DNA of 64,000 nt from Candidatus Phyllobacterium onerii (lineage in GTDB: Bacteria; Pseudomonadota; Alphaproteobacteria; Rhizobiales; Rhizobiaceae). Position numbers and translations under genes: made by a program. Positions 1 to 64,000 of the stretch are shown in pieces. Every line of letters starts with the position of its first letter. Positions within the stretch are counted from its first letter, which is position 1. The notes beneath the pieces are model-generated. The model made no database searches. It worked only from the letters and a program-made list of their open reading frames with translations, and was not told the origin of the DNA. The stretch covers positions 682,001-746,000 of the forward strand of contig NZ_JAQMHX010000001.1 of the NCBI RefSeq assembly GCF_028331445.1, read 5' to 3'.

Positions 1-169
1 AAATGGTGATATCGTTGCGGGTTGGCACCTGACCTAGCTTCAGGAAGGCGTCCGATGTAGCGAAATATATCGAGGGGGACTTTTCTGCGGCGAGGGGGGA
101 ATTGATCGACGATCCAAAAAACGCGGTTCCAACGAGTGTTGCGATAACAGCCGAATGGCGAAGCTTCAT
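1..169 (-). CDS. Exported protein, N-terminal part only (runs off the window)
   Basis: An open frame begins with ATG at 169 on the minus strand and is still open at base 1. The first residues, MKLRHSAVIATLVGTAFFGS, followed by a stretch ending SPLAAEK, have the basic start, hydrophobic core and A-x-A-type cleavage site of a Sec signal peptide, so the product is probably periplasmic. About 56 residues are visible and they match no family I can name. The gene lies on the core side of tRNA-Ser and is not part of the island. Confidence 0.6.
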   Translation of the reverse strand, partial: MKLRHSAVIATLVGTAFFGSSINSPLAAEKSPSIYFATSDAFLKLGQVPTRNDITI

Positions 170-364
170 GCTTGCCCCCACGTCGCTTAGGAGAAAACGA
201 ATCGGGGTTATGATATAAACATTCCACCTAAAAGGACTCACCGAAATCTCTTTGTCCCCGCCGCGCAAAAGGAGGGCACGGACAACCTAAATCGAATTGA
301 TTAGAAACACTTAGTCGAACTTTGCTTTGCGGAACAAGGTGCCATTTGTGTGCGTTGACCCACC

Positions 365-625
365 ATGACCAACCTCGATTTTCTTGCTGTCACGATTGAA
401 GTTGATGAGACGGGTGAGCTGCGGAACGTGAGTTCCGTCGCTGAGGCCGCCGAAATCCTTCGTCAGAATTGGCCAGTCGACCGCGGCAAGGAACTTTCCA
501 GAGCGCGGCGTGCCTGCCTCGATGCGATGGAAGGGACGGGGAGCGTGGAGGAGGCGAGAACTGCCTTCGTCGCTGCCGCCAAGGAAGCCGGCATATTGGT
601 CTGGAACAGCGCTTGGCGGTTTTGA
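365..625 (+). CDS. DUF982 family protein
   Basis: The 86-residue product fits the DUF982 pattern, a small protein family found mostly in Rhizobiales. It has a leading beta-strand segment, then AAEILRQNWPVDRGKE, then RRACLDAMEG and a closing AR-AFVAAAKEAGI helix. Full length for the family. Function is unknown. It is a single gene on the core side, 88 bases before tRNA-Ser. The ATG start follows GTTGACCCACC, with no strong Shine-Dalgarno sequence. Confidence 0.8.
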   Translation: MTNLDFLAVTIEVDETGELRNVSSVAEAAEILRQNWPVDRGKELSRARRACLDAMEGTGSVEEARTAFVAAAKEAGILVWNSAWRF

Positions 626-713
626 TCTCGGCTTGATGCCGGTAATGCGATTTTTGGGTGAGGCGGAACAAAATCCTTGCAAACATGGGGTTTCATCTTT
701 AGTCAGCGTCCTC

Positions 714-805
714 GGAGAGGTGGCCGAGTGGTCGAAGGCGCTCCCCTGCTAAGGGAGTAGACCCGTTAAACGGTCTCGAGGGTTCGAATCCCTTCCTCTC
801 CGCCA
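714..805 (+). tRNA. tRNA-Ser(GCT)
   Basis: The acceptor arms GGAGAGG (714-720) and CCTCTCC (795-801) pair perfectly. They are followed by discriminator G802 and an encoded CCA (803-805). The anticodon stem CTCCC/GGGAG carries the loop CTGCTAA with anticodon GCT at 748-750. A long variable arm (GACCCGTTAAACGGTC region) is typical of class II tRNA-Ser, and the T loop reads GGTTCGAATCC. The 3' end also serves as one end of the genomic island. Confidence 0.97.
791..805 (+). repeat. attL: 3' end of tRNA-Ser, direct repeat with 55788-55802
   Basis: The 15 bases CCTTCCTCTCCGCCA forming the end of the tRNA acceptor stem plus CCA are repeated exactly at 55788-55802. Just beyond, the two copies remain partly similar (GACATCTATATT here, TACATTATATT there). 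A tRNA 3' end repeated next to a tyrosine integrase gene is the usual footprint of P4-type island integration. Confidence 0.85.
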
Positions 806-1406
806 GACATCTATATTAATCGTTTAAAAACAGAGACTTAGAGTTCGCTTTAATCAAGACGTGCCTTCCTACCCACCATCGCCCGCCGTTGGTTGGTCGG
901 CTACAGACATCTTTCGTATTTCTCGATAAATGCCCTCTATCCCCGCCATAATATTTCGATATTCCATTGTTTTTTATATTTTTTGTTGAGATCGTCGAGT
1001 TACGTCCCCTGTTAATCTACCCTCGTCAAGGTTCAAGCGCCGTGAGTCAGGGCCTGGCCGAGAATGTTCGAACGCAAATCAAAGATGCAATCTCGCTCGA
1101 TGAAGCGTGAGGGGGCTTGAGAAAAGTCCTTGGCTGCCGCGATCGACCGCTCGATGCCAAGCGAGCTGACAAGCACATTGTGTAAATTTTGTTACCATTA
1201 CAGATGGCCGACGCCGCTGAGCATGGGAAAGCGCCGGCCATCCGCCGAGAGCGCACTACTCAGAAGATCTGCGTCTTCATGGCGGCCTCCATGAGGTCGG
1301 TCGCGCCTTCCACCATGTATCACGAGCGGCAATCTGCTTCGATCTTCTTAGCGGGAGTTGGCTAGAATTTTCACTTTCGCAACCTGACGCCCAAAAGGGT
1401 AGATAA
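806..1406. other. Gene-poor left end of the island
   Basis: No intact gene is visible over about 600 bases. The part near 1030-1390 has short open stretches with stops in every frame and may be a decayed gene. The part nearest the tRNA is AT-rich. No transposase or RNA motif was recognised. Confidence 0.5.
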
Positions 1407-2438
1407 CTATGGCGGCGTAACGTTCAGCTGGCCACCATATTGCTCCTGCCAATTCTCACACCACTCGGCTAGGTTATTTGCTTGTGCAATCTGCGCAACG
1501 AGCCCAATGACGTCACTATCGCAATGAATTCGTACGTGGGTCAATTCCTCGCACGCGCGATGTTCAGCATGGGCATAACTGCGTGGAACAGTTCCGGGGC
1601 TGTTAATGCTGCTGGCCTTCTCTGACCATCGTCCCGCGTTACAAGGGGACAGCGAATTGCTCACCGCCTCAACGATACCATCATGCGGACGTGACATCGT
1701 AATTCTGAAACTGGGATGGAGCGCCTTTGCAAGTGAGAAAGCAGTATTGAGAATTTGAAAACCGAACGTTTCACGGTCGCTGGAGTGATGCGCGATCTGT
1801 CGATTCTCGTGAAAGTAGCAGCCAGGGATAGAAATGTAGTCAGTGTTAGCGGCATTATCAAATGCAGCGCGATAAGTCGTCACGATGTCGGCAGCTCGAG
1901 TCAAATCATGGATACCGGGCTTTCGAAGGAAAAGGGCAAAGAGTGGCCCACAGCCCTGCCGTATCATCTGCGTCAGTCCCGTGAGTTGAGCGGTCCTCAG
2001 CGCCCCAAGATTTGGCGTTCCGATTAGAAACAGCTTCTTTACGAATGGTAACAAGCGATCGAGGATTGCGAGTCGCGCAACAAGGCCGCCCATGCTGTGG
2101 GCAACGATAACGACCTCCCATTGTGTACCGCTCCCAAAACGGTTAGTTAAGGCCGTTGCGAGTGCTTTGCCATTTTCAACAAGGGGGCAATGGAAATCAT
2201 AGTCAAAATAGGCAAATTTCCATCCAGGCATCTGGGTGGCTAGAGCCTGTTGCATTGTTTGAAAAGTGAGATGATCGGAAAAGATTCCGTGCACGAATAC
2301 AATAACGCGTTGGCGATCAGCCGGAGCGCCGCGAGGCGTTTTGCGCCCCGAGACCTTTTTTGATTCACCGGATTCGGGCCCCAGACTAGAAGGCAGAGCG
2401 TCCCAGTTCCTAATAAGCGGCACTGAAATCCCGGTCAT
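1407..2438 (-). CDS. Alpha/beta-hydrolase (lipase-like)
   Basis: The protein has the alpha/beta-hydrolase layout. An HG motif in VIVFVHGIFSDHLTF forms the oxyanion region. The nucleophile elbow VAHSMGG carries the catalytic Ser, and FLIGTPNLGA follows, as in triacylglycerol lipases and PGAP1-like esterases. There is no signal peptide or membrane helix, so it is probably cytoplasmic. I place the start at the ATG at 2438: its A-T-G-A overlaps the stop of the upstream gene and GGAG lies 8 bases before it. A longer GTG frame to 2483 is possible but less likely. It is the last gene of a leftward run that also holds a lipase, a wall hydrolase and a lipoprotein. The substrate cannot be told; a phospholipid or other ester is likely. 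Confidence 0.8.
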   Translation of the reverse strand: MTGISVPLIRNWDALPSSLGPESGESKKVSGRKTPRGAPADRQRVIVFVHGIFSDHLTFQTMQQALATQMPGWKFAYFDYDFHCPLVENGKALATALTNRFGSGTQWEVVIVAHSMGGLVARLAILDRLLPFVKKLFLIGTPNLGALRTAQLTGLTQMIRQGCGPLFALFLRKPGIHDLTRAADIVTTYRAAFDNAANTDYISIPGCYFHENRQIAHHSSDRETFGFQILNTAFSLAKALHPSFRITMSRPHDGIVEAVSNSLSPCNAGRWSEKASSINSPGTVPRSYAHAEHRACEELTHVRIHCDSDVIGLVAQIAQANNLAEWCENWQEQYGGQLNVTPP

Positions 2439-3853
2439 TCCAAATCGCTCCATGTTACGACGAAAACTTTCGCCTCCGCCCACGTTTGTGCTTCTCTAGA
2501 GAGTTTGCTGGAGACGCCTGCAGCCTGACGCAGGATGTCGAGACAGTTCATACGGATCATCAAACGTACGGTGGATACGCCCAGCTTGTCTCGGAAAGGG
2601 TGCATGGTGACAGTCGTCGGAACCGCGAGAAAAATCCATCGTGTTTCATTTACGGGACGAACCGCCAAGATCGCTGAGAGATCCGTTTCGTCTAGATTTG
2701 AGATCAATATATCGTTGGAGACTATCAATGCAAAATGCAAGAATTCGGCGCTTGTGCTTATGCTCGAATCTAGTTGAATTTGGCTTGACGATGAGATCCC
2801 TGGGATTACGCGCATACCTGGCGATGCGAATAGAACGCGTTGTCGCTGTGGTAAGAAAGCTTGGCGCGCTGTTCGTTCAGCCTCCGTGAGGTTGCCAAGT
2901 TCAAATTCAATTTCATCTTTCGTCAGGCCAAGGAAGATTGACCGTGCGTCCTGCTCGTCGTGCCAGGCTTGCGTCGTTTGCCCCATTCGGTAGATGTCCC
3001 CGCCGAGTCGAGCTGAACTGACGAGGGCATGTGGTATAGAATCTGGCCAACCGAGCAAAACGAGGTTCCCAAGAAAGGCCCAATACCTATTAATTGTGTT
3101 TCCGAGTCCAAACTCATTGAGAACAATGTCGAGCACCTCTTGCGATCTCGCTGCGGCCAACACATTACCATACAAATAACCGAACCTTGATCGAAGGTAG
3201 GCACTCTCCTGTAACGCAGCCAACGTTTGTAAGTTCTGAGCATCCTCGAAGACTGCTTTCACATCGGCGAGGCCCGGCTGCGTCTTCATTTGTTCCGAAT
3301 CTAAGTCTGCTTCCAGCAGAGTTTGTACGTAGATTAAAGCTGAAAAAAATTCGACGTCTCGACCTGATTGAAAGAGAGGCGAGCGCTCGTAATAGCCATT
3401 GCGAATATACCGATAGCGATTTTCTTGAATGTCTTTTCGCCCGGACCAAGGGTCGCGGAGGCCCATCCCCGGATCTGTCGACAATGTAATGAGGCGTGCC
3501 GGGATAAAATTGTTGGTGAGCATTGCTTCGCTGAAAACACCGTTGGCCCGACTTGATCGAACTTCCCAGCGGAAGCATTCGGCCGCAGGAACGATCGACA
3601 GTATCGCATCGACAATCTGTGGTGTCAGTTCAGATGGCCCGGAGTGGAGTAAGTCGATGTCGGCTGTAAACGGAGTTGCAGAGAATAAATCAAAGCTCGC
3701 TTCGAAATTGCCGGCTTCGTCGAGATTTCGAACGATCCTCGTCACAACTCCGCCAAAAGCTTCAAACGTCACGCCAAAGCGTGAGCAGACATCTGAGAGG
3801 CCATGCAGTGGGGGGAGGTCGAGGAGGGATTTCAAGGCAACCATGTCGTTCAC
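2435..3853 (-). CDS. Uncharacterised protein, possible nucleotidyltransferase-like N-terminus
   Basis: A soluble protein of about 472 residues with no signal peptide. Near residues 25-80 it has FGVTFEAFGGVVTRIVRNL followed by TPFTADIDLLHS. A glycine pair followed by an acidic D-x-D on a strand resembles the head domain of polymerase-beta-type nucleotidyltransferases. That is suggestive only, and the active-site spacing is unproven. The rest is helical and unrecognised. It overlaps the following alpha/beta-hydrolase by ATGA, so the two are translationally coupled and may work as a pair. GTG at 3853 and ATG at 3844 are both possible starts and neither has a strong ribosome site. A 189-base gap separates it from the lipase upstream. 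Confidence 0.6.
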   Translation of the reverse strand: MNDMVALKSLLDLPPLHGLSDVCSRFGVTFEAFGGVVTRIVRNLDEAGNFEASFDLFSATPFTADIDLLHSGPSELTPQIVDAILSIVPAAECFRWEVRSSRANGVFSEAMLTNNFIPARLITLSTDPGMGLRDPWSGRKDIQENRYRYIRNGYYERSPLFQSGRDVEFFSALIYVQTLLEADLDSEQMKTQPGLADVKAVFEDAQNLQTLAALQESAYLRSRFGYLYGNVLAAARSQEVLDIVLNEFGLGNTINRYWAFLGNLVLLGWPDSIPHALVSSARLGGDIYRMGQTTQAWHDEQDARSIFLGLTKDEIEFELGNLTEAERTARQAFLPQRQRVLFASPGMRVIPGISSSSQIQLDSSISTSAEFLHFALIVSNDILISNLDETDLSAILAVRPVNETRWIFLAVPTTVTMHPFRDKLGVSTVRLMIRMNCLDILRQAAGVSSKLSREAQTWAEAKVFVVTWSDLE

Positions 3854-4042
3854 ACAGAATTGGAGTTAAGTCTCTCTTTGAATTCAATGCATGATTCGCT
3901 ACAGCATAGATTTCCTCCAAAGTAGAAATTCGGTCTCCAGTTTGACCGTCTCCCAAAAATTGGCATGCATCCAAAAAGTTCGGTGGGCGCTCGTCATCGT
4001 TCGACCGCTGAACTTCTCTCTTGCACTTTCAGTGCCCGCGAC

Positions 4043-5125
4043 TCAGCAGTGCTTCGTTGAACTCACACATTGCTGATCTTCGAGCGGACGCCGGTTAATG
4101 AAATCACAAGCTTCATCTAGCATTTCTCGCCTGTGTTCGCCGCAGAACAGTTTCCGGGTGTCTGCGATCGCTTGTGCGCCAATATAAGAGGAACAGGTGC
4201 AAGTGCTGTCCTCGCTCAGGCGCTCTCGTTGTGCACAGCACAATACCATGCGCGACATTCCCGCAGAGTAGCCCTCCATCGAGTGTTGAATGACCAGGCC
4301 TTTGGCACTTGTGAGGATTAGGTTGTTCTTTCCGTACACCAACGTCTGATTGGACTTGCTCACTCCGAAGAACTTGTTACACCCCCATGAGAGTGGATCC
4401 TTGTCCTCATAGATCAAGACAGTTTGCGCGTCTGTATAGGGCTGTTCCAGGCGGAACTCGTTTGTGACGCAAGAGGAGTTGAACGCTACAGCTCTAACGC
4501 ACGGGAACGCACGTGCCACATGCTGCGCCAATCCGCCCCCCAGCGAGTGGCCGACGGTTGTGTAGTAGACATTCTTTCCCGGGAAGGTGGTTCCCGCCCA
4601 AGTCCTGATCTTCTGAAATGCGGAGCGGGAAGCGCTATATTGATCCCACCACGACACCCACTGTGTGAACCAGGACGCATTCCCGAACAGCCAATCGGGA
4701 ATAGCCCCAAAATTGTCTGCTGGCGTAAATCCATCCGTGCCGCGAAAAGCAACAAGGATCTCGACACCTTCGTCGGTATTTCGGGTGTAGATCGCAAAGT
4801 CGAGGCCATTCCATTTGGGAACGGAAATGCCAGCGACGTTCGGATCAACCCCGTGCCAATTATCATCATAATTTGCAAGCACGAACGTTTCATTCTTGCG
4901 GTATGCATTAAGGCCGGCTACCGCATATGGAAGAAAGTCGGCCGCGACACGCTCGTAGTTCGGCCCTTTGCCGGGAAACTCGGCATCAAGATTCTCGAAT
5001 GCAGGGATATTGCAAGCTGCTTGCATTTTGTCGGAGATGCCGATTTCGGCTCGACTGATCGGATGGAAAAGTTGAAATGCAATGACACAAAGCGCAGATG
5101 CTACGAGCACCAACAATTTCTTCAT
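4043..5125 (-). CDS. Exported class-3 (fungal-type) lipase
   Basis: The product starts with MKKLLVLVASALCVIAF and a cleavage-like region ending SRAEIG, a Sec signal peptide, so it acts in the periplasm or outside. LVAFRGTDGF, the elbow VGHSLGGGLAQ (catalytic Ser near residue 195), YEDKDPLSWG (Asp) and IQHSMEGY (His) give a full lipase class-3 triad. The C-terminus is rich in Cys (CCAQRER, CTCSS), which suggests disulfides in the periplasm. The start at 5125 is chosen because it begins the signal peptide and follows a GGGGGA site. An in-frame extension upstream would bury the signal. It is part of the leftward envelope-hydrolase run, 46 bases after the TM/IPT gene. Confidence 0.85.
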   Translation of the reverse strand: MKKLLVLVASALCVIAFQLFHPISRAEIGISDKMQAACNIPAFENLDAEFPGKGPNYERVAADFLPYAVAGLNAYRKNETFVLANYDDNWHGVDPNVAGISVPKWNGLDFAIYTRNTDEGVEILVAFRGTDGFTPADNFGAIPDWLFGNASWFTQWVSWWDQYSASRSAFQKIRTWAGTTFPGKNVYYTTVGHSLGGGLAQHVARAFPCVRAVAFNSSCVTNEFRLEQPYTDAQTVLIYEDKDPLSWGCNKFFGVSKSNQTLVYGKNNLILTSAKGLVIQHSMEGYSAGMSRMVLCCAQRERLSEDSTCTCSSYIGAQAIADTRKLFCGEHRREMLDEACDFINRRPLEDQQCVSSTKHC

Positions 5126-5171
5126 ATTCCGGTTCCCCCTTCCCAAATACAGTGTTTTGAGTCCGCGCTTT

Positions 5172-6062
5172 CTAGTTGGCAGGCTCCTGGGCATTTGCTG
5201 TGACCGTAATCGATTGTGGTGCATTGATAGCCTTCCCCGAACTGTCGGTTAGGCTGAGTGTCCAGGCACCCTCCGGAACATCTGAATTCAAGCTCATATC
5301 GCAAGTCACTGCGTTTACCGTTGCTGTGACCCCGGTGCCCCTTATGCTGGCATTGCCACTAGACAAGACCACAGTCTGAACATTTTCCAGATTCTCTCCG
5401 AGGATAAGCATGGTTTTGGCTGTTCCGGCACGCTTTAAAGTACTGGGTGATACCGAGGTTATAACGGGTTGGCTGTTAGAAATGTCAGTCCCGCGCGGGA
5501 CCGTTCGATCGTACGATTCGGTGGCTTTCGATCCAAAATAGAAACTTGAAATGGATACCACCAACGTTCCGAGCATTATCAAAAGTTGCTGCGCGAAGTC
5601 GATGCTCTCGGCACGAACCGATTGTCGGACATATACAGAATATTTATTGTCAATCGGATCGGGGAGTCCTACGACCTCACTGGGCTGCAACCTTTCAACC
5701 AGACTGGCCCTTTCGGTTAAGCTCAAACCGCTGATCGTTTGGATGGGAATTGGGCTTGATAGTTTCCCGAAAAGATAAATTGAGAGAATTGCAAACAATA
5801 CGATAAGACATAGAGCGATTACGGCCCGGATTGATCCCTCAGGTAAAGCGAGCGCTTGTGTGTTGTCCCCCATTCCCATGTAAGAGAATGTCACGGCTAC
5901 CATTGCCAATGACGCAAGAAGCACGACTACACCGGTGATTGCCAAGGCAGGAAGAGCGACTGAATCCGTCACACTCCATTCGCCGATGACATAGACGATT
6001 GCCAAGAGGGCCACAAAAACGAACCCCACACCTGCCATAATTATCTTCGAAAAGTTGACCAT
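5172..6062 (-). CDS. Inner-membrane protein with C-terminal IPT/TIG-like domain
   Basis: Four hydrophobic segments are visible, near residues 8-27, 34-60, 83-103 and 155-172, followed by a beta-rich tail. The tail has QPVITSVSPSTLKRAG, a glycine at ILGENLENV and a closing TLSLTDSSG...SITVTA, as in IPT/TIG immunoglobulin-like folds that usually sit outside the cytoplasm. No catalytic motif is seen. A role as a membrane anchor or partner for the neighbouring wall hydrolase and lipase is likely but unproven. ATG at 6062 is preceded by AGGGACAAAGAG. A degenerate second copy of this gene, missing its middle, lies in inverted orientation at 18946-19292. Confidence 0.75.
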   Translation of the reverse strand: MVNFSKIIMAGVGFVFVALLAIVYVIGEWSVTDSVALPALAITGVVVLLASLAMVAVTFSYMGMGDNTQALALPEGSIRAVIALCLIVLFAILSIYLFGKLSSPIPIQTISGLSLTERASLVERLQPSEVVGLPDPIDNKYSVYVRQSVRAESIDFAQQLLIMLGTLVVSISSFYFGSKATESYDRTVPRGTDISNSQPVITSVSPSTLKRAGTAKTMLILGENLENVQTVVLSSGNASIRGTGVTATVNAVTCDMSLNSDVPEGAWTLSLTDSSGKAINAPQSITVTANAQEPAN

Positions 6063-6095
6063 AATGCTCTTTGTCCCTCTTGATGTTCCCTAGCC

Positions 6096-8096
6096 TCAGC
6101 CAGTCCAATCCTTATTTTCGCCACGGGTATCGACGTGGACAAATGTGCCATAAACACCGATCCCACCCTTGAACATGCCATTGGCGCGATAGGCTCTAAG
6201 CTTTGAACTCCATGATGCCGGATTTCCAGTTTGCATTACGAAATCAATAGCTTTGTACTGCATGTGGAAACTGTTGGCGGCGCTGCCTTGGATGCACGTA
6301 TTGTACTTCGGCGAGCGATAAAGGCTTAGCAGACGTACAGCAGCCCCCACGTCACCGCGGAGTTTGTCGATAATCGCGGCCGTGGGACCTATGTTTGTCC
6401 AAAGTTTCTCCGGCGGATAGGTATTTAGGCTTGCGCATCGCCCGGACCGGTCCTGGCCTCCAAGAAAAAGGAGTTCGTCAACCGTAATATGGCGTAATCC
6501 CAGGCCATCGGCGAATACACGGAACTTATCATAAAGAGGCCATGCAGCATGTGGACTGGTGCCCGTCGACGGCATGGACATAACTGGGGACACAACGTCT
6601 GTACCATTCGCCTCGCCGGATTCAGGGTCAGGCAATAGGATGTCTGTGTTCCAAGCAACTGCTCCGCTCGCAACAAGATCGGCTATCGGCGAAGGTGCGG
6701 ACAACTCCTTTGCTGTTATGGCCCGACCGGTCAAGCCCCATGCGTTAAGATTGTAGGTAGAGCCATGCACCACTCCGCTTCCAGCGACAAACGTCAATTT
6801 CCTTCGTTTGACGTCCTCCTTCCAAGCCGTGCTGCTTCCGGCAGCTATTGCTTCGGCAAATTGTTCACGCAAGGACGTTCCTGTTGCGACCGAAGCTCCG
6901 ATTGCAGCAAGAGACTTTCGCTCGGTCTCATCAAGCCTGTTTTGGACAGCTGTGTCATACCACAGGGCGGCGTCGAGATCAGAACGTACCTTGATCGTGG
7001 GAATGAATTGATCGAGGTGTTTGCAGGCGGTCTCCCAATAAATGCTTCTCGCCCGTTCCATCTGGGCACGTCGATTTTCGGGATAAGTGCCCAGTCGGGA
7101 AAAAGCCTTCTTCCATGGTTCAGTGACCTCTGAGCGGGTCGGCCCGAGAGAAACCGAGTTGGCCCACGCGATCTTTTTCGTCTCCGGAAGGTCGAGAGCT
7201 GTTAAAAGCTCGGTGTGGAGGGCGCCGAATGCTTCAGACAAGCATCCCGGCTTTAGTCTTTCGATTGTCGTCAGTAACTGCTTCAGTTCACCATTGACGA
7301 GCGTAAATCCAATCAGCCCGAAAGTAAGCCCGGCTCCGTCGAAGTTTCCTACGACTTTGTCGAATTTAGTGCCTTCGAAGTCGGACGTCACACCTAAACA
7401 TAGGTCAAACAAAGACGGTGGGGAGACACCGGTGAGTTTGATCCACTGTTCTACTGTTATTCCATTGCTCGGTGCGAAGCCGTTAGCCGATTGCCAGCGA
7501 CGCAATGCACTTCCCGTAACGCCACCGAAGTCGCCGTCCGGATCGACCGCTTGACCGGAGCGGCTCAAGGCGAGTTGAAGCGCCATCACTACCGGTCCAT
7601 TGACGCGCCGGAATTGCGATCCGGCCGCACTTATGACGGGTCGTTGCGGGGCGTCCCAAGTGAACGTCTCCGAGGGATCGGAGGGCCTTGACGGGCCATT
7701 GCCACCCGGTGTTTGCGGCCCTGTCCCGATAGGATCCGGCTCCCCTGGGAGAGAGTTCAGTGACCGTCCTGGAAGGCCCGATGAGGGATCAAGCTGTGCG
7801 CGGATCTTTTGAAGGTCACCAACGAGAAACATGGAGATATCGTTGCTGACCGCAGCGATTGCGCCGTTAAGAATGCCAGAAAGCGCCGCCACTTGTTCGG
7901 CAGACGCTGTCATTCTCTGCAGCTCTAGTTGGCCTTGCAGGTCCGCCAGATCCTGGAGCGCGGCAGCGATGCTCGTCTGAACGGCAGGCTTCCCGGCCGC
8001 CGCCTGAAATGCAGCCCTTAGTCGATTTCGTGTTTCCTCAATGAGATAGACGAATTGATCCATTTCCCCCCAACTCCACTGCTGCAGTTTAGACAT
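6096..8096 (-). CDS. Modular peptidoglycan hydrolase: coiled N-terminus, PG-binding, GH46-like and M15 peptidase domains
   Basis: Four parts can be read. Residues 1-110 are helical. At about 165-235 there is a peptidoglycan-binding type-1 repeat with QLALSRSGQ, GDFGGVTGSALRRWQ and NGITVEQW. At about 240-480 there is a segment like GH46 chitosanase or lysozyme folds, with SDFEG (acid), GAGLTFGLIGFTL and ALWYDTAVQNR. At about 530-666 there is an M15-type zinc peptidase with SLYRSPKYN, FHMQYKAIDFV and FVHVDTRG supplying the H...D...H ligands. It could therefore cut both glycan and peptide parts of the wall. It has no clear signal peptide, which is odd for a wall enzyme, so export or release must come another way. 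Its 3' end has a decayed copy at 18812-18914. It sits in the leftward run between the lipoprotein and TM/IPT genes. Confidence 0.8.
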   Translation of the reverse strand: MSKLQQWSWGEMDQFVYLIEETRNRLRAAFQAAAGKPAVQTSIAAALQDLADLQGQLELQRMTASAEQVAALSGILNGAIAAVSNDISMFLVGDLQKIRAQLDPSSGLPGRSLNSLPGEPDPIGTGPQTPGGNGPSRPSDPSETFTWDAPQRPVISAAGSQFRRVNGPVVMALQLALSRSGQAVDPDGDFGGVTGSALRRWQSANGFAPSNGITVEQWIKLTGVSPPSLFDLCLGVTSDFEGTKFDKVVGNFDGAGLTFGLIGFTLVNGELKQLLTTIERLKPGCLSEAFGALHTELLTALDLPETKKIAWANSVSLGPTRSEVTEPWKKAFSRLGTYPENRRAQMERARSIYWETACKHLDQFIPTIKVRSDLDAALWYDTAVQNRLDETERKSLAAIGASVATGTSLREQFAEAIAAGSSTAWKEDVKRRKLTFVAGSGVVHGSTYNLNAWGLTGRAITAKELSAPSPIADLVASGAVAWNTDILLPDPESGEANGTDVVSPVMSMPSTGTSPHAAWPLYDKFRVFADGLGLRHITVDELLFLGGQDRSGRCASLNTYPPEKLWTNIGPTAAIIDKLRGDVGAAVRLLSLYRSPKYNTCIQGSAANSFHMQYKAIDFVMQTGNPASWSSKLRAYRANGMFKGGIGVYGTFVHVDTRGENKDWTG

Positions 8097-8141
8097 TTCC
8101 CCCGACGATCAGCTGGCCATCTACCAGTTACTGGTTCGGGT

Positions 8142-9077
8142 TTAGTTGGCGGCCAACTCGGCCAAGTCGCGTCTTGCAGCCTGAGACGCGGCTCCTAATT
8201 CGCTGGATGCCGCGGCTATCCCCTCTACGGCGTCAAGCGCGGAGGCCGGTGCTTCAGCTGCTCGCTTTGCAGATGCAAGAGCGTCAATTGATGCATCGAT
8301 CAGGATAATCCAGTCTGCGAGGAGTTTTCGGTAAGCCACTACCCGTTGTCGGTCGTCAGGAGTGCCGGCAGTTGGACTGGCACGAATGCGGTTCAACGTT
8401 GGCGCATTCAGCACCAAAAACATGTCCTTCGTGCTGCTTCGTAAAGCGACTAGAATCGCTCGCACAGCGGGATAGTAGGCCACCACATAATATCTGAACC
8501 GTTCTCTCGACCGAGCCTTCAGCGCAACGAGCAGAAAAGGCTTCACTTGTGAAAACGCTGCATTTAACGCCGCTCCCATTGCAGCCGCTTCTGCAGGATG
8601 GCCAGGACCGGTCAAGGCCGCGGTATCAACTGCTGCTTTGGACAGAGAGGAGTTCATAGCTTGGACTTTGGCGACGAGAGTATCCGCAGTCTGTCCGGAT
8701 GAAAGGCCGTATAGGAGGTCATTATAAATTACGACAGTTTGGAATGCGTTGCGGAAGGCTCTCGTGGCGGGCGGGTCAACGGCGTCGGTGTAATATCGGG
8801 CGAGGTCCGGATCAAATTGGAGAGCATCGCGCTTCCGACTGTCCTGGAAAAACAATGCTCGCTCTTGTAAGGCAAGTTGATCGAGTATTGCTGTTGATGC
8901 TGCAGACGCTTGCAGTGTTGTAGACCTGTATAATTCAAATTCTGCCACGCCGCGTGTGCTACAACCGCCCATCAAAAGTATCATAAGTATCCGTACGCAG
9001 CGAAACGTAAAGTCCGCAGAAAAATATCCTATCAACGCCTCCGCCCCCGCTGGAAAACGATTCAAATAACGCGACAT
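8142..9077 (-). CDS. Predicted lipoprotein of unknown function
   Basis: A hydrophobic stretch ILMILLMGGCS ends in a lipobox whose Cys would be lipidated. The mature part is helical and Ala-rich with no domain I recognise. It is the first gene of the leftward envelope-hydrolase run, 45 bases before the modular wall hydrolase, so a cell-envelope partner role is likely. The start is uncertain: ATG at 9077 gives a long signal region, TTG at 9128 lies further upstream, and a TTG near 9035 would place the Cys about 25 residues in. All share the same mature protein. Confidence 0.65.
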   Translation of the reverse strand: MSRYLNRFPAGAEALIGYFSADFTFRCVRILMILLMGGCSTRGVAEFELYRSTTLQASAASTAILDQLALQERALFFQDSRKRDALQFDPDLARYYTDAVDPPATRAFRNAFQTVVIYNDLLYGLSSGQTADTLVAKVQAMNSSLSKAAVDTAALTGPGHPAEAAAMGAALNAAFSQVKPFLLVALKARSRERFRYYVVAYYPAVRAILVALRSSTKDMFLVLNAPTLNRIRASPTAGTPDDRQRVVAYRKLLADWIILIDASIDALASAKRAAEAPASALDAVEGIAAASSELGAASQAARRDLAELAAN

Positions 9078-9254
9078 TTGCTTTAGAAGAAAATAAAGGT
9101 TCCCATTAATTAAGAATAGTACCTCCAATTATTACAAAATACAATCAGAAATACCTTATCTAATTCAAAGTGACTACAGAAATAATTCGTAATGCGTGTA
9201 TTATCAAAAATTTGGACCATCAACATGAAGTTCTGCGCCTTGGGGAGAACGCAA

Positions 9255-10043
9255 ATGTCGATTGCAAGTTATAATCATCCGCTGTTTGGGCTCGTCACCT
9301 TCAAGACGAAACACTCAGGATGGGTGCGAGGTGACGACATCACATTCGCAAGCGGTTTCGACATCAATCAGATTCAAGTCGTGCATATACCGCAGCTTGA
9401 AAAGATACCGGGAACCCATGGGGGTAATCTCAAGTTTCATCAGCGCGCTCACGCCCAAGTTCTGGCCGCTTTCGCTGAGATAGAGCGCTTGGGTTTGATG
9501 CATCATATCAAGACTTGTGCCGGCTCACTGAACTTCCGCCTTAAAAAACCGACCTCTGGAAGGCTGAGCAAGGAGCCGTCCAATCATGCATTTGGCATCG
9601 CCATTGATCTGAACGCGGATGACGGTTCCCTTGGCGCCTCGGTGGCTCCAGTTGCGCCGGTCTTCGAGAGCCTTGGGTTCCGTTGGGGCAAGGCCTTCAG
9701 CGATCCCATGCACTTTGAGATCAAGACATTCGTCGATCACCCGAAAGCGTTGTCCAGCCCCGTCGCCGTGACGATTGACGGAAAGAAGAGCGCTTTGGAG
9801 GCAAAGAATCTGTTCGGCGATGTCGTCGCCAAGCTCTCTGACCTTGAGAAACTGTTTGATCTCGATGTGACGTCAGCGTCGGAATCGAGCGTTATCGTCC
9901 AAGGCAAAACCGGCACCGCACTGACGGAGCTGCGCCAATTCGGCGATCAGGTCTACGCTTCACTTCTGCCTTTGGCCGGAGTGGGCGGCTTCCATAGTCA
10001 CTTTGACAATGTGTCCAAGGTTTTGCATTTGACAAAGGCCTGA
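9255..10043 (+). CDS. VanY/endolysin-type M15 peptidase
   Basis: The catalytic half has CAGSLNFRLKKPTSGRLS, SNHAFGIAIDLN and DPMHFEIK. This supplies the zinc ligands His, Asp and His plus the catalytic Glu of peptidase family M15 (D-Ala-D-Ala carboxypeptidases and phage L-Ala-D-Glu endopeptidases). No signal peptide is seen. The C-terminal third is a small unassigned domain. The ATG at 9255 is chosen because GGGGAG lies 8-9 bases upstream; two ATG/GTG codons further up have no such site. It is the first rightward gene after the divergent lipoprotein run, which adds a second peptidoglycan-cleaving enzyme to the cluster. Confidence 0.8.
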   Translation: MSIASYNHPLFGLVTFKTKHSGWVRGDDITFASGFDINQIQVVHIPQLEKIPGTHGGNLKFHQRAHAQVLAAFAEIERLGLMHHIKTCAGSLNFRLKKPTSGRLSKEPSNHAFGIAIDLNADDGSLGASVAPVAPVFESLGFRWGKAFSDPMHFEIKTFVDHPKALSSPVAVTIDGKKSALEAKNLFGDVVAKLSDLEKLFDLDVTSASESSVIVQGKTGTALTELRQFGDQVYASLLPLAGVGGFHSHFDNVSKVLHLTKA

Positions 10044-10189
10044 CGCGCCAGCGTCGGCTGCGTCAATTCAGAAACTGGAATCGAGCCAATCGATCAGACT
10101 GCGCCGAGCAGCGGAGGCGCTGGGGTTGTGACTGGCGGGGCAATCGACCAGCGCCGCACTGTTGAAAAAAAGGTTCTAGGAGGCACGCC

Positions 10190-12913
10190 TTGTCCATCAA
10201 CGCCGCGCGAGCGAAAATTTTTCTCGTTCATGGGACGTGGGGCAGAGGCTTTGACCCAGACAGAAACACACAAAGAGAAGTCGCGGGCGATCCCACTTCC
10301 TCTCGGTGGTTTGAGCCTGGATCCAGATTTCGAGTGGCGCTAAGCTCCGGACTGTCAGGCCTGGTTCCCGAGACAGATTTCGGCGCATTTCTGTGGTCCG
10401 GAGCAAATTCTATAGAGGAACGGCGGAGCGCCGCGGCGCGTTTGGCCCAGGCGCTCGACGAAAGTGTCGCAGCAGCCCCGAATGCGCGCCATTTCATCAT
10501 TGCTCATAGTCATGGCGGAAACATTGCGCTCGACGCACGACAAGCAATGTCAGCGAACACGCTGCATGTTCATATCATAACCTTAGCCACACCATTTCTC
10601 TCTATTTGCGAAAGAGCTCCATGCATTACCGACAAGCTTTTCGCTGCCTGCCTTTCGATTGGTGCGGCCGTTTCCGCGATCTATCTCTCGATGGCATGGG
10701 CCGTTCATGCGACCAGTGATTTCGCTACCATCGCTCTAGCCACCGTGTACGGTTCTATCTTGATTTTGTCGGTTGTCTTCGGTGCCGCCACGCTCATTAG
10801 CCGAGTCTATCAAGCGGTTCTAAGGAAACAGCCAATCGGCCCACCTCGATCGAAAGCTCTGAACTCAGCGAAGAAGATCAACAATCAGGGCTTGCTGGCG
10901 GGCGGTTTGTTGCTATGTGCAGGATGGCTCGCATTGGGAATTGATACTGCGATGTTTCTATTGACTCTGTTGTTGCCGACTTCACTGGTGTTCTTCATTT
11001 CCCTCGCCGCAGCAAACAATTTATTATATTGCACCCGATGCGGGAAGCCAAACGACGACCGAATTATGCCAAATCTAATGATCTTACGGAGTCGGCGCGA
11101 CGAAGCCAGCCTTGGATTGTTCTTTGGGAAGATCGCGGGTTTTTTGGCGCATGTTGCAGGGTCAATAACGATAATTGTGCCGAGCGCCGCGGGCCTAGTT
11201 GCCGCAGTAGTCGTTTACTATGTGGTCGACTTTTCGTTCTCGCAGTATCATCAGTACCAAGAATGCATAGCACGCGGCACTTTCTGCTCCATTCCTGGCG
11301 AATATATTTTAATGGTGCTTGTTGGCATGGGGCATTTTATGGCCCGGATCTCCCGCTACCTCGCTTTTGGATTTTTTATATGCGTGACCTTTGTTTTGGT
11401 TGCAGCCATGTGCAAGTCGCTGTTCGGAAGAGAACTTCTATGTCGTTCATTGAATGTGACCGTTGATGCATATGATACACCGGGCGGTTCAGATGCTTAC
11501 AGCGTATATTGGTGCGCGCGGCTCAATGAGAGCGCGTTTGGTCTCCACCATTCGCTTTACAACAATCCTGATACTGTTAGGAAGGTCATCGCTTACGTAG
11601 ATCAGGTTTGCGCGGCCGACTGGAATCGGGAACTGCCGGCCGCCGCGGTACAGGACTACGAAACCCGCCCAAACAAGACATGGCGCAAACCCCTTGCAGT
11701 TACCGTTGCGGCAAGTGTTTATGCCATAGCTATAATGGTGGCCTCCGCTCCACCGGGCGCAACCCCAAGCTGGTGCGCCTTAAGATATTATTTCGAGCCG
11801 TCCGGTCAGAAAGGCGGGTTCACCGTCTTTGTGGCAAGATTCGATAACGACGGTGAGGACATAAGCGGTCGTCTCGCGAAGGAAATCAACCGTCGGTACG
11901 GTTTGCACGTTATCCGGACCTGCCTTCGCGTGACGAGCTCCGTCGAGGACGCGTCCTCTCCAGAAAGTCTTTTTTCGAGCTACAATCCAGACCTAATAAT
12001 TTGGGGTAAGAAAACAGAGCGAGGACAGACCACGTTCCAGCTGAGGCTACGTCGTCAGCAATCGGGCGCTATGCCTATGATGCTTACGTCGATTGGTATC
12101 GCAGAATTTGTCACCAAGCAGTTGCAAGGCTATCTGATCCGCGCAATTGAGGATTCTGCCCTGGATTTGACTTCTCATGAACCGGCTGACAATCTCATTG
12201 AATATGCCGATCAGGTCGCAGCATTTGTACAGGCCGCCGATTGGAGCAACGCGCCGTTAGGAGACCAGCTGGAAAGGTCCGAACGCGCCGCGAAGAACGA
12301 AATTGGGATGAACGCCGCAGCAGGCAGGTCGATGTTGGCAGCGGCGTTGGCCTCCAATGATGGTCTACGTGCAAAAAAAGCAATCGTTTACTTCGAACGT
12401 GCCTCCTCGATTTTGAACAGTTCAGCGGCGTTCAAGGACATTGTCGCAGACAACTGGGCGGGCGAATATCGTCTCGCATTACTTACGGACGCGCGATTGA
12501 ACAAAAGCGAAGCTTCCGCGAGGCAGGCAGCGACATTGTACCTCAACGATTATGACGAGGCCGTGCAAAGTCCTGGAGTTTCGAACTACGACTTACAGCT
12601 ATATGCTGGCATCGCTGCTTCAGCAATTTCGGAGCTTTATGCGATCACCCAAAATCAGAACGATGCGAAGTCTGCGATTCGTCTTGCATGCCAGAGTTTG
12701 GTTCGGCAGCGCTATTGGGGGAGCGACTATGAAAAAATCGAGAAACTTGATGCCCCTCTAACCAAGCAGGGGTTGCAGCGGGGCATAATTCAGAAACTTC
12801 CGCCTCCTACGCAGAGCGAGGCGTATAAGATTCTGGTTCGCTTCGGCAAGGATCCGTCCGTTATCTTCAGGTCGGTGCCGGAGATGGAGGTGGATGAATG
12901 CACGACTTTCTGA
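10190..12913 (+). CDS. Membrane-anchored alpha/beta-hydrolase with helical C-terminus
   Basis: The N-terminal 150 residues are an alpha/beta-hydrolase domain with FLVHGTWGRGF (oxyanion region) and IIAHSHGGNIAL (catalytic Ser near 106). At least six hydrophobic segments follow between about residues 155 and 515, then a long soluble C-terminus with helical-repeat character (about 660-870). The enzyme thus sits on the inner membrane with a large cytoplasmic or periplasmic tail. The start is TTG at 10190 with GGAGG 7 bases upstream. An ATG is not available in frame near it. The combination of a hydrolase head, membrane domain and repeat tail is not one I can match to a named family. It would suit an enzyme acting on membrane lipid under control of a partner. 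Confidence 0.75.
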   Translation: MSINAARAKIFLVHGTWGRGFDPDRNTQREVAGDPTSSRWFEPGSRFRVALSSGLSGLVPETDFGAFLWSGANSIEERRSAAARLAQALDESVAAAPNARHFIIAHSHGGNIALDARQAMSANTLHVHIITLATPFLSICERAPCITDKLFAACLSIGAAVSAIYLSMAWAVHATSDFATIALATVYGSILILSVVFGAATLISRVYQAVLRKQPIGPPRSKALNSAKKINNQGLLAGGLLLCAGWLALGIDTAMFLLTLLLPTSLVFFISLAAANNLLYCTRCGKPNDDRIMPNLMILRSRRDEASLGLFFGKIAGFLAHVAGSITIIVPSAAGLVAAVVVYYVVDFSFSQYHQYQECIARGTFCSIPGEYILMVLVGMGHFMARISRYLAFGFFICVTFVLVAAMCKSLFGRELLCRSLNVTVDAYDTPGGSDAYSVYWCARLNESAFGLHHSLYNNPDTVRKVIAYVDQVCAADWNRELPAAAVQDYETRPNKTWRKPLAVTVAASVYAIAIMVASAPPGATPSWCALRYYFEPSGQKGGFTVFVARFDNDGEDISGRLAKEINRRYGLHVIRTCLRVTSSVEDASSPESLFSSYNPDLIIWGKKTERGQTTFQLRLRRQQSGAMPMMLTSIGIAEFVTKQLQGYLIRAIEDSALDLTSHEPADNLIEYADQVAAFVQAADWSNAPLGDQLERSERAAKNEIGMNAAAGRSMLAAALASNDGLRAKKAIVYFERASSILNSSAAFKDIVADNWAGEYRLALLTDARLNKSEASARQAATLYLNDYDEAVQSPGVSNYDLQLYAGIAASAISELYAITQNQNDAKSAIRLACQSLVRQRYWGSDYEKIEKLDAPLTKQGLQRGIIQKLPPPTQSEAYKILVRFGKDPSVIFRSVPEMEVDECTTF

Positions 12914-12957
12914 CGGGTATTCGCTACGGATGGACCGGGTTTCGAACTCATAGGGCG

Positions 12958-13193
12958 TCATGCCGCCAAGGCTGGTGTGGCTCGGTTCAGATCGATGATC
13001 TGGCGGGCGTGTCGATAGCTGGTGAAGTGATAGTCGTTGAGGCACTCATCAGGAAGTCTGCCGTTGCAGCTTTCAACACAGCCCTTCTGCATCGGTTTTC
13101 CCGGCGCGATATAGTGGCATTCGACCTGATGTCCCTGCTGCATTTCAGGATGGTATTCGAGGTCAGTTCAGTGCCATTGTCCGAGACAACCAT
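12958..13193 (-). pseudogene. Remnant of IS3-family transposase (orfB)
   Basis: On the minus strand two frames together give the end of an IS3-type DDE transposase. [11 protein letters not shown] (second Asp region) is in one frame and [16 protein letters not shown] plus [12 protein letters not shown] (Glu region) in another. The frame break between them, and the loss of both ends, show it is dead. It follows the membrane hydrolase gene directly and marks an old insertion inside the island. Confidence 0.75.
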
Positions 13194-14314
13194 GCAGGAA
13201 TTCCACGGCGTTCGACGATTCTGTCCATCTCCCTGCCAACGCGCGTTGCCGAGATCGAATTATCGACGATCGTTGCCAGACATTCGCGGAGTCATGATAA
13301 CGTACAGCACCCGAAAACGGCGGGGGTCGGTTAATGAATCCGAGATAAAGGACCTTGGTGGATCGCCATCGGCGCACGTGTGCCAAGCGCTCGTTTACGA
13401 TCCCCACGCGTGCGCACCATCACGTGCTCCTCCTTGTAGAGACGGTAAAAACTTCTTCCAATTGACCTCGAGACCCTTCACACTTCAGCAGAATGTGAAA
13501 CCGGCGGTACCTGTTGGCTATTTGACCTGTTCCGATTGGAAAGTGCCAAACTACAAGCATGGCAGACTCTTGGGGGACCACGATTCATGGAGGGCGTTCA
13601 AACCAAAGGCGGTAAGGGATAAACTGGACAAGCACCAGGGAATCGAGAACAGCATCCGAAGCAACTTTACGAAGCGTTCGGCAACCTGGCGGCGCATCCG
13701 ACCCGCAAATCGGCGGCGATGCTTTCTCATGATGACGAGCCCGCTCCAAGCGGTCCATTTTACGTGCCTTCATTGTAGCGGCTAAGCTTTCAGATGGATG
13801 GCATTGGTATTGAAGCCAGTAACATGATCGCCGATGTTGTCGACCAAGATGATGCTATGCCCACCGCTTGGGGCAGGGGTCTATGAACTAGCTGCCATTG
13901 TAGACTTTTGGCCACCAATCAAAAATGGGCCAATCAGTTGTCATCGGTGTTTTCAAAGGAACCGTTGTCTCCATTAGCTGTCCTAGCTTCGAGCGCCCCG
14001 TGCCGCCCCTAATGTTCCCGTTCTGTGCTTCGAAAGTTGCACAATATCCAATGGCGACCTTGTCGATCATTTGGTACGTGAACTGCACGTTGCGGTTCGC
14101 TGCTGGCCCGACACCAGGATTCATGGAATATTGCGCGACAACCTAGGCATTGCCGCTCTGGACGAATGGTCCGCTTCGTCGAGTACCAGTACAAGAGAAC
14201 GCTCGGACACCATTCCTCAAAAGGGTTTCGCAACAAGACCGATAATGCGACGGTATTAGGTCTCGTAACTTGTTGGGGCTGAAAAGGTATCATGTCGGGC
14301 CGTCACGGCTCGCT
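13194..14314. other. Decayed region between IS remnant and GH46-like gene
   Basis: About 1.1 kb with no intact gene I can support. The longest open stretch on the minus strand, 13888-14124, would encode 78 residues (ATG start, ending WPKVYNGS) and may be the tail of a lost gene, but it shows no known motif. The first few hundred bases may hold more of the decayed IS3-type element. Confidence 0.45.
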
Positions 14315-15010
14315 TCACTGAGGAAATGCGACATCAATGGCATCCCGGCGCCTCTTTCGATGCGCGTCATTTCCGATGTACCCTGATAGAACCTGCTCAG
14401 GTCGCCAACCATATCTCGTAGCAAGCTGTTTGAAGCCGTTACTTCCCACGGAGTTCGCAACTCCAGTAGCGATCGCGAGACTTCTACTGTCGGTCCAGCC
14501 GTGCTCCAAGGCCAGATCAATCGTGGGCTTCATCAAGTCGAGCCATGCCTGGTTTTGGATGCTGTGAGACGCAGGGCTATTAACAAATTGAACCATGCCC
14601 TCGCGCCACCATCTCTGGGAGTAGCAACCCCATCCAGTATCGTTTCCTCTGTGCTTCCCCGGTCTGCATTTACTGGAGTAGCTAGCAACCATATCCTCCT
14701 TCGATCGCCCGAAATATTTTTTTGTATCCATGAGTCTATAGAGGGCAGCCAAGCCACCCCGAGCGAAATTAGCGATGCCGACGGTGCCGCCGTCTAGGGC
14801 GAAAACTTGAGTGTATGTTTTCGATTTCCCGTTGCGGGCCAAAACCTTCCAGAGAATTTCCTGCGGGACACTCGACTTGGCAAAGTCTTCATAATTGCCG
14901 AAAGTCAGTTTAGCTGCCTCAGCCGGAAGCCAAGCTTGAGCTGCGAGCACTGTTGTAACTAGTCCTATGCGCCTTGAGATCGCGTACAATCGGCCATACC
15001 GGTAACGCAT
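14315..15010 (-). CDS. Exported GH46/lysozyme-like protein
   Basis: The start is ATG at 15010, preceded by GGAGGG 7 bases upstream. The product begins MRYRYGRLYAISRRIGLVTT, with AEAAKLTF as a likely signal-peptidase site, so it is periplasmic. The mature part has GTVGIANFARGGLAALYRLM, WGCYSQRWWREGMVQF and LAIATGVANSVGSNG. The order and spacing resemble the GH46-like middle part of the modular hydrolase at 6096-8096. That points to a glycan-cleaving or glycan-binding enzyme. The catalytic acid pair is not certain from reading alone. It lies alone on the minus strand between decayed DNA and the patatin gene. Confidence 0.65.
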   Translation of the reverse strand: MRYRYGRLYAISRRIGLVTTVLAAQAWLPAEAAKLTFGNYEDFAKSSVPQEILWKVLARNGKSKTYTQVFALDGGTVGIANFARGGLAALYRLMDTKKYFGRSKEDMVASYSSKCRPGKHRGNDTGWGCYSQRWWREGMVQFVNSPASHSIQNQAWLDLMKPTIDLALEHGWTDSRSLAIATGVANSVGSNGFKQLATRYGWRPEQVLSGYIGNDAHRKRRRDAIDVAFPQ

Positions 15011-15885
15011 TTGGTTACCCTCCTGTTTACGCTGCTCTTGAGCAGCTGTTTGTATGTCACTAGTCACCGCTCGTGATACCCCAAAGCCATTCTCTGCGGG
15101 CCAACTGTCTGATCCCGCAGGTTGATGTACTTTTCATCGAATGCTCAATTCATATGAGCGGAAACTTCGCTGCTGTATTCACAGGAGTAACTTTCTCATA
15201 GGAGACCCCATACCAATTCGTGGACGCTGGAGCGACGGATCTCGAGATATCACCGCTTCGGGCATTATTGGTTGCCCATAAACTTTACGAACTATCGTAC
15301 ACCGGCCTTCTGCGGCCCGCTGAGCGATTCGTCAAAGGACTCAACCACGGTTACGTCTCCACTGGCTCAAACACACAATATCGCAAGCGCCTGAGCGCGT
15401 TGAGGCATCTACGCGAAAAAAAAGATGCTATAGATGTTAACTCGACTGCGAACCGGAAGTTCGCCATGTAATAAGATCCCCAACCCTAATAACCCATCAA
15501 CTTCGATCTTCGCTTTCAAAGATATATTAGTTTTGATCGATTTGCTAACCCTTTTGGAATACTTGGCAATGATTTAACTGAAGCGTATAATTTTGATCGG
15601 GGAAAAAGTAATATCCATTTCGGCAGGGGCGAACATGGAAACCAAGCAACTATTTATCCAAAAGTGGATGGCAGCCGGTAGGGTGGGCGCTCCAGCGACG
15701 GGTTTGGTGAAAAGTGTTGCAATTTATGTTTGTGTCTATCCTCAGCTCGTGAAGGTTGATAGTGCCATAGGTACAATACCGGCCCCACGCTTTCGTTCTG
15801 GTAGCGTAAGAATGTCGGCTATAAAACTCATCGTCCCCGACGCCGCTTCCAAAACAACACGAACGCAGAGCGCGCAAGGTGAGGC
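15011..15885. other. Intergenic stretch upstream of the patatin gene
   Basis: About 870 bases without a gene I can defend. Two short frames, 15220-15471 (GTG start) and 15635-15889 (ends ATGA into the patatin start), show no known motif. The AT-rich part near 15480-15600 is a plausible place for a rightward promoter serving the patatin gene. Confidence 0.4.
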
Positions 15886-18651
15886 ATGAAAAACTCACCG
15901 ATGCGCCGCCCTGCAGCAAGCTTTTTCTGGGGTTTAATGTGGATTATGCTCGCCCTCGGCTTGGTAGCCGCGGTTCTGTTTTGGCGTGTCTTGAAACCGG
16001 ATGGGTCGAGTTGGACCGCATGGGCGCTGGAGATCGGTGTCTGGGCCGGCGCCTTCGGTTTGTGTGCGCTGCTACTCAGGTTGATATCCGGTGCGACAGA
16101 CCTTCTGTGGACCCTCGCCGCCATGTGGCGGCCCCTCGTCCTTGTCCTAGCAGCCGCTTATCTTCTGTTCTCTAATGACCAGGGGCGTGAACTCGGCGTC
16201 GGCCTCTTGGCCGAGAACAATGGGTGGCGGCTCTTCTTTCTGTTTTTGGCTCTAATCTATTGGGCGACCAATAACTGGCATACGGCACGCCTCGGCCTGC
16301 GTGCTGCTGTAATGCACGGCGATATCCCCGCTCCTTTGGGCGACGACAGGTGGATGTTCTGGCCACCGCGTCTCCTTGGCGTCTGTGCGCATCTCTTCGC
16401 GGCGATCAATCTCTCTCTAGCGGCCCAAAGCGAACCGGCGTTAGCCTCAGGCAGATTGTGGCTTGTTGCGTGGACAGCGCCGCTGGTCATAGTAGCCGCG
16501 ACGGGTCTGGCCTGGTCCTTCGATCGACTTGTTGTGTCGCAGCGAAGGCCCCGCGAAAGAACGACCTTAAGCTTTATCACCAGCGCAGGCGTCGCGATTC
16601 TCATGTTCGCCGGCATCCCGGGCTTCATCGCAGGTATTGCCAAATTCATTACATCGCTTCCACCCGGATTTTCATGGGGAACGTTCTGGATCAGCTCCTC
16701 GGCGGTCGTCTTCCTGAATGTTATCAGCTGGCACCGCAGGCGGCCGATTGGGGTCGGTTTCTCCAAGGCAGAAAGGGCATCCAATGACAAACGTGAGAAC
16801 CGGCAGATTCTTCTCTTTACGGCTGGGCTGTTTCTCATTGCAGTAATTTTCGCCTGCGCGACATGGACTGACGCCGTCTCCGTCGGACGAACCTTGGGAT
16901 CGATGGTGGTCGCCTATTTTGCGCTGGGGGCGATCCTGGCCTTGGTCAACGCCGTCGAGTTTGCGGTCACTTGGTTGACTGAAAAGGGCGTGTTCGGTCA
17001 AGGGGCCAGTATTCGCGTTGTCGGTGCCTACGCGGCCGTCTTTCTGATCGCCATTGGGGTCCTCAATGCGTGGCTGCATCCGTTCCACCGGGTGCGTACC
17101 TGTGACGGAGATTGCATCGCTACAGAATTGCCCGATGACAGACTGACCGTCGCCGTCGCGGCCCGTACTTGGTACGAGCAGGCTAAGGCCGCCTACGGCA
17201 GGACGCACGGGGAGGGGCCCGTGCCGATGGTGATCGTCGCAACGGCTGGAGGTGGCATCCGAGCAGCCTATTGGACGGCGGAGATCCTTGAAAAACTCGC
17301 AGGCGATTTCGAGGACGAGGACGGGTTTAAGGAAGAAGGAGGCGTTCGTCCCTATCTGTTCGCCATCAGCGGTGTCTCCGGAGGCAGCGTCGGCGCCACC
17401 GCCTTTGAGGCGGCTCTGGCGGAGCGCGATAAGCGTTCATGCAGGGTAGGGGTCAAGGACCCGACGTGTCCACGCGCCACGATGTTTCTGACCGCAGATT
17501 TCCTCGCGCCGGCTCTTGCGAACCTAGTGTTTGTCGATGCGCCGTCGAGCTTTTTGCCGCACTTTGGTCAGGTCGATCGCGGCACGGCGCTCGAAAGAAG
17601 CTTCGAGTATGCAAGCGGAGACCTGCTGGCGCGACCGTTCCTGAGCTTGTTTCCTTACAAAAAAGATTCAGCAGCGGAAGGCAAAACGCTGTGGCGTCCC
17701 GTTCTTCTACTCAATGCCACACATGAAGAAACCGGCAAGCGCATTATCACCGGCCACGTCCTGATTGAACGCAATGTGTTCATCGATAGCCTCGACGCGC
17801 TGCATGTGCTGGGGAAGGACGTGCGAGCGAGCACTGCCGCTCACAACAGCGCGCGCTTTACATACATCTCTCCGGCTGGCGATCTCGGTGATAGACGCGG
17901 TTCGGTGATCGACGGGGGATATTTTGAGAACTATGGTGCTCTTACTGCGCTCGAACTCGCCCGCGCCGCGAGGTCGGAATTGAGAGACGAGCATCCTGGG
18001 GTCAAGCTGGTTATCCTGATGATCAGCAGCGATCCAGGCCTTGAACAGGCCCATGAGCTAGTACGGATCAAAGAAGCCAAAGACCACCGACAATGCTTGG
18101 TGAGCATCGCCGAGCATGAAGGCGCGCCGTCCGGCGCTTCGCATAAACCCGATGAGTCGCCAAACTATCTTTCGCTCAATGAGGAGGAGGTTCAGAACGC
18201 CTGGCTCAACGAATTTATTGCGCCATTCCAGGGCATAAAAAACGTGCGCGAGGCGCACGGAAACCGCGCCGCGGCCGAACTCGCTGTGCAGATCTGTGCC
18301 GAGTTTCGCAATCGAAGAAGCGCGCCTGCGTCCGCGCCTCCATCGACGACCTCATCGCTGTCCCCACAGGTGCAAACCAACGCCCCGCTCGACAAATCTA
18401 AGAACGAGAGCGTTAACCAGTCACCACACGTCGAGGCGAGCCCCGAAGATCCGTACTTCGCTCATCTGGCGATGTGCACGGAAGGAGTTCCACCACCGGT
18501 CCAGGCCCCTCTTGGCTGGGTCTTGTCAAGCGCGACCCGAACGGCCTTCCCAGAGCTTCTTCGCAGTCAATGCGAAAACGGTACGGAGTTGGAGCAGCTC
18601 GAAATCGCTATTGGGAAGAAGGATTTGTCACGACAAGCAAGCGGCCCATAA
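15886..18651 (+). CDS. Membrane-anchored patatin-like phospholipase
   Basis: About 400 N-terminal residues contain many hydrophobic helices, so the enzyme is held in the inner membrane. The patatin domain follows with all its parts: oxyanion loop AGGGIRAAYW (near 455), nucleophile elbow GVSGGSVG (Ser near 498) and the dyad Asp in DGGYFENYGAL (near 675). Patatins hydrolyse acyl chains from phospholipids, and several bacterial ones act in phage defence by breaking the host membrane. The C-terminal 150 residues are low in complexity with many Ser and Pro. It is followed by the decayed duplicate and then the caspase operon. Whether it is controlled by that operon is an inference. Confidence 0.85.
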   Translation: MKNSPMRRPAASFFWGLMWIMLALGLVAAVLFWRVLKPDGSSWTAWALEIGVWAGAFGLCALLLRLISGATDLLWTLAAMWRPLVLVLAAAYLLFSNDQGRELGVGLLAENNGWRLFFLFLALIYWATNNWHTARLGLRAAVMHGDIPAPLGDDRWMFWPPRLLGVCAHLFAAINLSLAAQSEPALASGRLWLVAWTAPLVIVAATGLAWSFDRLVVSQRRPRERTTLSFITSAGVAILMFAGIPGFIAGIAKFITSLPPGFSWGTFWISSSAVVFLNVISWHRRRPIGVGFSKAERASNDKRENRQILLFTAGLFLIAVIFACATWTDAVSVGRTLGSMVVAYFALGAILALVNAVEFAVTWLTEKGVFGQGASIRVVGAYAAVFLIAIGVLNAWLHPFHRVRTCDGDCIATELPDDRLTVAVAARTWYEQAKAAYGRTHGEGPVPMVIVATAGGGIRAAYWTAEILEKLAGDFEDEDGFKEEGGVRPYLFAISGVSGGSVGATAFEAALAERDKRSCRVGVKDPTCPRATMFLTADFLAPALANLVFVDAPSSFLPHFGQVDRGTALERSFEYASGDLLARPFLSLFPYKKDSAAEGKTLWRPVLLLNATHEETGKRIITGHVLIERNVFIDSLDALHVLGKDVRASTAAHNSARFTYISPAGDLGDRRGSVIDGGYFENYGALTALELARAARSELRDEHPGVKLVILMISSDPGLEQAHELVRIKEAKDHRQCLVSIAEHEGAPSGASHKPDESPNYLSLNEEEVQNAWLNEFIAPFQGIKNVREAHGNRAAAELAVQICAEFRNRRSAPASAPPSTTSSLSPQVQTNAPLDKSKNESVNQSPHVEASPEDPYFAHLAMCTEGVPPPVQAPLGWVLSSATRTAFPELLRSQCENGTELEQLEIAIGKKDLSRQASGP

Positions 18652-18811
18652 ACCTGCGGGCAAACTGCGTGCTATCGCCAGAGGCTTGCCGGAGCTCCTG
18701 GCGTCGTACCAGACGCGTGGGGCGGGGAATTCGCTTTCGACGAGGATATTGCCGAGCAAGCGGCAGTTGGCGGAGATCCAAAAGGCACTTGCGACGGATG
18801 TCCAACATTCG

Positions 18812-19292
18812 AGCTTAGCGGAAATCCCGCAGCATGTTCAAGGGCGGGATTGGTGTTTACCGGACGTGTGTTCTCGTCGATGCACGTGGCGAAAATAAGG
18901 ATTGGATTAGCTGAGACTAGTAATATCAAGGGGGCAAAAGGAATTATGGTCAATTTTTCGAAGATAATCATGAATGGTGTGGGGTCATTATCTTGGCCCT
19001 CCTAGTAATCGTCAATGTCATCGGCAAATGGAGTGTGATGGATTCGGTAGCGCTTCCTGCCTGGCAATCACCGGTCTTGTCGTACTTCTTACCGCGCTAG
19101 CGTCTATTGGCATTGCCAGCATAAGGGGCACCGGTGTCACAGCGACGGTAAATGCTGTAACGTGCGACATGAGTTTGACTTCAGATATTCCAGAGGGGCT
19201 TGGACACTCAGCTTGACCGACAGTTCGGGGAGAGCCATCAACGCCCCCCATCGATCACGGTTACCGCAAATGTCCAGGAGCCTGCCAAATAA
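18812..19292 (+). pseudogene. Degenerate inverted copy of the 3' end of the wall hydrolase plus the TM/IPT gene
   Basis: Bases 18812-18914 encode MFKGGIGVY and then RGENKDWIS before a stop, matching the last residues (MFKGGIGVY, RGENKDWTG) of the modular hydrolase at 6096-8096. At 18946 an ATG opens MVNFSKIIM, the start of the TM/IPT protein at 5172-6062. The frame then breaks. After a large internal deletion the copy ends with IRGTGVTATVNAVTCDMSL, a frameshift, and the DSSG...CQEPAK-like tail up to TAA at 19292. Both genes and the gap between them are thus kept in order but inverted relative to the intact pair. Confidence 0.85.
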
Positions 19293-19506
19293 AGGGTGCC
19301 CGTATCAGCAAGCTAACCTTTATATCACGTGTCAAGTGAAAGAGAATGCGAAAGAAAGAACACGAAAATCGTCGTTACAGATCACAGACGAGCTAGGGTA
19401 ATATCCGCTGGGGCCGTGGCTACAGGATGAGCTTTATATTGAACCCGCTAGATGGCGTCTTGGATCGGACTGACGACAAAAAATTGTTCCAAGATGGGGG
19501 GACAGA

Positions 19507-20664
19507 ATGACCGGAAGCATCGTTTTCGTGAACGGTACGGGCGTACGCCTGAAAGGGTACAAGACGAATTTCGACCAGATCCGCCGGCAATGCGTCGCGG
19601 CAGGTATTACGGCCGATCTGCTAGATTGCGCCTGGGGTGATCCGTTCGGCGTGATCTTTGAGGGGCGGTCGCTTCCCGATTCCACAACGGACCAAAAGGA
19701 AGCGATCGAACTGGCCCGCTGGCGATGGCTGTTCGATGATCCTCTGTTTGAACTTGACAAATTGACGATACGAGTCTCTCTCGCCGGAGCGCCGCTACCG
19801 CCGGGAAAGATGTCGGCCTGGCAAGTGCAATGGGACCGCATCGCCGGATACAAACCCAGTCCGGAACTCCAGCAACTGTTACAACGCGGCGGTTTGCGGG
19901 ACGATTGGGACAAGGCCTGGGCGGAGATCGCATTGGTCTCACCGATCCCCAAGCTGGCTTTCCAGCGATCTGGTGAAGCCGGCGAACCTGTCGAGGCACC
20001 TAAGGCTCTTGCACGAGCGATGATCGCCCGGATGCATGTTATGGCCACCGATGCGGGGCGCCGTGGTCCCGCCGGTGAACTGCGAAAGCGAATGCTGGAG
20101 CGCCTGTACGAAGACTGGCAATGCAATATTGCAGGACCGGGACAATTCCTAATCAACCTGTTCTCACGCGCTGCGACAACACTAATCCGCCGCAACCGCA
20201 ACCGCATCAATGAAATGATTTCCCTGCCGATAGGCGATATCCTTTTGTACCAGTCGCGCGGCGTCGAGATCCGGGATTTTATTCGCCACAAGATCGAAGA
20301 GGCGCCCGGGCCAGTGACACTAGTGGCCCACAGCCTCGGCGGAATTGCCTGTGTGGACATGCTGGCCGAAACCCCCGTTTCGAAGATTAAATGCCTCGTG
20401 ACCGTCGGTTCGCAGTCCTCCTATTTCTACGAGATCGACGCTTTGTGGTCTATAAAGGCGCCGGCATCGATTCCCGGCAACTTTCCCCCTTGGCTAAACG
20501 TCTATGATCGGGACGACTTTCTTAGCTTCGTTGCTGCGCCGCTTTTCCCTGGTCGGGTCACTGACCGCGAGGTGCGTTCTGGCTTACCCTTCCCGGATTC
20601 ACACGGGGCCTATTTCACCAACCCGGATGTCTGGAACGCCATTAGGGCGCAGATCGAAGCATGA
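19507..20664 (+). CDS. Alpha/beta-hydrolase, first gene of caspase/MoxR operon
   Basis: A soluble protein of 385 residues. It opens TGSIVFVNGTGVRLKGY, with the oxyanion-type loop modified to NGTG, and has the nucleophile elbow VAHSLGGIACVDML (Ser near 276), followed by CLVTVGSQSSYFY. Lipases and esterases share this plan. The middle, 80-200, is helical and unassigned. ATG at 19507 follows a GGGGGG-ACAGA site. Its stop overlaps the caspase gene by ATGA, so it is translated with it and is likely an effector or helper of the same system. The substrate is unknown. Confidence 0.8.
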   Translation: MTGSIVFVNGTGVRLKGYKTNFDQIRRQCVAAGITADLLDCAWGDPFGVIFEGRSLPDSTTDQKEAIELARWRWLFDDPLFELDKLTIRVSLAGAPLPPGKMSAWQVQWDRIAGYKPSPELQQLLQRGGLRDDWDKAWAEIALVSPIPKLAFQRSGEAGEPVEAPKALARAMIARMHVMATDAGRRGPAGELRKRMLERLYEDWQCNIAGPGQFLINLFSRAATTLIRRNRNRINEMISLPIGDILLYQSRGVEIRDFIRHKIEEAPGPVTLVAHSLGGIACVDMLAETPVSKIKCLVTVGSQSSYFYEIDALWSIKAPASIPGNFPPWLNVYDRDDFLSFVAAPLFPGRVTDREVRSGLPFPDSHGAYFTNPDVWNAIRAQIEA

Positions 20665-22514
20665 CCGTGCACGCCCTCATCGTCGGCATTGGCCGTTACG
20701 CGCTTGGCGACTGGGACCTGGAAGGGCCCTGCGCAAACGCCATGGCAATAGCTCGATGGCTCCGCAGCCAAGGGGTCAAGGCGGATCAAATGAAAATCTT
20801 CCTCGCGTTGGACCCCCACTCCGAGGCGGCCGCGGACGCCTTTCGAGCCGACGATTTCGTGTTCGAAGACACAGGAAGCTTCGACGCCATTAATACTTAC
20901 TGGCGGTCCAAAATGGCGTTGGACGTGGAGCCAAACACGACGCTCTTCGTATACTGGTCTGGACATGGCGTCGTCGGTCAGCAAGGCGAACGCGTCTTTT
21001 TCTATTCGGATTACAGCGAAGACCTCACAACCAGCGTCTTTCACGCCGACAACTTTCTTAAGCACCTGCGTGCGAAAAAATATGCTGCCTTTAGTGACCA
21101 GATAATACTTGCCGATGTCTGCGGCAATTTCACTGAGTTATCGATTGCTAGTAACGATGGCGGCCCAGACAACCAAACGACCACCCGTCAATTAGCCTAT
21201 TTCGCCACCCGTCCTGGCAAGCCGGCGATTATGGCAGGCGGCATGGGCGTCTTCACTCACAGCCTGCTGGAGGTTTTAAAGGATAAGGACCTGCCACTCC
21301 ATCACCAGCACTTCGTCGACGAAATGAACGTTCGTTTCGAACGTGCGGAGGACCAGCCGTATTGTGTCAGGTATCTCGCCGATGGCAGGCAAGGCGAAAT
21401 TGGTTTTCGCGATGCGAGCAACGTTTTTTCTACCATGGCTTATAAACTGCTTGCGGGTGTGGATCGTGGCTCGGACTATTACTACCCTCTGTTATTGAGG
21501 ACGTTCAAGCACATTTCGGCGCCGCAGCCGACCGCTCAACTTTCGTTAAGGAGCATGATCGATTTGCTGGCCGGTTTCGGCGGTGACGCGCCGGATCAAG
21601 CGTCCTATGCCCTGGTCGAATTCATGATGCGAATCGACCGAGAGCTCCGTCTCCAGCCGGTAAAGGCGTGGCTGGAAGAATATAGCCACGGCAGTGTCCG
21701 CAAGGATATTAGCAAACAGATAAATCACGAATCCTCACGGCGAGTTATTCTGATTGATGTCGAGGAGCAGGGCGAGGCCCTGGACGGCTTTACCGGTATG
21801 GTCTGTTACCGTGACTACAGCTTGGTCGAGTGTGAGAAGCCGTTTAGCTGCAAAACGCCCGACTGGACAAAATTTGGCGAAAAGGTTGGCGCATTCATTG
21901 GATCATTGAGCGGACGCCAGCCGAACATTGAATTCGAGGTCCACTTTGTGGTTAATCCTGTGCTATTCGATTTTCCCTTCCATCAAATTGAACTATCGAA
22001 TGGCTGCCAGATCGGCAATGAAATGATCTGCCTAATACACTACCGTGATCGCGCCTGGCAGTTCGGAGGATTAGCGGAGCGGTCAAAACAAACGCACGCG
22101 ATGCTTCGTCCACGGCGACACGCTATGACAGTGCTACCAGTTCAAGCCAGCCCGGCGCCGCTGCCGCTTGAGGAAGGCGTATACTACGCCGCCTTCACAC
22201 TCTGTCCCACCGACTCGCGCAATCCGGCCAAACTGAACATACTTAATCTTTTGAAGCGTGGAGCCCCCTATATCTGTTGGTTTCACAAGCCATTCGATGG
22301 CGAGCTTGGGAAAATGGGCGACGATATACGAGACCTGCTAACAACCGGTGGAATGGAACGCTTTCCGGATCAACTGCATTTTTGGCGGCTTTCGGGGAGT
22401 CGGACGGCCGGGCACATGACCGCTTTGTGGGACGACGAGGATTTCGACTTCCCTATCAAGTCCATGAAAGGACCTACCGATGAAGGATTGGAAGATATTT
22501 CGCGGCGACGGTAA
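20661..22514 (+). CDS. Caspase-like protease fused to a vMAP-C-like domain
   Basis: Residues 1-230 form a caspase (peptidase C14) fold: HALIVGIGRYALGDWDL at the start, the catalytic His at 102 in YWSGHG and the catalytic Cys at 154 in LADVCGNF. The C-terminal half has IEFEVHFVVNPVLFDFPFHQ and GAPYICWFHKPFDGE, which fits the vMAP-C domain of the vWA-MoxR-associated proteins known from ternary conflict systems. In those systems the vMAP protein couples a MoxR ATPase and a vWA protein to an effector peptidase. Here peptidase and vMAP-like parts are one chain. ATGA overlap with the upstream hydrolase and a 35-base overlap with the MoxR gene show tight coupling. Confidence 0.8.
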   Translation: MTVHALIVGIGRYALGDWDLEGPCANAMAIARWLRSQGVKADQMKIFLALDPHSEAAADAFRADDFVFEDTGSFDAINTYWRSKMALDVEPNTTLFVYWSGHGVVGQQGERVFFYSDYSEDLTTSVFHADNFLKHLRAKKYAAFSDQIILADVCGNFTELSIASNDGGPDNQTTTRQLAYFATRPGKPAIMAGGMGVFTHSLLEVLKDKDLPLHHQHFVDEMNVRFERAEDQPYCVRYLADGRQGEIGFRDASNVFSTMAYKLLAGVDRGSDYYYPLLLRTFKHISAPQPTAQLSLRSMIDLLAGFGGDAPDQASYALVEFMMRIDRELRLQPVKAWLEEYSHGSVRKDISKQINHESSRRVILIDVEEQGEALDGFTGMVCYRDYSLVECEKPFSCKTPDWTKFGEKVGAFIGSLSGRQPNIEFEVHFVVNPVLFDFPFHQIELSNGCQIGNEMICLIHYRDRAWQFGGLAERSKQTHAMLRPRRHAMTVLPVQASPAPLPLEEGVYYAAFTLCPTDSRNPAKLNILNLLKRGAPYICWFHKPFDGELGKMGDDIRDLLTTGGMERFPDQLHFWRLSGSRTAGHMTALWDDEDFDFPIKSMKGPTDEGLEDISRRR

Positions 22515-23454
22515 GATACACGACGAGCTCCGCAACCTGCCGGCGCCGCCGCCTTGGCGTTTTAACCGACCTGCCGCACCAATCGGTCAGGCCATCAAGG
22601 AAGATCTTTACCAGGATCCCCGCGCGGAGGCCTTTCGTCCTTCTGAGGCAATGATCCAAGCGGTGAACGCCGCGCTTTACTTGCGCCGGCCGCTTCTGCT
22701 TACGGGAAAGCCGGGCACCGGAAAATCGACCTTGATCACCAAAGTGGCGCAGGAATTGCAACTCGGCCCGATCCTTCGATGGCCGATCAATTCGCGTTCG
22801 ACCGTCCGCTCCGGGATCTACGAGTATGACGCCGTGGGCCGCCTTCACGCGGGTGGTAGTGTGGAAAATTACGTGGTACTCGGACCGCTGGGCACCGCCC
22901 TAATGGCCGTACGCAGACCACGGGCGCTGCTGGTTGATGAGATTGACAAATCCGACCTGGACTTCGCTAACGACCTGTTGAATGTCATAGAGGAGGGTGA
23001 GTACGAGGTTGCTGAGTTGAGGCGACTTGCCGAACGGGAAGTTACTGTGCGAGACGCATTGGGGCAACAGCTAACTGTTCGCGACGGTCGGCTTGGCGGC
23101 GGACACTTTCCTTTCGTTGTAATGACGTCCAACTCCGAACGCGAATTTCCCGCCGCCTTCCTGCGGCGCTGTGTCCGGGTGACGATAGCACAACCTGACC
23201 AAGGACAGCTCGAAGAGATCGTCAACGCACAATTCCAAAAATATTTTAACGCAACGCAGCGCAAGGACGTCACCGATATAATTAGCTATTTCCTGCATAA
23301 GCGCGAGGAAGGCGATGTGTCGACTGATCAGCTGCTGAACACAATTTTTATGACCATCGCTCTGCGCGAGGATGCTAGCCTGAGTTATACGCAGGGTGAT
23401 CTCGAGAAATTGAAGACCACGCTGCTGAGTCACCTGGGCGAGACTTACATATGA
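22480..23454 (+). CDS. MoxR-type AAA+ ATPase
   Basis: A 324-residue AAA+ protein: Walker A TGKPGTGKSTL (near 72-82), Walker B ALLVDEIDKSD (near 147-157), sensor-1 VVMTSNSEREFP and arginine-finger region FLRRCVRV. MoxR ATPases remodel partner proteins and often work with vWA-domain proteins. ATG at 22480 is preceded by AAAGGACC at good spacing even though it lies inside the caspase gene. The stop overlaps the next start by ATGA. It is expected to be the ATP-driven switch between the caspase/vMAP protein and the vWA-like protein. Confidence 0.9.
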   Translation: MKDWKIFRGDGKIHDELRNLPAPPPWRFNRPAAPIGQAIKEDLYQDPRAEAFRPSEAMIQAVNAALYLRRPLLLTGKPGTGKSTLITKVAQELQLGPILRWPINSRSTVRSGIYEYDAVGRLHAGGSVENYVVLGPLGTALMAVRRPRALLVDEIDKSDLDFANDLLNVIEEGEYEVAELRRLAEREVTVRDALGQQLTVRDGRLGGGHFPFVVMTSNSEREFPAAFLRRCVRVTIAQPDQGQLEEIVNAQFQKYFNATQRKDVTDIISYFLHKREEGDVSTDQLLNTIFMTIALREDASLSYTQGDLEKLKTTLLSHLGETYI

Positions 23455-26400
23455 CACTGAAACTGCTGATCTCCGTCCTGAACGAAACCGGTTTCGACGT
23501 CCAGCCGGACAACCTGATGGACGCGCTCTGGCTGACACAGCTGGTCGGGAAAAAGCCGCGGAATCGAAGAAAGACAGCTAAACGCCAGTTGTCGCCACAA
23601 CAGCCAACACATCCGGAATTCAAAGAGACAAAACCAGTTCCGCCGGAGCAGGAATGGGAGCAACCGACAGGACTAGCGCTTGATGAATTTCGGCCAATTT
23701 TTATTCCCAATTTGGGGACCACGGGTCGGCGGGTCTCGCCAATTGCCATACCGGCCGCCCGCGCGCTTCCCGACCGCCTGAAATTGATGCGCGCGTTGCG
23801 CCCGCTGTGCCGGCGATGGCCGTCCGGCCGGGTTCTCGAGATCGATGAGGAAGATACAGCCCAACAAACCGCCGAATGGCGGAGTTTGGGTAGCCAAACA
23901 TATTATCCCGTCTTTCGTCCCCAACGCGAGTGCTGGTTTGAGCTCGAGCTGGTTCTCGAAGATGACTCCGCTATCGAGCTTTGGCGCGAATCCTTGCACG
24001 ATTTTTCAAAGGTGTTGGCTGATACGGGCGGCTTTCGACGGGTTCGCCTATGGCGACTCCGTCTCGGGAAGGCCACGAAATCCGGGCATTTCCGCTCCAG
24101 TTTTCTGGAATCTCCGGCCGGCGGTCAGATGCCCGCTGGGGTTTTTTCCGGCGGTACTCGCCGTCTCATACTGTTTGCCAGCCACGGCAGTTCGCCGCAC
24201 TGGCGCAGCGGAGTCTATCCACGCCTACTCAAAGCGTGGGCTGCCGATTCTGGCGTTTCGCTGCTTCACTTACTTAGCAAGAACATGTGGATACGCACGG
24301 CCCTCGGTGCACCACACGGCGTGTGCTGGACACATCGACCAGTCGAGAATGAGGCGACCCTTGACGTGTCGGCATACTGGTGGGCTGATGTTGACGTATC
24401 CAGTCGAACCCTTGCTCTGCCAGTGTTACCGCTGGAGGCCAGCGCTGTTCGAAATTGGGCTGCCATGCAAATGGGGCGCAGCAGTCCGAACCCGGTCTAC
24501 CTCCTTGATACCAGTATTGTTTCTGAGCCTGATCCACCGACGACGATCGAACGCGCGTCTGATTTAGCCAGCCGGGTGAACGCCCTGAAGGCAACTCCGC
24601 AAGCCTTCCGTCTCGCGGTCATTCTGAGCGTCGGCCCATTTACCATCCCTGTTGCGCGCTTGGTGTTGGAAGCAACGTTTGGACGGGTGGATCATTATCC
24701 GATAGCCCAGCTTCTCCTGTCAGGGTTGATCAGGGCATATCGGCCAGCGATTAGGGTTTCTGAGCATCAGACGACCATTTATGAAATCGACCGCCTGGCA
24801 GTCCCGATCCTGCAGCGCTCTTTGCACGAAAGTGAGCTCAAGGCACTTTCCGCTGATATTTTCGATGCCGTATCGAACCACCTAGCCAGAACAGCAGGAC
24901 GCCATGCGACAACAGAGAGTTTTACCCCCGATGAAAACGGGCGCTACCGGCTGCCGGACGGGCTGCAAGCCTTTGCCCGCTTTGTTACCTCGTTGCGCAC
25001 GAAACCTGGCCGCCCTCAAAATGCCCTCGCCATGCTCAACGCTTTTCTACGCACTCAATCGCGGCGCAGCGAAGGTCGTCTGGCGCGTATCGCCACTTCT
25101 CGCCAGCCTCTCACGCCCAGCTTGATGAATTCCGATATTTGGGATGGCTTGCTGTTGGCTCGCATCAGTGACATCGACGCGGGCGGCGAACGTCGGTTTT
25201 ACCCGGCTGTCCAATCGGCGCTCGCCGGGCGTGCCACAACTCACCCACTGCTGGGTGTTACTATTCTGTGGGTCGACGATCGTCCCAGTAACAACGTTTT
25301 TCAGCGCGAACATTTCCGGTCTCTGGGTGCGGAAGTGAGCGACTGCCCAACAACCGCGAAGGCTGTGGAACTGCTTGGCACCGATCAATTCGATCTCGTG
25401 ATCAGCGACATGGGCCGTCGGGAAGACGGGAGAGAGGTGTCGCGAGCTGGCTTTGATCTGCTCAAGCGGGTGAATACGCATATTCTTCCTGTAATCATCT
25501 TTGCGGGGGAGTTCGCTTCCTCTGCTGTCCGGAGAGATGAAGCTCTAGCTGCGGGGGCATTTGGTTGCACCAACCGGGACGATGTTCTTGAGGAGCTTGT
25601 TCGAGCGGCCAGCCAAAAGACGGGACCTTATCCGGTCTCGGTAGTACGCAAGTCATGGCGAGAGTTTTGGAATGAGGGCGTGGACCATGCGAATGCACGC
25701 CGCAATCAACAAGCACTAGAAGCTTATATGATGGCGCTCGAACTAGCCGAAGCGACGGTGGACAACAATGAGCGAGCTAAACTTCAGTCCTACATATCTG
25801 CCATGCTGAAACGGCTTGGACGACTCAGCGAAGCTGAGGAATATGCCCGCGCGGCGTTGCGCATCGCGAAGGACGAGACCGTTCGTATAGACGCTTTGTA
25901 CAACCTCGCCTGCGTTCAGGCTCTGTCAGGGAACCGCGATCCGTTGATGTCGTCGATCAGGGAGCTCGGCCGGAACGAACACGGCCGAAACATGATAAGA
26001 AGCAATTTGGGAAACTACTTCGCTGACTATGCCGAGGATTTTGAGTTTTTGAAGGCAGCGCGGATTAACGTGAAGGGCACGCCCGCAGAGTCGGTGGCGC
26101 CACCCCCGGAGCCAGTCAGCGTAGTCGACGATCCGCAGATGCGACACGCTGGCGCCACTGTTTTGTTCGAGGATATGCCTGACGGGACTGCCATGCGAGG
26201 CTCACTCGTAAACGCGCTTCAGGTAGTTGCCGACCAACGTGGTGAAGTGGTGGCGGTGTCATTAGAAGCCTTAGACGAAAGGATCCGGTTATTCGATCAT
26301 TCCAGGTTGAACATCATTGCTGCTCACGATTTGAGAACCCGGCCAGGGGATAAGAGTAGTGTGATCAGTCACTTCGAGGCATGGGACAGCAAAATCGACC

Positions 26401-26615
26401 AATCTGTGCGACGGTACTTCGCTCAAGAGCCGAAGATCATGCGAATCGCCGTGCTGTTCAAGAACTGCGATCGGTTTGATGGCCTACGTTTCGATGAGGG
26501 GTTATCGGTACGTCGATGGAATTTGCTAAAAGCAGAAGTGGGCCCGACCAACTGGGAGCTCGACGACGAGGATGTCAGACATCTCGAGCGTATCAGGCAA
26601 CAGTTTATGGAGTAA
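23451..26615 (+). CDS. SAV_2336/vWA-like protein with receiver-like and TPR segments
   Basis: The start, LLISVLNETGFDVQPDNLMD followed by ALWLTQLV, is like the SAV_2336 N-terminal family. At about 160-330 a vWA-like fold follows (FELELVLEDDSAIELW, FRRVRLWRLRLG, FASHGSSPHWRSG). Near 600-700 there is a receiver-like domain: ILWVDDRPSN, and LVISDMGRRED with the possible phospho-acceptor Asp near 652. The usual Lys after the last strand is replaced (FGCTNRDD), so it may be a sensor or protein-binding version. TPR-like helices lie near 745-830. As the vWA partner of the MoxR ATPase it completes a vWA-MoxR-vMAP set. A 1,054-residue chain joining vWA-like, receiver-like and TPR parts is unusual. Confidence 0.7.
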   Translation: MTLKLLISVLNETGFDVQPDNLMDALWLTQLVGKKPRNRRKTAKRQLSPQQPTHPEFKETKPVPPEQEWEQPTGLALDEFRPIFIPNLGTTGRRVSPIAIPAARALPDRLKLMRALRPLCRRWPSGRVLEIDEEDTAQQTAEWRSLGSQTYYPVFRPQRECWFELELVLEDDSAIELWRESLHDFSKVLADTGGFRRVRLWRLRLGKATKSGHFRSSFLESPAGGQMPAGVFSGGTRRLILFASHGSSPHWRSGVYPRLLKAWAADSGVSLLHLLSKNMWIRTALGAPHGVCWTHRPVENEATLDVSAYWWADVDVSSRTLALPVLPLEASAVRNWAAMQMGRSSPNPVYLLDTSIVSEPDPPTTIERASDLASRVNALKATPQAFRLAVILSVGPFTIPVARLVLEATFGRVDHYPIAQLLLSGLIRAYRPAIRVSEHQTTIYEIDRLAVPILQRSLHESELKALSADIFDAVSNHLARTAGRHATTESFTPDENGRYRLPDGLQAFARFVTSLRTKPGRPQNALAMLNAFLRTQSRRSEGRLARIATSRQPLTPSLMNSDIWDGLLLARISDIDAGGERRFYPAVQSALAGRATTHPLLGVTILWVDDRPSNNVFQREHFRSLGAEVSDCPTTAKAVELLGTDQFDLVISDMGRREDGREVSRAGFDLLKRVNTHILPVIIFAGEFASSAVRRDEALAAGAFGCTNRDDVLEELVRAASQKTGPYPVSVVRKSWREFWNEGVDHANARRNQQALEAYMMALELAEATVDNNERAKLQSYISAMLKRLGRLSEAEEYARAALRIAKDETVRIDALYNLACVQALSGNRDPLMSSIRELGRNEHGRNMIRSNLGNYFADYAEDFEFLKAARINVKGTPAESVAPPPEPVSVVDDPQMRHAGATVLFEDMPDGTAMRGSLVNALQVVADQRGEVVAVSLEALDERIRLFDHSRLNIIAAHDLRTRPGDKSSVISHFEAWDSKIDQSVRRYFAQEPKIMRIAVLFKNCDRFDGLRFDEGLSVRRWNLLKAEVGPTNWELDDEDVRHLERIRQQFME

Positions 26616-26628
26616 CGGAGCCGTAGAG

Positions 26629-28707
26629 ATGGTCGCAAACGCTGCCGGTTCGAACGAAAATAAGGAATTGCAGGCGCATGTGTTTGTGCGGCGTTGGCGG
26701 AGCGGTGAGACGTATTTTTCCCCAGCACCGGCGGGCGTACTCGTCACAGTGCCTTATCCCGGCTTACGGAGCTTCAGTCCCGATTTGCAACGGTTTTTCT
26801 GCGGCCGCGATGGAGAAAAGCAGGATCTTAAGAGGATTTTTTCGGAGCAGAACAGCAGCGGGTTTGACAGATCAAGACGGCTCACTGTGGTCGTTGGTGC
26901 TTCGGGTAGCGGCAAGTCCTCCCTCACCCGAACTGGGCTCGTCGGAGAGCTGGACAGCATCGCGATCGATGGCGAGTGGGGCGCATGGTACGTTGCTGAA
27001 ATGCGGCCCGGAAACAACCCAATCAATGAGCTACAAGCCGCGCTAAGGCTGTTGCTTCAGCGCTTCGTTGACCTTTCTTTTCCCGAAACGGCCCCCGGGT
27101 GGTCAGAAACGGGGGGCGATTTCCGTGAGAGGTCTCCCGAAAAAAAAGCTGCATCTGCGCGGCAACGTGGAGATCGGATACGGGCCGTGGCTCGCAATCT
27201 AGGTGTTGACTGGTCCGATAGTGCGAATGCTATCGGTGCCGGCGAGATCGTGAGGCAGTGGTTAGAACACGTTATTTCTCCAGCTAACGGCGTGACGACG
27301 GCCCTATTCAGCTTTGCGCACGAGGTCCTCGCTGCTTTCGACGCTGCCGCGAGTCCGGGCTTACCAAGCGGTCAGCCCTTGCTGCTGCTATACATCGATC
27401 AATTGGAGGAGTTGTTCCGGGACTCATGCGACACCAAAGCTCGCGCGGCGCTGATTCAGCTTTTGCGTGACATTCACAGCTCTTGTCCTGGGCGACTCTT
27501 CGTCGTCTGCACAGTTAGAGCCGAAGAACTTCACCGCTTCTCCGAATATCTCGGAATGGCCGATGTTCTTAACAGCTCCATGTATTTGCTTGGCCCAATC
27601 GACCACGATATCAATCTAGTAATCGTCGACCCGGCGTATCGGCTCGCTAGATCTTGGGAAATGCCTCTCGACCAGTCATCGGCCAACTGCCCGTACACGA
27701 ACGACGCCTTGAGATTCCTTGTCAACGCCTATGGTGAGTCTAGCCACGCAGCTGCGCATAAGGCGGACTGCCTGCCATTACTTCAGCATCTGCTCCCGCT
27801 GGTCTGGAGAGACGCAGTCGATGACTGGATCAGCCGTCGCGAGCACGACGCCGGGGCCTTCTTCGAAATCGACACGCGGCACTTGAATTTGGTTACCGGC
27901 GGGAAGGAGACGCCAGACCTGGAACGACGGAGCCTTCTGCAGAAGTACCTAAATTCGACGGCGGATAGTGTACTGACGAAGGCGAGAATCCAGTTTGTGG
28001 CAGCGCAAGGGCCATCGTCCAACATTCCATCCGATGAGTTGAAAGCCGAGGTCGATGGAATCCTGAAGATTGCCTTCGGTAGCCTCGCGGAATTGGACAG
28101 TATAGGTAGGGTAGTCCGTAGGTTCAGCTCTCTCGAAGATATGCTTAAGTCGTCCGGAGCCGCAGACCGTCTCGGCTGGCGCCAGTCGACAGACGAGAAG
28201 ACGAAAGGAACGGCTCATGAAATAGAGTTTCGGCTCCGAGTAGCTTTGGACGAGTTTGTGAGGGCGGGATTTCTTGAGGTGCTGGCGGCAGGTGAATCAG
28301 GTAGCACCCGATTATACCAAGTTAGTCATGAGGCTTTTATCCGCAACTGGAGTACGTACATAGCTTGGCTAGAAGACTGGAAAAATGTGAAGGTTTGGCT
28401 GAATACCACCTCCAATACCATTGTTGATCTGAAGCCACGAGATCACTACGGCTGGAATTGGATGAGCCGGTGGAACCATCGTTACGGCTGGCGGAACTTA
28501 AAACGTGGACGTGATGCAGCGCAAGTAATTCCAATCGCTGGCCAAATTGCTTTGGCGCATATTTTCGGGCGTAATTCCCCCTACAACGAACTATGGGCTC
28601 GCACTATCCTCAATGAAAATGACAAGGCGGTTGTGGCGATTAAGGACGCTTGGGAGGAGTCAACGTGGTATCGGTCTAGGCGCGGATGGGGCTTATTCCG
28701 GAACTAA
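26629..28707 (+). CDS. nSTAND1-type NTPase
   Basis: The opening PYPGLRSFSPDLQRFFCGRD is the hallmark of nSTAND1 NTPases. Walker A VVGASGSGKSSLTR follows (near 87-100), then Walker B LLYIDQLEELF (near 250-262) and the sensor VCTVRAEELHRF. STAND proteins are signal-switch ATPases that assemble on sensing a cue. Such proteins usually carry WD40 or TPR sensors at the C-terminus. Here only about 300 residues follow the ATPase core, with Trp-rich stretches near the end (WNWMSRWNHRYGW), and no repeat is seen. ATG at 26629 is chosen for its GGAG site at fitting distance; an earlier frame from 26572 would overlap the previous gene. It is the last gene of the caspase/MoxR run. Confidence 0.85.
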   Translation: MVANAAGSNENKELQAHVFVRRWRSGETYFSPAPAGVLVTVPYPGLRSFSPDLQRFFCGRDGEKQDLKRIFSEQNSSGFDRSRRLTVVVGASGSGKSSLTRTGLVGELDSIAIDGEWGAWYVAEMRPGNNPINELQAALRLLLQRFVDLSFPETAPGWSETGGDFRERSPEKKAASARQRGDRIRAVARNLGVDWSDSANAIGAGEIVRQWLEHVISPANGVTTALFSFAHEVLAAFDAAASPGLPSGQPLLLLYIDQLEELFRDSCDTKARAALIQLLRDIHSSCPGRLFVVCTVRAEELHRFSEYLGMADVLNSSMYLLGPIDHDINLVIVDPAYRLARSWEMPLDQSSANCPYTNDALRFLVNAYGESSHAAAHKADCLPLLQHLLPLVWRDAVDDWISRREHDAGAFFEIDTRHLNLVTGGKETPDLERRSLLQKYLNSTADSVLTKARIQFVAAQGPSSNIPSDELKAEVDGILKIAFGSLAELDSIGRVVRRFSSLEDMLKSSGAADRLGWRQSTDEKTKGTAHEIEFRLRVALDEFVRAGFLEVLAAGESGSTRLYQVSHEAFIRNWSTYIAWLEDWKNVKVWLNTTSNTIVDLKPRDHYGWNWMSRWNHRYGWRNLKRGRDAAQVIPIAGQIALAHIFGRNSPYNELWARTILNENDKAVVAIKDAWEESTWYRSRRGWGLFRN

Positions 28708-28859
28708 GATTGCAACCTTTTGGAAGTTGGCGAACGAAGTCTCGTGGTCCGAAGTGAGTGGCGCCGAAATGCCGGGCTGAGGTTGCTGCGATGAGTGCTG
28801 CTAAGGATCTTTTTGTCGACATGCCTGGTGAGATTCTTGCAGGTGCGACTTAGATCGCC

Positions 28860-29570
28860 AGGAAATCCGCGTAAGCGTTCTGATACCGATCGGAAACTAA
28901 TCTTGCCTGTTCGACGGACATCCGGAAGAAGCCTGGTTCGCCCCTGGTAAGTACACGTCGGCCGTGTTCGGAATTTATGTCATGTTTCGCCTCTTGAAAG
29001 CGAGTGACATGAGCTCGTTGAACCAAATCTGGCAATATTCTAGTCCTCGAACCGTGAGCCGCGCATCCGATCCGCATTCCAAACCTTCAGCTAGATCGAG
29101 CCTTGCTCTTAGCGGCGGTGGCTTCTGGTTAAGCTCGTGGAGGTTGGGCAAGACCAACCGGAAAGGCTTCGAACCAAAGAACGAAGAATGGGCATTCTTG
29201 AAAGCTTTGGCGGGGATCAGGACTTCCCATCCTCGGTCGCGGTCGTTCCGGCGAATTTCGCCGCGGTGAGGCGCCGCTCCGATGTCGGTAAATGCCCGCG
29301 CGGGCAGACGAGCAACTGGCGCAGATTTTCCTGCCGTAATCCAAGATGCAGGTCAAGGCGAAGCATGAGAAATGAACGGATCGATTCGGCGGCCGCCCGC
29401 GGAAACCGACGCTGATCAGGCATGCGGGCAAGAATATTCTCCTCCGGGTTTGGCTTCCATTTCGGCACGATCCGGGCCGCCATCAATACTTGGCAGGCGA
29501 TATCGCAGTAAGCCTCGACTTCAGGGCCTTTTCCTCGCAAATGCCTACTGCCCGACGCAAGAAGTCTGTG
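28860..29570 (-). pseudogene. Broken integrase-like gene
   Basis: On the minus strand one frame gives RLDLHLGLRQENLRQLLVC and RGHLPTSERRL. After a frameshift near 29230 another gives RGWEVLIPAKAFKNAHSSFF and KPFRLVLPNLHELNQ. I recall this pattern from large integrase/recombinase-like proteins of rhizobial islands. The frame is broken again near 29100 and the rest is unreadable. Its place between the STAND gene and the GHKL gene suggests a joint between two once separate cargo blocks. The family name is from memory and needs a search. Confidence 0.5.
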
Positions 29571-29711
29571 CACGCTTCGGTTGCAACTGCTTGCTGATTG
29601 TTCGTCCTTGAGCCATTGTCAACGGGGCTGAATTCGGCAGCAAGTCACTTGCAGCTCGAGCAAATGGGGCATCGCGGCACCGCTAATTCCCCCTTGATGA
29701 CAGGGTAAACA

Positions 29712-32129
29712 ATGGCTGATGCGGCGACTATCCGAAAAAATACTTCGAAAAAAGCCAAAGATACGCCTTTTGAGCATTTCCGCATAAGCACCGGACTTAA
29801 GGACTTGATTGGGCGCGACCTGATCACCGACGATTTCGTTGCCGTCTTCGAGCTTGTGAAAAATGCATTTGATGCGCGGGCAAAAAAGGTCACCCTCGTC
29901 TTCGAGGAAGACTCCATCGTGATTTCAGACGATGGCAAGGGAATGCGCCGGGAGGACATTCTCAACAAGTGGCTGTTCGTGGCCTACTCCGCCAAGCGTG
30001 ATGGCACCGAGGATGCCGACTATCGCGATCGCATTGGCGAGGGACGCAGGGTGTACGCCGGGGCGAAGGGGGTCGGTCGATTTTCCTGTGATTGCCTTGG
30101 CCAAACGCTCTTGCTTTATAGCAGGGCGAGGGGGAACCAGGTCCAGATGCTTGAAGTGGATTGGCGGAAATACGAGAAGGATCCAAAGCAAGAGTTTGCC
30201 AAGGTAGGTGTGAAGCTGGGCGAGGTAAGCTTGTTTCCCCCCGTTTCGCATCATTCCCCGAAGGGCGTGGGGACCAGTCTGGTGATCGGCATGCTTCGAT
30301 CCGTGTGGGATCGCAGTAAACTGCTCGAGCTGCGTCGGGCATTGAGCAAATTGATTAATCCGTTCTCGACCAAGGCCGACAACTTCAAGATCGAGATCGT
30401 CGCGAAGGTGGAGGCGGTCGAAGACGACAGGATAAAGAAGCTCAACGACGCGCGGGAACCAGACGATCCAGCAGGATTTCTCGTTAATGGATTGATCGAG
30501 AACTCGATCTTAAGTGCTCTTGCAAAGCGGACGACAGTCATTCGCGTCAAGTCTATTGAAAACGGGAGGAGACTTGAAACCGAGCTCGAGGATCGGGGCG
30601 ACCTAGTCTACCGGATCAGGGAGGTCAATCCCTACAAGCGCTTGAAGGATGCTGGCTTTTCGTCGGACGTGTACTTCCTCAACCGGAGTGCCAAGACCAC
30701 CTTCGCTCGAAGGATGGGCGTGCGGTCGATCGACTTCGGATCCATATTTGCCTTTCGCAACGGGTTTAGGGTCGTTCCCATTGGAAACGAGGATGATGAT
30801 TTCTTCGGGCTGAACAAGCGCAAGCAACAGGGACAACGTCGGTTTCTCGGAACTCGCGAGGTCGTCGGGAAGGTGGACGTACTAGGCGTCCCAGGTTTCG
30901 ATGAAGCGACCAGCCGGGCCGGTGGCTTCATCCGGTCGAAGCACGTCGACGAGTTGATAACCGCGTTGGTGGATAAATGCATAAAGCGCCTAGAGCGCTA
31001 TGTGGTTGATATATCTTGGAAGGATGACTTTGACAAGGATGATGCAACGACCTCGCGAATGCGCCTCGACAGCAGCAGCGCGAAGATCGCCCAGCTGGTA
31101 TCTCGGCTAGCTGCAACCGACGGCGTCGAGGTTGTCGCCTTCAATCCAGACTTGGTTCGTATTGTCGACGAACGGTCGGACTCGTTTCTCGATTCGTTTC
31201 GCGCTCTGGAACTTCTCGCCGAAAAGACCGGTAGCAAAGATCTTCTTGCGAGTGTGGATCAAACGCGTGCGCGCATTGAAGCGCTTCAGGCCGCTGAGGC
31301 CGAGGCCCGGGACGCCGAGCAGCGCTCGGAAGCGAGGGCTCTCAAAGCTGAACAAGATGCAGCGACGGTTAGGTCGGAGCTGGTCGTTGCAACAGAGATG
31401 CTGGAAAGCGAACGTGGTCGAAACAGCTTTCTGATTGCAGCGGCTTCGTTGGACAAGGATACGATCCTCAACCTGCACCATCAAATTGGCATGCATGCAG
31501 CTGCTATCCAGCACAGCATCAAGCTAATGTCTGAAAAGTTGCGGCGAGCGGATCAGGTACCTAAGGAAGAGATTGCGAGCTTCCTCGACAAGGTTTCCTT
31601 CCGCAACAGCCAGATCTTAACGGCCGCGCGATTTGCAAGCCGTGGGGGGTACAAGGAGCAAGCGATCTCGCGCACTGATGATCTGGCGCAGTTCATCCAC
31701 GACTACACGGACGCGATTGGAAATGCTTGGGCGCCTACTGGAACGACGGCTAGCGTCGAGTGGCAGGGGAAGGGCTTCGAGCGGAAGTTCAAGCCGATCG
31801 AAGTTGGCATAATCATCGACAATTTGGTCTCTAATGCTGGAAAGGCAGGTGCGTCAAAGCTCCTCCTTGCTCTGTCAATTGAAAAGCGTGAAGGAAAACA
31901 ACAGCTTGTGATCGACGCGGCTGACGATGGGGCCGGTTGGGCAAAGAACCTGAAACCCCTCAACTCCATCTTCGAGATGGGCGTCACGACCGGAAAGACG
32001 GGGTCAGGCCTTGGACTCTATCATGTGAAGCAGGTCGTGGGGACCATGGGAGGAACAATCGAGGCGATGCCTGAGCCATATGATGACGAACACCCCGGTG
32101 CCCATATTCGGATTAGGTTGCCCGCATGA
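29712..32129 (+). CDS. Protein with two GHKL ATPase modules (MutL/MORC-like head, histidine-kinase-like tail)
   Basis: The N-terminal module has an N-box ELVKNAFDARAKKVTL (Asn51), G1 motif SDDGKGM (near 72-78) and G2 motif AGAKGVGRFS (near 117-126), in the HSP90/MutL/MORC arrangement. It is followed by a transducer-like region. At about 515-600 there is a coiled coil, then a LHHQIGMHAAAIQHS stretch that could be a degenerate dimerisation/phospho-acceptor helix. The tail is a second GHKL module with NLVSNAGKAG (near 702), DDGAGW and GSGLGLYHVKQ, as in histidine kinases. MutL/MORC-like ATPases are known from restriction-modification loci. ATG at 29712 follows an AGGG site, and the stop overlaps the receiver gene by ATGA. 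Confidence 0.85.
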   Translation: MADAATIRKNTSKKAKDTPFEHFRISTGLKDLIGRDLITDDFVAVFELVKNAFDARAKKVTLVFEEDSIVISDDGKGMRREDILNKWLFVAYSAKRDGTEDADYRDRIGEGRRVYAGAKGVGRFSCDCLGQTLLLYSRARGNQVQMLEVDWRKYEKDPKQEFAKVGVKLGEVSLFPPVSHHSPKGVGTSLVIGMLRSVWDRSKLLELRRALSKLINPFSTKADNFKIEIVAKVEAVEDDRIKKLNDAREPDDPAGFLVNGLIENSILSALAKRTTVIRVKSIENGRRLETELEDRGDLVYRIREVNPYKRLKDAGFSSDVYFLNRSAKTTFARRMGVRSIDFGSIFAFRNGFRVVPIGNEDDDFFGLNKRKQQGQRRFLGTREVVGKVDVLGVPGFDEATSRAGGFIRSKHVDELITALVDKCIKRLERYVVDISWKDDFDKDDATTSRMRLDSSSAKIAQLVSRLAATDGVEVVAFNPDLVRIVDERSDSFLDSFRALELLAEKTGSKDLLASVDQTRARIEALQAAEAEARDAEQRSEARALKAEQDAATVRSELVVATEMLESERGRNSFLIAAASLDKDTILNLHHQIGMHAAAIQHSIKLMSEKLRRADQVPKEEIASFLDKVSFRNSQILTAARFASRGGYKEQAISRTDDLAQFIHDYTDAIGNAWAPTGTTASVEWQGKGFERKFKPIEVGIIIDNLVSNAGKAGASKLLLALSIEKREGKQQLVIDAADDGAGWAKNLKPLNSIFEMGVTTGKTGSGLGLYHVKQVVGTMGGTIEAMPEPYDDEHPGAHIRIRLPA

Positions 32130-33070
32130 GGTTGGATTTTCGACTGCTGGTGATCGACGACCAGCCAGACGGGATTGCTGACGCGATCGAGATGCTGAGA
32201 ATGTCTTTGGAAGACAAAGGATTTCGTCTCCAGGTCGAAATCGCCGAGGATATCTCCGTAAAAGGGATCGATGCGTATTGCCGTGCGGAAGGGCGAAACA
32301 TTGATCTCGCGATCGTTGATTATAAGCTCGGCGAGGAGAGTATCGATGGGGCACTGGCGGCACAGACCGTGCGAAGCCGATTAAAGTACACTGATATCAT
32401 TTTCTACTCGACTAGCCAAAAGAAAGAGTTGGCAAAAAGAATGGCGGAAAGCCATGTCGAAGGGGTCTTTCTCGCGTCTCGCGGGAACGACTTCGACGAG
32501 GTTCTCTGGGGTGTTGCCGAGACCATCATAGGAAAAGCCGTCGATCTCAACCACATGCGTGGGATAGCCATCGCCGAGGTAGCTGAAATGGATCTCTTGA
32601 TGGAGGAGATCCTAGCTGGGGCCTATAGCTCTGGAAACGACGCCTTCGTGGCGAAGGGGCGCGATCGCCTCGCAAGCTTGATCCAAAACGAGAAGGAAAA
32701 CGTCGCCAAGCTTGAAAAGCGACTGAAGAATGCAAAGCCTGGCGACATTGTCCTGGACAACGCAATTTTCGGGTCGACTTACAAGTGGCAGGCAGTGTGC
32801 AAGCTTGCGGAGATGGTGCTGGGCAAAGCGAACGAGCTATGTCTGGTCTTCGCTGCATACGACACCGATGTTATTGCAAGGCGCAACATGCTGGCACACG
32901 CGCGGGCGGTCCTCGACGATGGGATGACGGCCTCGCTGCAGGCGATCCGACCTGGGCGGATGGACGAGGAGATTGACGAGGCCTGGATGGTCGATTTTCG
33001 CAGCCAACTTACCAGGCAACGGAATGCGTTGAATGCCATAGCGGCTGCGGTGGCGAAGCGGGCTCGCTAG
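32126..33070 (+). CDS. Receiver-domain protein, partner of the double-GHKL ATPase
   Basis: The first 125 residues are a receiver domain. It has acidic Asp11-Asp12 in LLVIDDQPDG, the likely phospho-acceptor Asp65 in LAIVDYKLGEE and the switch Ser/Thr in FYSTSQKK. The conserved Lys of receivers is not clear (VFLASRGND), so phosphorylation is unproven. The C-terminal half is helical with a long charged helix and no DNA-binding motif, so it is not a standard transcription regulator. It is translationally coupled to the GHKL gene by ATGA. With the kinase-like GHKL tail it would make a signalling pair inside a defence locus. It meets the oncoming methyltransferase gene at a shared CTAG. Confidence 0.8.
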   Translation: MRLDFRLLVIDDQPDGIADAIEMLRMSLEDKGFRLQVEIAEDISVKGIDAYCRAEGRNIDLAIVDYKLGEESIDGALAAQTVRSRLKYTDIIFYSTSQKKELAKRMAESHVEGVFLASRGNDFDEVLWGVAETIIGKAVDLNHMRGIAIAEVAEMDLLMEEILAGAYSSGNDAFVAKGRDRLASLIQNEKENVAKLEKRLKNAKPGDIVLDNAIFGSTYKWQAVCKLAEMVLGKANELCLVFAAYDTDVIARRNMLAHARAVLDDGMTASLQAIRPGRMDEEIDEAWMVDFRSQLTRQRNALNAIAAAVAKRAR

Positions 33071-34317
33071 CCGCCACCGAGCAAACCAGAAAGGTTTGCC
33101 CCGATCTGTTCGGCCAATAGAGGCGGAACAGCATTGGCAACTTGTGTGTAGCGCGGTATTTCCCGGCGCCGCGCAAGGCCACCCGTCGTGAATTTTCCCT
33201 TGAACTGGAACCAATCGGGGAATGATTGCAGTCTCGCGTTCTCTCGGACAGTAAGAGTCCTTGGTTCCTGGTAGTGCAACAAGTCATCGGGCATGCTCGT
33301 GATGGTAGGCGCCGGCGAAAGCGGATCCAGGACCCTCAAGGCCATTTTCCGCAGCCCGTGCCGTTCTCGGAGTTCTTTCGAAATGGCGCGGTTCAATCGT
33401 CCATCTTCGGCGCAGTTGCGAATAATGTCCGCAAAACGTGCCACGATTTCGGGAGCATGCTTTGCCAACCTCGTGTCGGAAAGCGTCTCTGCGTGCTCCT
33501 CGTTCATCGCTCGCTGGTATGGGGTCCTTGGACCCCTATGTGCGATAGCCAAGTACCCGCTGGTCTCCGGGCATGGAACCTTGCCAGCGACCGCGACTTC
33601 CAGATCGGACAAGGCGTCGCGTGCGGTGGTTCCTGGCATGAGCCCCCGTTTTGCGAGGAAGGCAGGCGAACCGGCACGGAGTTGGTCGAAGAACGTGGAA
33701 ACTTGACCGGACGCTTCGAGATCGCGACGAACGCCGATTAGGAAGAAACGAGGTCGCGCCTGTGGTACGCCAAAATCGCTAGCCATCAGTATCGTGTCCG
33801 CGATGATGTAGTCGACGTCGAGACGTTCCCTGAGTTCGGACGCAAAGTTGCGCCCAGCCCCGGGGAGACCGCCCCCAAAGTCGGCAGTGAATCCCTTTAC
33901 GTTCTCTATAAGGACAGCCTTCGGCATCAAATCCGACACCAACGAGAGATAGTCAAGGAACAGGCTATTTCTCGGATCGTTCACTTGCCGCCTCCCCGCG
34001 TGAGAAAAACCTTGGCATGGTGGCCCACCAGCCAGCAGATCTACTCTCCCTCGCGCGTTGTCCAGGAAGCTCGCGCATTCCTGCCTGAACGACGCGATTT
34101 CCCAGGGTTTGATCGCTACGCCTTTCGGCCAGCTTGCGATCGCGCTCGGCCCGGCACCCTCCAACAAGTTCGTGCGGTATGTCTGGAATGCATGTTGGTC
34201 CTTTTCGATCGCCATCAGGCATTCCCACCCAGCTCGCTTTAGGCCCAGGCTAAGTCCTCCACATCCGGCGAACACGTCGACGAATTTAAGTCCGTTTGCC
34301 GAGACTTTCTTGGTCAT
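33067..34317 (-). CDS. DNA (cytosine-5-)-methyltransferase (copy 1)
   Basis: A full m5C methyltransferase of 416 residues. Motif I is VDVFAGCGGLSLGL (SAM binding), motif IV LLAGGPPCQGFS has the catalytic Cys101, motif VI is AVLIENVKGF, and motifs IX-X read LTVRENARLQSFPDW and YTQVANAVPPLLA. The target-recognition region lies near 200-310. It would methylate cytosine C5 at an unknown site. Its stop shares a CTAG with the receiver gene coming from the other side. It lies on the same strand as the second methyltransferase operon but is separated from Vsr by nearly 700 bases. The two methyltransferases are clearly homologous, above all at the C-terminus. Confidence 0.92.
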   Translation of the reverse strand: MTKKVSANGLKFVDVFAGCGGLSLGLKRAGWECLMAIEKDQHAFQTYRTNLLEGAGPSAIASWPKGVAIKPWEIASFRQECASFLDNARGRVDLLAGGPPCQGFSHAGRRQVNDPRNSLFLDYLSLVSDLMPKAVLIENVKGFTADFGGGLPGAGRNFASELRERLDVDYIIADTILMASDFGVPQARPRFFLIGVRRDLEASGQVSTFFDQLRAGSPAFLAKRGLMPGTTARDALSDLEVAVAGKVPCPETSGYLAIAHRGPRTPYQRAMNEEHAETLSDTRLAKHAPEIVARFADIIRNCAEDGRLNRAISKELRERHGLRKMALRVLDPLSPAPTITSMPDDLLHYQEPRTLTVRENARLQSFPDWFQFKGKFTTGGLARRREIPRYTQVANAVPPLLAEQIGANLSGLLGGG

Positions 34318-35004
34318 CTGCCTTGCCTACTGATCCTGCATGCTCGCGGTACTGTGCAAGAGGACGGCTAATAATGTGCTATCGCTAGATGAAATAAACT
34401 GATCTCACGAATGTTGAGAGGACCATGGACCAAGCGCTTAGCAAGTTCTTCAAGGCGCTTACCGAGCAAGAACAGAAGTTCTTGCCCTATCTGGAAACCG
34501 ATAGCCTTGGCTGGTCTTGAGATGCGCGATCAACGAGCTCGACTAGCATGCCTACCAAATGTCGAGGCGCGATGACGTCGGCGAACGGCAGGAGGAAGAA
34601 TTCTACCTGCTGCGCCTTGGTGTCGCGAGATTGGTTACTGGCATCGTTAAAGCTGCCAAAGTCCCTCCCGCTATCCCCCATCTATCGTGTCGTCATCGCG
34701 AAGCACTACGCCTACTCCTTGAAGGAAGTTGCCGTCGGAGCGGATGTTGCCTACGCAAACTGGGCGCAGCTCATCAATTCAGTCAATCTCTTGAAGCAGG
34801 GTCCTTAGTCCGGTCACCGGCTGTCGGGTTTATTCGCCATACTAAGGTTGACGGAGGCGCCAAATGAACCCGCCGAGCATCTTCCCGAACCAGCAAGTTC
34901 CTGGCAGGTCTACACGCTTAAGTTCGGTGTCCTGCAGGAAGGCGCGGCGACACCTCCGAGCGATCAACCCGCGACGTCCGGACAGGAGGACTGACCGAGA
35001 AGGA
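34318..35004. other. Gap between methyltransferase 1 and Vsr, with a very short ORF
   Basis: Nearly 700 bases without a recognised gene. A 31-codon frame on the plus strand, 34425-34520, starts MDQALSKFFKALTEQEQKF after a GAGAGG site and then stops. It could be a leader or a truncated gene. The same frame stays open from 34521 to 34808 but shows no known motif. A leftward promoter for methyltransferase 1 is expected here. Confidence 0.4.
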
Positions 35005-35457
35005 TTACTCACAAGTAACGCCAGCAAACCCTGGGGGGGATTGCTTCAAAAGGCTGGCGAATTGCATTGCCGTGGCCCCGGCTTTCGATGGAGTATCAAC
35101 TTCGCATTCCCATGCGACGATCACGCACCATCCTAATTCCTCAAGTTGGCTTGTTACCCGCTCGTCCCGTGCGACGTTGCGCGAGAACTTGTCGGTCCAG
35201 AATTCCGTGTTGGACTTGGGCGTCGTGGCGACCTTGCACCCTGGATGCCGGTGCCAGAAGCAGCCATGGACGAAGATCGCAGTTTTGTACTTGGTTAGTA
35301 CGACGTCGGGCTTGCCGGGAAGCTTGGTGTCGCGTACTCGAAACCGAAATCCAAGGCGGTGTAGGGCTTGCCTCAATGCGATCTCGGGCTTCGTATCCCG
35401 TGACCGGATGCGCGACATTCGCTCGGATCGCTGGGCGGGCGTTAGCGTGTCGACCAT
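35005..35457 (-). CDS. vsr: Vsr-type very-short-patch endonuclease
   Basis: A 150-residue protein with every Vsr landmark. RMSRIRSRDTKPE has Glu25, GKPDVVL has Asp51, and VHGCFWHRHPGC has His64 and His69, the same numbering as the E. coli enzyme. Cys66, His71 and Cys74 could help bind the structural zinc. Vsr nicks next to T:G mismatches made by deamination of 5-methylcytosine, so it repairs damage made by a partner m5C methyltransferase. It is the last gene of a five-gene operon with a cytosine methyltransferase at its head, starting 6 bases after the stop of the large ATPase gene. It could instead act as a nickase in restriction, which some loci suggest. Confidence 0.93.
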   Translation of the reverse strand: MVDTLTPAQRSERMSRIRSRDTKPEIALRQALHRLGFRFRVRDTKLPGKPDVVLTKYKTAIFVHGCFWHRHPGCKVATTPKSNTEFWTDKFSRNVARDERVTSQLEELGWCVIVAWECEVDTPSKAGATAMQFASLLKQSPPGFAGVTCE

Positions 35458-35463
35458 GGCGTG

Positions 35464-38400
35464 TCACTCTTGCTCGGTCTCGCGAGCCTGGAGTTCGAAG
35501 AACGGCAGGCCCCTGACGATTTCGCCTGGCACGTCGAACGACTTGTACAGGCACTGGTGTACCTTCAGGGATTTCACGCGTTCTGCCAAGTCCGCGGCGC
35601 CTCCCGTCAGCCCCAGCGCCGACAACTCTGCCGGCGTCACGTTCGGTACCTTGTGGATGAACCATGTGAGCAGCGGCTCCCGGTAATCGGTGGCATTGAC
35701 CTTGAAATGACGTAGGTACTGCGAGGCAAGTATCACTCCCGTGCCGAACTCGCGGCCCTGTAGTAGCAGTTTGCGCAACACGTCGAACTCGTAGCGCATG
35801 ATGTTGTCGGCTTCGTCGACCAGGAGATACGAGTCGATTGCGCGAAGCTGCGGCTCCTCGCCTATGAACGGACGCTTTGGCACGCGAAGCATGTTTTCGT
35901 AGAACATGTTGAGCATGATGGCCACTAGCATGTTCTTGCTGCGATCGTCCTGGCCCAGGGCGTCCAGCGACACCACGACCACCCCGTCGAGGAATTGGTC
36001 GAATGGCACGGCGTCCCCGGCATCGGGCACGAAGATTTCCATGTCGATGAGGTCGTCGATGATGGCCATCGGCGAGTCCGACTTTCCGTCGAGCAATTCT
36101 GCGTAGGCCGCGTGGACGTCGCGCAGCGTAGGGGGCTTGCCAGCGGGCGACGACTCGTAGGCCGTGCGCACGGCACGCTTCAACTTGTCGCGCTGAACCG
36201 GGCCAATCCCGGTGTAGATCTTATCGAGGACATCCGCGAAGAACCGGAACCGGTCTAGCCATGGCGCTGCCACGTCGCCGAGCCCACTAGTGTCGAATAA
36301 GTTCAGTGGCAGGCGATGCGGTTTCACGACGCGCGCACCGGTAGCCTCGACGAAATCCGGGCTGCTGTAGTCGCGCTTGTAGTCGAAGATCAGGAACCGC
36401 GGCCGGATCGCCCGGTTGTCGGCGGACGAGCTGGAGATTTGCAGGATGAGGGATTTCAGGAGCTGCGTCTTGCCGGTGCCAAGGTCGCCGACCACGCCCA
36501 TGTTCAACTGGTTTAGCCTGGTATCCGAGACGTTCAGTCCGATCTCGCCCGGCCTGAAGCTATCGATCGTCGTCCCGATCGAAAGCACGACGCCACTAGA
36601 AGTGTGGCTCGATGGATGCTCGCTCCCGGGGACGAGACTTGGTGATGCGGGTGGCGTTTCCAGGTCGGTAGGCAGCCAAGGCGCAATCGCGACGCCCTCT
36701 TCTATCGCCTCCGTCGCAGCCATGGCCTCGTTGGCAAGCCGCGGTATCGGTGCTGGCAGTGGATCGGCGAGATCGGGGAGGAAACCCCATTGGCCGACCC
36801 TTTCCCGGACTCCCGCGTAGAACGCGGCAGGGTCGCCAGCCACGACGAGGCCCGCGTCGCCATTCCCGATGGTAACGGTCTCGTCGAACCCGTCCTCGTC
36901 GCGGTCGCGCACCCCGCTGCGCGGGCTGTCGTCGACGATGATGAGGCGCCCGCGCTGGTCGACCGAGACGCAGGGCAACGGGCCCAGGATCGCGGCCGCG
37001 ATGCGTTCGTGGATTGCCGACCATTGTGCTTCCCGCCCGGCGACGTCGGGATGCTGGCTGTAGACCCTCATGCCGAATCCAATGATCGACAGCAGCAGGT
37101 GCTGGAAGCCAAGTGCCCACGCGACCGGCTGGCCCTCGTGGGGCAGCAAATTGGAAAGAAGCCGCGAGAAGGTCTTGGCTTGTTCGAGCGCATCGCCGAC
37201 CTCCGAGGCGGGGAAGGTCGAGCCTAGCCTGCACTTCACCTCGACGGGCGTGAGATGGATCTTCGCTTGCTCGCCCGACAACCGTGCCCCTATTACCAGC
37301 AAGTCCGGCCGGGAGAGGGACGTTTCCTTCCGGTCCTTGCCAAGCGACCGTGCCAGGTCGGCGAAATAGCCACGAAACGGATCGACTGGCACGATTATGC
37401 AAACATTGACGTCCTCGCCCTCTCCGTCGATCACGGGAAGCAGGCTTCCCTCCAGGCTTGGCTGGCGAAAGCGGTCTTGTAGCAACCTGACAGCCACGAA
37501 AAGACCGAGATCGCCAGTTGCCCCATGGTTGTCGCTCGAAAGGCCGCGGATCGTCGGGATGCCCCTGCGGGCGATCTCGAGAAGGAGGCCTTGGACGCTG
37601 TCACCGCTGATGCCTGCGCAAGACGGCAGTCGGGCCAAGACCTTGGAGAGGGCTTCTCGATCGGCCTGTTTGACCTTGGAGAGAAGGTAGTAGCCGTTTG
37701 TGTCGCCCGCACGATGGGAGTAGGACGGCATGTCGTAGTCCCAAAGGTAGGCATTTTCCAGCCACCCTCCAAGGAAGCACGCGGGATCGATCGCCGACGA
37801 CGAGACGGCTACGAACTCAGCGTTGCGCGCCTCCAGCATGTCGCGCACGACATTCACGTTCGGGGCGAAGCGCAACCCGGTTCGCCGCTCGCCTAGGTTC
37901 TCCATGGTGGCAATGCAGGCGCCAATCTTGTCTGCTAGCACGGACCCCGATGCGTTGGTGGGGAGGGACTGCCGCGTCTCGCTCAAGAACGCTCCGGGGA
38001 GCTGGCGGCGTATACGATGCCGAAGCAACCCGCCATGCCCAAGGGGTGACCGGCCGGCGACGGTTGCGGCACTGGGCTCCGACATGTCCAGCTGGGCAAT
38101 GATCCCAAGGTCCGGGGTTGCCCGGGCGGGTTGCCCATCGAACCACCGGACGCTGTTCCTCGTGTCCTCCGACAGGTTGGCGATGGTTGCGTCGTCTGGC
38201 CGGACCCCGACGGGCCGGTGGTCGTAGATCTCGACAAGGCGCGGGCCGGCGGCCTGCCGAGGCGTCCGGCCATTGCCGTCGCGATACCTGTTCGAGCACC
38301 ATTCGACCAGACCCTCATTGCATGCGTCAGTCGTCCCGCCGGCGCTTTCCACGACGAGGCCGACAACTGGTTTTGCAGCGAGCAGCCCGGATACGTCGTC

Positions 38401-40920
38401 CAATGCCCTTCCCACCTGCGCCGCGCTGAAACCGACCGAGATTCCACCGACGGAGATGCCAAAGGCTTCGCCGAAGGGCGCGACCTTCGATCGGCTTGGC
38501 AACCGCCCAAGGCGATCGCCGTTCCAGAGGACGGACCAGTAGTCGGTGCCATTCTCAACCGCCAGGTAATCCACCTGCTCTATCCCGCCGGGGGAGCGAA
38601 GCGACATCGTGAGAACGTCGGGTACGCAATCTGGATCAAGCACACTGGCGGCGGGACACGGCTTCCCGAGCGTGTCTGCCTCGAGCAAGACCCCTTGCGC
38701 CAGCGCCTGCCATGCGATGCGCAACGGGTGCAATGGCGAGAGTATGACCGCGTCGGGTATGCGCGCCAACGTCCGGCCATCGTCCTCCAAGGTTGTGACG
38801 ATGGCCACGTCCACCCAGCACGCGACGTCGGGGGAGCCAGCAAGCCAGGCCGCGTAGGAATCAACGTACATTTCCACGAGCGAACGAAATTCCTCGTCGC
38901 CCCGGAGCCACTTGCCGAGCTCCGCTGCCTCTACAAGGCCGGTCTGGTCCCCCGTGCCTCGAATGCGGGCGGCGATCTGCTTGCGTGCCTCGATGAAGCC
39001 AACGGGCGGCTCGAACTCCGTGGCGTCTGGCCGTGGATCGTGCAGGAACCGCCCACTGGAAAAGACGGGACCAGTACCAACTCCCCATGGTTTCTGCACC
39101 CATGAGTCGACGTAGTCATTTGCCAGGACCACCGGAAGGAAAGACTTGGCGATGGCGTCTTCAGCGAGTATCCAGTCCTGGAGGCTGGAGCATCGCGCGC
39201 TCCTATTGAGCTGCACCACGGGCTTGGCGTCCGATGGATCGACGAGGCGACGATTGACGCGGATCAAACGCTCGAATTCGCTCCTGCATCCTTGCTCGAC
39301 CACGTCCTCTACCGAAATGAACAATCGGCAAGTTTCCTGGTCCATGGATCCATCCGCTGCGTCGCGTTGGAAGCCAATGTCGAGCTGGTAGTTGGTCTCG
39401 GCCTCGACTTCGATCTGGTGATGGCCTGACCTCACGTGTCGAACCGGCAATTGGTCGACGGCATCCATGCGATCCTGCACATCGTCGCCAGTACCCTCCG
39501 CGAATGGGTCGACGCGGACGCCCGGGGAGGTGAAGACCAGGATTTCGTAGCGTCCGCCCCCGGGCACGACCATACTACTCTCGAATCCCGGGGACCCCTT
39601 CTGCCTGCGCGGCGGCTTGCGGGGAGGTGTAAGCTTGCGCGCCAGCCGGCATGCCACGAAAATTCCTGGTTGCCAGGTGGAAAGCGAGATTACCTTGATG
39701 GTGCCTGGCTTAAAGCCAATGGCTGAAGCCGCGTATCGCATCGGGGACTTGTGCTGGGGCAGCGCTTCGTCCACCAGGGTGGCGTCCCCATCCCCGATGG
39801 TCACCTGGCCGATCTCGTTGCCCTTGGGGCCGCGCTCGATCGAAAGGGTGCTGCCAGTGGCATCGGCGCCGACCGCCTCGAATGCCAACGTGACGCCGCT
39901 CTCGACGACGATGGGCATTCCCTTGCCAAGGTGGACCAGCGGATTCGAGCAACTGATGCGGATGTCGCCTTGTGCGCCGGCATCCTCGGTCAGCAGTTCA
40001 GTCCATTTTTCCGCCGTCAGCGCTGTCCACCAGCTTGGTACGATGGGAAGCTCGAGGCCATTGCCGGGTGCGTAGTAGGTCGCGGTGGCGCGCTCGAACG
40101 CGGTCGGTAGGTCGCATACACTCCGCAGGTGCGCGAGGAACGCGTCGAGGTGCTCTAGGTCCTCGTGGTCCGCATTGTCCTTGGCGCGCCGGATACCAGG
40201 CCCGAAGCCATCGGACATTGCGTCGGCGACCTTCTCGAGGACGGTAAGTTGCTCGCGCGCAGCCAGGCTACCATCACCCAGCGGTGGCATGCCACATGCG
40301 AGGCTTATCTTGGCCCCGGGCGCGAGGCCAGTCTTGGAACCGGCTGTCTCGAACAACCGGGAAAGGACGCGCCAGGCATTGGTGCGTTGGGTGCGCTCGG
40401 GGTCGAGCTCGTCCGCGGCCGTGGCCGCACGTCCCACCAGGATACGGGCCTCGTCTCGCTGGGCTTGGTCGCTGAGGCCACATCGAGCAATGCCTTCCCG
40501 CACCAGGTCCTGGACGAATTCGTCTGCCCACCAGTCCTCGAAAGGGACGTTGCCGCCGTTGTTGGATGCTGCCACGCCGAATTCGTCGGTCGTCGACGTC
40601 ACCGAGCGCATGCTGTGCTGGCCAGGCGGCACCAACGCCAGGAAGGTTGGTTGCGATGGCGAGTTGCGAAGGTTGAGGAGGTGCGTGTCGTCGCACCGCC
40701 CCGAGGCACCGGCCGGGGGGGGTGCCTCGCCAGGCGCCAGGGCCGGAAGTAGCAAGAGGACCGGTACGAGCGCCGACGATCCCGCCAGCATGTCGAAGAC
40801 GCGCGACATGACCTCCGGGGGCGGGCCGTGGAAAATCAGGCGGACCTCGGCATTCCCGGCCGAGGCTTGCTTCAGCTTGTCATGGACCAAGTCGTGGATG
40901 GTCGATGCGAGATGGTTCAT
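35464..40920 (-). CDS. DptH-like giant protein: PD-(D/E)XK-like motif plus HerA/FtsK ATPase
   Basis: A 1,818-residue protein. Near residues 1195-1230 SRPDLLVIGARL is followed by IHLTPVEVKCRLG, giving the D...ExK signature of a PD-(D/E)XK nuclease. The C-terminal third is a HerA/FtsK-type ATPase: Walker A GDLGTGKTQLLKS (near 1481), IFDYKRDYSS, and Walker B SYLLVDEADNIMRY (near 1700) with LLLQGREFGTGVILASQY. Gene order and size (about 700, 500 and 1,800 residues) follow dptF-dptG-dptH of phosphorothioate-linked restriction, but no dnd genes are near. A translocating ATPase with a nuclease on one chain would suit a restriction enzyme. ATGA overlap with the upstream gene. The N-terminal 1,150 residues are unassigned. 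Confidence 0.75.
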   Translation of the reverse strand: MNHLASTIHDLVHDKLKQASAGNAEVRLIFHGPPPEVMSRVFDMLAGSSALVPVLLLLPALAPGEAPPPAGASGRCDDTHLLNLRNSPSQPTFLALVPPGQHSMRSVTSTTDEFGVAASNNGGNVPFEDWWADEFVQDLVREGIARCGLSDQAQRDEARILVGRAATAADELDPERTQRTNAWRVLSRLFETAGSKTGLAPGAKISLACGMPPLGDGSLAAREQLTVLEKVADAMSDGFGPGIRRAKDNADHEDLEHLDAFLAHLRSVCDLPTAFERATATYYAPGNGLELPIVPSWWTALTAEKWTELLTEDAGAQGDIRISCSNPLVHLGKGMPIVVESGVTLAFEAVGADATGSTLSIERGPKGNEIGQVTIGDGDATLVDEALPQHKSPMRYAASAIGFKPGTIKVISLSTWQPGIFVACRLARKLTPPRKPPRRQKGSPGFESSMVVPGGGRYEILVFTSPGVRVDPFAEGTGDDVQDRMDAVDQLPVRHVRSGHHQIEVEAETNYQLDIGFQRDAADGSMDQETCRLFISVEDVVEQGCRSEFERLIRVNRRLVDPSDAKPVVQLNRSARCSSLQDWILAEDAIAKSFLPVVLANDYVDSWVQKPWGVGTGPVFSSGRFLHDPRPDATEFEPPVGFIEARKQIAARIRGTGDQTGLVEAAELGKWLRGDEEFRSLVEMYVDSYAAWLAGSPDVACWVDVAIVTTLEDDGRTLARIPDAVILSPLHPLRIAWQALAQGVLLEADTLGKPCPAASVLDPDCVPDVLTMSLRSPGGIEQVDYLAVENGTDYWSVLWNGDRLGRLPSRSKVAPFGEAFGISVGGISVGFSAAQVGRALDDVSGLLAAKPVVGLVVESAGGTTDACNEGLVEWCSNRYRDGNGRTPRQAAGPRLVEIYDHRPVGVRPDDATIANLSEDTRNSVRWFDGQPARATPDLGIIAQLDMSEPSAATVAGRSPLGHGGLLRHRIRRQLPGAFLSETRQSLPTNASGSVLADKIGACIATMENLGERRTGLRFAPNVNVVRDMLEARNAEFVAVSSSAIDPACFLGGWLENAYLWDYDMPSYSHRAGDTNGYYLLSKVKQADREALSKVLARLPSCAGISGDSVQGLLLEIARRGIPTIRGLSSDNHGATGDLGLFVAVRLLQDRFRQPSLEGSLLPVIDGEGEDVNVCIIVPVDPFRGYFADLARSLGKDRKETSLSRPDLLVIGARLSGEQAKIHLTPVEVKCRLGSTFPASEVGDALEQAKTFSRLLSNLLPHEGQPVAWALGFQHLLLSIIGFGMRVYSQHPDVAGREAQWSAIHERIAAAILGPLPCVSVDQRGRLIIVDDSPRSGVRDRDEDGFDETVTIGNGDAGLVVAGDPAAFYAGVRERVGQWGFLPDLADPLPAPIPRLANEAMAATEAIEEGVAIAPWLPTDLETPPASPSLVPGSEHPSSHTSSGVVLSIGTTIDSFRPGEIGLNVSDTRLNQLNMGVVGDLGTGKTQLLKSLILQISSSSADNRAIRPRFLIFDYKRDYSSPDFVEATGARVVKPHRLPLNLFDTSGLGDVAAPWLDRFRFFADVLDKIYTGIGPVQRDKLKRAVRTAYESSPAGKPPTLRDVHAAYAELLDGKSDSPMAIIDDLIDMEIFVPDAGDAVPFDQFLDGVVVVSLDALGQDDRSKNMLVAIMLNMFYENMLRVPKRPFIGEEPQLRAIDSYLLVDEADNIMRYEFDVLRKLLLQGREFGTGVILASQYLRHFKVNATDYREPLLTWFIHKVPNVTPAELSALGLTGGAADLAERVKSLKVHQCLYKSFDVPGEIVRGLPFFELQARETEQE

Positions 40921-42428
40921 GCAATGACCTGCTTCACGGTTGGGAAGGGAGGCACGAGCAGCATGCCGCTTTCCGCGTCGGGGCTATCGAGGACCAGACC
41001 CAGCATCCGCAGCTGGTGGCCAAGGTCGTTGGTGGCAATGTCGCGATGGTCCACGGAGATCCCATAGGCCGATAGGTGCTGCGAGAGCCGGCGGACCGAT
41101 CGAGGCCCGCTCGCCCCTGCGAGCGAGCAATGCACCAACGCAAGGATCGCCACCGGCCCCATGCCAACTATCCAGGGAGCACCGTTCCCGGCGCTGCGCT
41201 TCCTTAGCACGAAGCCTTGGTCGTATCCCCTCAGGATCGGGCTGGCTGCCTGTCGCTGCCCGAGGACGTGGCGAGCGAATTCCATGATGTTCGAGCCGAT
41301 CCCCTTCTTGCATAGGAGCGTCCGGGTCTCGCGCTCGGAAACCTCCGCGAGCATGTCCCCCAGGCCCATTGTCGCCAAGGCAGCGGCGTTGCGGCGTACG
41401 CGGTCGCAAAGATCGAGGACTTCTCGGGCGGACGAAAGGCCATGCCCTTCCTCCTGGACCATGTCTAGCGCCCAAAGGGTCGCGTTCAGCCCCAGGCGAG
41501 CTTGCAGGAAGGCGGATGCCCTGTCCTTCATGCCTGGTAGTGCGCGATCGCCATAGGAAAGGAATTGGAAGGGCCGGGGGAAGATCAACGCACGTGCTTC
41601 GTCAATGTCCTTGGGACCGGCGCCATCGAGCGCGCTTCTTACGCAACTCCACATTCTCGCGTGGAGGTCGCAAGTCCACGTGACGTGCGCGACGGCCCCA
41701 AGCCTCAATACTGACTCCAGCAAGCTTGTCCATTGCCTTCTGGTCATCGCGGACTTTGCGGCGATCACCGAGCCGAGGTCCCGGGCAAATCGCCTTGCTG
41801 GATAGGCTAGGTTCCTTTGGTCGTCCATGTCGAGGGTGAACTGCTCGTTCGCCGAAAGCATGCCCCACTTGGGGCTGGGCGCCCACGCCTCTATTTCCGC
41901 TTGGAGGAAGCGGGCAAAGATATCGTCGTCGTCGACTACGGCAAGCGCCTCGAAGAGCGCCTGCCAGGTTGCCTCGGCCTCCGGCAGGTTGCGAGACCCA
42001 AGCCATATCATCCGCCTCACCAAGGCGCCAGCAGGCCATGAGTTGGCGCTAAGCCGCGCGGAGCCCGAGAACGCCGCCGCTTTGGGCACCAGCGGCGTGA
42101 CCTGTACGAAACGCTTCGAGGATTGGTTCGGAAGCTTGGGGCTTTCGAGCACTGAATGCAGTAACATGTGGAAGGCGTCGGGGTCGAGGACCGCGCCCTC
42201 CGGCTTCCGGTGCCGGTCGCGATACCATTGCACGTCCTTGTCTATCTCCCGCCCGCGCTGGGGAACCGTTCGCTCGGTCGCCCCCTCGAGGCCTACGTGG
42301 CGATACAATGACGAAAGCAGGACCTCAGAGCTTGCGTATTCGGGGGCGGGGGACATGGCCAGGCCACTATCCTGGTAGGCAGGATGCGACGTGCGCCAAG
42401 GTTCCTCCCTGAATCTCGCCAGGCTCAT
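40917..42428 (-). CDS. DptG-like middle protein of the ATPase operon
   Basis: A 503-residue soluble, mostly helical protein with no catalytic motif. The C-terminus has SVRRLSQHLSAYGISVDHRD and LGLVLDSPDAESGMLLVPPF. This resembles the winged-helix-like tail of DptG, which ends in a similar S-D-S-G-D segment, and may bind DNA or protein. The resemblance is weak, and the operon position between a DptF-like and a DptH-like gene carries most of the argument. It overlaps both neighbours by ATGA, so the three are made in fixed ratio and probably form one complex. Confidence 0.55.
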   Translation of the reverse strand: MSLARFREEPWRTSHPAYQDSGLAMSPAPEYASSEVLLSSLYRHVGLEGATERTVPQRGREIDKDVQWYRDRHRKPEGAVLDPDAFHMLLHSVLESPKLPNQSSKRFVQVTPLVPKAAAFSGSARLSANSWPAGALVRRMIWLGSRNLPEAEATWQALFEALAVVDDDDIFARFLQAEIEAWAPSPKWGMLSANEQFTLDMDDQRNLAYPARRFARDLGSVIAAKSAMTRRQWTSLLESVLRLGAVAHVTWTCDLHARMWSCVRSALDGAGPKDIDEARALIFPRPFQFLSYGDRALPGMKDRASAFLQARLGLNATLWALDMVQEEGHGLSSAREVLDLCDRVRRNAAALATMGLGDMLAEVSERETRTLLCKKGIGSNIMEFARHVLGQRQAASPILRGYDQGFVLRKRSAGNGAPWIVGMGPVAILALVHCSLAGASGPRSVRRLSQHLSAYGISVDHRDIATNDLGHQLRMLGLVLDSPDAESGMLLVPPFPTVKQVIA

Positions 42429-44533
42429 CGGGTCCCTCCGTCCTTGCGGATGCCAAAACCGAACCTTCGCTGCACCACCGAACTATCGGCCGATCCTATC
42501 TGGATTCGCGCCCGCTCCAGGAGCTGGCGGTCCCTCACGATGGGTCCGGCGAGCCGGGCGCGCGTCGTGTCGAGGAGGGCAAGGACTGTCCGAGGGAGGG
42601 ACGCAATGGACATGCCTTCCTCTAGCTCCTTCACGGCCTTGAAAAGGTCGTAGGTGAGGGCAATCGGTTGGCTCGACCGGCCATCTCCTACCTTGAGGAA
42701 CGGGATTGGCGACGCCGGCCTCCCGCTTGTGTTGGCGTGGAGGGGGCGGACGGACCGCGCGGGCACGACGAGCATGGCGCGGCGGGCCACTGGAGGCAGC
42801 GGCTGGCCAAACGTCGTCGTGAGCGAGATCTCGAAATCCTGGTTCCGGTTCAACAGCAGTTCTACCTCGTGCGCAATTTCGTAGAGGCCTTCGCCCTCGC
42901 CATCCTCGATGACTTTTTGGAACTCGGAGAGAATGGGTGCATCAAGGGCCGTGGCAGTCCTCGTGCCCAGCGACCTGCGCACTAATCGGCAGGTAAAGTC
43001 GCGCATGAACCTCTGGAGGTTCGTCGCGGACAAGGGGCGCCTTCGGCGCACACCTGGGCTTGATAGTTCGGCATCGAGCCTTGCGAGCCGATCGATGAGC
43101 TCGACCTCCAGTCGCGTCAAGACTTGTAGCTTGCGCACGTAGTCAAGTCCCTCGAGGACGGACCTGCTGAACCGGACATCAACTTCGCGCAACGCAAAGC
43201 GCGTGTTGCGAGACACTTGGACCTGCGTGTCGGGCACAGCCAACGCGGGGTCGAGCAACTCGGCGAAACCCTCCAGCACGTCGCCTATCATGCTGGGCAA
43301 GTATGGCGCCCGTCGCGAGGAGAGGAACCAATATAGCCCCATCGCGGTATTGTCGTCGTCCAGCCCAAGTTCCTTAATGTCGCGCAGCAGCGACGGCCCC
43401 GCGTCGCGTTCCCATCGATGGAAAAGCGCGTGCTGGTATTGCGCGGCGACCAGTTGGAATATCGAGGACGAGGTGTCACGTGACGGCTTCCCGCCACGGC
43501 GAGCCGTTTCGTCGAGGCCTGCCAGCCTTGCGGCCCATCCACAAGGATCAAGGCCCGCGTCGCGGGGCGACACCCTGTGGCCAGCTAGCAGGTAGGAAAC
43601 CAGCGAGAACAAGTCCCTGAAGCTCCACCGCTTTCCACTTGCGACCTCGTACCATCGCAGCATCTGCAGAAACGACCCTTCCTCGCGCTCGCGGGCAAGC
43701 CGTTCGCGGCTCCCGCAGAACGGGCACGACGGCCCGGCCGAACAGCTGCCCGCGGGGAGCCACCGGCTTTCCTCCAGTGCATGGCGTAGCAACGAACGCG
43801 CGGGAGCCTCGCCGCAGCGGGTCGGTGCCAGGAGCAGCGATTCCGCATCCATTGGCCACGCCGCGACAGTCGGGAACAAATCGAGCGGCCAGCACGAGGG
43901 TGCGTCGGGCGCGAGGCTGACTGCGCGGGTGATCGCTTCCAGGAGCCGGCGCGACTGGTCCGAGCCTCGATCGATCGCCTCAATGAGAGCGTCGTCGAGG
44001 ACACCCCTGTTGACACAGAACAGATATGCCTCGGTCTGCGGCGCCGATTGCATCGCCTCCAGCTCGTCGAGCAACAACTGGGCGGCGGGCCGGCCAGTGG
44101 CGCCCAAAACAGCGGAAGCGTCCTGGACGATGGAGATCGCGAGCTGGCGCTTGGGAATTCCAAGTGAACCCGCATCGACCCGTACCAACCGGGGGACGAA
44201 GCCATCTCCCGCCGGCAGGAACGACCCCGCAAGTGCTCGAGTGAGCTGCTGGCTTGCGCCGAGCGCGCCGTCCAGCCAGCCAATGGTTGATTCGATGGCC
44301 TCCGTCTTGCCGTTGCCGGGACCGCCAACAAGCATCAGGATCCGCGGCGCGCTTCCTGGCGCCTCGACCATCTTCTTGGCCCAATCCTCGAGCTTGTGGA
44401 GCAGATTGGTCTCGAAGACGTTCTCGCCCGGTCGACCGCTTCCTTCGTCAAAAAGGCGTCGAACCCCGCCCGATCTATTTCCCGACCAGTTGACCAACCG
44501 TGATGGATAAGTCGCCTTCGCTTCCAACTCCAC
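42425..44533 (-). CDS. DptF-like P-loop ATPase
   Basis: A 702-residue ATPase with Walker A MLVGGPGNGKTEAIES near residues 67-82 and a possible Walker B QLLLDELEAM near 150. Near 265 four Cys/His-type positions in GSCSAGPSCPFCGSRE look like a small zinc knuckle. The rest is helical. The start is GTG at 44533 with GAGGCGGG just upstream and 12 bases after the methyltransferase stop. ATGA overlap with the DptG-like gene. The DptF comparison rests on gene order, size and a single ATPase domain, and the pairwise identity has not been measured. It may load or trigger the large HerA-type ATPase. Confidence 0.65.
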   Translation of the reverse strand: MELEAKATYPSRLVNWSGNRSGGVRRLFDEGSGRPGENVFETNLLHKLEDWAKKMVEAPGSAPRILMLVGGPGNGKTEAIESTIGWLDGALGASQQLTRALAGSFLPAGDGFVPRLVRVDAGSLGIPKRQLAISIVQDASAVLGATGRPAAQLLLDELEAMQSAPQTEAYLFCVNRGVLDDALIEAIDRGSDQSRRLLEAITRAVSLAPDAPSCWPLDLFPTVAAWPMDAESLLLAPTRCGEAPARSLLRHALEESRWLPAGSCSAGPSCPFCGSRERLAREREEGSFLQMLRWYEVASGKRWSFRDLFSLVSYLLAGHRVSPRDAGLDPCGWAARLAGLDETARRGGKPSRDTSSSIFQLVAAQYQHALFHRWERDAGPSLLRDIKELGLDDDNTAMGLYWFLSSRRAPYLPSMIGDVLEGFAELLDPALAVPDTQVQVSRNTRFALREVDVRFSRSVLEGLDYVRKLQVLTRLEVELIDRLARLDAELSSPGVRRRRPLSATNLQRFMRDFTCRLVRRSLGTRTATALDAPILSEFQKVIEDGEGEGLYEIAHEVELLLNRNQDFEISLTTTFGQPLPPVARRAMLVVPARSVRPLHANTSGRPASPIPFLKVGDGRSSQPIALTYDLFKAVKELEEGMSIASLPRTVLALLDTTRARLAGPIVRDRQLLERARIQIGSADSSVVQRRFGFGIRKDGGTR

Positions 44534-44545
44534 GATCGTCCCGCC

Positions 44546-45868
44546 TCAACCCGTTGCCAGCGCAGGTCCCGCAAGCTGCTTGCTGGCGTCGCCCTGGGCG
44601 GCCGAAACCTCGTCTAGCAGGCGGGCGAGGGAATTGCCGATCGCACGGGCAAGGAGAGGTGGCACGGCGTTGCCGACCTGGGTATATCGCGGGCATTCCT
44701 TGGTCCGTCGTTTGCCGCCGGTGGTATATTTCCCCTTGAAGGCGAACCAATCGGGGAAGGACTGCAGCCTTGCATATTCGCGCACCGTCAAGATCCGGGG
44801 CTCTACGTAGTGCAGGATGTCGTCGGGTAGTGTAGTAACCGTCGGCGCGGGCTCGCTACCAGACATCGGGTAGATGCGGTGCTTCTTCAAGCCGTAGGTC
44901 TTCCGGCTGGCGTCGTCCATCCGGACGCCCTTGCGGCACTCCGACAGGATCTTGCTAAAGCGCCCTCGTACCTCGTCCGTGTGGCGAGCAAGTCTCATGC
45001 TGTCCATCGAGCCTTCATGGCCGTGGTGCATCAACTCCTGGTAGGCGGTCTTGGGTCCACCGTAGCTCCCCTCCATGAAACGCTTCGGCGATTCTGGATC
45101 AATGCAATCGACCAAGGGGCGGCTAGCTGTCTCTAGGTCGGAGATCGCATCGGATGCCGTTACCACCGGTCCCAGCCCAAGGAACTCCAATTGCTCGACC
45201 CTCTCCTCCTCGAGCAGCTTGAATGCCCGCAGGATGCCACCATCCAACCACTTGCAAAGATCCTTCCGCACCCCGATCGCGATCAAGCGCGATCGCTTTT
45301 GCGGCACGCCGAACTCGGAGGAGTTAACCAGCATCGCATCGACATGGTAGCCGGCGGCCGCCAGGCTCTCGACAAGCTTGTCGTAGAACGAAACCTTACG
45401 GCCCGCCGGGTCCAAGGGCTGGAGGTCGACAACGTTGCGACGGGCATGCGCGACACGCATGCCGGGGACGTTCTCGATGACGAGAGCCCGCGGCTGGATG
45501 GCCTCGACCATCTCCACGTACCTCTTGAACAGAAGGTTACGAGGGTCGTCCTCGTTGCGCCGCCCGGCGAAGCTAAAGCCCTGGCACGGTGGTCCGCCGG
45601 CGAGCACGTCGATCGTCCCGCGTAGTTCCACCAGGTCCTGCCGGTGGAGCTCCAGCACCTCCTCTATGTCCCAGTCCTTCTTCTCGAGCCAGTCTGGCCA
45701 ATCGAAGTGGGTGGACGCGCCCGGCCTGTCGAGGAGGTTCGCCGCGAAGGTCCTGAAAGCCATCGCGTCGCGCTCGATCGCGAACCGTCCCCTGAAGCCT
45801 GCGAGCGCCAGCCCCAACGAGAGACCACCGCACCCTGAGAACAAATCGGCGAAAACGTATTTTTTCAT
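44546..45868 (-). CDS. DNA (cytosine-5-)-methyltransferase (copy 2), head of Dpt-like operon
   Basis: An m5C methyltransferase of 440 residues: motif I ADLFSGCGGLSLGLALAG, motif IV DVLAGGPPCQGFSFAGRR (catalytic Cys near 95), motif VI LVIENVPGMRV and motif X YTQVGNAVPPLLARAIG. I start at the ATG at 45868 (MKKYVFADLF); an in-frame TTG four codons earlier is possible. It leads the operon that continues with the DptF-, DptG- and DptH-like genes and Vsr, so its mark is the likely self/non-self signal for that module. The operon DNA is visibly richer in G and C than the blocks on either side. Confidence 0.92.
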   Translation of the reverse strand: MKKYVFADLFSGCGGLSLGLALAGFRGRFAIERDAMAFRTFAANLLDRPGASTHFDWPDWLEKKDWDIEEVLELHRQDLVELRGTIDVLAGGPPCQGFSFAGRRNEDDPRNLLFKRYVEMVEAIQPRALVIENVPGMRVAHARRNVVDLQPLDPAGRKVSFYDKLVESLAAAGYHVDAMLVNSSEFGVPQKRSRLIAIGVRKDLCKWLDGGILRAFKLLEEERVEQLEFLGLGPVVTASDAISDLETASRPLVDCIDPESPKRFMEGSYGGPKTAYQELMHHGHEGSMDSMRLARHTDEVRGRFSKILSECRKGVRMDDASRKTYGLKKHRIYPMSGSEPAPTVTTLPDDILHYVEPRILTVREYARLQSFPDWFAFKGKYTTGGKRRTKECPRYTQVGNAVPPLLARAIGNSLARLLDEVSAAQGDASKQLAGPALATG

Positions 45869-46167
45869 TCTAGGACCCAACCTTCAGTAGGCGCGCAAGT
45901 CAATAGCCACAGTGGCAAACAAAAGGCTTTCGAACAGGCCAATGCCTGTCATGCCACCGTTTGCTGACGTGACGCTGATCTTTCTTTGTGTAAAAGGTCA
46001 CATTCCGCCTTTTCCGCATCGCTGAAAAACCGCGAAATAATCCACTCGGAACAAAAAGAGAACATATCGTTTTCCTCAAGAGAATCAAGCTCCGGGCATA
46101 CGATGACGCGTGAAAGGATCTGTCTCGCAGGATACACATCCACTCATTTCCGTCTAAAGGATCGCCA

Positions 46168-46383
46168 ATGGATAAACTAGTCGCAGCGAAGCTCAACATG
46201 CTTGCGGCATTCGAAACAATGGTAAACAAGGGAAGTTGGGTGAGTTGGCCTGACGGTCAGCAATACTTCGTTATCAGGCCAGAGGATTTCCAAGAGATCA
46301 TAAAACCCTACGACGCAGTCCTCGACGAAGAACACGAAGCGGAGAAAACCGCACGCGCGGGTTCAGGAAAGCAGCACCGATAG
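46168..46383 (+). CDS. Small hypothetical protein
   Basis: A 71-residue frame from ATG at 46168 with AAGGA 9 bases upstream. The product is acidic at its end (DEEHEAEKT) and reads VSWPDGQQYFVIRPEDFQEI in the middle, a compact beta-alpha pattern as in small antitoxin-like or anti-restriction proteins. No family match is claimed. It lies divergent from the methyltransferase 2 operon, so it could be a regulator of it. The intergenic part between them, 45869-46167, should hold both promoters. Confidence 0.45.
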   Translation: MDKLVAAKLNMLAAFETMVNKGSWVSWPDGQQYFVIRPEDFQEIIKPYDAVLDEEHEAEKTARAGSGKQHR

Positions 46384-46652
46384 ACTTTTGCGTTGACGCG
46401 CCGTGTTCCTGAGATTTGTTAAATTAGACATGGGCCACGAAACCATCGATGCTGGAGACGGCTATTCTGAGTTAGACGATGGGATAACCCGCGGTGCCCG
46501 CAGAAGGGCCAACGAAGCGTTCGCCCCGAAGGCAGCGGTCCCGCCTTCCGCTTCGCGGTGCTGTGCTATTCCTAGGGCTGTCCGGTCTACGGCCGAGCCG
46601 TGTGAATTCCCACTTTCCCGCCGTGTCCGATCGGCAAAGTGCTGAAGATTGA

Positions 46653-47123
46653 CTAGAAATCGATTGACCAGACTTCGACCCCGTCTCGCTCGAATTGTGT
46701 GCGGCGCTGGTTGCCCGGGAAGAGCGGCGACATGAAGAAAACATATCGGTAGCGCTCGGGTCTTTTGCTGAGCTTGGTGATGTCGGCTGCTAGCTTGCGG
46801 TTGTTGCGGGGGTCGACGGCCGCAAACGTTTCAGCCCCCACATATCCTGGCACCTCGCTCATGATATCGAGTTCGAACGAAGCGTGGGCGCCAGGCGCAA
46901 GCCCTAAGCCACCCGCCTCGGGATGGAGAGCGAGAAGTTGACGGGCTGCGCTAATTGCAACCGCAAACGTCCATGTCTGGCTTGATTTGCTCAATGAGGT
47001 TGAGCCCCCTGTCTTCGAGTGATGGAATCCGACTGACTCAAATTTCATCCGCCGCAATAGGTCTAGAGGGTCACCTACCTGACGGGAAATCCAGGACTGC
47101 GCACGAGCCGCGGATGCCCCCAC
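46653..47123 (-). CDS. Hypothetical protein, possible PD-(D/E)XK-like fold
   Basis: 156 residues from a GTG start at 47123; there is no in-frame ATG upstream before a stop. The second half reads ASFELDIMSEVPGYVGAETF, then NNRKLAADITKL and YRYVFFMSPLFPG. The order of an acidic strand, E-x-F-A and a strand ending YVFF is what restriction-endonuclease-like folds look like, but the Lys of a true ExK motif is not plain. No partner is obvious. It lies on the minus strand among plus-strand genes of unknown function. Confidence 0.5.
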   Translation of the reverse strand: MGASAARAQSWISRQVGDPLDLLRRMKFESVGFHHSKTGGSTSLSKSSQTWTFAVAISAARQLLALHPEAGGLGLAPGAHASFELDIMSEVPGYVGAETFAAVDPRNNRKLAADITKLSKRPERYRYVFFMSPLFPGNQRRTQFERDGVEVWSIDF

Positions 47124-47204
47124 GGCGTCTATAAGTGCATCGGCCTCGAGGCATGAAACTCATGTTATGCTCCGAAACTATTGGGCAATGAAGGGGCAAC
47201 GGTC

Positions 47205-47831
47205 ATGTCAATCGAGGGAAGCAAAACCTATATCGCTGGTAGGCTTAGTGGTGAGGACTGGAAGCGGTTGAAGGAAAAGCTCGCTATCGGGGGCGAGCAG
47301 GAGGCATGGGCATCGGCCTACGAGGATTACTTTCTACAACGGCTAAAGCTTCGATATCTCGATCCGATCAAAGTCCTGGACCATCAAGGTGCCTGGGAGG
47401 GGGAAGGTTTTTCCATTGTTTCGATTCAATGCGCGCTGATCGAGTTCCTTTCGGCAACGAGACGTGGAGAGAAATACCGCTTCCTGAAGAGAGGAGAGAC
47501 GCTCGGACCGCATGAGTACAGCAGCAGCAGTGCGCTGTTTCAAGATTTTTTGTCAAGCGTTCCCCCGTTTTCGAGCACTTTCGACGATGCGTCCGCCAAG
47601 GAGTTTTATCAATCAATCAGATGCGCGCTCCTCCACGAAGCCCGCACGCGGAATGGATGGCGGCTTTGGGTATCCGGGACACGACCGATCGATCTAATCC
47701 AGAAGATTGTCTACCGCAAAGCCTTGCAAGCGGCCATCTCCTTGTATCTAGAGGACTATGGGACGGCGATTTTATCGGATCCGGCACTTCAGGCGGCCTT
47801 CATTCGCAAATTTGACGATCTCGCGGACTAG
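47205..47831 (+). CDS. Hypothetical protein with HEPN-like RX4H motif
   Basis: 208 residues from ATG at 47205 (GGGG about 10 bases upstream; a TTG at 47181 would add 8 residues). The sequence is helical. Near the middle of the C-terminal half it has YQSIRCALLHEARTRNGW, where R-C-A-L-L-H has the R-x4-H spacing of HEPN ribonucleases. One short motif does not prove the family. HEPN proteins are common toxins in defence loci, which would suit this island. The gene is followed after 111 bases by another uncharacterised gene on the same strand. Confidence 0.5.
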   Translation: MSIEGSKTYIAGRLSGEDWKRLKEKLAIGGEQEAWASAYEDYFLQRLKLRYLDPIKVLDHQGAWEGEGFSIVSIQCALIEFLSATRRGEKYRFLKRGETLGPHEYSSSSALFQDFLSSVPPFSSTFDDASAKEFYQSIRCALLHEARTRNGWRLWVSGTRPIDLIQKIVYRKALQAAISLYLEDYGTAILSDPALQAAFIRKFDDLAD

Positions 47832-47942
47832 CCCGCAACGTCTTACATCCCGATAGGTTCGCGACAATGCCAATCGTTTTGCGGGTCGCCAACGTTCGAT
47901 TCGACGTAGTGACACGATCATGTATCAGGGACGATCTAAAGA

Positions 47943-49100
47943 ATGTTAGATTTGTTTGAGCCGAGACTGCCAGACAGAAAACTGCATAGCAGCTTCCGCG
48001 AAATTCGAACCAACCCCACCTATGCCAAGGTGATGCCGGTAATTCAACACTGGGCAGCCGGCCTTCTTGACCGCAAGGGCGAGGTGGATAAATTCGTCAA
48101 GGAATTTCAATCAACATTTAATTCATCCATGTGGGAGATCTATCTCAACAAGGCTTTGACTGACTTGGGCTGTAGCGTAGACTATTCCAAGCCGTCACCA
48201 GATTTCTTCGTGACGGCGCCGGGGAATTATGAATTCAACATCGAGGCTGTGATATCTGACCAGCCTGCGAGCGATAAGGAACGGAAGCCTTCCAGCGATC
48301 AGGATCCTAAAAATCGCAGTGCGCTCAAGCTTGTCGGGAAAATCAGAGACAAGATAAACATATATCGAGGCAGTGGCGGCAAGAAGCATCCATACTCTTC
48401 GCTGAGCCACGTCCAGGGTCGGCCGTTTGTCATCGCGATTGCCCCCTTTGACAGCAACCAATCCCTTTTGCAGAACAACGAACTAATCAACCTCGTCCTA
48501 TTCGGTATCGGTGCCCCGGTGCTTGAAGGGTCCGAGTTCAGGCAAGATAAAGTAACATCGATTGCGACGACGTCCGGGGCGCCGGTCGAAATGGGAATAT
48601 TCACGAACGATTCCTTTAAAGAGATCAGTGCCGTCATCTTCTCTACGGTCGGGACTTTTGGGAAAGCAGTCGTTGAAAGCAAGATCGAGAGGTTTGTCAG
48701 AGCAACTCGCTATAGATTGATAGAGAAGGAAAGAGTTCCGCTTGGCTCACCAATGTGGGACCTCGGAACTCATCGTTTTCAAGTCGACAAACTGAATTAC
48801 CTTTTGACGCAGAGGTGGGATTTCGGTCGCTATATTGTAGGCGCCGACGTGCACATCCAGCATTCCTCTTTTCATCAGGAAAGCCATTTTGATGGACTGC
48901 ACGTTTATTTTAATCCGTTTGCTGAAGTGCCATTTGACTCGAGCTTTGCGTGGCCGGGCGAAGTTTCGCGGAACTATTATGACGTGGCAGCCGACCAACC
49001 GATCCAAATACATCCCGACCGCGCGTTAGTATCCCGGCAGGTTTTTGAGGTTAGCACTTCCTGGATCCGCCACCTGCTTGGAAGTTACGGTTTTGACTGA
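47943..49100 (+). CDS. Hypothetical protein, nuclease-like motif
   Basis: 385 residues, soluble. Near residues 50-105 it has SMWEIYLNKALTDLGCSVDY, then PSPDFFVTAPGNYEF and NIEAVISD. An early helix with Glu, then P-D and I-E-A, is the arrangement seen in several PD-(D/E)XK-like families where the final Lys is missing or moved. The rest is unassigned. It follows the HEPN-like gene on the same strand and may be a partner. No promoter or ribosome site is clear before ATG 47943. Confidence 0.5.
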   Translation: MLDLFEPRLPDRKLHSSFREIRTNPTYAKVMPVIQHWAAGLLDRKGEVDKFVKEFQSTFNSSMWEIYLNKALTDLGCSVDYSKPSPDFFVTAPGNYEFNIEAVISDQPASDKERKPSSDQDPKNRSALKLVGKIRDKINIYRGSGGKKHPYSSLSHVQGRPFVIAIAPFDSNQSLLQNNELINLVLFGIGAPVLEGSEFRQDKVTSIATTSGAPVEMGIFTNDSFKEISAVIFSTVGTFGKAVVESKIERFVRATRYRLIEKERVPLGSPMWDLGTHRFQVDKLNYLLTQRWDFGRYIVGADVHIQHSSFHQESHFDGLHVYFNPFAEVPFDSSFAWPGEVSRNYYDVAADQPIQIHPDRALVSRQVFEVSTSWIRHLLGSYGFD

Positions 49101-49117
49101 TGCTTCATCTCTTGGGG

Positions 49118-49200
49118 GGGCGCCGTATGTGCCAGCCGCGCCGCCGGACATTCCTGTGTTCGACAAATCGCACCGGACGGACGGGACCTTCAGCGTTCAG
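49118..49200 (+). pseudogene. Fragment of IS1182/IS5-like transposase
   Basis: The stretch reads GAPYVPAAPPDIPVFDKSHR followed by TDGTFS. The phrase IPVFDKS-RTDGTFS is typical of the C-terminal half of IS1182-type transposases, where the cysteine-rich segment follows. Here the continuation is lost (VQTSPGTLRM). Only a scrap remains, directly after the hypothetical nuclease-like gene. Confidence 0.55.
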
Positions 49201-50133
49201 ACTTCACCTGGGACGCTGAGAATGATCGCTACAGGCTGCAAAGCTCAGGCCTTCACGCCTACCAACGGCTCCCATCCAGCCGCGTCACAGCCAGGGACGC
49301 CTTGCAAACGCCCTGAAAAACCTCGCGCAGAGCGTTCGGGGATACTCGAACTCCGAGTTTTTCAAAGATATCGGCGCGAAGCGGACTTTCAAACATAATC
49401 AGCTAGACGTTCTTGCTGCAGATCGGCGATTGTAGACTTTTTGGCCAATCGGATTCGACTAGAAATCCGTGATTATCGGCATTTTCATTTGCGACGTCAG
49501 TCCTCAATCGGCCTGATGCTGTTGCCGGTTATCTGCTCCATCAGCTGCTGAAGGGGATCGGTTGTTTTCAAAACAACCTTTTCTTTGAACGCCTGAACGT
49601 TTGTATGCCGACCGATCAACTGTTGACGCTTCAAGCGCTCGAAGTTGAATTTCACGCTCTGAACTTCGCCAATGAGTGTTGGGTTTTTGCCAGTGCCATT
49701 ATAGATCAGTCCGTGTCGACTTGGGTCACCGACCCGTTGCAAAACTCGTCGGGCCACTCATGAACAGGCTTGATAGAGCCGTCCTTGTTGCAAATCTGCT
49801 TGAGGTTCGCGTTCCCCTCCAAAAGTTCTTCGGCGTCGGACTCCACATTGTCCAGACAGCTCTGGTTCTTTCGGCGGCGACAAAAACATTCAACAACGGG
49901 CGGAGCCTGGGTTGCCTTCGCCGCACTGGAATTGCGGACTGCGTCGCACTGAGATCCTGGAGGACGCGATGAAAAGTGTCAGCAACTGGAGCACCGCATC
50001 GCTGGTTTCGGCATCATTACCGCCACCGTAACAAAAGTAGCTACACAAAAGCACACATATCTACCTTGCTAATTTGGCTTATCATATTGAATCGTAAAAT
50101 GATGATACCGGCGACTACACAACTGAGAGTGGT
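49201..50133. other. Decayed region with short frames
   Basis: No intact gene is visible. On the plus strand a frame ending at about 49432 reads LANALKNLAQSVRGYSNSEF. On the minus strand 49497-49757 encodes 86 residues (IGRHTNVQAFKEKVVLKTTD). Next to it, across a stop, an upstream frame in another phase reads GSIKPVHEWPDEFCNGSVTQ. These two minus-strand pieces may be one broken gene. The last 150 bases before 50134 are AT-rich and may carry a promoter. Confidence 0.4.
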
Positions 50134-50667
50134 TTGCGCATTGAGCTCGACCAAATTTACTGGGGGTCGGTCGTGCTGCAAATATCGCTTGGCAATGACG
50201 TCATCACAACAAGTTTTACTGATTTTGATGACCAACTATCCAACCTGGTAAGGTTTATCAATGAGATCGACGCCGGAGGTTTTCCCAGCGCACAGATTAC
50301 GGAATACGGTGTTGCAACTTGGTCGATTGAACAGGGGGACGACCCGGAAATATGTCGGTTCACCATCGATACGCGCAGCATGTCGAGCTTCTCATTTCAA
50401 CTCAGTCGATTGAGTACACTCATTGATCGTTTTTTTGCGAGCTTCGAAAATTCCGTCATGGAATCCTTTCTGCAACAATCCGAGGATGACTGGGATTCGG
50501 GCGTCGCGGAGGGTCGGTTCGAAGACGACCTCGACAAACAGGATGATATCTGGCACGGCGTATGGTGGCTGAATTATCGCTTGACGCAGAGATGCAAGCG
50601 ATCGACGAGCAATCGGAAGATGATGAGGACAGGGGTCGTGCCCGAGACCATGCTAGCAATGATCTGA
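50134..50667 (+). CDS. Small hypothetical protein
   Basis: 177 residues from TTG at 50134, with GAGAGTGG just upstream. The first 100 residues look like a compact beta-rich domain (IYWGSVVLQISLGNDVITTS). The acidic patch ESFLQQSEDDWDSGVAEGRF follows, and the last 25 residues are of low quality and may be read past the true end. No family is known. It ends 116 bases before the next gene on the same strand and may be its partner. Confidence 0.4.
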   Translation: MRIELDQIYWGSVVLQISLGNDVITTSFTDFDDQLSNLVRFINEIDAGGFPSAQITEYGVATWSIEQGDDPEICRFTIDTRSMSSFSFQLSRLSTLIDRFFASFENSVMESFLQQSEDDWDSGVAEGRFEDDLDKQDDIWHGVWWLNYRLTQRCKRSTSNRKMMRTGVVPETMLAMI

Positions 50668-50783
50668 ACCGGCAAGAATATGGATTGTCGGCCCGATGCC
50701 GCACGCAATCGCATCTTGCTTCTTACGCTCGGGATACAGTGGAAAACCGTCACAGCGCAACGGGATTGGAAGGCAACGAAACG

Positions 50784-51905
50784 ATGGGGCGTAACGAACA
50801 GATGCTCGAAGCTCTTGAGGCGATAATCCAGAAACGCGTCGAAGGGTTGGATAAGAAAATCACTAACGAGAAGATGCAGGCGGTGGCCCGGGGTGCGGCT
50901 GGTTCTCGCATGTTTTTATTGCTTGCGGAGATTTGCAGAGACGAGTTCAGTGAAATAGCACAGGACATTTCCAGAGTGATAGAGCGGTACGATGCGCCTA
51001 ACGCCTCTGACTATAAAGACGCATTTCACAAACTCCTCGACGGCGCGCGCAAAAAGGTTATGGAAGCTTTCACAGCGCAAAATTCAAAACTCGGAGAACA
51101 CACCCAGAGTTGGCTGGTTAAAGCGCTTGCAGTCGCGATGAAAAACTTAGAACGGGAGTTTAATTTGACGGTGACGGTGCCCAACAAAACCGACGATAAC
51201 GATCTCGCACTGGCCTTCTTGCGCTACTATGCGAAGGTTCCTAAAGCGCACAAAATAAACGTTTTGGGCCGACCCTATCAAGCAGGCGCGCTGGAAGGCG
51301 AATTAGGTCGGAAGTTTACTTCTGAGGAACGTGCCCAGGCGGCTAGGGTTCTGACCGCACTCATCAAAGACAATCTTTTGGAGCCGACTTACGAAGACGT
51401 GGCCGAGCCTGAAAACTGGCTGCGTATAACAGAGGCTGGCCGCTCGGCGGAAAAACATGGCGCGCCCGATGACCTCGATGTAAAGCTGATGAAGATAAAC
51501 CCTCATCTGGTAACGCGTCGCCGTGGAGCTTGGGCAGCTGCCGCAAGCGACCAACCAGACGCGCCGAGCCAAGCCGCACTTTCGGGCAGAGAACTTGTCA
51601 ATCAGCTCCTTGGAGATTACCTAGCGCCCATTGCAGAGATGAAGGCGCAAACGAATTTTGTGCCCTCAAAGGATAGCAGAACAGGCGTAACACGCCGCAT
51701 GCAAATAAAGTATGCCATGACTAAGCGCCCGAGCGGCATTTCGGATAGCGATCTAGACATCGCTGAAGCCGCCGCCGTTCTGCTCGATGCGCTGCATACT
51801 AAGCTTTCGTCGTTCGCCCATACTCGAGATCCCTCTATTACGGCTATAGAGGTCAAAACCGTGTTATCTGCTACGGAGACGATTCTTCAGCTGTTGCTTT
51901 CATAG
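50784..51905 (+). CDS. Hypothetical protein, helical
   Basis: 373 residues from ATG at 50784 (MGRNEQMLEALEAIIQK); GGAAGG lies upstream, and an open frame to 50562 has no good start. The product is helical and charged throughout, with KLSSFAHTRDPSITAIEVKT at the end. That closing pattern is seen in HEPN-type and abortive-infection proteins, but the match is loose. Position between a hypothetical gene and the recombinase module gives no further hint. Confidence 0.45.
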   Translation: MGRNEQMLEALEAIIQKRVEGLDKKITNEKMQAVARGAAGSRMFLLLAEICRDEFSEIAQDISRVIERYDAPNASDYKDAFHKLLDGARKKVMEAFTAQNSKLGEHTQSWLVKALAVAMKNLEREFNLTVTVPNKTDDNDLALAFLRYYAKVPKAHKINVLGRPYQAGALEGELGRKFTSEERAQAARVLTALIKDNLLEPTYEDVAEPENWLRITEAGRSAEKHGAPDDLDVKLMKINPHLVTRRRGAWAAAASDQPDAPSQAALSGRELVNQLLGDYLAPIAEMKAQTNFVPSKDSRTGVTRRMQIKYAMTKRPSGISDSDLDIAEAAAVLLDALHTKLSSFAHTRDPSITAIEVKTVLSATETILQLLLS

Positions 51906-52229
51906 CTTGGCAGCAGAACTACGGACTTGGTTGCACATCAGTCTGTGCAATCAAATCCGAAAATGCGGTCGTTATGTTATCCAGCCGCTGCTTGCAGCCG
52001 ATCGTCTTGGCCGGACGCGGCACATCGACACCCTTGCCACCCGTAATCCCTACGATAAAGCGTTGGGGATTATACCGCCGGCAAGGAGGTGGGTGCCCTG
52101 GATCGCAGTAGCAAGGGCCTTCCCGTCATTGCCTCCGGACTTCTCCTGTATTGTTGCTGCGAGCTCTCGTTACTTCCAGACGGCGAGTCGAAGCGTGTGG
52201 CTCCGACTGCCTTGAGTTTCAAGCGGCAA
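51906..52229. other. Intergenic region between two convergent genes
   Basis: About 320 bases with no gene I can support. Two genes converge on it, so it should contain terminators, but no clear hairpin with a T-run was found by eye. Confidence 0.4.
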
Positions 52230-53879
52230 TCAGCAAAGTTTTTTTTCGATAGCCTTCAACATTGCTGCGAACTGTTCCCGGGAAAATTCGTTCTCGGAAT
52301 TTTCGTTGGCGCTGTCAACGATCAATTGCCCCTGTTCGACCGTCGGGATGCTGCCGTAGCTCGCGAGCGAAGTCTTAGGCGTCGCGTGCCCGAGGTTCTG
52401 GCTCCAAGCTTTGAACTGGGCAATGGAAAGCTGACGCTTGTACCCTTCGGCGACCAGCATGTCGCGAAACCGGTGGGGGGTAAAAGGCCGCAATCCCGCA
52501 CGTTCAAAGGTTCGCTTGAACATACGAATAACGGTCTGCGCATCGCCGAGGTGCATGGGGACGAGCTCATACGCACCAATGCTCGTGCCTTTGCCGGTGG
52601 CGTGGGCAGCCTTCGGAAACAGGGGATCCTCCGGTCCATATTTCAGCTGATTGACGAGGAGCTCATGCCATTCCATGAATTCCTTCTCCAACTCCTTGCC
52701 GACGGGAAGGAAGAACGAAAAAATCTCCTTGCCGAACTTCGTCGCGACTGAGCGCGGATCCTGATGGATGCGCTTTAGCGACGCAATGAAGTGTTTGACC
52801 TTCAGCGAAACCAGGGCGCCGTCACGGATACCGGTCAGAGCAACCAGTGCGAATAGAGCCCGGTCACACTTGTCCAGCATCGAAGCTGCAGGCATCATGC
52901 GAAACGCTTTCAAGACATCGTCGAGGGACGGAAAGGTCTTGCCGGCGCTTGCCTGACTGACGCGCAGCTCACGCATGCTCGGATTGAGGTACTCAACGTC
53001 GAGAAGATCAATCTTGGCTTTGTACCCCTTGTTTTGCGCCAGCCATATCAGAGAGCGCTTGGTTCCTTTGAGTTCGGCGACGAGCGATGCGGTCTGCAAA
53101 TGGCTGGCGGCAAGAAAGGTCTTGTAGGCGATGGCCTTGGCTTTGCTCCACACGCCAAAATTCTCGAACTTGAAAAACTGCTCGAAACGCGCAAGCCCAA
53201 TCTCGTCCTTGCGGACAGACTTGCCGGAGCGTCCCGCCGTCGCCCTGAGATAGCTGAACCACTCGCGTTTCATCCGCTCATTGTAAGGATTCTGCGGCAA
53301 GATGGCGGATGGCCGACGGCGTGCTGCGACGGTTGCCACCGGGTCCTCCTGAAGCATTTCCGGGAGCGGATTCGGGCTTGCTGATCCGCAACCCGCCTTT
53401 TCATTCTGATTCAGAGGATTACTGCTCGAAGTATCATACTTGTTGAATCGTTGTATTTCGTTCTCAACGACGCGACGGCGTGCCATCGCCTGAGTAAACT
53501 GCTCGGCGCTGAGATTGCGAAACACCGTGGTGCCGCAAACCGAGCAAAGGGCTTCTCCGCGAAAGTTATTGTGTTTCAAGACCGCATAATTATCCGATCC
53601 TGACGCGGCCTTGGTCACGGCTTGGCAGCGAAAGCAGTAGAACTCGTCTGGTTCACATATCTTGCGGCGGTTATCCCACCAGGTCTCGTGCCAATCCTTG
53701 ACCACCCAGCCGAAAAAGAGCGAAGGCGATGAGGTGTCGATTGGCTTGAGGCCCTGTTCCATCCACGTGCGGATCGTGGCTTCGTTTTTCTCGTAAAGGA
53801 TGGAAAGCTCAGGAATCGAGTAGGTGGTGGTGATGCGGACTTTGCGCTTGTCTGAGCGGCGCTTCGAATGGACTGTCAT
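52230..53879 (-). CDS. Tyrosine recombinase with N-terminal HTH and zinc ribbon
   Basis: 549 residues from ATG at 53879, after AAGGAAATTCG. The N-terminus has a helix-turn-helix-like stretch (YSIPELSILYEKNEATIRTW). CXXC pairs at about 82-85 (YCFRCQ) and 114-117 (LCSVCG) form a zinc ribbon. The catalytic domain shows Arg in TGIRDGAL (near 353), His-x-x-Arg in PHRFRD (near 470), His in LGHATPKTSLASY and the tyrosine at its end. It is not of the P4 type and is not the obvious integrase for tRNA-Ser. It may drive a second, nested element or help with excision. It lies 251 bases from the AlpA-like gene. Confidence 0.8.
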   Translation of the reverse strand: MTVHSKRRSDKRKVRITTTYSIPELSILYEKNEATIRTWMEQGLKPIDTSSPSLFFGWVVKDWHETWWDNRRKICEPDEFYCFRCQAVTKAASGSDNYAVLKHNNFRGEALCSVCGTTVFRNLSAEQFTQAMARRRVVENEIQRFNKYDTSSSNPLNQNEKAGCGSASPNPLPEMLQEDPVATVAARRRPSAILPQNPYNERMKREWFSYLRATAGRSGKSVRKDEIGLARFEQFFKFENFGVWSKAKAIAYKTFLAASHLQTASLVAELKGTKRSLIWLAQNKGYKAKIDLLDVEYLNPSMRELRVSQASAGKTFPSLDDVLKAFRMMPAASMLDKCDRALFALVALTGIRDGALVSLKVKHFIASLKRIHQDPRSVATKFGKEIFSFFLPVGKELEKEFMEWHELLVNQLKYGPEDPLFPKAAHATGKGTSIGAYELVPMHLGDAQTVIRMFKRTFERAGLRPFTPHRFRDMLVAEGYKRQLSIAQFKAWSQNLGHATPKTSLASYGSIPTVEQGQLIVDSANENSENEFSREQFAAMLKAIEKKLC

Positions 53880-54130
53880 CGAATTTCCTTGGGAAATGAG
53901 CTGAATTTGGACGCAGTTCGACCGCCCCGCGAATGACGCAGGTTGCGACGGTCTGGTTGTCATGAATTTACGTGGCAGGCCTGAAAAAAGCAGGCGGACC
54001 ACGCGACCGCCGTTCAAGGGCTGTGACTGGCTGTTCCTGGCAACGGCTGAGCGCGTTCGAATAAGCGGGAGCATAGTCCAGCGCGACAACTGAATCGCAC
54101 TCGGATCGACGAGCAACAATGCTGGAAATT

Positions 54131-54343
54131 TTACCCACGATTGGCGATTTCCATCTGCTGTGCTTCGAATTCTTCGATGGCCTGCAGTGAGAAAACAGTC
54201 GTATTGGGTCCGATTTTAATCGCTTTGAAGGCCGGTCGGGTCTTGGACCAACGCCAGATGGTGCTGGGACTACAGCCGTAGCGTTCAGTCAAATCGGCTA
54301 AGCGAAGCCAAGTAATATGAGGGGTGATGTTTTTTCTGGGCAT
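54131..54343 (-). CDS. AlpA-like excisionase/regulator
   Basis: 70 residues from ATG at 54343 with AAGGA just upstream. It reads WLRLADLTERYGCSPSTIWR followed by WSKTRPAFKA. This is the MerR/AlpA-type helix-turn-helix of short DNA-binding proteins that switch P4-like integrases and help excision. It sits about 100 bases downstream of the integrase on the same strand, as in many islands. Confidence 0.85.
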   Translation of the reverse strand: MPRKNITPHITWLRLADLTERYGCSPSTIWRWSKTRPAFKAIKIGPNTTVFSLQAIEEFEAQQMEIANRG

Positions 54344-54445
54344 GGACAGTCCTTGGGTTGGACCGCACGTCATGCGCAGTGGCCTTGTGTAGCACCGGCC
54401 TATGCCGTTGCATAGACAATATTTTTTTGTCTCAGAGGTCTTAAT

Positions 54446-55633
54446 TTACGATCCGCAGAACGCAGCCCAATCATCCATCATCTGCACGCGTTTGTCGAAG
54501 AGATCACCGCGCCGGTAGGCTGCCTCGACCTTGTTCCCGATCATATGGGCCAATGCCATTTCCGCGACGTCATTTGGATAGGCTGTGCGTTCAGAGCACC
54601 AGTCGCGGAAGGTCGATCGAAACCCATGTGGAACCGCTGCTACCTTCATGCGGCGCAATACGGCCGATATGGTCATGTCGGAAATCTGTCCGCCTCGGGC
54701 GGCGGTAAACACAAAGTTTGAATTCTGGAACCGTGGCACTTCCAGGAGCAATTGAAGTACCGGTTTTGACAAGGGGACCCGGTGCTCCTTGCCGGCTTTC
54801 ATGCGCTCGGCTGGTATCGTCCAGATCTTCTTGCCAAAATCAATCTCGTCCCACGTCGCACCGCGGACTTCGCCTGATCGTGTGGCCGTCAGTATGCAAA
54901 ATTCAAGAGCCAGCGATCCCATGCCCTCGGTCGTGCGCAACGCCTTCATGAAGTTGGCCATGTCGTCCACTGGCAAAGCCTTGTGATGCAAAACCTTCCT
55001 GACCTTGCCGGGTTTCGCCATAAGGGCATCGAGATTGCCTTTCCAGCGAGCCGGGTTCTCACCCGTGCGATGACCCGAAACCGTGGCCCAGGCCAACACG
55101 TTCTCGATGCGCCCACGTAATCGCGTTGCCGTCTCGGTCTTCTGGGTCCAAAGCGGGTCGAGAACACTGTAGATGTGATCCACGGTTATCTCATTGACCC
55201 GCATGCTGCCAATCACGGGACCAGCGTAGGTAACCAGCGTGGTAAGAACCTGATCGGCGTGCTTGCCATTCCGGTATTCGTGCCGCTTTGCCTTGTGCCA
55301 GCGCTGGGCTGCTTCCTCGAACGTGATCACTGTGCTTTCGGCCTTAAGCGCCAGCCGTATCGACCGGCGTTCCTCGACGGGATCGATGCCGAGACGGATC
55401 TTGTCATGAGCCTCTCGCGCCCGCTCTCTTGCCTGCGCAAGCGTAACGTCCGGATAGCCGCCGAGCCCAATGTGGCGCCGCTTGTTGCCAATCTGAACGC
55501 GTAGGAGCCACGAACGCGCACCCGTATCCTTCACCTGGAGTTGCAATCCATTGACTCCACCAACAGAATGGATGCCGGGCTCCAAGAGTCGTTTTATATG
55601 AAGGGGACCAAGTTCCAGTGCTTTGCGAGGCAT
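54446..55633 (-). CDS. int: P4-type tyrosine integrase
   Basis: 395 residues from ATG at 55633 (MPRKALELGP), with GGAGC close upstream; an in-frame ATG/GTG 12 codons earlier is less suited. The N-terminal arm-binding part (RHIGLGGYPDVTLAQARERA) is typical of DUF4102 integrases. The catalytic domain has Arg in ATRSGEVRG, His-x-x-Arg in HGFRSTFRDW, His in LAHMIGNKVE and Tyr in AAYRRGD. P4-type enzymes use tRNA 3' ends. It lies 155 bases from the second repeat copy (55788-55802) and is read away from it into the island. Confidence 0.93.
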   Translation of the reverse strand: MPRKALELGPLHIKRLLEPGIHSVGGVNGLQLQVKDTGARSWLLRVQIGNKRRHIGLGGYPDVTLAQARERAREAHDKIRLGIDPVEERRSIRLALKAESTVITFEEAAQRWHKAKRHEYRNGKHADQVLTTLVTYAGPVIGSMRVNEITVDHIYSVLDPLWTQKTETATRLRGRIENVLAWATVSGHRTGENPARWKGNLDALMAKPGKVRKVLHHKALPVDDMANFMKALRTTEGMGSLALEFCILTATRSGEVRGATWDEIDFGKKIWTIPAERMKAGKEHRVPLSKPVLQLLLEVPRFQNSNFVFTAARGGQISDMTISAVLRRMKVAAVPHGFRSTFRDWCSERTAYPNDVAEMALAHMIGNKVEAAYRRGDLFDKRVQMMDDWAAFCGS

Positions 55634-55787
55634 ATGTGCTCCAATAGGACCTGCCAAAAGACCCACCAAAAATTGTGCAACACAATGACATTTGATGCAA
55701 CGCGAAAAAACGGTGAAATCGAATTAATTCAAAGAAAACATATAGATGTGGCATGTGCTGCTATGCGGTGACATTGGGTCCCGGCAG

Positions 55788-55802
55788 CCTTCCTCTCCGC
55801 CA
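55788..55802 (+). repeat. attR: direct repeat of tRNA-Ser 3' end
   Basis: CCTTCCTCTCCGCCA is an exact copy of 791-805. It is next to the integrase gene start and followed by the core-side genes, so it marks the far end of the island. Excision would restore the tRNA gene from the left copy. Confidence 0.85.
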
Positions 55803-55809
55803 TACATTA

Positions 55810-55940
55810 TATTCATGGTTCCAGAAATCGACCGCATCACCCGTGCTGTCGATCGTCCGGTAGAGATACATCTACTGGCCTCTGAGCTTGATGTAGGTGT
55901 CGTCCATATGCCACTTGCTGCCAACAGCGCTGGTCGAAAC
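55810..55940 (-). pseudogene. Fragment of IS6-family transposase
   Basis: On the minus strand the frame reads AVGSKWHMDDTYIKLRGQ, then an in-frame TAG, then MYLYRTIDSTGDAVDF. This is the first-Asp region of the IS6/IS26 transposase (WHMDETYIKVRG...YLYRAVDS). Both sides are missing. It lies just outside attR on the core side, so it may have been there before the island or come with its edge. Confidence 0.75.
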
Positions 55941-55993
55941 AACGGCCTAGGAACATCATGCGTTCGGTCGAGCCAACGCTGTGTTAGGCGTTT

Positions 55994-56977
55994 TCAATTT
56001 GATGGTGTGGAGTGCGCGGCCTTGTTTAACCGGCGTTTCGCTCGAAAAACGTCCCACTGCTGATCGACCAGTACGCCAATAAGGATCACCCCTCCCATAA
56101 CCGCAAAATTGAGCGACGATGGAATGCCGAGGAGATTGACCAGATTCTGCAATTCCTGCAGCAGGATGGTGCCGAGAATCACGCCGACGATTGACCCTTC
56201 ACCACCGCGCAGCGAAAAGCCACCGAGGACGGCGGCCGCGATCGCATACAGTTCATAAAAATTGCCGTGGCTGGCGGGGGAAATCGAGCGGGTATACATT
56301 GCAAAGTAGATAGCCGAGAGTGCCGTCAATACACCGCAAATGACATAGGCAGCCATCACCATTCTACCTGTCCTGATCCCGGAATATCTTGCCGCTTCCT
56401 CATTTTTGCCGATGGCATAAAGATAGCGCCCGAAAACTGACCGGTGCAATACTACCCACGTCACGCCCATAATAATGAGAAGGGCTATAAAGCTGTTGGG
56501 AATGCCATAGGTGCGGCCGGCCGTAAGGAATTCAAGAGTGGGAAAGTTCTGGCCGAAAGCAAAGCCGGCGGTCCCATCGGCAGTATAGAACCGGGCGATC
56601 CCGCGATAAATCAACAAGCCACACAGCGTCACCACGAAGGGCTGGAGGTTCAGCCGCGTGATCAGCCAGCCATGGGCCAAACCAATGAGCCCACCGAGAA
56701 CCAGGATGAGCATGAAAGCCAATGGCCACGGCATGCCGTGATTTGCAATCAAATCGATGAACAGAACACCGAGTAGTGCGATTAACGAACCCACCGAGAG
56801 TTCGATACCGCCGGTTATGATAACAAACGCTTGTCCTATCGACAGGATACCGAAGAGACCGATGAGATTCGACGTATTGGCGAGATTGATAGGCAGCAAG
56901 AAACGAGGATTGATTGTTGCGACAACAGCTCCGACGACGACTATGAGGATCAACAAGCCAATATCTTTTTTATTCAT
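55994..56977 (-). CDS. CUT2 sugar ABC transporter permease (RbsC-like)
   Basis: About 327 residues from ATG at 56977, which follows GGAGATCACG; the frame extends four codons to a TTG. It has 8-10 hydrophobic helices and the RbsC-type signature segments GGIELSVGSLIALLG and GGFSLRGGEGSIVG. It would form the membrane channel of a ribose-type importer. It is the last gene of a three-gene operon (binding protein, double ATPase, permease) on the core side of the island. The sugar is not known. Confidence 0.9.
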   Translation of the reverse strand: MNKKDIGLLILIVVVGAVVATINPRFLLPINLANTSNLIGLFGILSIGQAFVIITGGIELSVGSLIALLGVLFIDLIANHGMPWPLAFMLILVLGGLIGLAHGWLITRLNLQPFVVTLCGLLIYRGIARFYTADGTAGFAFGQNFPTLEFLTAGRTYGIPNSFIALLIIMGVTWVVLHRSVFGRYLYAIGKNEEAARYSGIRTGRMVMAAYVICGVLTALSAIYFAMYTRSISPASHGNFYELYAIAAAVLGGFSLRGGEGSIVGVILGTILLQELQNLVNLLGIPSSLNFAVMGGVILIGVLVDQQWDVFRAKRRLNKAAHSTPSN

Positions 56978-57001
56978 CGTGATCTCCAACCCTGATAGAT
57001 G

Positions 57002-58594
57002 CTATCGTGCCGCCTTGCCCACCGCCAGCAAAAGCACATTCTCCTGATCAAGTTGATCCTTGGCCAGAATTCCGGAAATCTGGCCTTCATGCATAACTGC
57101 GACGCGGTCGGAAACACCGATGACTTCCTCCATGTCGCTCGAAATCATGAGGACCGCGACACCCGTGTCGGCGAGCGCCTGCATCAATCTGTAGATTTCA
57201 GCCTTGGCTCCAATATCGATCCCGCGAGTCGGCTCGTCGAAAATCATGATCCTCGGTTTCATCGCCAGCCATTTTGCCAGCACGACTTTTTGCTGGTTGC
57301 CGCCCGACAAGGTGCCGACACGCGTTTTTACCGATGGAGCCTTGATGCCAAGGTTACTTTTCTGTGCTTCCGCCGTCGTATTTTCACTGGCGGCTGAAAC
57401 TATCAAATTGGCCGAATGCGCCGAAAGATTAGGTAGCGAAATATTCTGCGCAACAGCGAAATCAAGGAGTATGCCAGCCAGCTTTCGATCCTCAGGGACG
57501 AGAAAGATGCCAGTGGCCACCGCATCGGCGGACGAAGAAAGCAGGACATGTTTGCCATCCAGATAAAGCTCTCCGCCAAGGCTCCTGTCTATGCCGAAGA
57601 CAACGCGGGCGAATTCAGTCCTGCCCGAACCTACAAGGCCTGCTAGCCCGAGGATTTCGCCATGCAGCACGTCCAAATCGACGGTCCGATGAGGGTAAGC
57701 AGCTGTGCGAATGCCCTTGGCGGACAGCGCGACTGCACCAGCCTCGCGCTCCGAGGTATTTGTACGGGCTTTCAAAGCACGGCCTATCATGAGCTTGACC
57801 ATCTGGTCGTGATTGATGGCGTCGCTTGCAAGTGTGCCCGCCAGCATTCCATCTCGAAGGACGATAACTCGATCGGCTACGCTTTCGACCTCGTGGAGTC
57901 GGTGCGAAATAAAGATAACACTGATACCTTCTGCCTTCAGACCTTTGATCACACCGAGCAATTTCTCAGTTTCAGCCAAGGGAAGACTTGAGGTGGGTTC
58001 GTCCAGGATAACAAGCCTTGCCTTGATCGAAAGCGCTTTGGCAATCTCGACCATTTGCTGCTGGGCTAGCGACAATTCCGATACGGGGGTGTCGGCCGTA
58101 AAGTTAGCGCCGACCCGTTTGAGGAGTGGTAAAACCATCTCGCGCAATTTAGTGCGATCGACCAGCTTCAAAAGTCCGCCGTGCAGTGGCTCCCTGCCAA
58201 GGAAGATATTGGCGGCAACGTCAAGATTTTCAAAGAGGTTCAGTTCCTGATGTACGAAGGCAATTCCGGACTGGAGGCTATTTTCGACGGTAAGACGGTC
58301 ATGATCGACGCCATCGATCCTGATAAGACCGCGGTCCGGGGCCGCTACACCGCCCAGAATTTTCATCAGCGTTGATTTGCCAGCGCCATTTTCGCCGACA
58401 AGGCCGATTACCTCTCCAGGTCTGATCTCAATGGAAAAGCCATCCAACGCCACAACACCGGGATAGGTCTTTCGCACGTCATGCAAGCTGAGGAAGGGTG
58501 CCTGATGACGTGCGTCAGAAGAGGTATCGATTGTGCCCGGCATGGATTCGGCGCGATCAACGTCACCTGTTGCGGTAAAACCATTGCCAGTCAT
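57002..58594 (-). CDS. CUT2 sugar ABC transporter ATPase (RbsA-like, two ABC domains)
   Basis: 530 residues with two ABC cassettes. The first has Walker A VGENGAGKSTLM, signature LSLAQQQM and Walker B LVILDEPTSSL. The second has a reduced P-loop GLVGSGRTEF, signature LSGGNQQKV and IMIFDEPTRGID. One degenerate P-loop in the second half is normal for RbsA/MglA proteins. The first 33 residues before the ABC domain are an extra tail. It starts 27 bases after the binding-protein stop. Confidence 0.93.
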   Translation of the reverse strand: MTGNGFTATGDVDRAESMPGTIDTSSDARHQAPFLSLHDVRKTYPGVVALDGFSIEIRPGEVIGLVGENGAGKSTLMKILGGVAAPDRGLIRIDGVDHDRLTVENSLQSGIAFVHQELNLFENLDVAANIFLGREPLHGGLLKLVDRTKLREMVLPLLKRVGANFTADTPVSELSLAQQQMVEIAKALSIKARLVILDEPTSSLPLAETEKLLGVIKGLKAEGISVIFISHRLHEVESVADRVIVLRDGMLAGTLASDAINHDQMVKLMIGRALKARTNTSEREAGAVALSAKGIRTAAYPHRTVDLDVLHGEILGLAGLVGSGRTEFARVVFGIDRSLGGELYLDGKHVLLSSSADAVATGIFLVPEDRKLAGILLDFAVAQNISLPNLSAHSANLIVSAASENTTAEAQKSNLGIKAPSVKTRVGTLSGGNQQKVVLAKWLAMKPRIMIFDEPTRGIDIGAKAEIYRLMQALADTGVAVLMISSDMEEVIGVSDRVAVMHEGQISGILAKDQLDQENVLLLAVGKAAR

Positions 58595-58621
58595 CGCGTC
58601 AAGCTCTTGTTCGAAAACAGC

Positions 58622-59581
58622 CTAGTTGCCGGCCATCTTTTTCAGATTGGCAGCGTAGGCGTCGACATCGTCCTTGCCAACAATTATGGTCTTGATAATC
58701 AGCAATTTGTTGTCCGGAATGCTCGACTTGTCACCCTTAAGGTAAGCGGCCATCATTTTCATGCCCTGATAGGCCCATTCGAATGGCTGCTGCACGACAG
58801 TAGCGGCGACAGTGCCTTCCTTGACGCCGCCCAACGTAATCGGATCATCATCAAATCCAACGACGGTGATCTGCCCCAACTTGCCTGCATCGCGGAGAGC
58901 CTCGTAAATGCGAGGTGTATTGTAAGAGTAAAAGCCAACCATGCAGGTAACATCCGGGCTAGCCACCAGAGCGTCTTCGACGTTCTTCTTGGCACGCGTC
59001 TGGTCAATATCGTCTCCGCGAACATCGACTAGTTCAATTTTGGTGCCTGCGAGACCATCCTTCATGCCCTGGATGCGTTCCTTGGCATTGTCAGCGCCGA
59101 GCAGGCCGACAAATCCGAGACACTTGCCCCCGTTGGGCATGGCTTTTTTCGCGATTTCTGCAGCCTGTTTGCCTGCATCGACGTTGGACGAACCGATATA
59201 GGCGACGCGATTAGTTTGAGGCGCATCGCTATCCGTGGTGAAGAGGGCGGTCTCGGACGCAATCTTGTTGAGACCATCGGTTGACGTCTTCGGATCTACG
59301 GCCGACACCATGATGCCCTTGACGCCGGCTGTGACGAGATCATCCATCAGACGCTGCTGGATGGCTACCGAGGACTGCTCGGGATACTTGAGCTCCAAGT
59401 TGTAGTCGGGCAATTCGGCCTGCGCCTTCTTGACGCCCGCCTCGGCAGCTTTCCAGAAATCGGAGGCCCCATTCACCACGAAAGCCAGTGTTGGCTTGTC
59501 GGCGGCATAGGCCATAGTTGGCATTGACGCGCTAAACATCAACGCAGCGCAAAGTGCGGCAATAGATATTGCGGATTTCAT
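58622..59581 (-). CDS. CUT2 sugar-binding protein, periplasmic
   Basis: 319 residues from ATG at 59581, preceded by GGGAGG; the longer open frame has no sound start. MKSAISIAALCAALMFSASM plus MAYAADK is a signal peptide. The mature protein has the type-I sugar-binding fold: TLAFVVNGASDFWKAAEAGV, KGIMVSAVDPKTSTDGLN and VVGFDDDPITLGGVKEG. It is the first gene of the operon. The upstream 59582-59822, AT-rich in its middle (TATCATATAGTATTATCATT), is the likely promoter region. Confidence 0.92.
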   Translation of the reverse strand: MKSAISIAALCAALMFSASMPTMAYAADKPTLAFVVNGASDFWKAAEAGVKKAQAELPDYNLELKYPEQSSVAIQQRLMDDLVTAGVKGIMVSAVDPKTSTDGLNKIASETALFTTDSDAPQTNRVAYIGSSNVDAGKQAAEIAKKAMPNGGKCLGFVGLLGADNAKERIQGMKDGLAGTKIELVDVRGDDIDQTRAKKNVEDALVASPDVTCMVGFYSYNTPRIYEALRDAGKLGQITVVGFDDDPITLGGVKEGTVAATVVQQPFEWAYQGMKMMAAYLKGDKSSIPDNKLLIIKTIIVGKDDVDAYAANLKKMAGN

Positions 59582-59822
59582 GTCTAACCTCCCATTTGGC
59601 TCAACGCAGTCGTTGATCCGAGTTTTCAATCGGTGATCGAAGCCGGGCCACCTCCTATGGTTCCGGCAACGGGTGAAAGGCGTTCCACCATTCAGCCTGC
59701 AGACTTTAATGAGCCGATTCTCAATAGTAAATAGAATTATCATATAGTATTATCATTGCATTCCGTTCGAATGGCGAAGGCACTACTCTTGGAAAACCGC
59801 CAAATCTCAGCGTGAAAACCAA

Positions 59823-59996
59823 ATGAAAATCCGCTCATCCGGAGCGGACCATGCATTTCAGGCAATGCGAAAGCACATGCGAAATCTCAATGGCGAGAAT
59901 GCGCTCTGGACGCTTACCATTGACGACCATCGCTTTACGCAGCTCGGCATCACGAACAATGATCGCCTATCGATATACAAACTGCTGGACCGCTAG
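59823..59996 (+). CDS. Very small ORF, possible regulator fragment
   Basis: 57 residues from ATG at 59823 to TAG at 59996 (MKIRSSGADHAFQAMRKHMR at the start, LSIYKLLDR at the end). It has no strong ribosome site and no recognised domain. Its stop is CTAG shared with the stop of the convergent ATPase gene. It could be a real small protein or a chance frame. Confidence 0.3.
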   Translation: MKIRSSGADHAFQAMRKHMRNLNGENALWTLTIDDHRFTQLGITNNDRLSIYKLLDR

Positions 59997-61060
59997 GCTG
60001 CCAGCTCTGTTTCGCGATCGAAAAGATGCAGATTATCCAAGGAGATATGCAAGCGAAGCTGGTCACCTCTGCGCGTTTCGGGCCTGCCACTGTGGGCGAG
60101 AACAACTGGCTGCGATGCGACCTCCAAAACCACGAAGGTCATGCTTCCCGTCGACTCAATGCCGGTGACGGTCGCATCAATGGCCATGTCGTTCACGCAG
60201 GGCTTCAGGGAAAGATGTTCGGGCCGCATGCCAATCCAGAATTGGCAACCGGCAGCGATATCGCGATTCAATCTTATCTGGGCGCTGTCGTTGTCAAGTA
60301 CCAACGCACCATTGTCGGTAACCGTCGCAGGCAGAAAGTTCATTGCCGGTGAACCAATGAAACCGGCGACAAACCTGTTCGCCGGCCGGTCATAAAGATC
60401 AAGCGGACTTCCCTGCTGCTCGACAACGCCGGCACGCATAACGACGACGTGATCCGCCATGGTCATCGCCTCGACCTGATCGTGCGTGACGTAGACCGAC
60501 GTCGCGTTCAGGCGCTCGTGCAGTTTGCGAATCTCGCTGCGCATATGGACGCGCAGCGCCGCATCGAGATTTGAGAGAGGTTCATCGAACAGGAACACTT
60601 TCGGATTGCGCACAATAGCGCGACCCATGGCAACACGCTGCCGTTGACCGCCCGACAAGGCTTTGGGCAGGCGATCCAAAAGATTGCCAAGGCCGAGCGT
60701 TTCTGCAGCGGTTCGCGTGCGCTCCGAGATCTCTTCCTTCGGACGACGTTTCAGGCGCATCGAATAGTTCATATTGTGCTCGACATCCATGTGCGGGTAG
60801 AGCGCGTAGGACTGGAATACCATGGCGACATCGCGCTCACGCGGCGGTTTGCCGATGACACTTCGTCCGGCAATCCGGACATCGCCGGAACTGGTTTTCT
60901 CGAGCCCGGCGAGAGTGCGCAGCAGAGTGGACTTGCCGCAGCCGGATGGACCTACGAGCGCGACGAACGAGCCCTGTTTGATGGAAATGTTCACGTCCTT
61001 GAGCGCATGGAACCCGCCATAATGCTTGTTCAGATGGTCGATTTCGATCTGGAGCATCAT
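59993..61060 (-). CDS. CUT1 sugar ABC transporter ATPase (MalK/UgpC-like)
   Basis: 355 residues: Walker A LVGPSGCGKSTLLR, Q-loop VFQSYALYPHM, signature LSGGQRQRVAMGRA, Walker B VFLFDEPLSNLD and H-loop VYVTHDQVEAM. A regulatory C-terminal half with FIGSPAMNFLPATV and FWIGMRPEHLSLK is typical of MalK and UgpC. It is the last gene of a CUT1 operon, 5 bases after the second permease. The substrate is not clear; a disaccharide or sugar alcohol are both possible. Confidence 0.93.
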   Translation of the reverse strand: MMLQIEIDHLNKHYGGFHALKDVNISIKQGSFVALVGPSGCGKSTLLRTLAGLEKTSSGDVRIAGRSVIGKPPRERDVAMVFQSYALYPHMDVEHNMNYSMRLKRRPKEEISERTRTAAETLGLGNLLDRLPKALSGGQRQRVAMGRAIVRNPKVFLFDEPLSNLDAALRVHMRSEIRKLHERLNATSVYVTHDQVEAMTMADHVVVMRAGVVEQQGSPLDLYDRPANRFVAGFIGSPAMNFLPATVTDNGALVLDNDSAQIRLNRDIAAGCQFWIGMRPEHLSLKPCVNDMAIDATVTGIESTGSMTFVVLEVASQPVVLAHSGRPETRRGDQLRLHISLDNLHLFDRETELAA

Positions 61061-61065
61061 TCACC

Positions 61066-61878
61066 TCATTTAAGTGCGCCGGCGGTCAGACCGCTGACGA
61101 TACGCCGTTGCAACAGCATGAATACGATTAGAATCGGCGTCACGTAGATGGCCGCGTAAGTCATGATGCCGTTCCAGTCATTGGCATTCGGCCCCATGAA
61201 GGTCTGCAATCCGACCGTTGCTGTCTGCAATTCGTTCTTGGCGATCAGCGAGCGTGCATAGACATATTCGCCGAAGGATTGCAGGAAGATCAGCACGGAT
61301 GTGACGAGAATGCCGTTACGCGCCAGGGGCAACATGATGTGGAAGAATGCGCCGATGCGCGATGATCCGTCTACGAGCGCCGCTTCTTCCAGTTCACGCG
61401 GCACCTGCACGAATGTTGCCCGGCAGAGGACGATGTAGAGCGGCAAGACCTTGGCGGTTTGCGCCAGGATAACAGCAATACGCGGACTGGCCAAAAGACC
61501 GATCTGGTTGAACATAACGAAGATGGGTGTGACCATCAAAGAAGACGGCAAAACCTGCATCATCAGGATCGCGAAGAGGGCGATTTCAATCCAGACATTA
61601 CGCACCCGCGATAATACGTAGGCACAGCCAGTTCCCAGTGTCGTAGCAAGGATCGTAACACCTGTAGCGATGAGCAGCGAATTCCAGATGTACCTGCCCA
61701 TTTCGCGGGTCTTCCATACCTCCAGAAAGTTCCACTGCGTGTCTGAAGGCCAGAATGTAGGCGGATACTGAAATATCTCGGTACTGCTTTTCAGGGCCGT
61801 CAAATACATCCAGTAAAGCGGGAACAGATAGATCGCTGTCATGGCCAGACCGATGATGAGCAGAACGTAGCGTTTCAT
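61066..61878 (-). CDS. CUT1 sugar ABC transporter permease (MalG-like)
   Basis: 270 residues with six hydrophobic helices and the coupling-loop motif ELEEAALVDGSSRIGAFFHI of MalG-type permeases. ATG at 61878 follows GGAAGGAGG. It is paired with the permease at 61894-62796 and both feed the ATPase downstream. Confidence 0.92.
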   Translation of the reverse strand: MKRYVLLIIGLAMTAIYLFPLYWMYLTALKSSTEIFQYPPTFWPSDTQWNFLEVWKTREMGRYIWNSLLIATGVTILATTLGTGCAYVLSRVRNVWIEIALFAILMMQVLPSSLMVTPIFVMFNQIGLLASPRIAVILAQTAKVLPLYIVLCRATFVQVPRELEEAALVDGSSRIGAFFHIMLPLARNGILVTSVLIFLQSFGEYVYARSLIAKNELQTATVGLQTFMGPNANDWNGIMTYAAIYVTPILIVFMLLQRRIVSGLTAGALK

Positions 61879-61893
61879 CAGCGTCCTCCTTCC

Positions 61894-62796
61894 TCAGTAG
61901 CTGTGTTCATGACGCGTAGAGCGCACATAGACTGCTGCTACCACTATGACGAAGATGATCATGAGAACCGAGACGGCACTGCCGAGAGAAATCTCATACG
62001 TCTGGAATGAGAACTGCCACGACCAGTATTGGGCGACATTGGAGCTGTCCGCGGGCCCGCCCTGCGTGAGAGCAGCGATCAAGTCGAACTGTTGGAGTGT
62101 AAAGATAACGCCGAGCGATATTACCGCGCCAAGCTGCGCACGCATCAGAGGGAGGGTAATAGATCGAAAACGCTCGAATGCGCCTGCGCCATCAAGTTCG
62201 GCGGCCTCGTAGACGTCACGCGGTATGCTCGCGAGGCCGACCGAGAGCAGGATCATGTTGAAGGGAATGCCGAGCCAGATATTGGCGATGATAACGGCAT
62301 AGAGCGCCACGTTTGGATCCGAGAGCCAGAAGATGCGTTCATCGGCAATCCCGAGGGATGTCAGGGCATAGTTGATAACGCCAAAATCGCCGGCGAAAAG
62401 CCATTTCCAGATTGCGCCGACGACGAGTGCGGGCATGATCCACCCGGCCAGGAACAGGCCACGCAAATAGCTGGCGCCCGGAAAGTCCTGCTGGAAGAAA
62501 AGTGCCAGCCCGAAGCCGATTGAAAGCTGGAACACAATTGAGAGGACCACAAATTTTACTGTGTTCCAGAAGATCGTACCGGCAACCGGCTGGGAGAAAA
62601 TATCGTAGTAATTTTGCAAGCCCACGAATGGGCGGTTGAATGAAGTGAGCGTGAACATGTCAACCGTCTGCAAGGACATGATAATATTGTAGACGATGGG
62701 AAACGCCGAGAAAACGACGAGATAGAGCAGGGCAAACCCAAGCAGCAAGATATCGAATCCGCTGCCGTCCCGGATGGTTCTGATGATGCCTTGCAC
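61894..62796 (-). CDS. CUT1 sugar ABC transporter permease (MalF/UgpA-like)
   Basis: 300 residues with six hydrophobic helices and the coupling-loop motif YEAAELDGAGAFERFRSITL. The start is GTG at 62796, preceded by GGGAGGATACT at good distance. It follows the binding-protein gene, from which it is separated by a stem-loop, and precedes the second permease by 15 bases. Confidence 0.92.
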   Translation of the reverse strand: MQGIIRTIRDGSGFDILLLGFALLYLVVFSAFPIVYNIIMSLQTVDMFTLTSFNRPFVGLQNYYDIFSQPVAGTIFWNTVKFVVLSIVFQLSIGFGLALFFQQDFPGASYLRGLFLAGWIMPALVVGAIWKWLFAGDFGVINYALTSLGIADERIFWLSDPNVALYAVIIANIWLGIPFNMILLSVGLASIPRDVYEAAELDGAGAFERFRSITLPLMRAQLGAVISLGVIFTLQQFDLIAALTQGGPADSSNVAQYWSWQFSFQTYEISLGSAVSVLMIIFVIVVAAVYVRSTRHEHSY

Positions 62797-62826
62797 AGTA
62801 TCCTCCCGCTTGCCACTTCAAATCTC

Positions 62827-62866
62827 CGATCCTCGCTCCTCCGCACACGCGAAGGAGCGAGGATCG
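62827..62866 (-). promoter_or_regulatory. Intercistronic stem-loop after the binding-protein gene
   Basis: CGATCCTCGCTCCT (62827-62840) and AGGAGCGAGGATCG (62853-62866) are perfect inverted repeats of 14 bases around a 12-base loop. No T-run follows on the minus strand, so it is more likely to protect the binding-protein mRNA or lower read-through than to be a full terminator. This is a common way to make more binding protein than permease. Confidence 0.75.
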
Positions 62867-62870
62867 AAGT

Positions 62871-64000
62871 CTATTTGTTCAAAACAGCGTCGATTTGCTT
62901 CTGTGCAGTACCCAGCGCAGTCTTCGCATCGCTTTGATGCGTCAACGATGACTGTATGGCGGTGTAAATCGCCTTGGAAATCTTGGGCCATTCAGGATGA
63001 GGACCGCGATTGCGGGCATATTTCATGCTTTCTTCGAAGACGGCATAGATGGCTGGTGTTTTTGGATCATTCGACTTCACATTTGCGGCAGGCACAAAGC
63101 CAAAACGGTTCCAGACATCGGGCATCTTGCTATAGAGAAACTCCAGCAGGATAAAAGCTTCTTTGGGATGCTCGCTTTTGGCGAGGATAACGTTGTCGCC
63201 TTCGCCGAGCGCAGAGGCGCGCGTGGCGCCTTCCTGGGGAATCGGCAAAAGCGCGGCGCGATAATCGAATTTCGCTTCCCGTCCCATGCGAGGTAGTTCC
63301 CATGGGCCAGAGATGGCCATCGCTGCATTGCCGGCATTGAAGGTACCAGTCGAGTCAAACTGGCTGCGGATCAAGGTATCGGGAGATGCGAGCTTCTCGT
63401 CCAACAGCTTGCCCCAGAAATCCAGAACCTTGATGCCACCCTCGGTGTCGACCTTGTTGTAGTCGCCGCCGGCCATCTGCAGCCAGGGCAAAAACTGGAA
63501 TGTACCTTCTTCCGTGGCTACCGCCGAAAACGCCAAACCATAGATATTCTTGGCCGGATCGTTAAGTTTTTTCGCGGCGGCGTATAGCTCGTCCCATGTC
63601 TTGGGCGGATTGTCCGGGTCAAGGCCCTTCGCCTTGAACATGTCCGCATTGTAGTAGAGCGCAATGGTATTCGCGCCACGCGGAATGCCATAAATCTTCC
63701 CGTCCCAAGTGACTGAGGATAACGGGCCTGGGAAAATGTCCTCCTTCTTGATGACCTTCGATTCAGCGAGCATAGGGCTGAGATCCAGCAGCAGGCCACG
63801 CGAGGCGAAGAGTGCGACTTCGGGATTGTCGATATAGGTCACGTCAGGCGATTCACCGGTTGCGGTGGCGCGCGCCAGATCGTTGACCATGTCGCGAAAC
63901 TGAACGGTCTTGATGTTCAGCTTGATGTCCGGATGTGACTGCTCGAACTCGTCCTTCAACAGGTACATGTACTGATCCGGGCGATCGATAGTCCAGATGT
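62871..64000 (-). CDS. CUT1 sugar-binding protein, periplasmic (start outside window)
   Basis: The frame is open from 64000 to the TAG at 62871, giving about 376 residues; the signal peptide lies beyond the window. The visible part is a family-1 solute-binding protein: KDEFEQSHPDIKLNIKTVQF, DGKIYGIPRGANTIALYYNA, DMFKAKGLDPDNPPKTWDEL and AMAISGPWELPRMG. It is the first gene seen of the CUT1 operon. Confidence 0.9.
   Translation of the reverse strand, partial: IWTIDRPDQYMYLLKDEFEQSHPDIKLNIKTVQFRDMVNDLARATATGESPDVTYIDNPEVALFASRGLLLDLSPMLAESKVIKKEDIFPGPLSSVTWDGKIYGIPRGANTIALYYNADMFKAKGLDPDNPPKTWDELYAAAKKLNDPAKNIYGLAFSAVATEEGTFQFLPWLQMAGGDYNKVDTEGGIKVLDFWGKLLDEKLASPDTLIRSQFDSTGTFNAGNAAMAISGPWELPRMGREAKFDYRAALLPIPQEGATRASALGEGDNVILAKSEHPKEAFILLEFLYSKMPDVWNRFGFVPAANVKSNDPKTPAIYAVFEESMKYARNRGPHPEWPKISKAIYTAIQSSLTHQSDAKTALGTAQKQIDAVLNK

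What the first reader, a model, noticed from the sequence alone, without database searches (positions are those of the whole stretch)
33067..45868. Dpt-like three-gene restriction module joined to two cytosine-5 methyltransferases and Vsr
Five genes on the minus strand (44546-45868, 42425-44533, 40917-42428, 35464-40920, 35005-35457) are packed with ATGA overlaps or gaps of 12 bases or less. The middle three have the order and sizes of dptF-dptG-dptH, which in known systems read phosphorothioate marks made by dnd genes. No dnd genes are seen. Instead an m5C methyltransferase heads the operon, Vsr ends it, and a second m5C methyltransferase lies beside it. If real, 5-methylcytosine replaces phosphorothioate as the self mark. 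No DISARM helicase, PglZ or BREX gene is present.
Basis: partly seen in the sequence, partly recalled or inferred. Interest (0 to 1): 0.88.

Follow-up and report, generated by a model that had tools for sequence, protein, structure and literature searches.

The report
Dpt-like restriction operon with cytosine methyltransferase
A three-protein DNA-cutting machine related to one that normally recognises sulphur-marked DNA is here encoded in one operon with a cytosine-methylating enzyme, which suggests that bacteria have swapped the chemical tag by which such a machine tells its own DNA from invaders.

Summary
The operon is real: m5C methyltransferase (MT1), F, G, H and Vsr on the minus strand, spaced 12, -4, -4 and 6 bases. 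H is a DptH/DndH relative: its HerA-type ATPase matches solved DptH (E 1e-53), and two further blocks, one with an intact D...ExK nuclease motif, align colinearly with canonical DptH. F is a weak but colinear DptF relative; G shows no detectable homology to DptG. The set recurs in 20 other loci (F down to 29% identity). An m5C methyltransferase adjoins F-G-H in 21 of 21, but in 0 of 7 canonical dptFGH loci. Vsr follows H in 13 of 19 loci that cover the place. DndC passes its cut-off in 1 of 15 genomes tested and was not found in the window's genome. The second methyltransferase (MT2) belongs to a neighbouring paraMORC-like cassette (GHKL ATPase, receiver-like protein), found without F-G-H in four other genomes. 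Best reading: a Dpt-like restriction complex whose self mark is 5-methylcytosine instead of phosphorothioate. Against: two sister operons (L009, L010) have different methyltransferase lesions with F-G-H intact, both without Vsr. Target site, restriction and mark-sensing are untested. New variant of a known kind.

The parts
44546..45868 (-). MT1, DNA cytosine-5 methyltransferase, first gene of the operon (440 aa)
   Evidence: Pfam DNA_methylase E 2e-54; an m5C methyltransferase lies upstream of F in 19 of 21 loci
42425..44533 (-). F, 702 aa, P-loop protein, distant DptF relative, with a C-x5-CPFC cysteine cluster at residues 264-273
   Evidence: hhalign with canonical DptF: P-loop block score 37.6, best of 20 column shuffles 21.0; C-terminal block 23.0 against 13.3. 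Walker A and CPFC cluster in 21 of 21 F; V/I-N-R-G motif in 21 of 21 (20 by pattern, L064 read)
44303..44326 (-). Walker A of F (GGPGNGKT, residues 70-77)
40917..42428 (-). G, 503 aa, in the dptG position; homology to DptG not detected
35464..40920 (-). H, 1818 aa, DptH/DndH-like protein with nuclease and translocase-type ATPase domains
   Evidence: PADLOC DndH E 2e-66; PDB 7es4 DptH E 1e-53; hhalign
35491..36618 (-). HerA/FtsK-type ATPase domain of H (about residues 1435-1810), Walker A GDLGTGKT at 1478, Walker B region LLVDEADN at 1699
37234..37305 (-). predicted nuclease core of H: D1206...E1227-x-K1229
   Evidence: present in 19 of 19 H proteins read (17 by pattern, L035 and L064); colinear with DptH, hhalign score 44.1 against 17.7 for the best of 20 shuffles
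38677..38898 (-). S-P-L-H-P block of H (about residues 675-748), colinear with DptH
   Evidence: hhalign score 41.3 against 16.2 for the best of 20 shuffles
35005..35457 (-). Vsr mismatch endonuclease, last gene
   Evidence: Pfam Vsr E 2e-32; after H in 13 of 19 loci that cover the place
33067..34317 (-). MT2, second m5C methyltransferase; assigned to the neighbouring GHKL/receiver cassette, not to the F-G-H operon
32126..33070 (+). P0007, receiver-like protein of the neighbouring cassette
   Evidence: Response_reg E 1e-5, below Pfam's cut-off; relative beside the GHKL gene in L064, L067, L084, L085, L086
29712..32129 (+). P0008, protein with two GHKL ATPase domains, neighbouring paraMORC-like cassette
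   Evidence: HATPase_c_3 E 4e-19 and HATPase_c E 6e-18; N-terminus resembles the BbrUII/HgiDII family (E 3e-21, 75 bits, far below that model's cut-off of 550)

Best explanation
The operon encodes a restriction-modification-like defence in which a Dpt/DndFGH-type complex is paired with 5-methylcytosine instead of phosphorothioate. MT1 methylates a sequence in host DNA (inferred from its family; site unknown). F (P-loop protein), G (probable DNA-contacting subunit, from position only) and H (nuclease fused to a HerA-type DNA translocase) act together on invading DNA that lacks the mark, moving along it and nicking or cutting it (inferred from H and the DndFGH precedent). Vsr repairs T:G mismatches left when 5-methylcytosine deaminates, lowering the cost of the mark (inferred from family). 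Shown here: gene content, order, intact motifs, recurrence, association with m5C methyltransferases, DndC missing in most carriers tested. Not shown: any activity, the site, or that the complex reads m5C.
For: H: DndH E 2e-66, DptH structure E 1e-53, three colinear blocks, nuclease and Walker motifs in 19 of 19 H read. F: two colinear blocks above shuffles. m5C methyltransferase beside F-G-H in 21 of 21 loci, which were found through F or G, never through the methyltransferase; L064 and L066 were found after the pattern had been seen. In the 12 other genomes all 14 matches to this methyltransferase family at E 1e-20 lie at the operon's locus (one of them is the MT2 relative of the neighbouring cassette in G001; two are pieces of the broken gene of G009). 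0 of 7 canonical dptFGH loci match the methyltransferase profile. Methyltransferase and F distances correlate: Mantel r 0.79, 0 of 5000 permutations as high, n 17. DndC over its cut-off in 1 of 15 genomes.
Against: L009 and L010: the methyltransferase of L009 lacks its first motif and that of L010 is frameshifted, yet F, G and H are open and 96.3-97.5% identical between them; both lack Vsr. G has no detectable DptG homology; AlphaFold models of F and G were poor (mean pLDDT 57.5 and 59.7). L004's genome (G003) carries DndC, a DndA-like and two DndD/PbeC-like genes on another contig. H shows no block that diverges where the methyltransferase class changes (L012 against L013). The F/methyltransferase correlation may be shared descent only. 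The canonical locus L026 also showed no dnd hit in four neighbouring ORFs scanned, so lack of dnd alone is not special. DndFGH has been argued to be a standalone system that needs no modification (PMC10853773, section 25).
Confidence: 0.6

Rival explanations
1. F-G-H is a standalone counter-invader machine that needs no self mark; the m5C methyltransferase and Vsr are a linked but functionally separate unit, for example one that stabilises the cassette in the genome.
For: Rakesh et al. (PMC10853773, sections 12, 19-22 and 25 read) argue that DndFGH acts without a modification module. L009 and L010 keep F-G-H open with a damaged methyltransferase.
Against: Methyltransferase beside F-G-H in 21 of 21 loci including very divergent ones, 3-44 bases before F in the 14 loci where that gap was measured (it is wider in L011, L064 and L066); 0 of 7 canonical loci.
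Confidence: 0.23
2. F-G-H is a modification-dependent (type IV-like) machine that attacks foreign modified DNA, and MT1 makes a competing or decoy mark.
For: Standing next to an m5C methyltransferase would also fit (inference).
Against: No known modified-base reader domain was found in F, G or H by Pfam or PADLOC, though large parts of them match nothing.
Confidence: 0.08
3. The system still depends on phosphorothioate made elsewhere in the cell.
For: One of 15 genomes (G003) has DndC, on another contig.
Against: No DndC match at E 1e-3 in the window's own genome and none over the cut-off in 14 of 15 genomes; DndD over the cut-off in 0 of 13 (two matches just below it, both in G003).
Confidence: 0.04
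4. F-G-H and the neighbouring GHKL/receiver proteins are two effectors of one larger m5C system (compatible with the best explanation, but wider).
For: In L064 the order is methyltransferase-F-G-H-GHKL-receiver on one strand; in L003 a GHKL relative follows Vsr and no second methyltransferase was found in the 18 kb beyond.
Against: The GHKL gene was found near F-G-H in 4 of 21 loci only (window, L002, L003, L064; sequence further downstream was fetched for 12 of the 20 other loci), and four other genomes have the GHKL gene and the methyltransferase without F-G-H.
Confidence: 0.15

Closest known systems
DptFGH / DndFGH phosphorothioate-linked restriction
   Same: Gene order, overlapping genes, H with nuclease and HerA-type ATPase colinear with DptH, P-loop of F in the DptF position
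   Different: m5C methyltransferase and mostly Vsr in place of dnd genes; F and G outside the curated DptF/DptG profiles tried; F is 702 aa against 529-536 aa in four of six canonical DptF read (L039's is 766, L040's was read in part)
CxC ABC ATPase-DndE systems with cytosine methylases (PMC10853773)
   Same: Same idea of m5C standing in for phosphorothioate within the Dnd world
   Different: There it concerns the DndD/CxC-DndE core; in the parts read no methylase is linked to DndFGH, and the word Vsr does not occur in that text
DISARM with m5C methyltransferase (recalled)
   Same: Multi-gene restriction with an m5C methyltransferase; MT1 and MT2 match DrmMII models among others
   Different: No DISARM helicase or other Drm subunit in the rows shown for P0001-P0010
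MORC/paraMORC restriction-modification neighbourhoods (PMC2292703)
   Same: Cytosine methylase plus Vsr as shared parts; describes GHKL genes like the neighbouring ones
   Different: Effector is a GHKL ATPase, not F-G-H

Membership tests
DptFGH/DndFGH | C-terminal HerA/FtsK-type ATPase of DptH/DndH in the large subunit | tested here: met
   PADLOC DndH E 2e-66; 7es4 DptH E 1e-53
DptFGH/DndFGH | Nuclease domain before the ATPase, colinear with DptH, catalytic residues kept | tested here: met
   hhalign 44.1 against 17.7 shuffled; D...ExK in 19 of 19 H read
DptFGH/DndFGH | N-terminal part of DndH (inactive helicase-like domain, HTH, beta-sandwiches) and inactive methylase | tested here: inconclusive
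   No signal above shuffles for residues 1-300 and 800-1060; no intact adenine-methylase motif by pattern; no structure predicted for H
DptFGH/DndFGH | First subunit is DptF | tested here: inconclusive
   Two colinear blocks above shuffles, but no match to PADLOC DndF and TIGR03238 gave no match at this locus
DptFGH/DndFGH | Second subunit is DptG (triple wHTH) | tested here: inconclusive
   No signal above shuffles; poor model; structure comparison uninformative
DptFGH/DndFGH | F-G-H order in one operon with overlapping genes | tested here: met
DptFGH/DndFGH | Phosphorothioate genes (dnd) in the genome | tested here: not met
   No DndC or DndD match at E 1e-3 in the own genome; the literature reports many DndFGH without them (PMC10853773, section 12), so this feature is itself disputed
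DptFGH/DndFGH | Restriction of DNA lacking phosphorothioate | not testable with these tools
   needs experiment
DISARM | DISARM helicase and other Drm subunits beside the methyltransferase | tested here: not met
   None in the PADLOC rows shown for P0001-P0010; rest of the genome not searched for them
BREX | PglZ and BrxC | tested here: not met
   None in the PADLOC rows shown for P0001-P0010; rest of the genome not searched for them
MORC/paraMORC restriction-modification (neighbouring cassette 29712-34317) | GHKL ATPase beside a cytosine methyltransferase, often with Vsr | tested here: met
   window, L067, L083-L086; assignment to a particular paraMORC family not tested

The most novel reading that the evidence does not exclude
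A conserved translocase-nuclease restriction machine has changed the epigenetic mark that it reads: the F-G-H lineage senses the absence of 5-methylcytosine where its Dpt cousins sense the absence of phosphorothioate, and one family of m5C methyltransferases, often with Vsr, serves two unrelated effectors (F-G-H and a double-GHKL/receiver pair), in L064 within one run of genes.
Probability: 0.38. Interest if true: 0.85.

Novelty: new variant of a known kind. Interest (0 to 1): 0.72.

Why it matters
How DndFGH recognises self, and whether it needs a mark at all, is debated (PMC10853773; PMC12707154, passages). A natural version joined to a simple, mappable m5C methyltransferase makes the question directly testable: delete one methyltransferase, map one base mark, and ask whether the same kind of nuclease-translocase is held back by it. 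It also suggests that marks and restriction machines are exchanged as modules.

Tried and rejected
AlphaFold models of F and G (alignments A1, A2) had mean pLDDT 57.5 and 59.7. Comparison with solved structures put the N-terminal P-loop part of F near AAA+ proteins (RdrA Z 8.5, rmsd 3.8 over 136 residues; clamp-loader chains about Z 8, tied with it), which may be no more than a common arrangement, and gave nothing for G (best Z 4.2). No DptF, DptG or SspB row was among the 50 listed for each; that is no evidence of a different fold.

Profile searches of F and G in PADLOC, Pfam, NCBIfam, PHROGs and PDB sequences gave no convincing hit. Full-length hhalign of G with DptG: P 0.3.

Idea that H carries a recognition block that changes with the methyltransferase class: identity profiles of L012 and L013 against the window show no such block. 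Idea that the methyltransferase's recognition region tells the site: no reference of known site was at hand, so no site is claimed. Idea that MT2 is a second guard of this operon: dropped.

E. coli genomes: no match to F-G DNA. Annotated phages: only a 41-residue fragment on a 4.3 kb record. Dropped before counting: a 57-residue G match in G566 at E 9.8e-4, treated as noise; L061, the same contig as L031; L028, a weak DptF match (E 1.5e-8) in a 7.3 kb contig, and L029, which holds no dptFGH, neither counted among the seven canonical loci (both also without a methyltransferase match). Vsr and methyltransferase hits under 50-60 bits were not printed, so a very divergent Vsr could have been missed.

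Literature: seven searches aimed at this operon and one at GHKL restriction enzymes listed no paper, as far as titles and abstract starts show, that describes F-G-H with an m5C methyltransferase and Vsr; the library holds open-licence PMC papers only. What I saw of papers: PMC10853773 abstract, sections 12, 19-22, 25 and passages; PMC12839542, PMC12707154, PMC2292703, PMC12458937, PMC13092281, PMC5608340 passages; PMC12907096 abstract and outline; all others only in listings.
Full report
WHAT IS THERE. The five minus-strand genes lie as described: MT1 44546-45868, F 42425-44533, G 40917-42428, H 35464-40920, Vsr 35005-35457, with spacings of 12, -4, -4 and 6 bases. MT1 is an m5C methyltransferase, the last gene a Vsr endonuclease. 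MT1-F-G-H has GC 0.636 against 0.54 in both flanks.

WHAT F, G AND H ARE. H hits PADLOC DndH (E 2e-66, residues 1472-1810) and the solved ATPase part of DptH, 7es4 (E 1e-53). Profiles of eight H relatives and of four canonical DptH proteins align colinearly in three places: the ATPase (P 1e-36), the nuclease core around D1206-E1227-K1229 (score 44.1, best of 20 column shuffles 17.7) and an S-P-L-H-P block near residue 730 (41.3 against 16.2). Off-register block pairs gave P of 0.099 or more. The nuclease residues are present in 19 of 19 H proteins read (17 by pattern, L035 and L064 read afterwards), the Walker motifs in 19 of 19; L011 and L032 are cut, and the H of L036 is split, its N-terminus being a separate gene. 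No intact adenine-methylase catalytic motif was found in H by pattern, as published for DndH (PMC10853773, section 21). F aligns with six canonical DptF sequences at the P-loop (37.6 against 21.0) and near the C-terminus (23.0 against 13.3). By eye, its N-R-G after a hydrophobic strand recalls the asparagine in the DptF Walker B, and its cysteine cluster the zinc insert, both described in PMC10853773, section 20. G does not exceed shuffled controls. So the module is Dpt-like: surely through H, probably through F, and by position only for G.

WHO ELSE HAS IT. F or G searches gave 20 further loci: 12 genomes (L002-L013), two contigs listed as viral (L031, L032), four plasmid records (L033-L036) and two genomes found later by the G profile (L064, L066). 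By record names they include Rhizobiales, Sphingomonadales, Caulobacterales and Gammaproteobacteria (some orders recalled), with F down to 29% identity (L036). An m5C methyltransferase adjoins F-G-H in 21 of 21 loci counting the window: upstream of F in 19, downstream of H in two (L007 on the other strand, L036 on the same). In L066 it is a 554-aa open frame matched in two pieces; in L009 and L010 it is damaged (see below). The profile was built from most of these sequences, so its positives there are by construction; the tblastn results, and L064 and L066, do not depend on that. The same profile finds nothing in seven canonical dptFGH loci (L026, L027, L037-L041; L027 is cut at a contig end, L041 is 16 kb). 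Vsr follows H in 13 of 19 loci; L007, L009, L010, L036, L064 and L066 show none; L011 and L032 are cut. In Sinorhizobium fredii and Rhizobium leguminosarum plasmids the public annotation reads DNA cytosine methyltransferase, hypothetical, hypothetical, ATP-binding protein, vsr. The module is rare: besides the centre genome, G profiles hit 1 of 384 (a doubtful 57-residue match), 1 of 397 and 1 of 368 sampled genomes.

PHOSPHOROTHIOATE GENES. DndC (TIGR03183) is over its cut-off in 1 of 15 genomes: G003, home of L004, whose dnd-like locus on another contig holds DndC, a DndA-like gene, two DndD/PbeC-like genes and a HerA protein. G004 has a weak match below the cut-off; the own genome has none at E 1e-3. 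DndD is over its cut-off in 0 of 13; G003 has two matches just below it. The plasmid and viral carriers (L031-L036) were not tested for dnd. Among canonical loci, L026 showed no PADLOC dnd hit in four neighbouring ORFs, while L027 has DndB, DndC and DndD-like genes, L037, L038, L039 and L041 are annotated with dnd genes nearby, and L040 carries no annotation.

THE SECOND METHYLTRANSFERASE. MT2 (33067-34317) converges on a gene pair at 29712-33070: a protein with two GHKL ATPase domains and a receiver-like protein. The trio recurs beside the operon in L002's genome (L067, 83-89% identity). A search of 376 genomes with the GHKL protein at E 1e-40 found four besides the own one; all four have an m5C methyltransferase of the same family beside it, three a receiver-like gene, two a Vsr, and none F, G or H in the stretch held (L083 and L086 are cut by contig ends). 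This fits the MORC/paraMORC restriction-modification neighbourhoods with cytosine methylases and Vsr described in 2008 (PMC2292703, passages). In an unrooted methyltransferase tree the partners of F-G-H and those of the GHKL gene are interleaved, some nodes weakly supported, as if one family of m5C methyltransferases had been combined with different effectors. In L064 the order is methyltransferase-F-G-H-GHKL-receiver on one strand; in L003 a GHKL gene follows Vsr.

HOW IT PROBABLY WORKS. For DndFGH, loss of the modification genes while dptFGH is present causes SOS induction in Salmonella (PMC12707154, passage; the same passage says that no single deletion of dndF, G or H fully removed restriction). 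By analogy MT1 would mark the host and F-G-H would translocate along and nick or cut DNA without the mark. Vsr would repair deamination products of 5-methylcytosine; a Caulobacter study reports that a Vsr-like protein can also make cells depend on their m5C methyltransferase (PMC12907096, abstract). These steps are inferred.

AGAINST. L009 and L010 are sister operons with F, G and H open and 96.3, 96.4 and 97.5% identical; the methyltransferase of L009 lacks the first conserved motif in the three forward frames read, that of L010 has a frameshift further on, and neither shows Vsr. Either the mark is dispensable, or another methyltransferase serves, or F-G-H is silent there, or there are assembly errors (L010 is a metagenome bin). 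The F-methyltransferase correlation (Mantel r 0.79, n 17) may be shared descent only. No divergence of H with methyltransferase class was seen.

NOVELTY. PMC10853773 describes DndFGH as standalone and reports cytosine methylases with CxC-DndE systems; in the parts read no methylase is linked to DndFGH, and Vsr does not occur in that text. Seven library searches aimed at this operon listed no description of it; subscription papers are mostly not held. I call it a new variant of a known kind.

Noticed in passing
window 29712-34317: Double-GHKL ATPase, receiver-like protein and convergent m5C methyltransferase: a paraMORC-like cassette; relatives of the GHKL gene and methyltransferase occur without F-G-H in four other genomes (L083-L086).
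   Followed up: yes
L064 4035-18266: Methyltransferase, F, G, H, then GHKL and receiver-like genes on one strand: two effector modules behind one methyltransferase.
   Followed up: partly
L009 8564-9967 and L010 8503-9967: Two sister operons with different lesions in the methyltransferase, open F-G-H and no Vsr found.
   Followed up: partly
window 47943-49100: Strong match to phage defence protein PD-T7-5 (PADLOC E 4e-128), near the operon.
   Followed up: no
window 20661-28707: Caspase-domain protein with VMAP-like parts, MoxR-like AAA protein, large protein with receiver and TPR matches, and nSTAND1 NTPase in a row: likely another conflict system.
   Followed up: no
window 50562-51905: Match to predicted pPIWI-associating nuclease (Pfam E 2e-19).
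   Followed up: no
L034 9017-10390 and 21603-23348: Two uncharacterised genes (458 and 582 aa) flank the operon; relatives at about 88-91% in L003 and L004 (458 aa gene) and L033 (582 aa gene); no Pfam or PADLOC match.
   Followed up: partly
L036 17657-18151: The N-terminal part of H is a separate small gene in this Pseudoalteromonas plasmid, so H can be split there.
   Followed up: no
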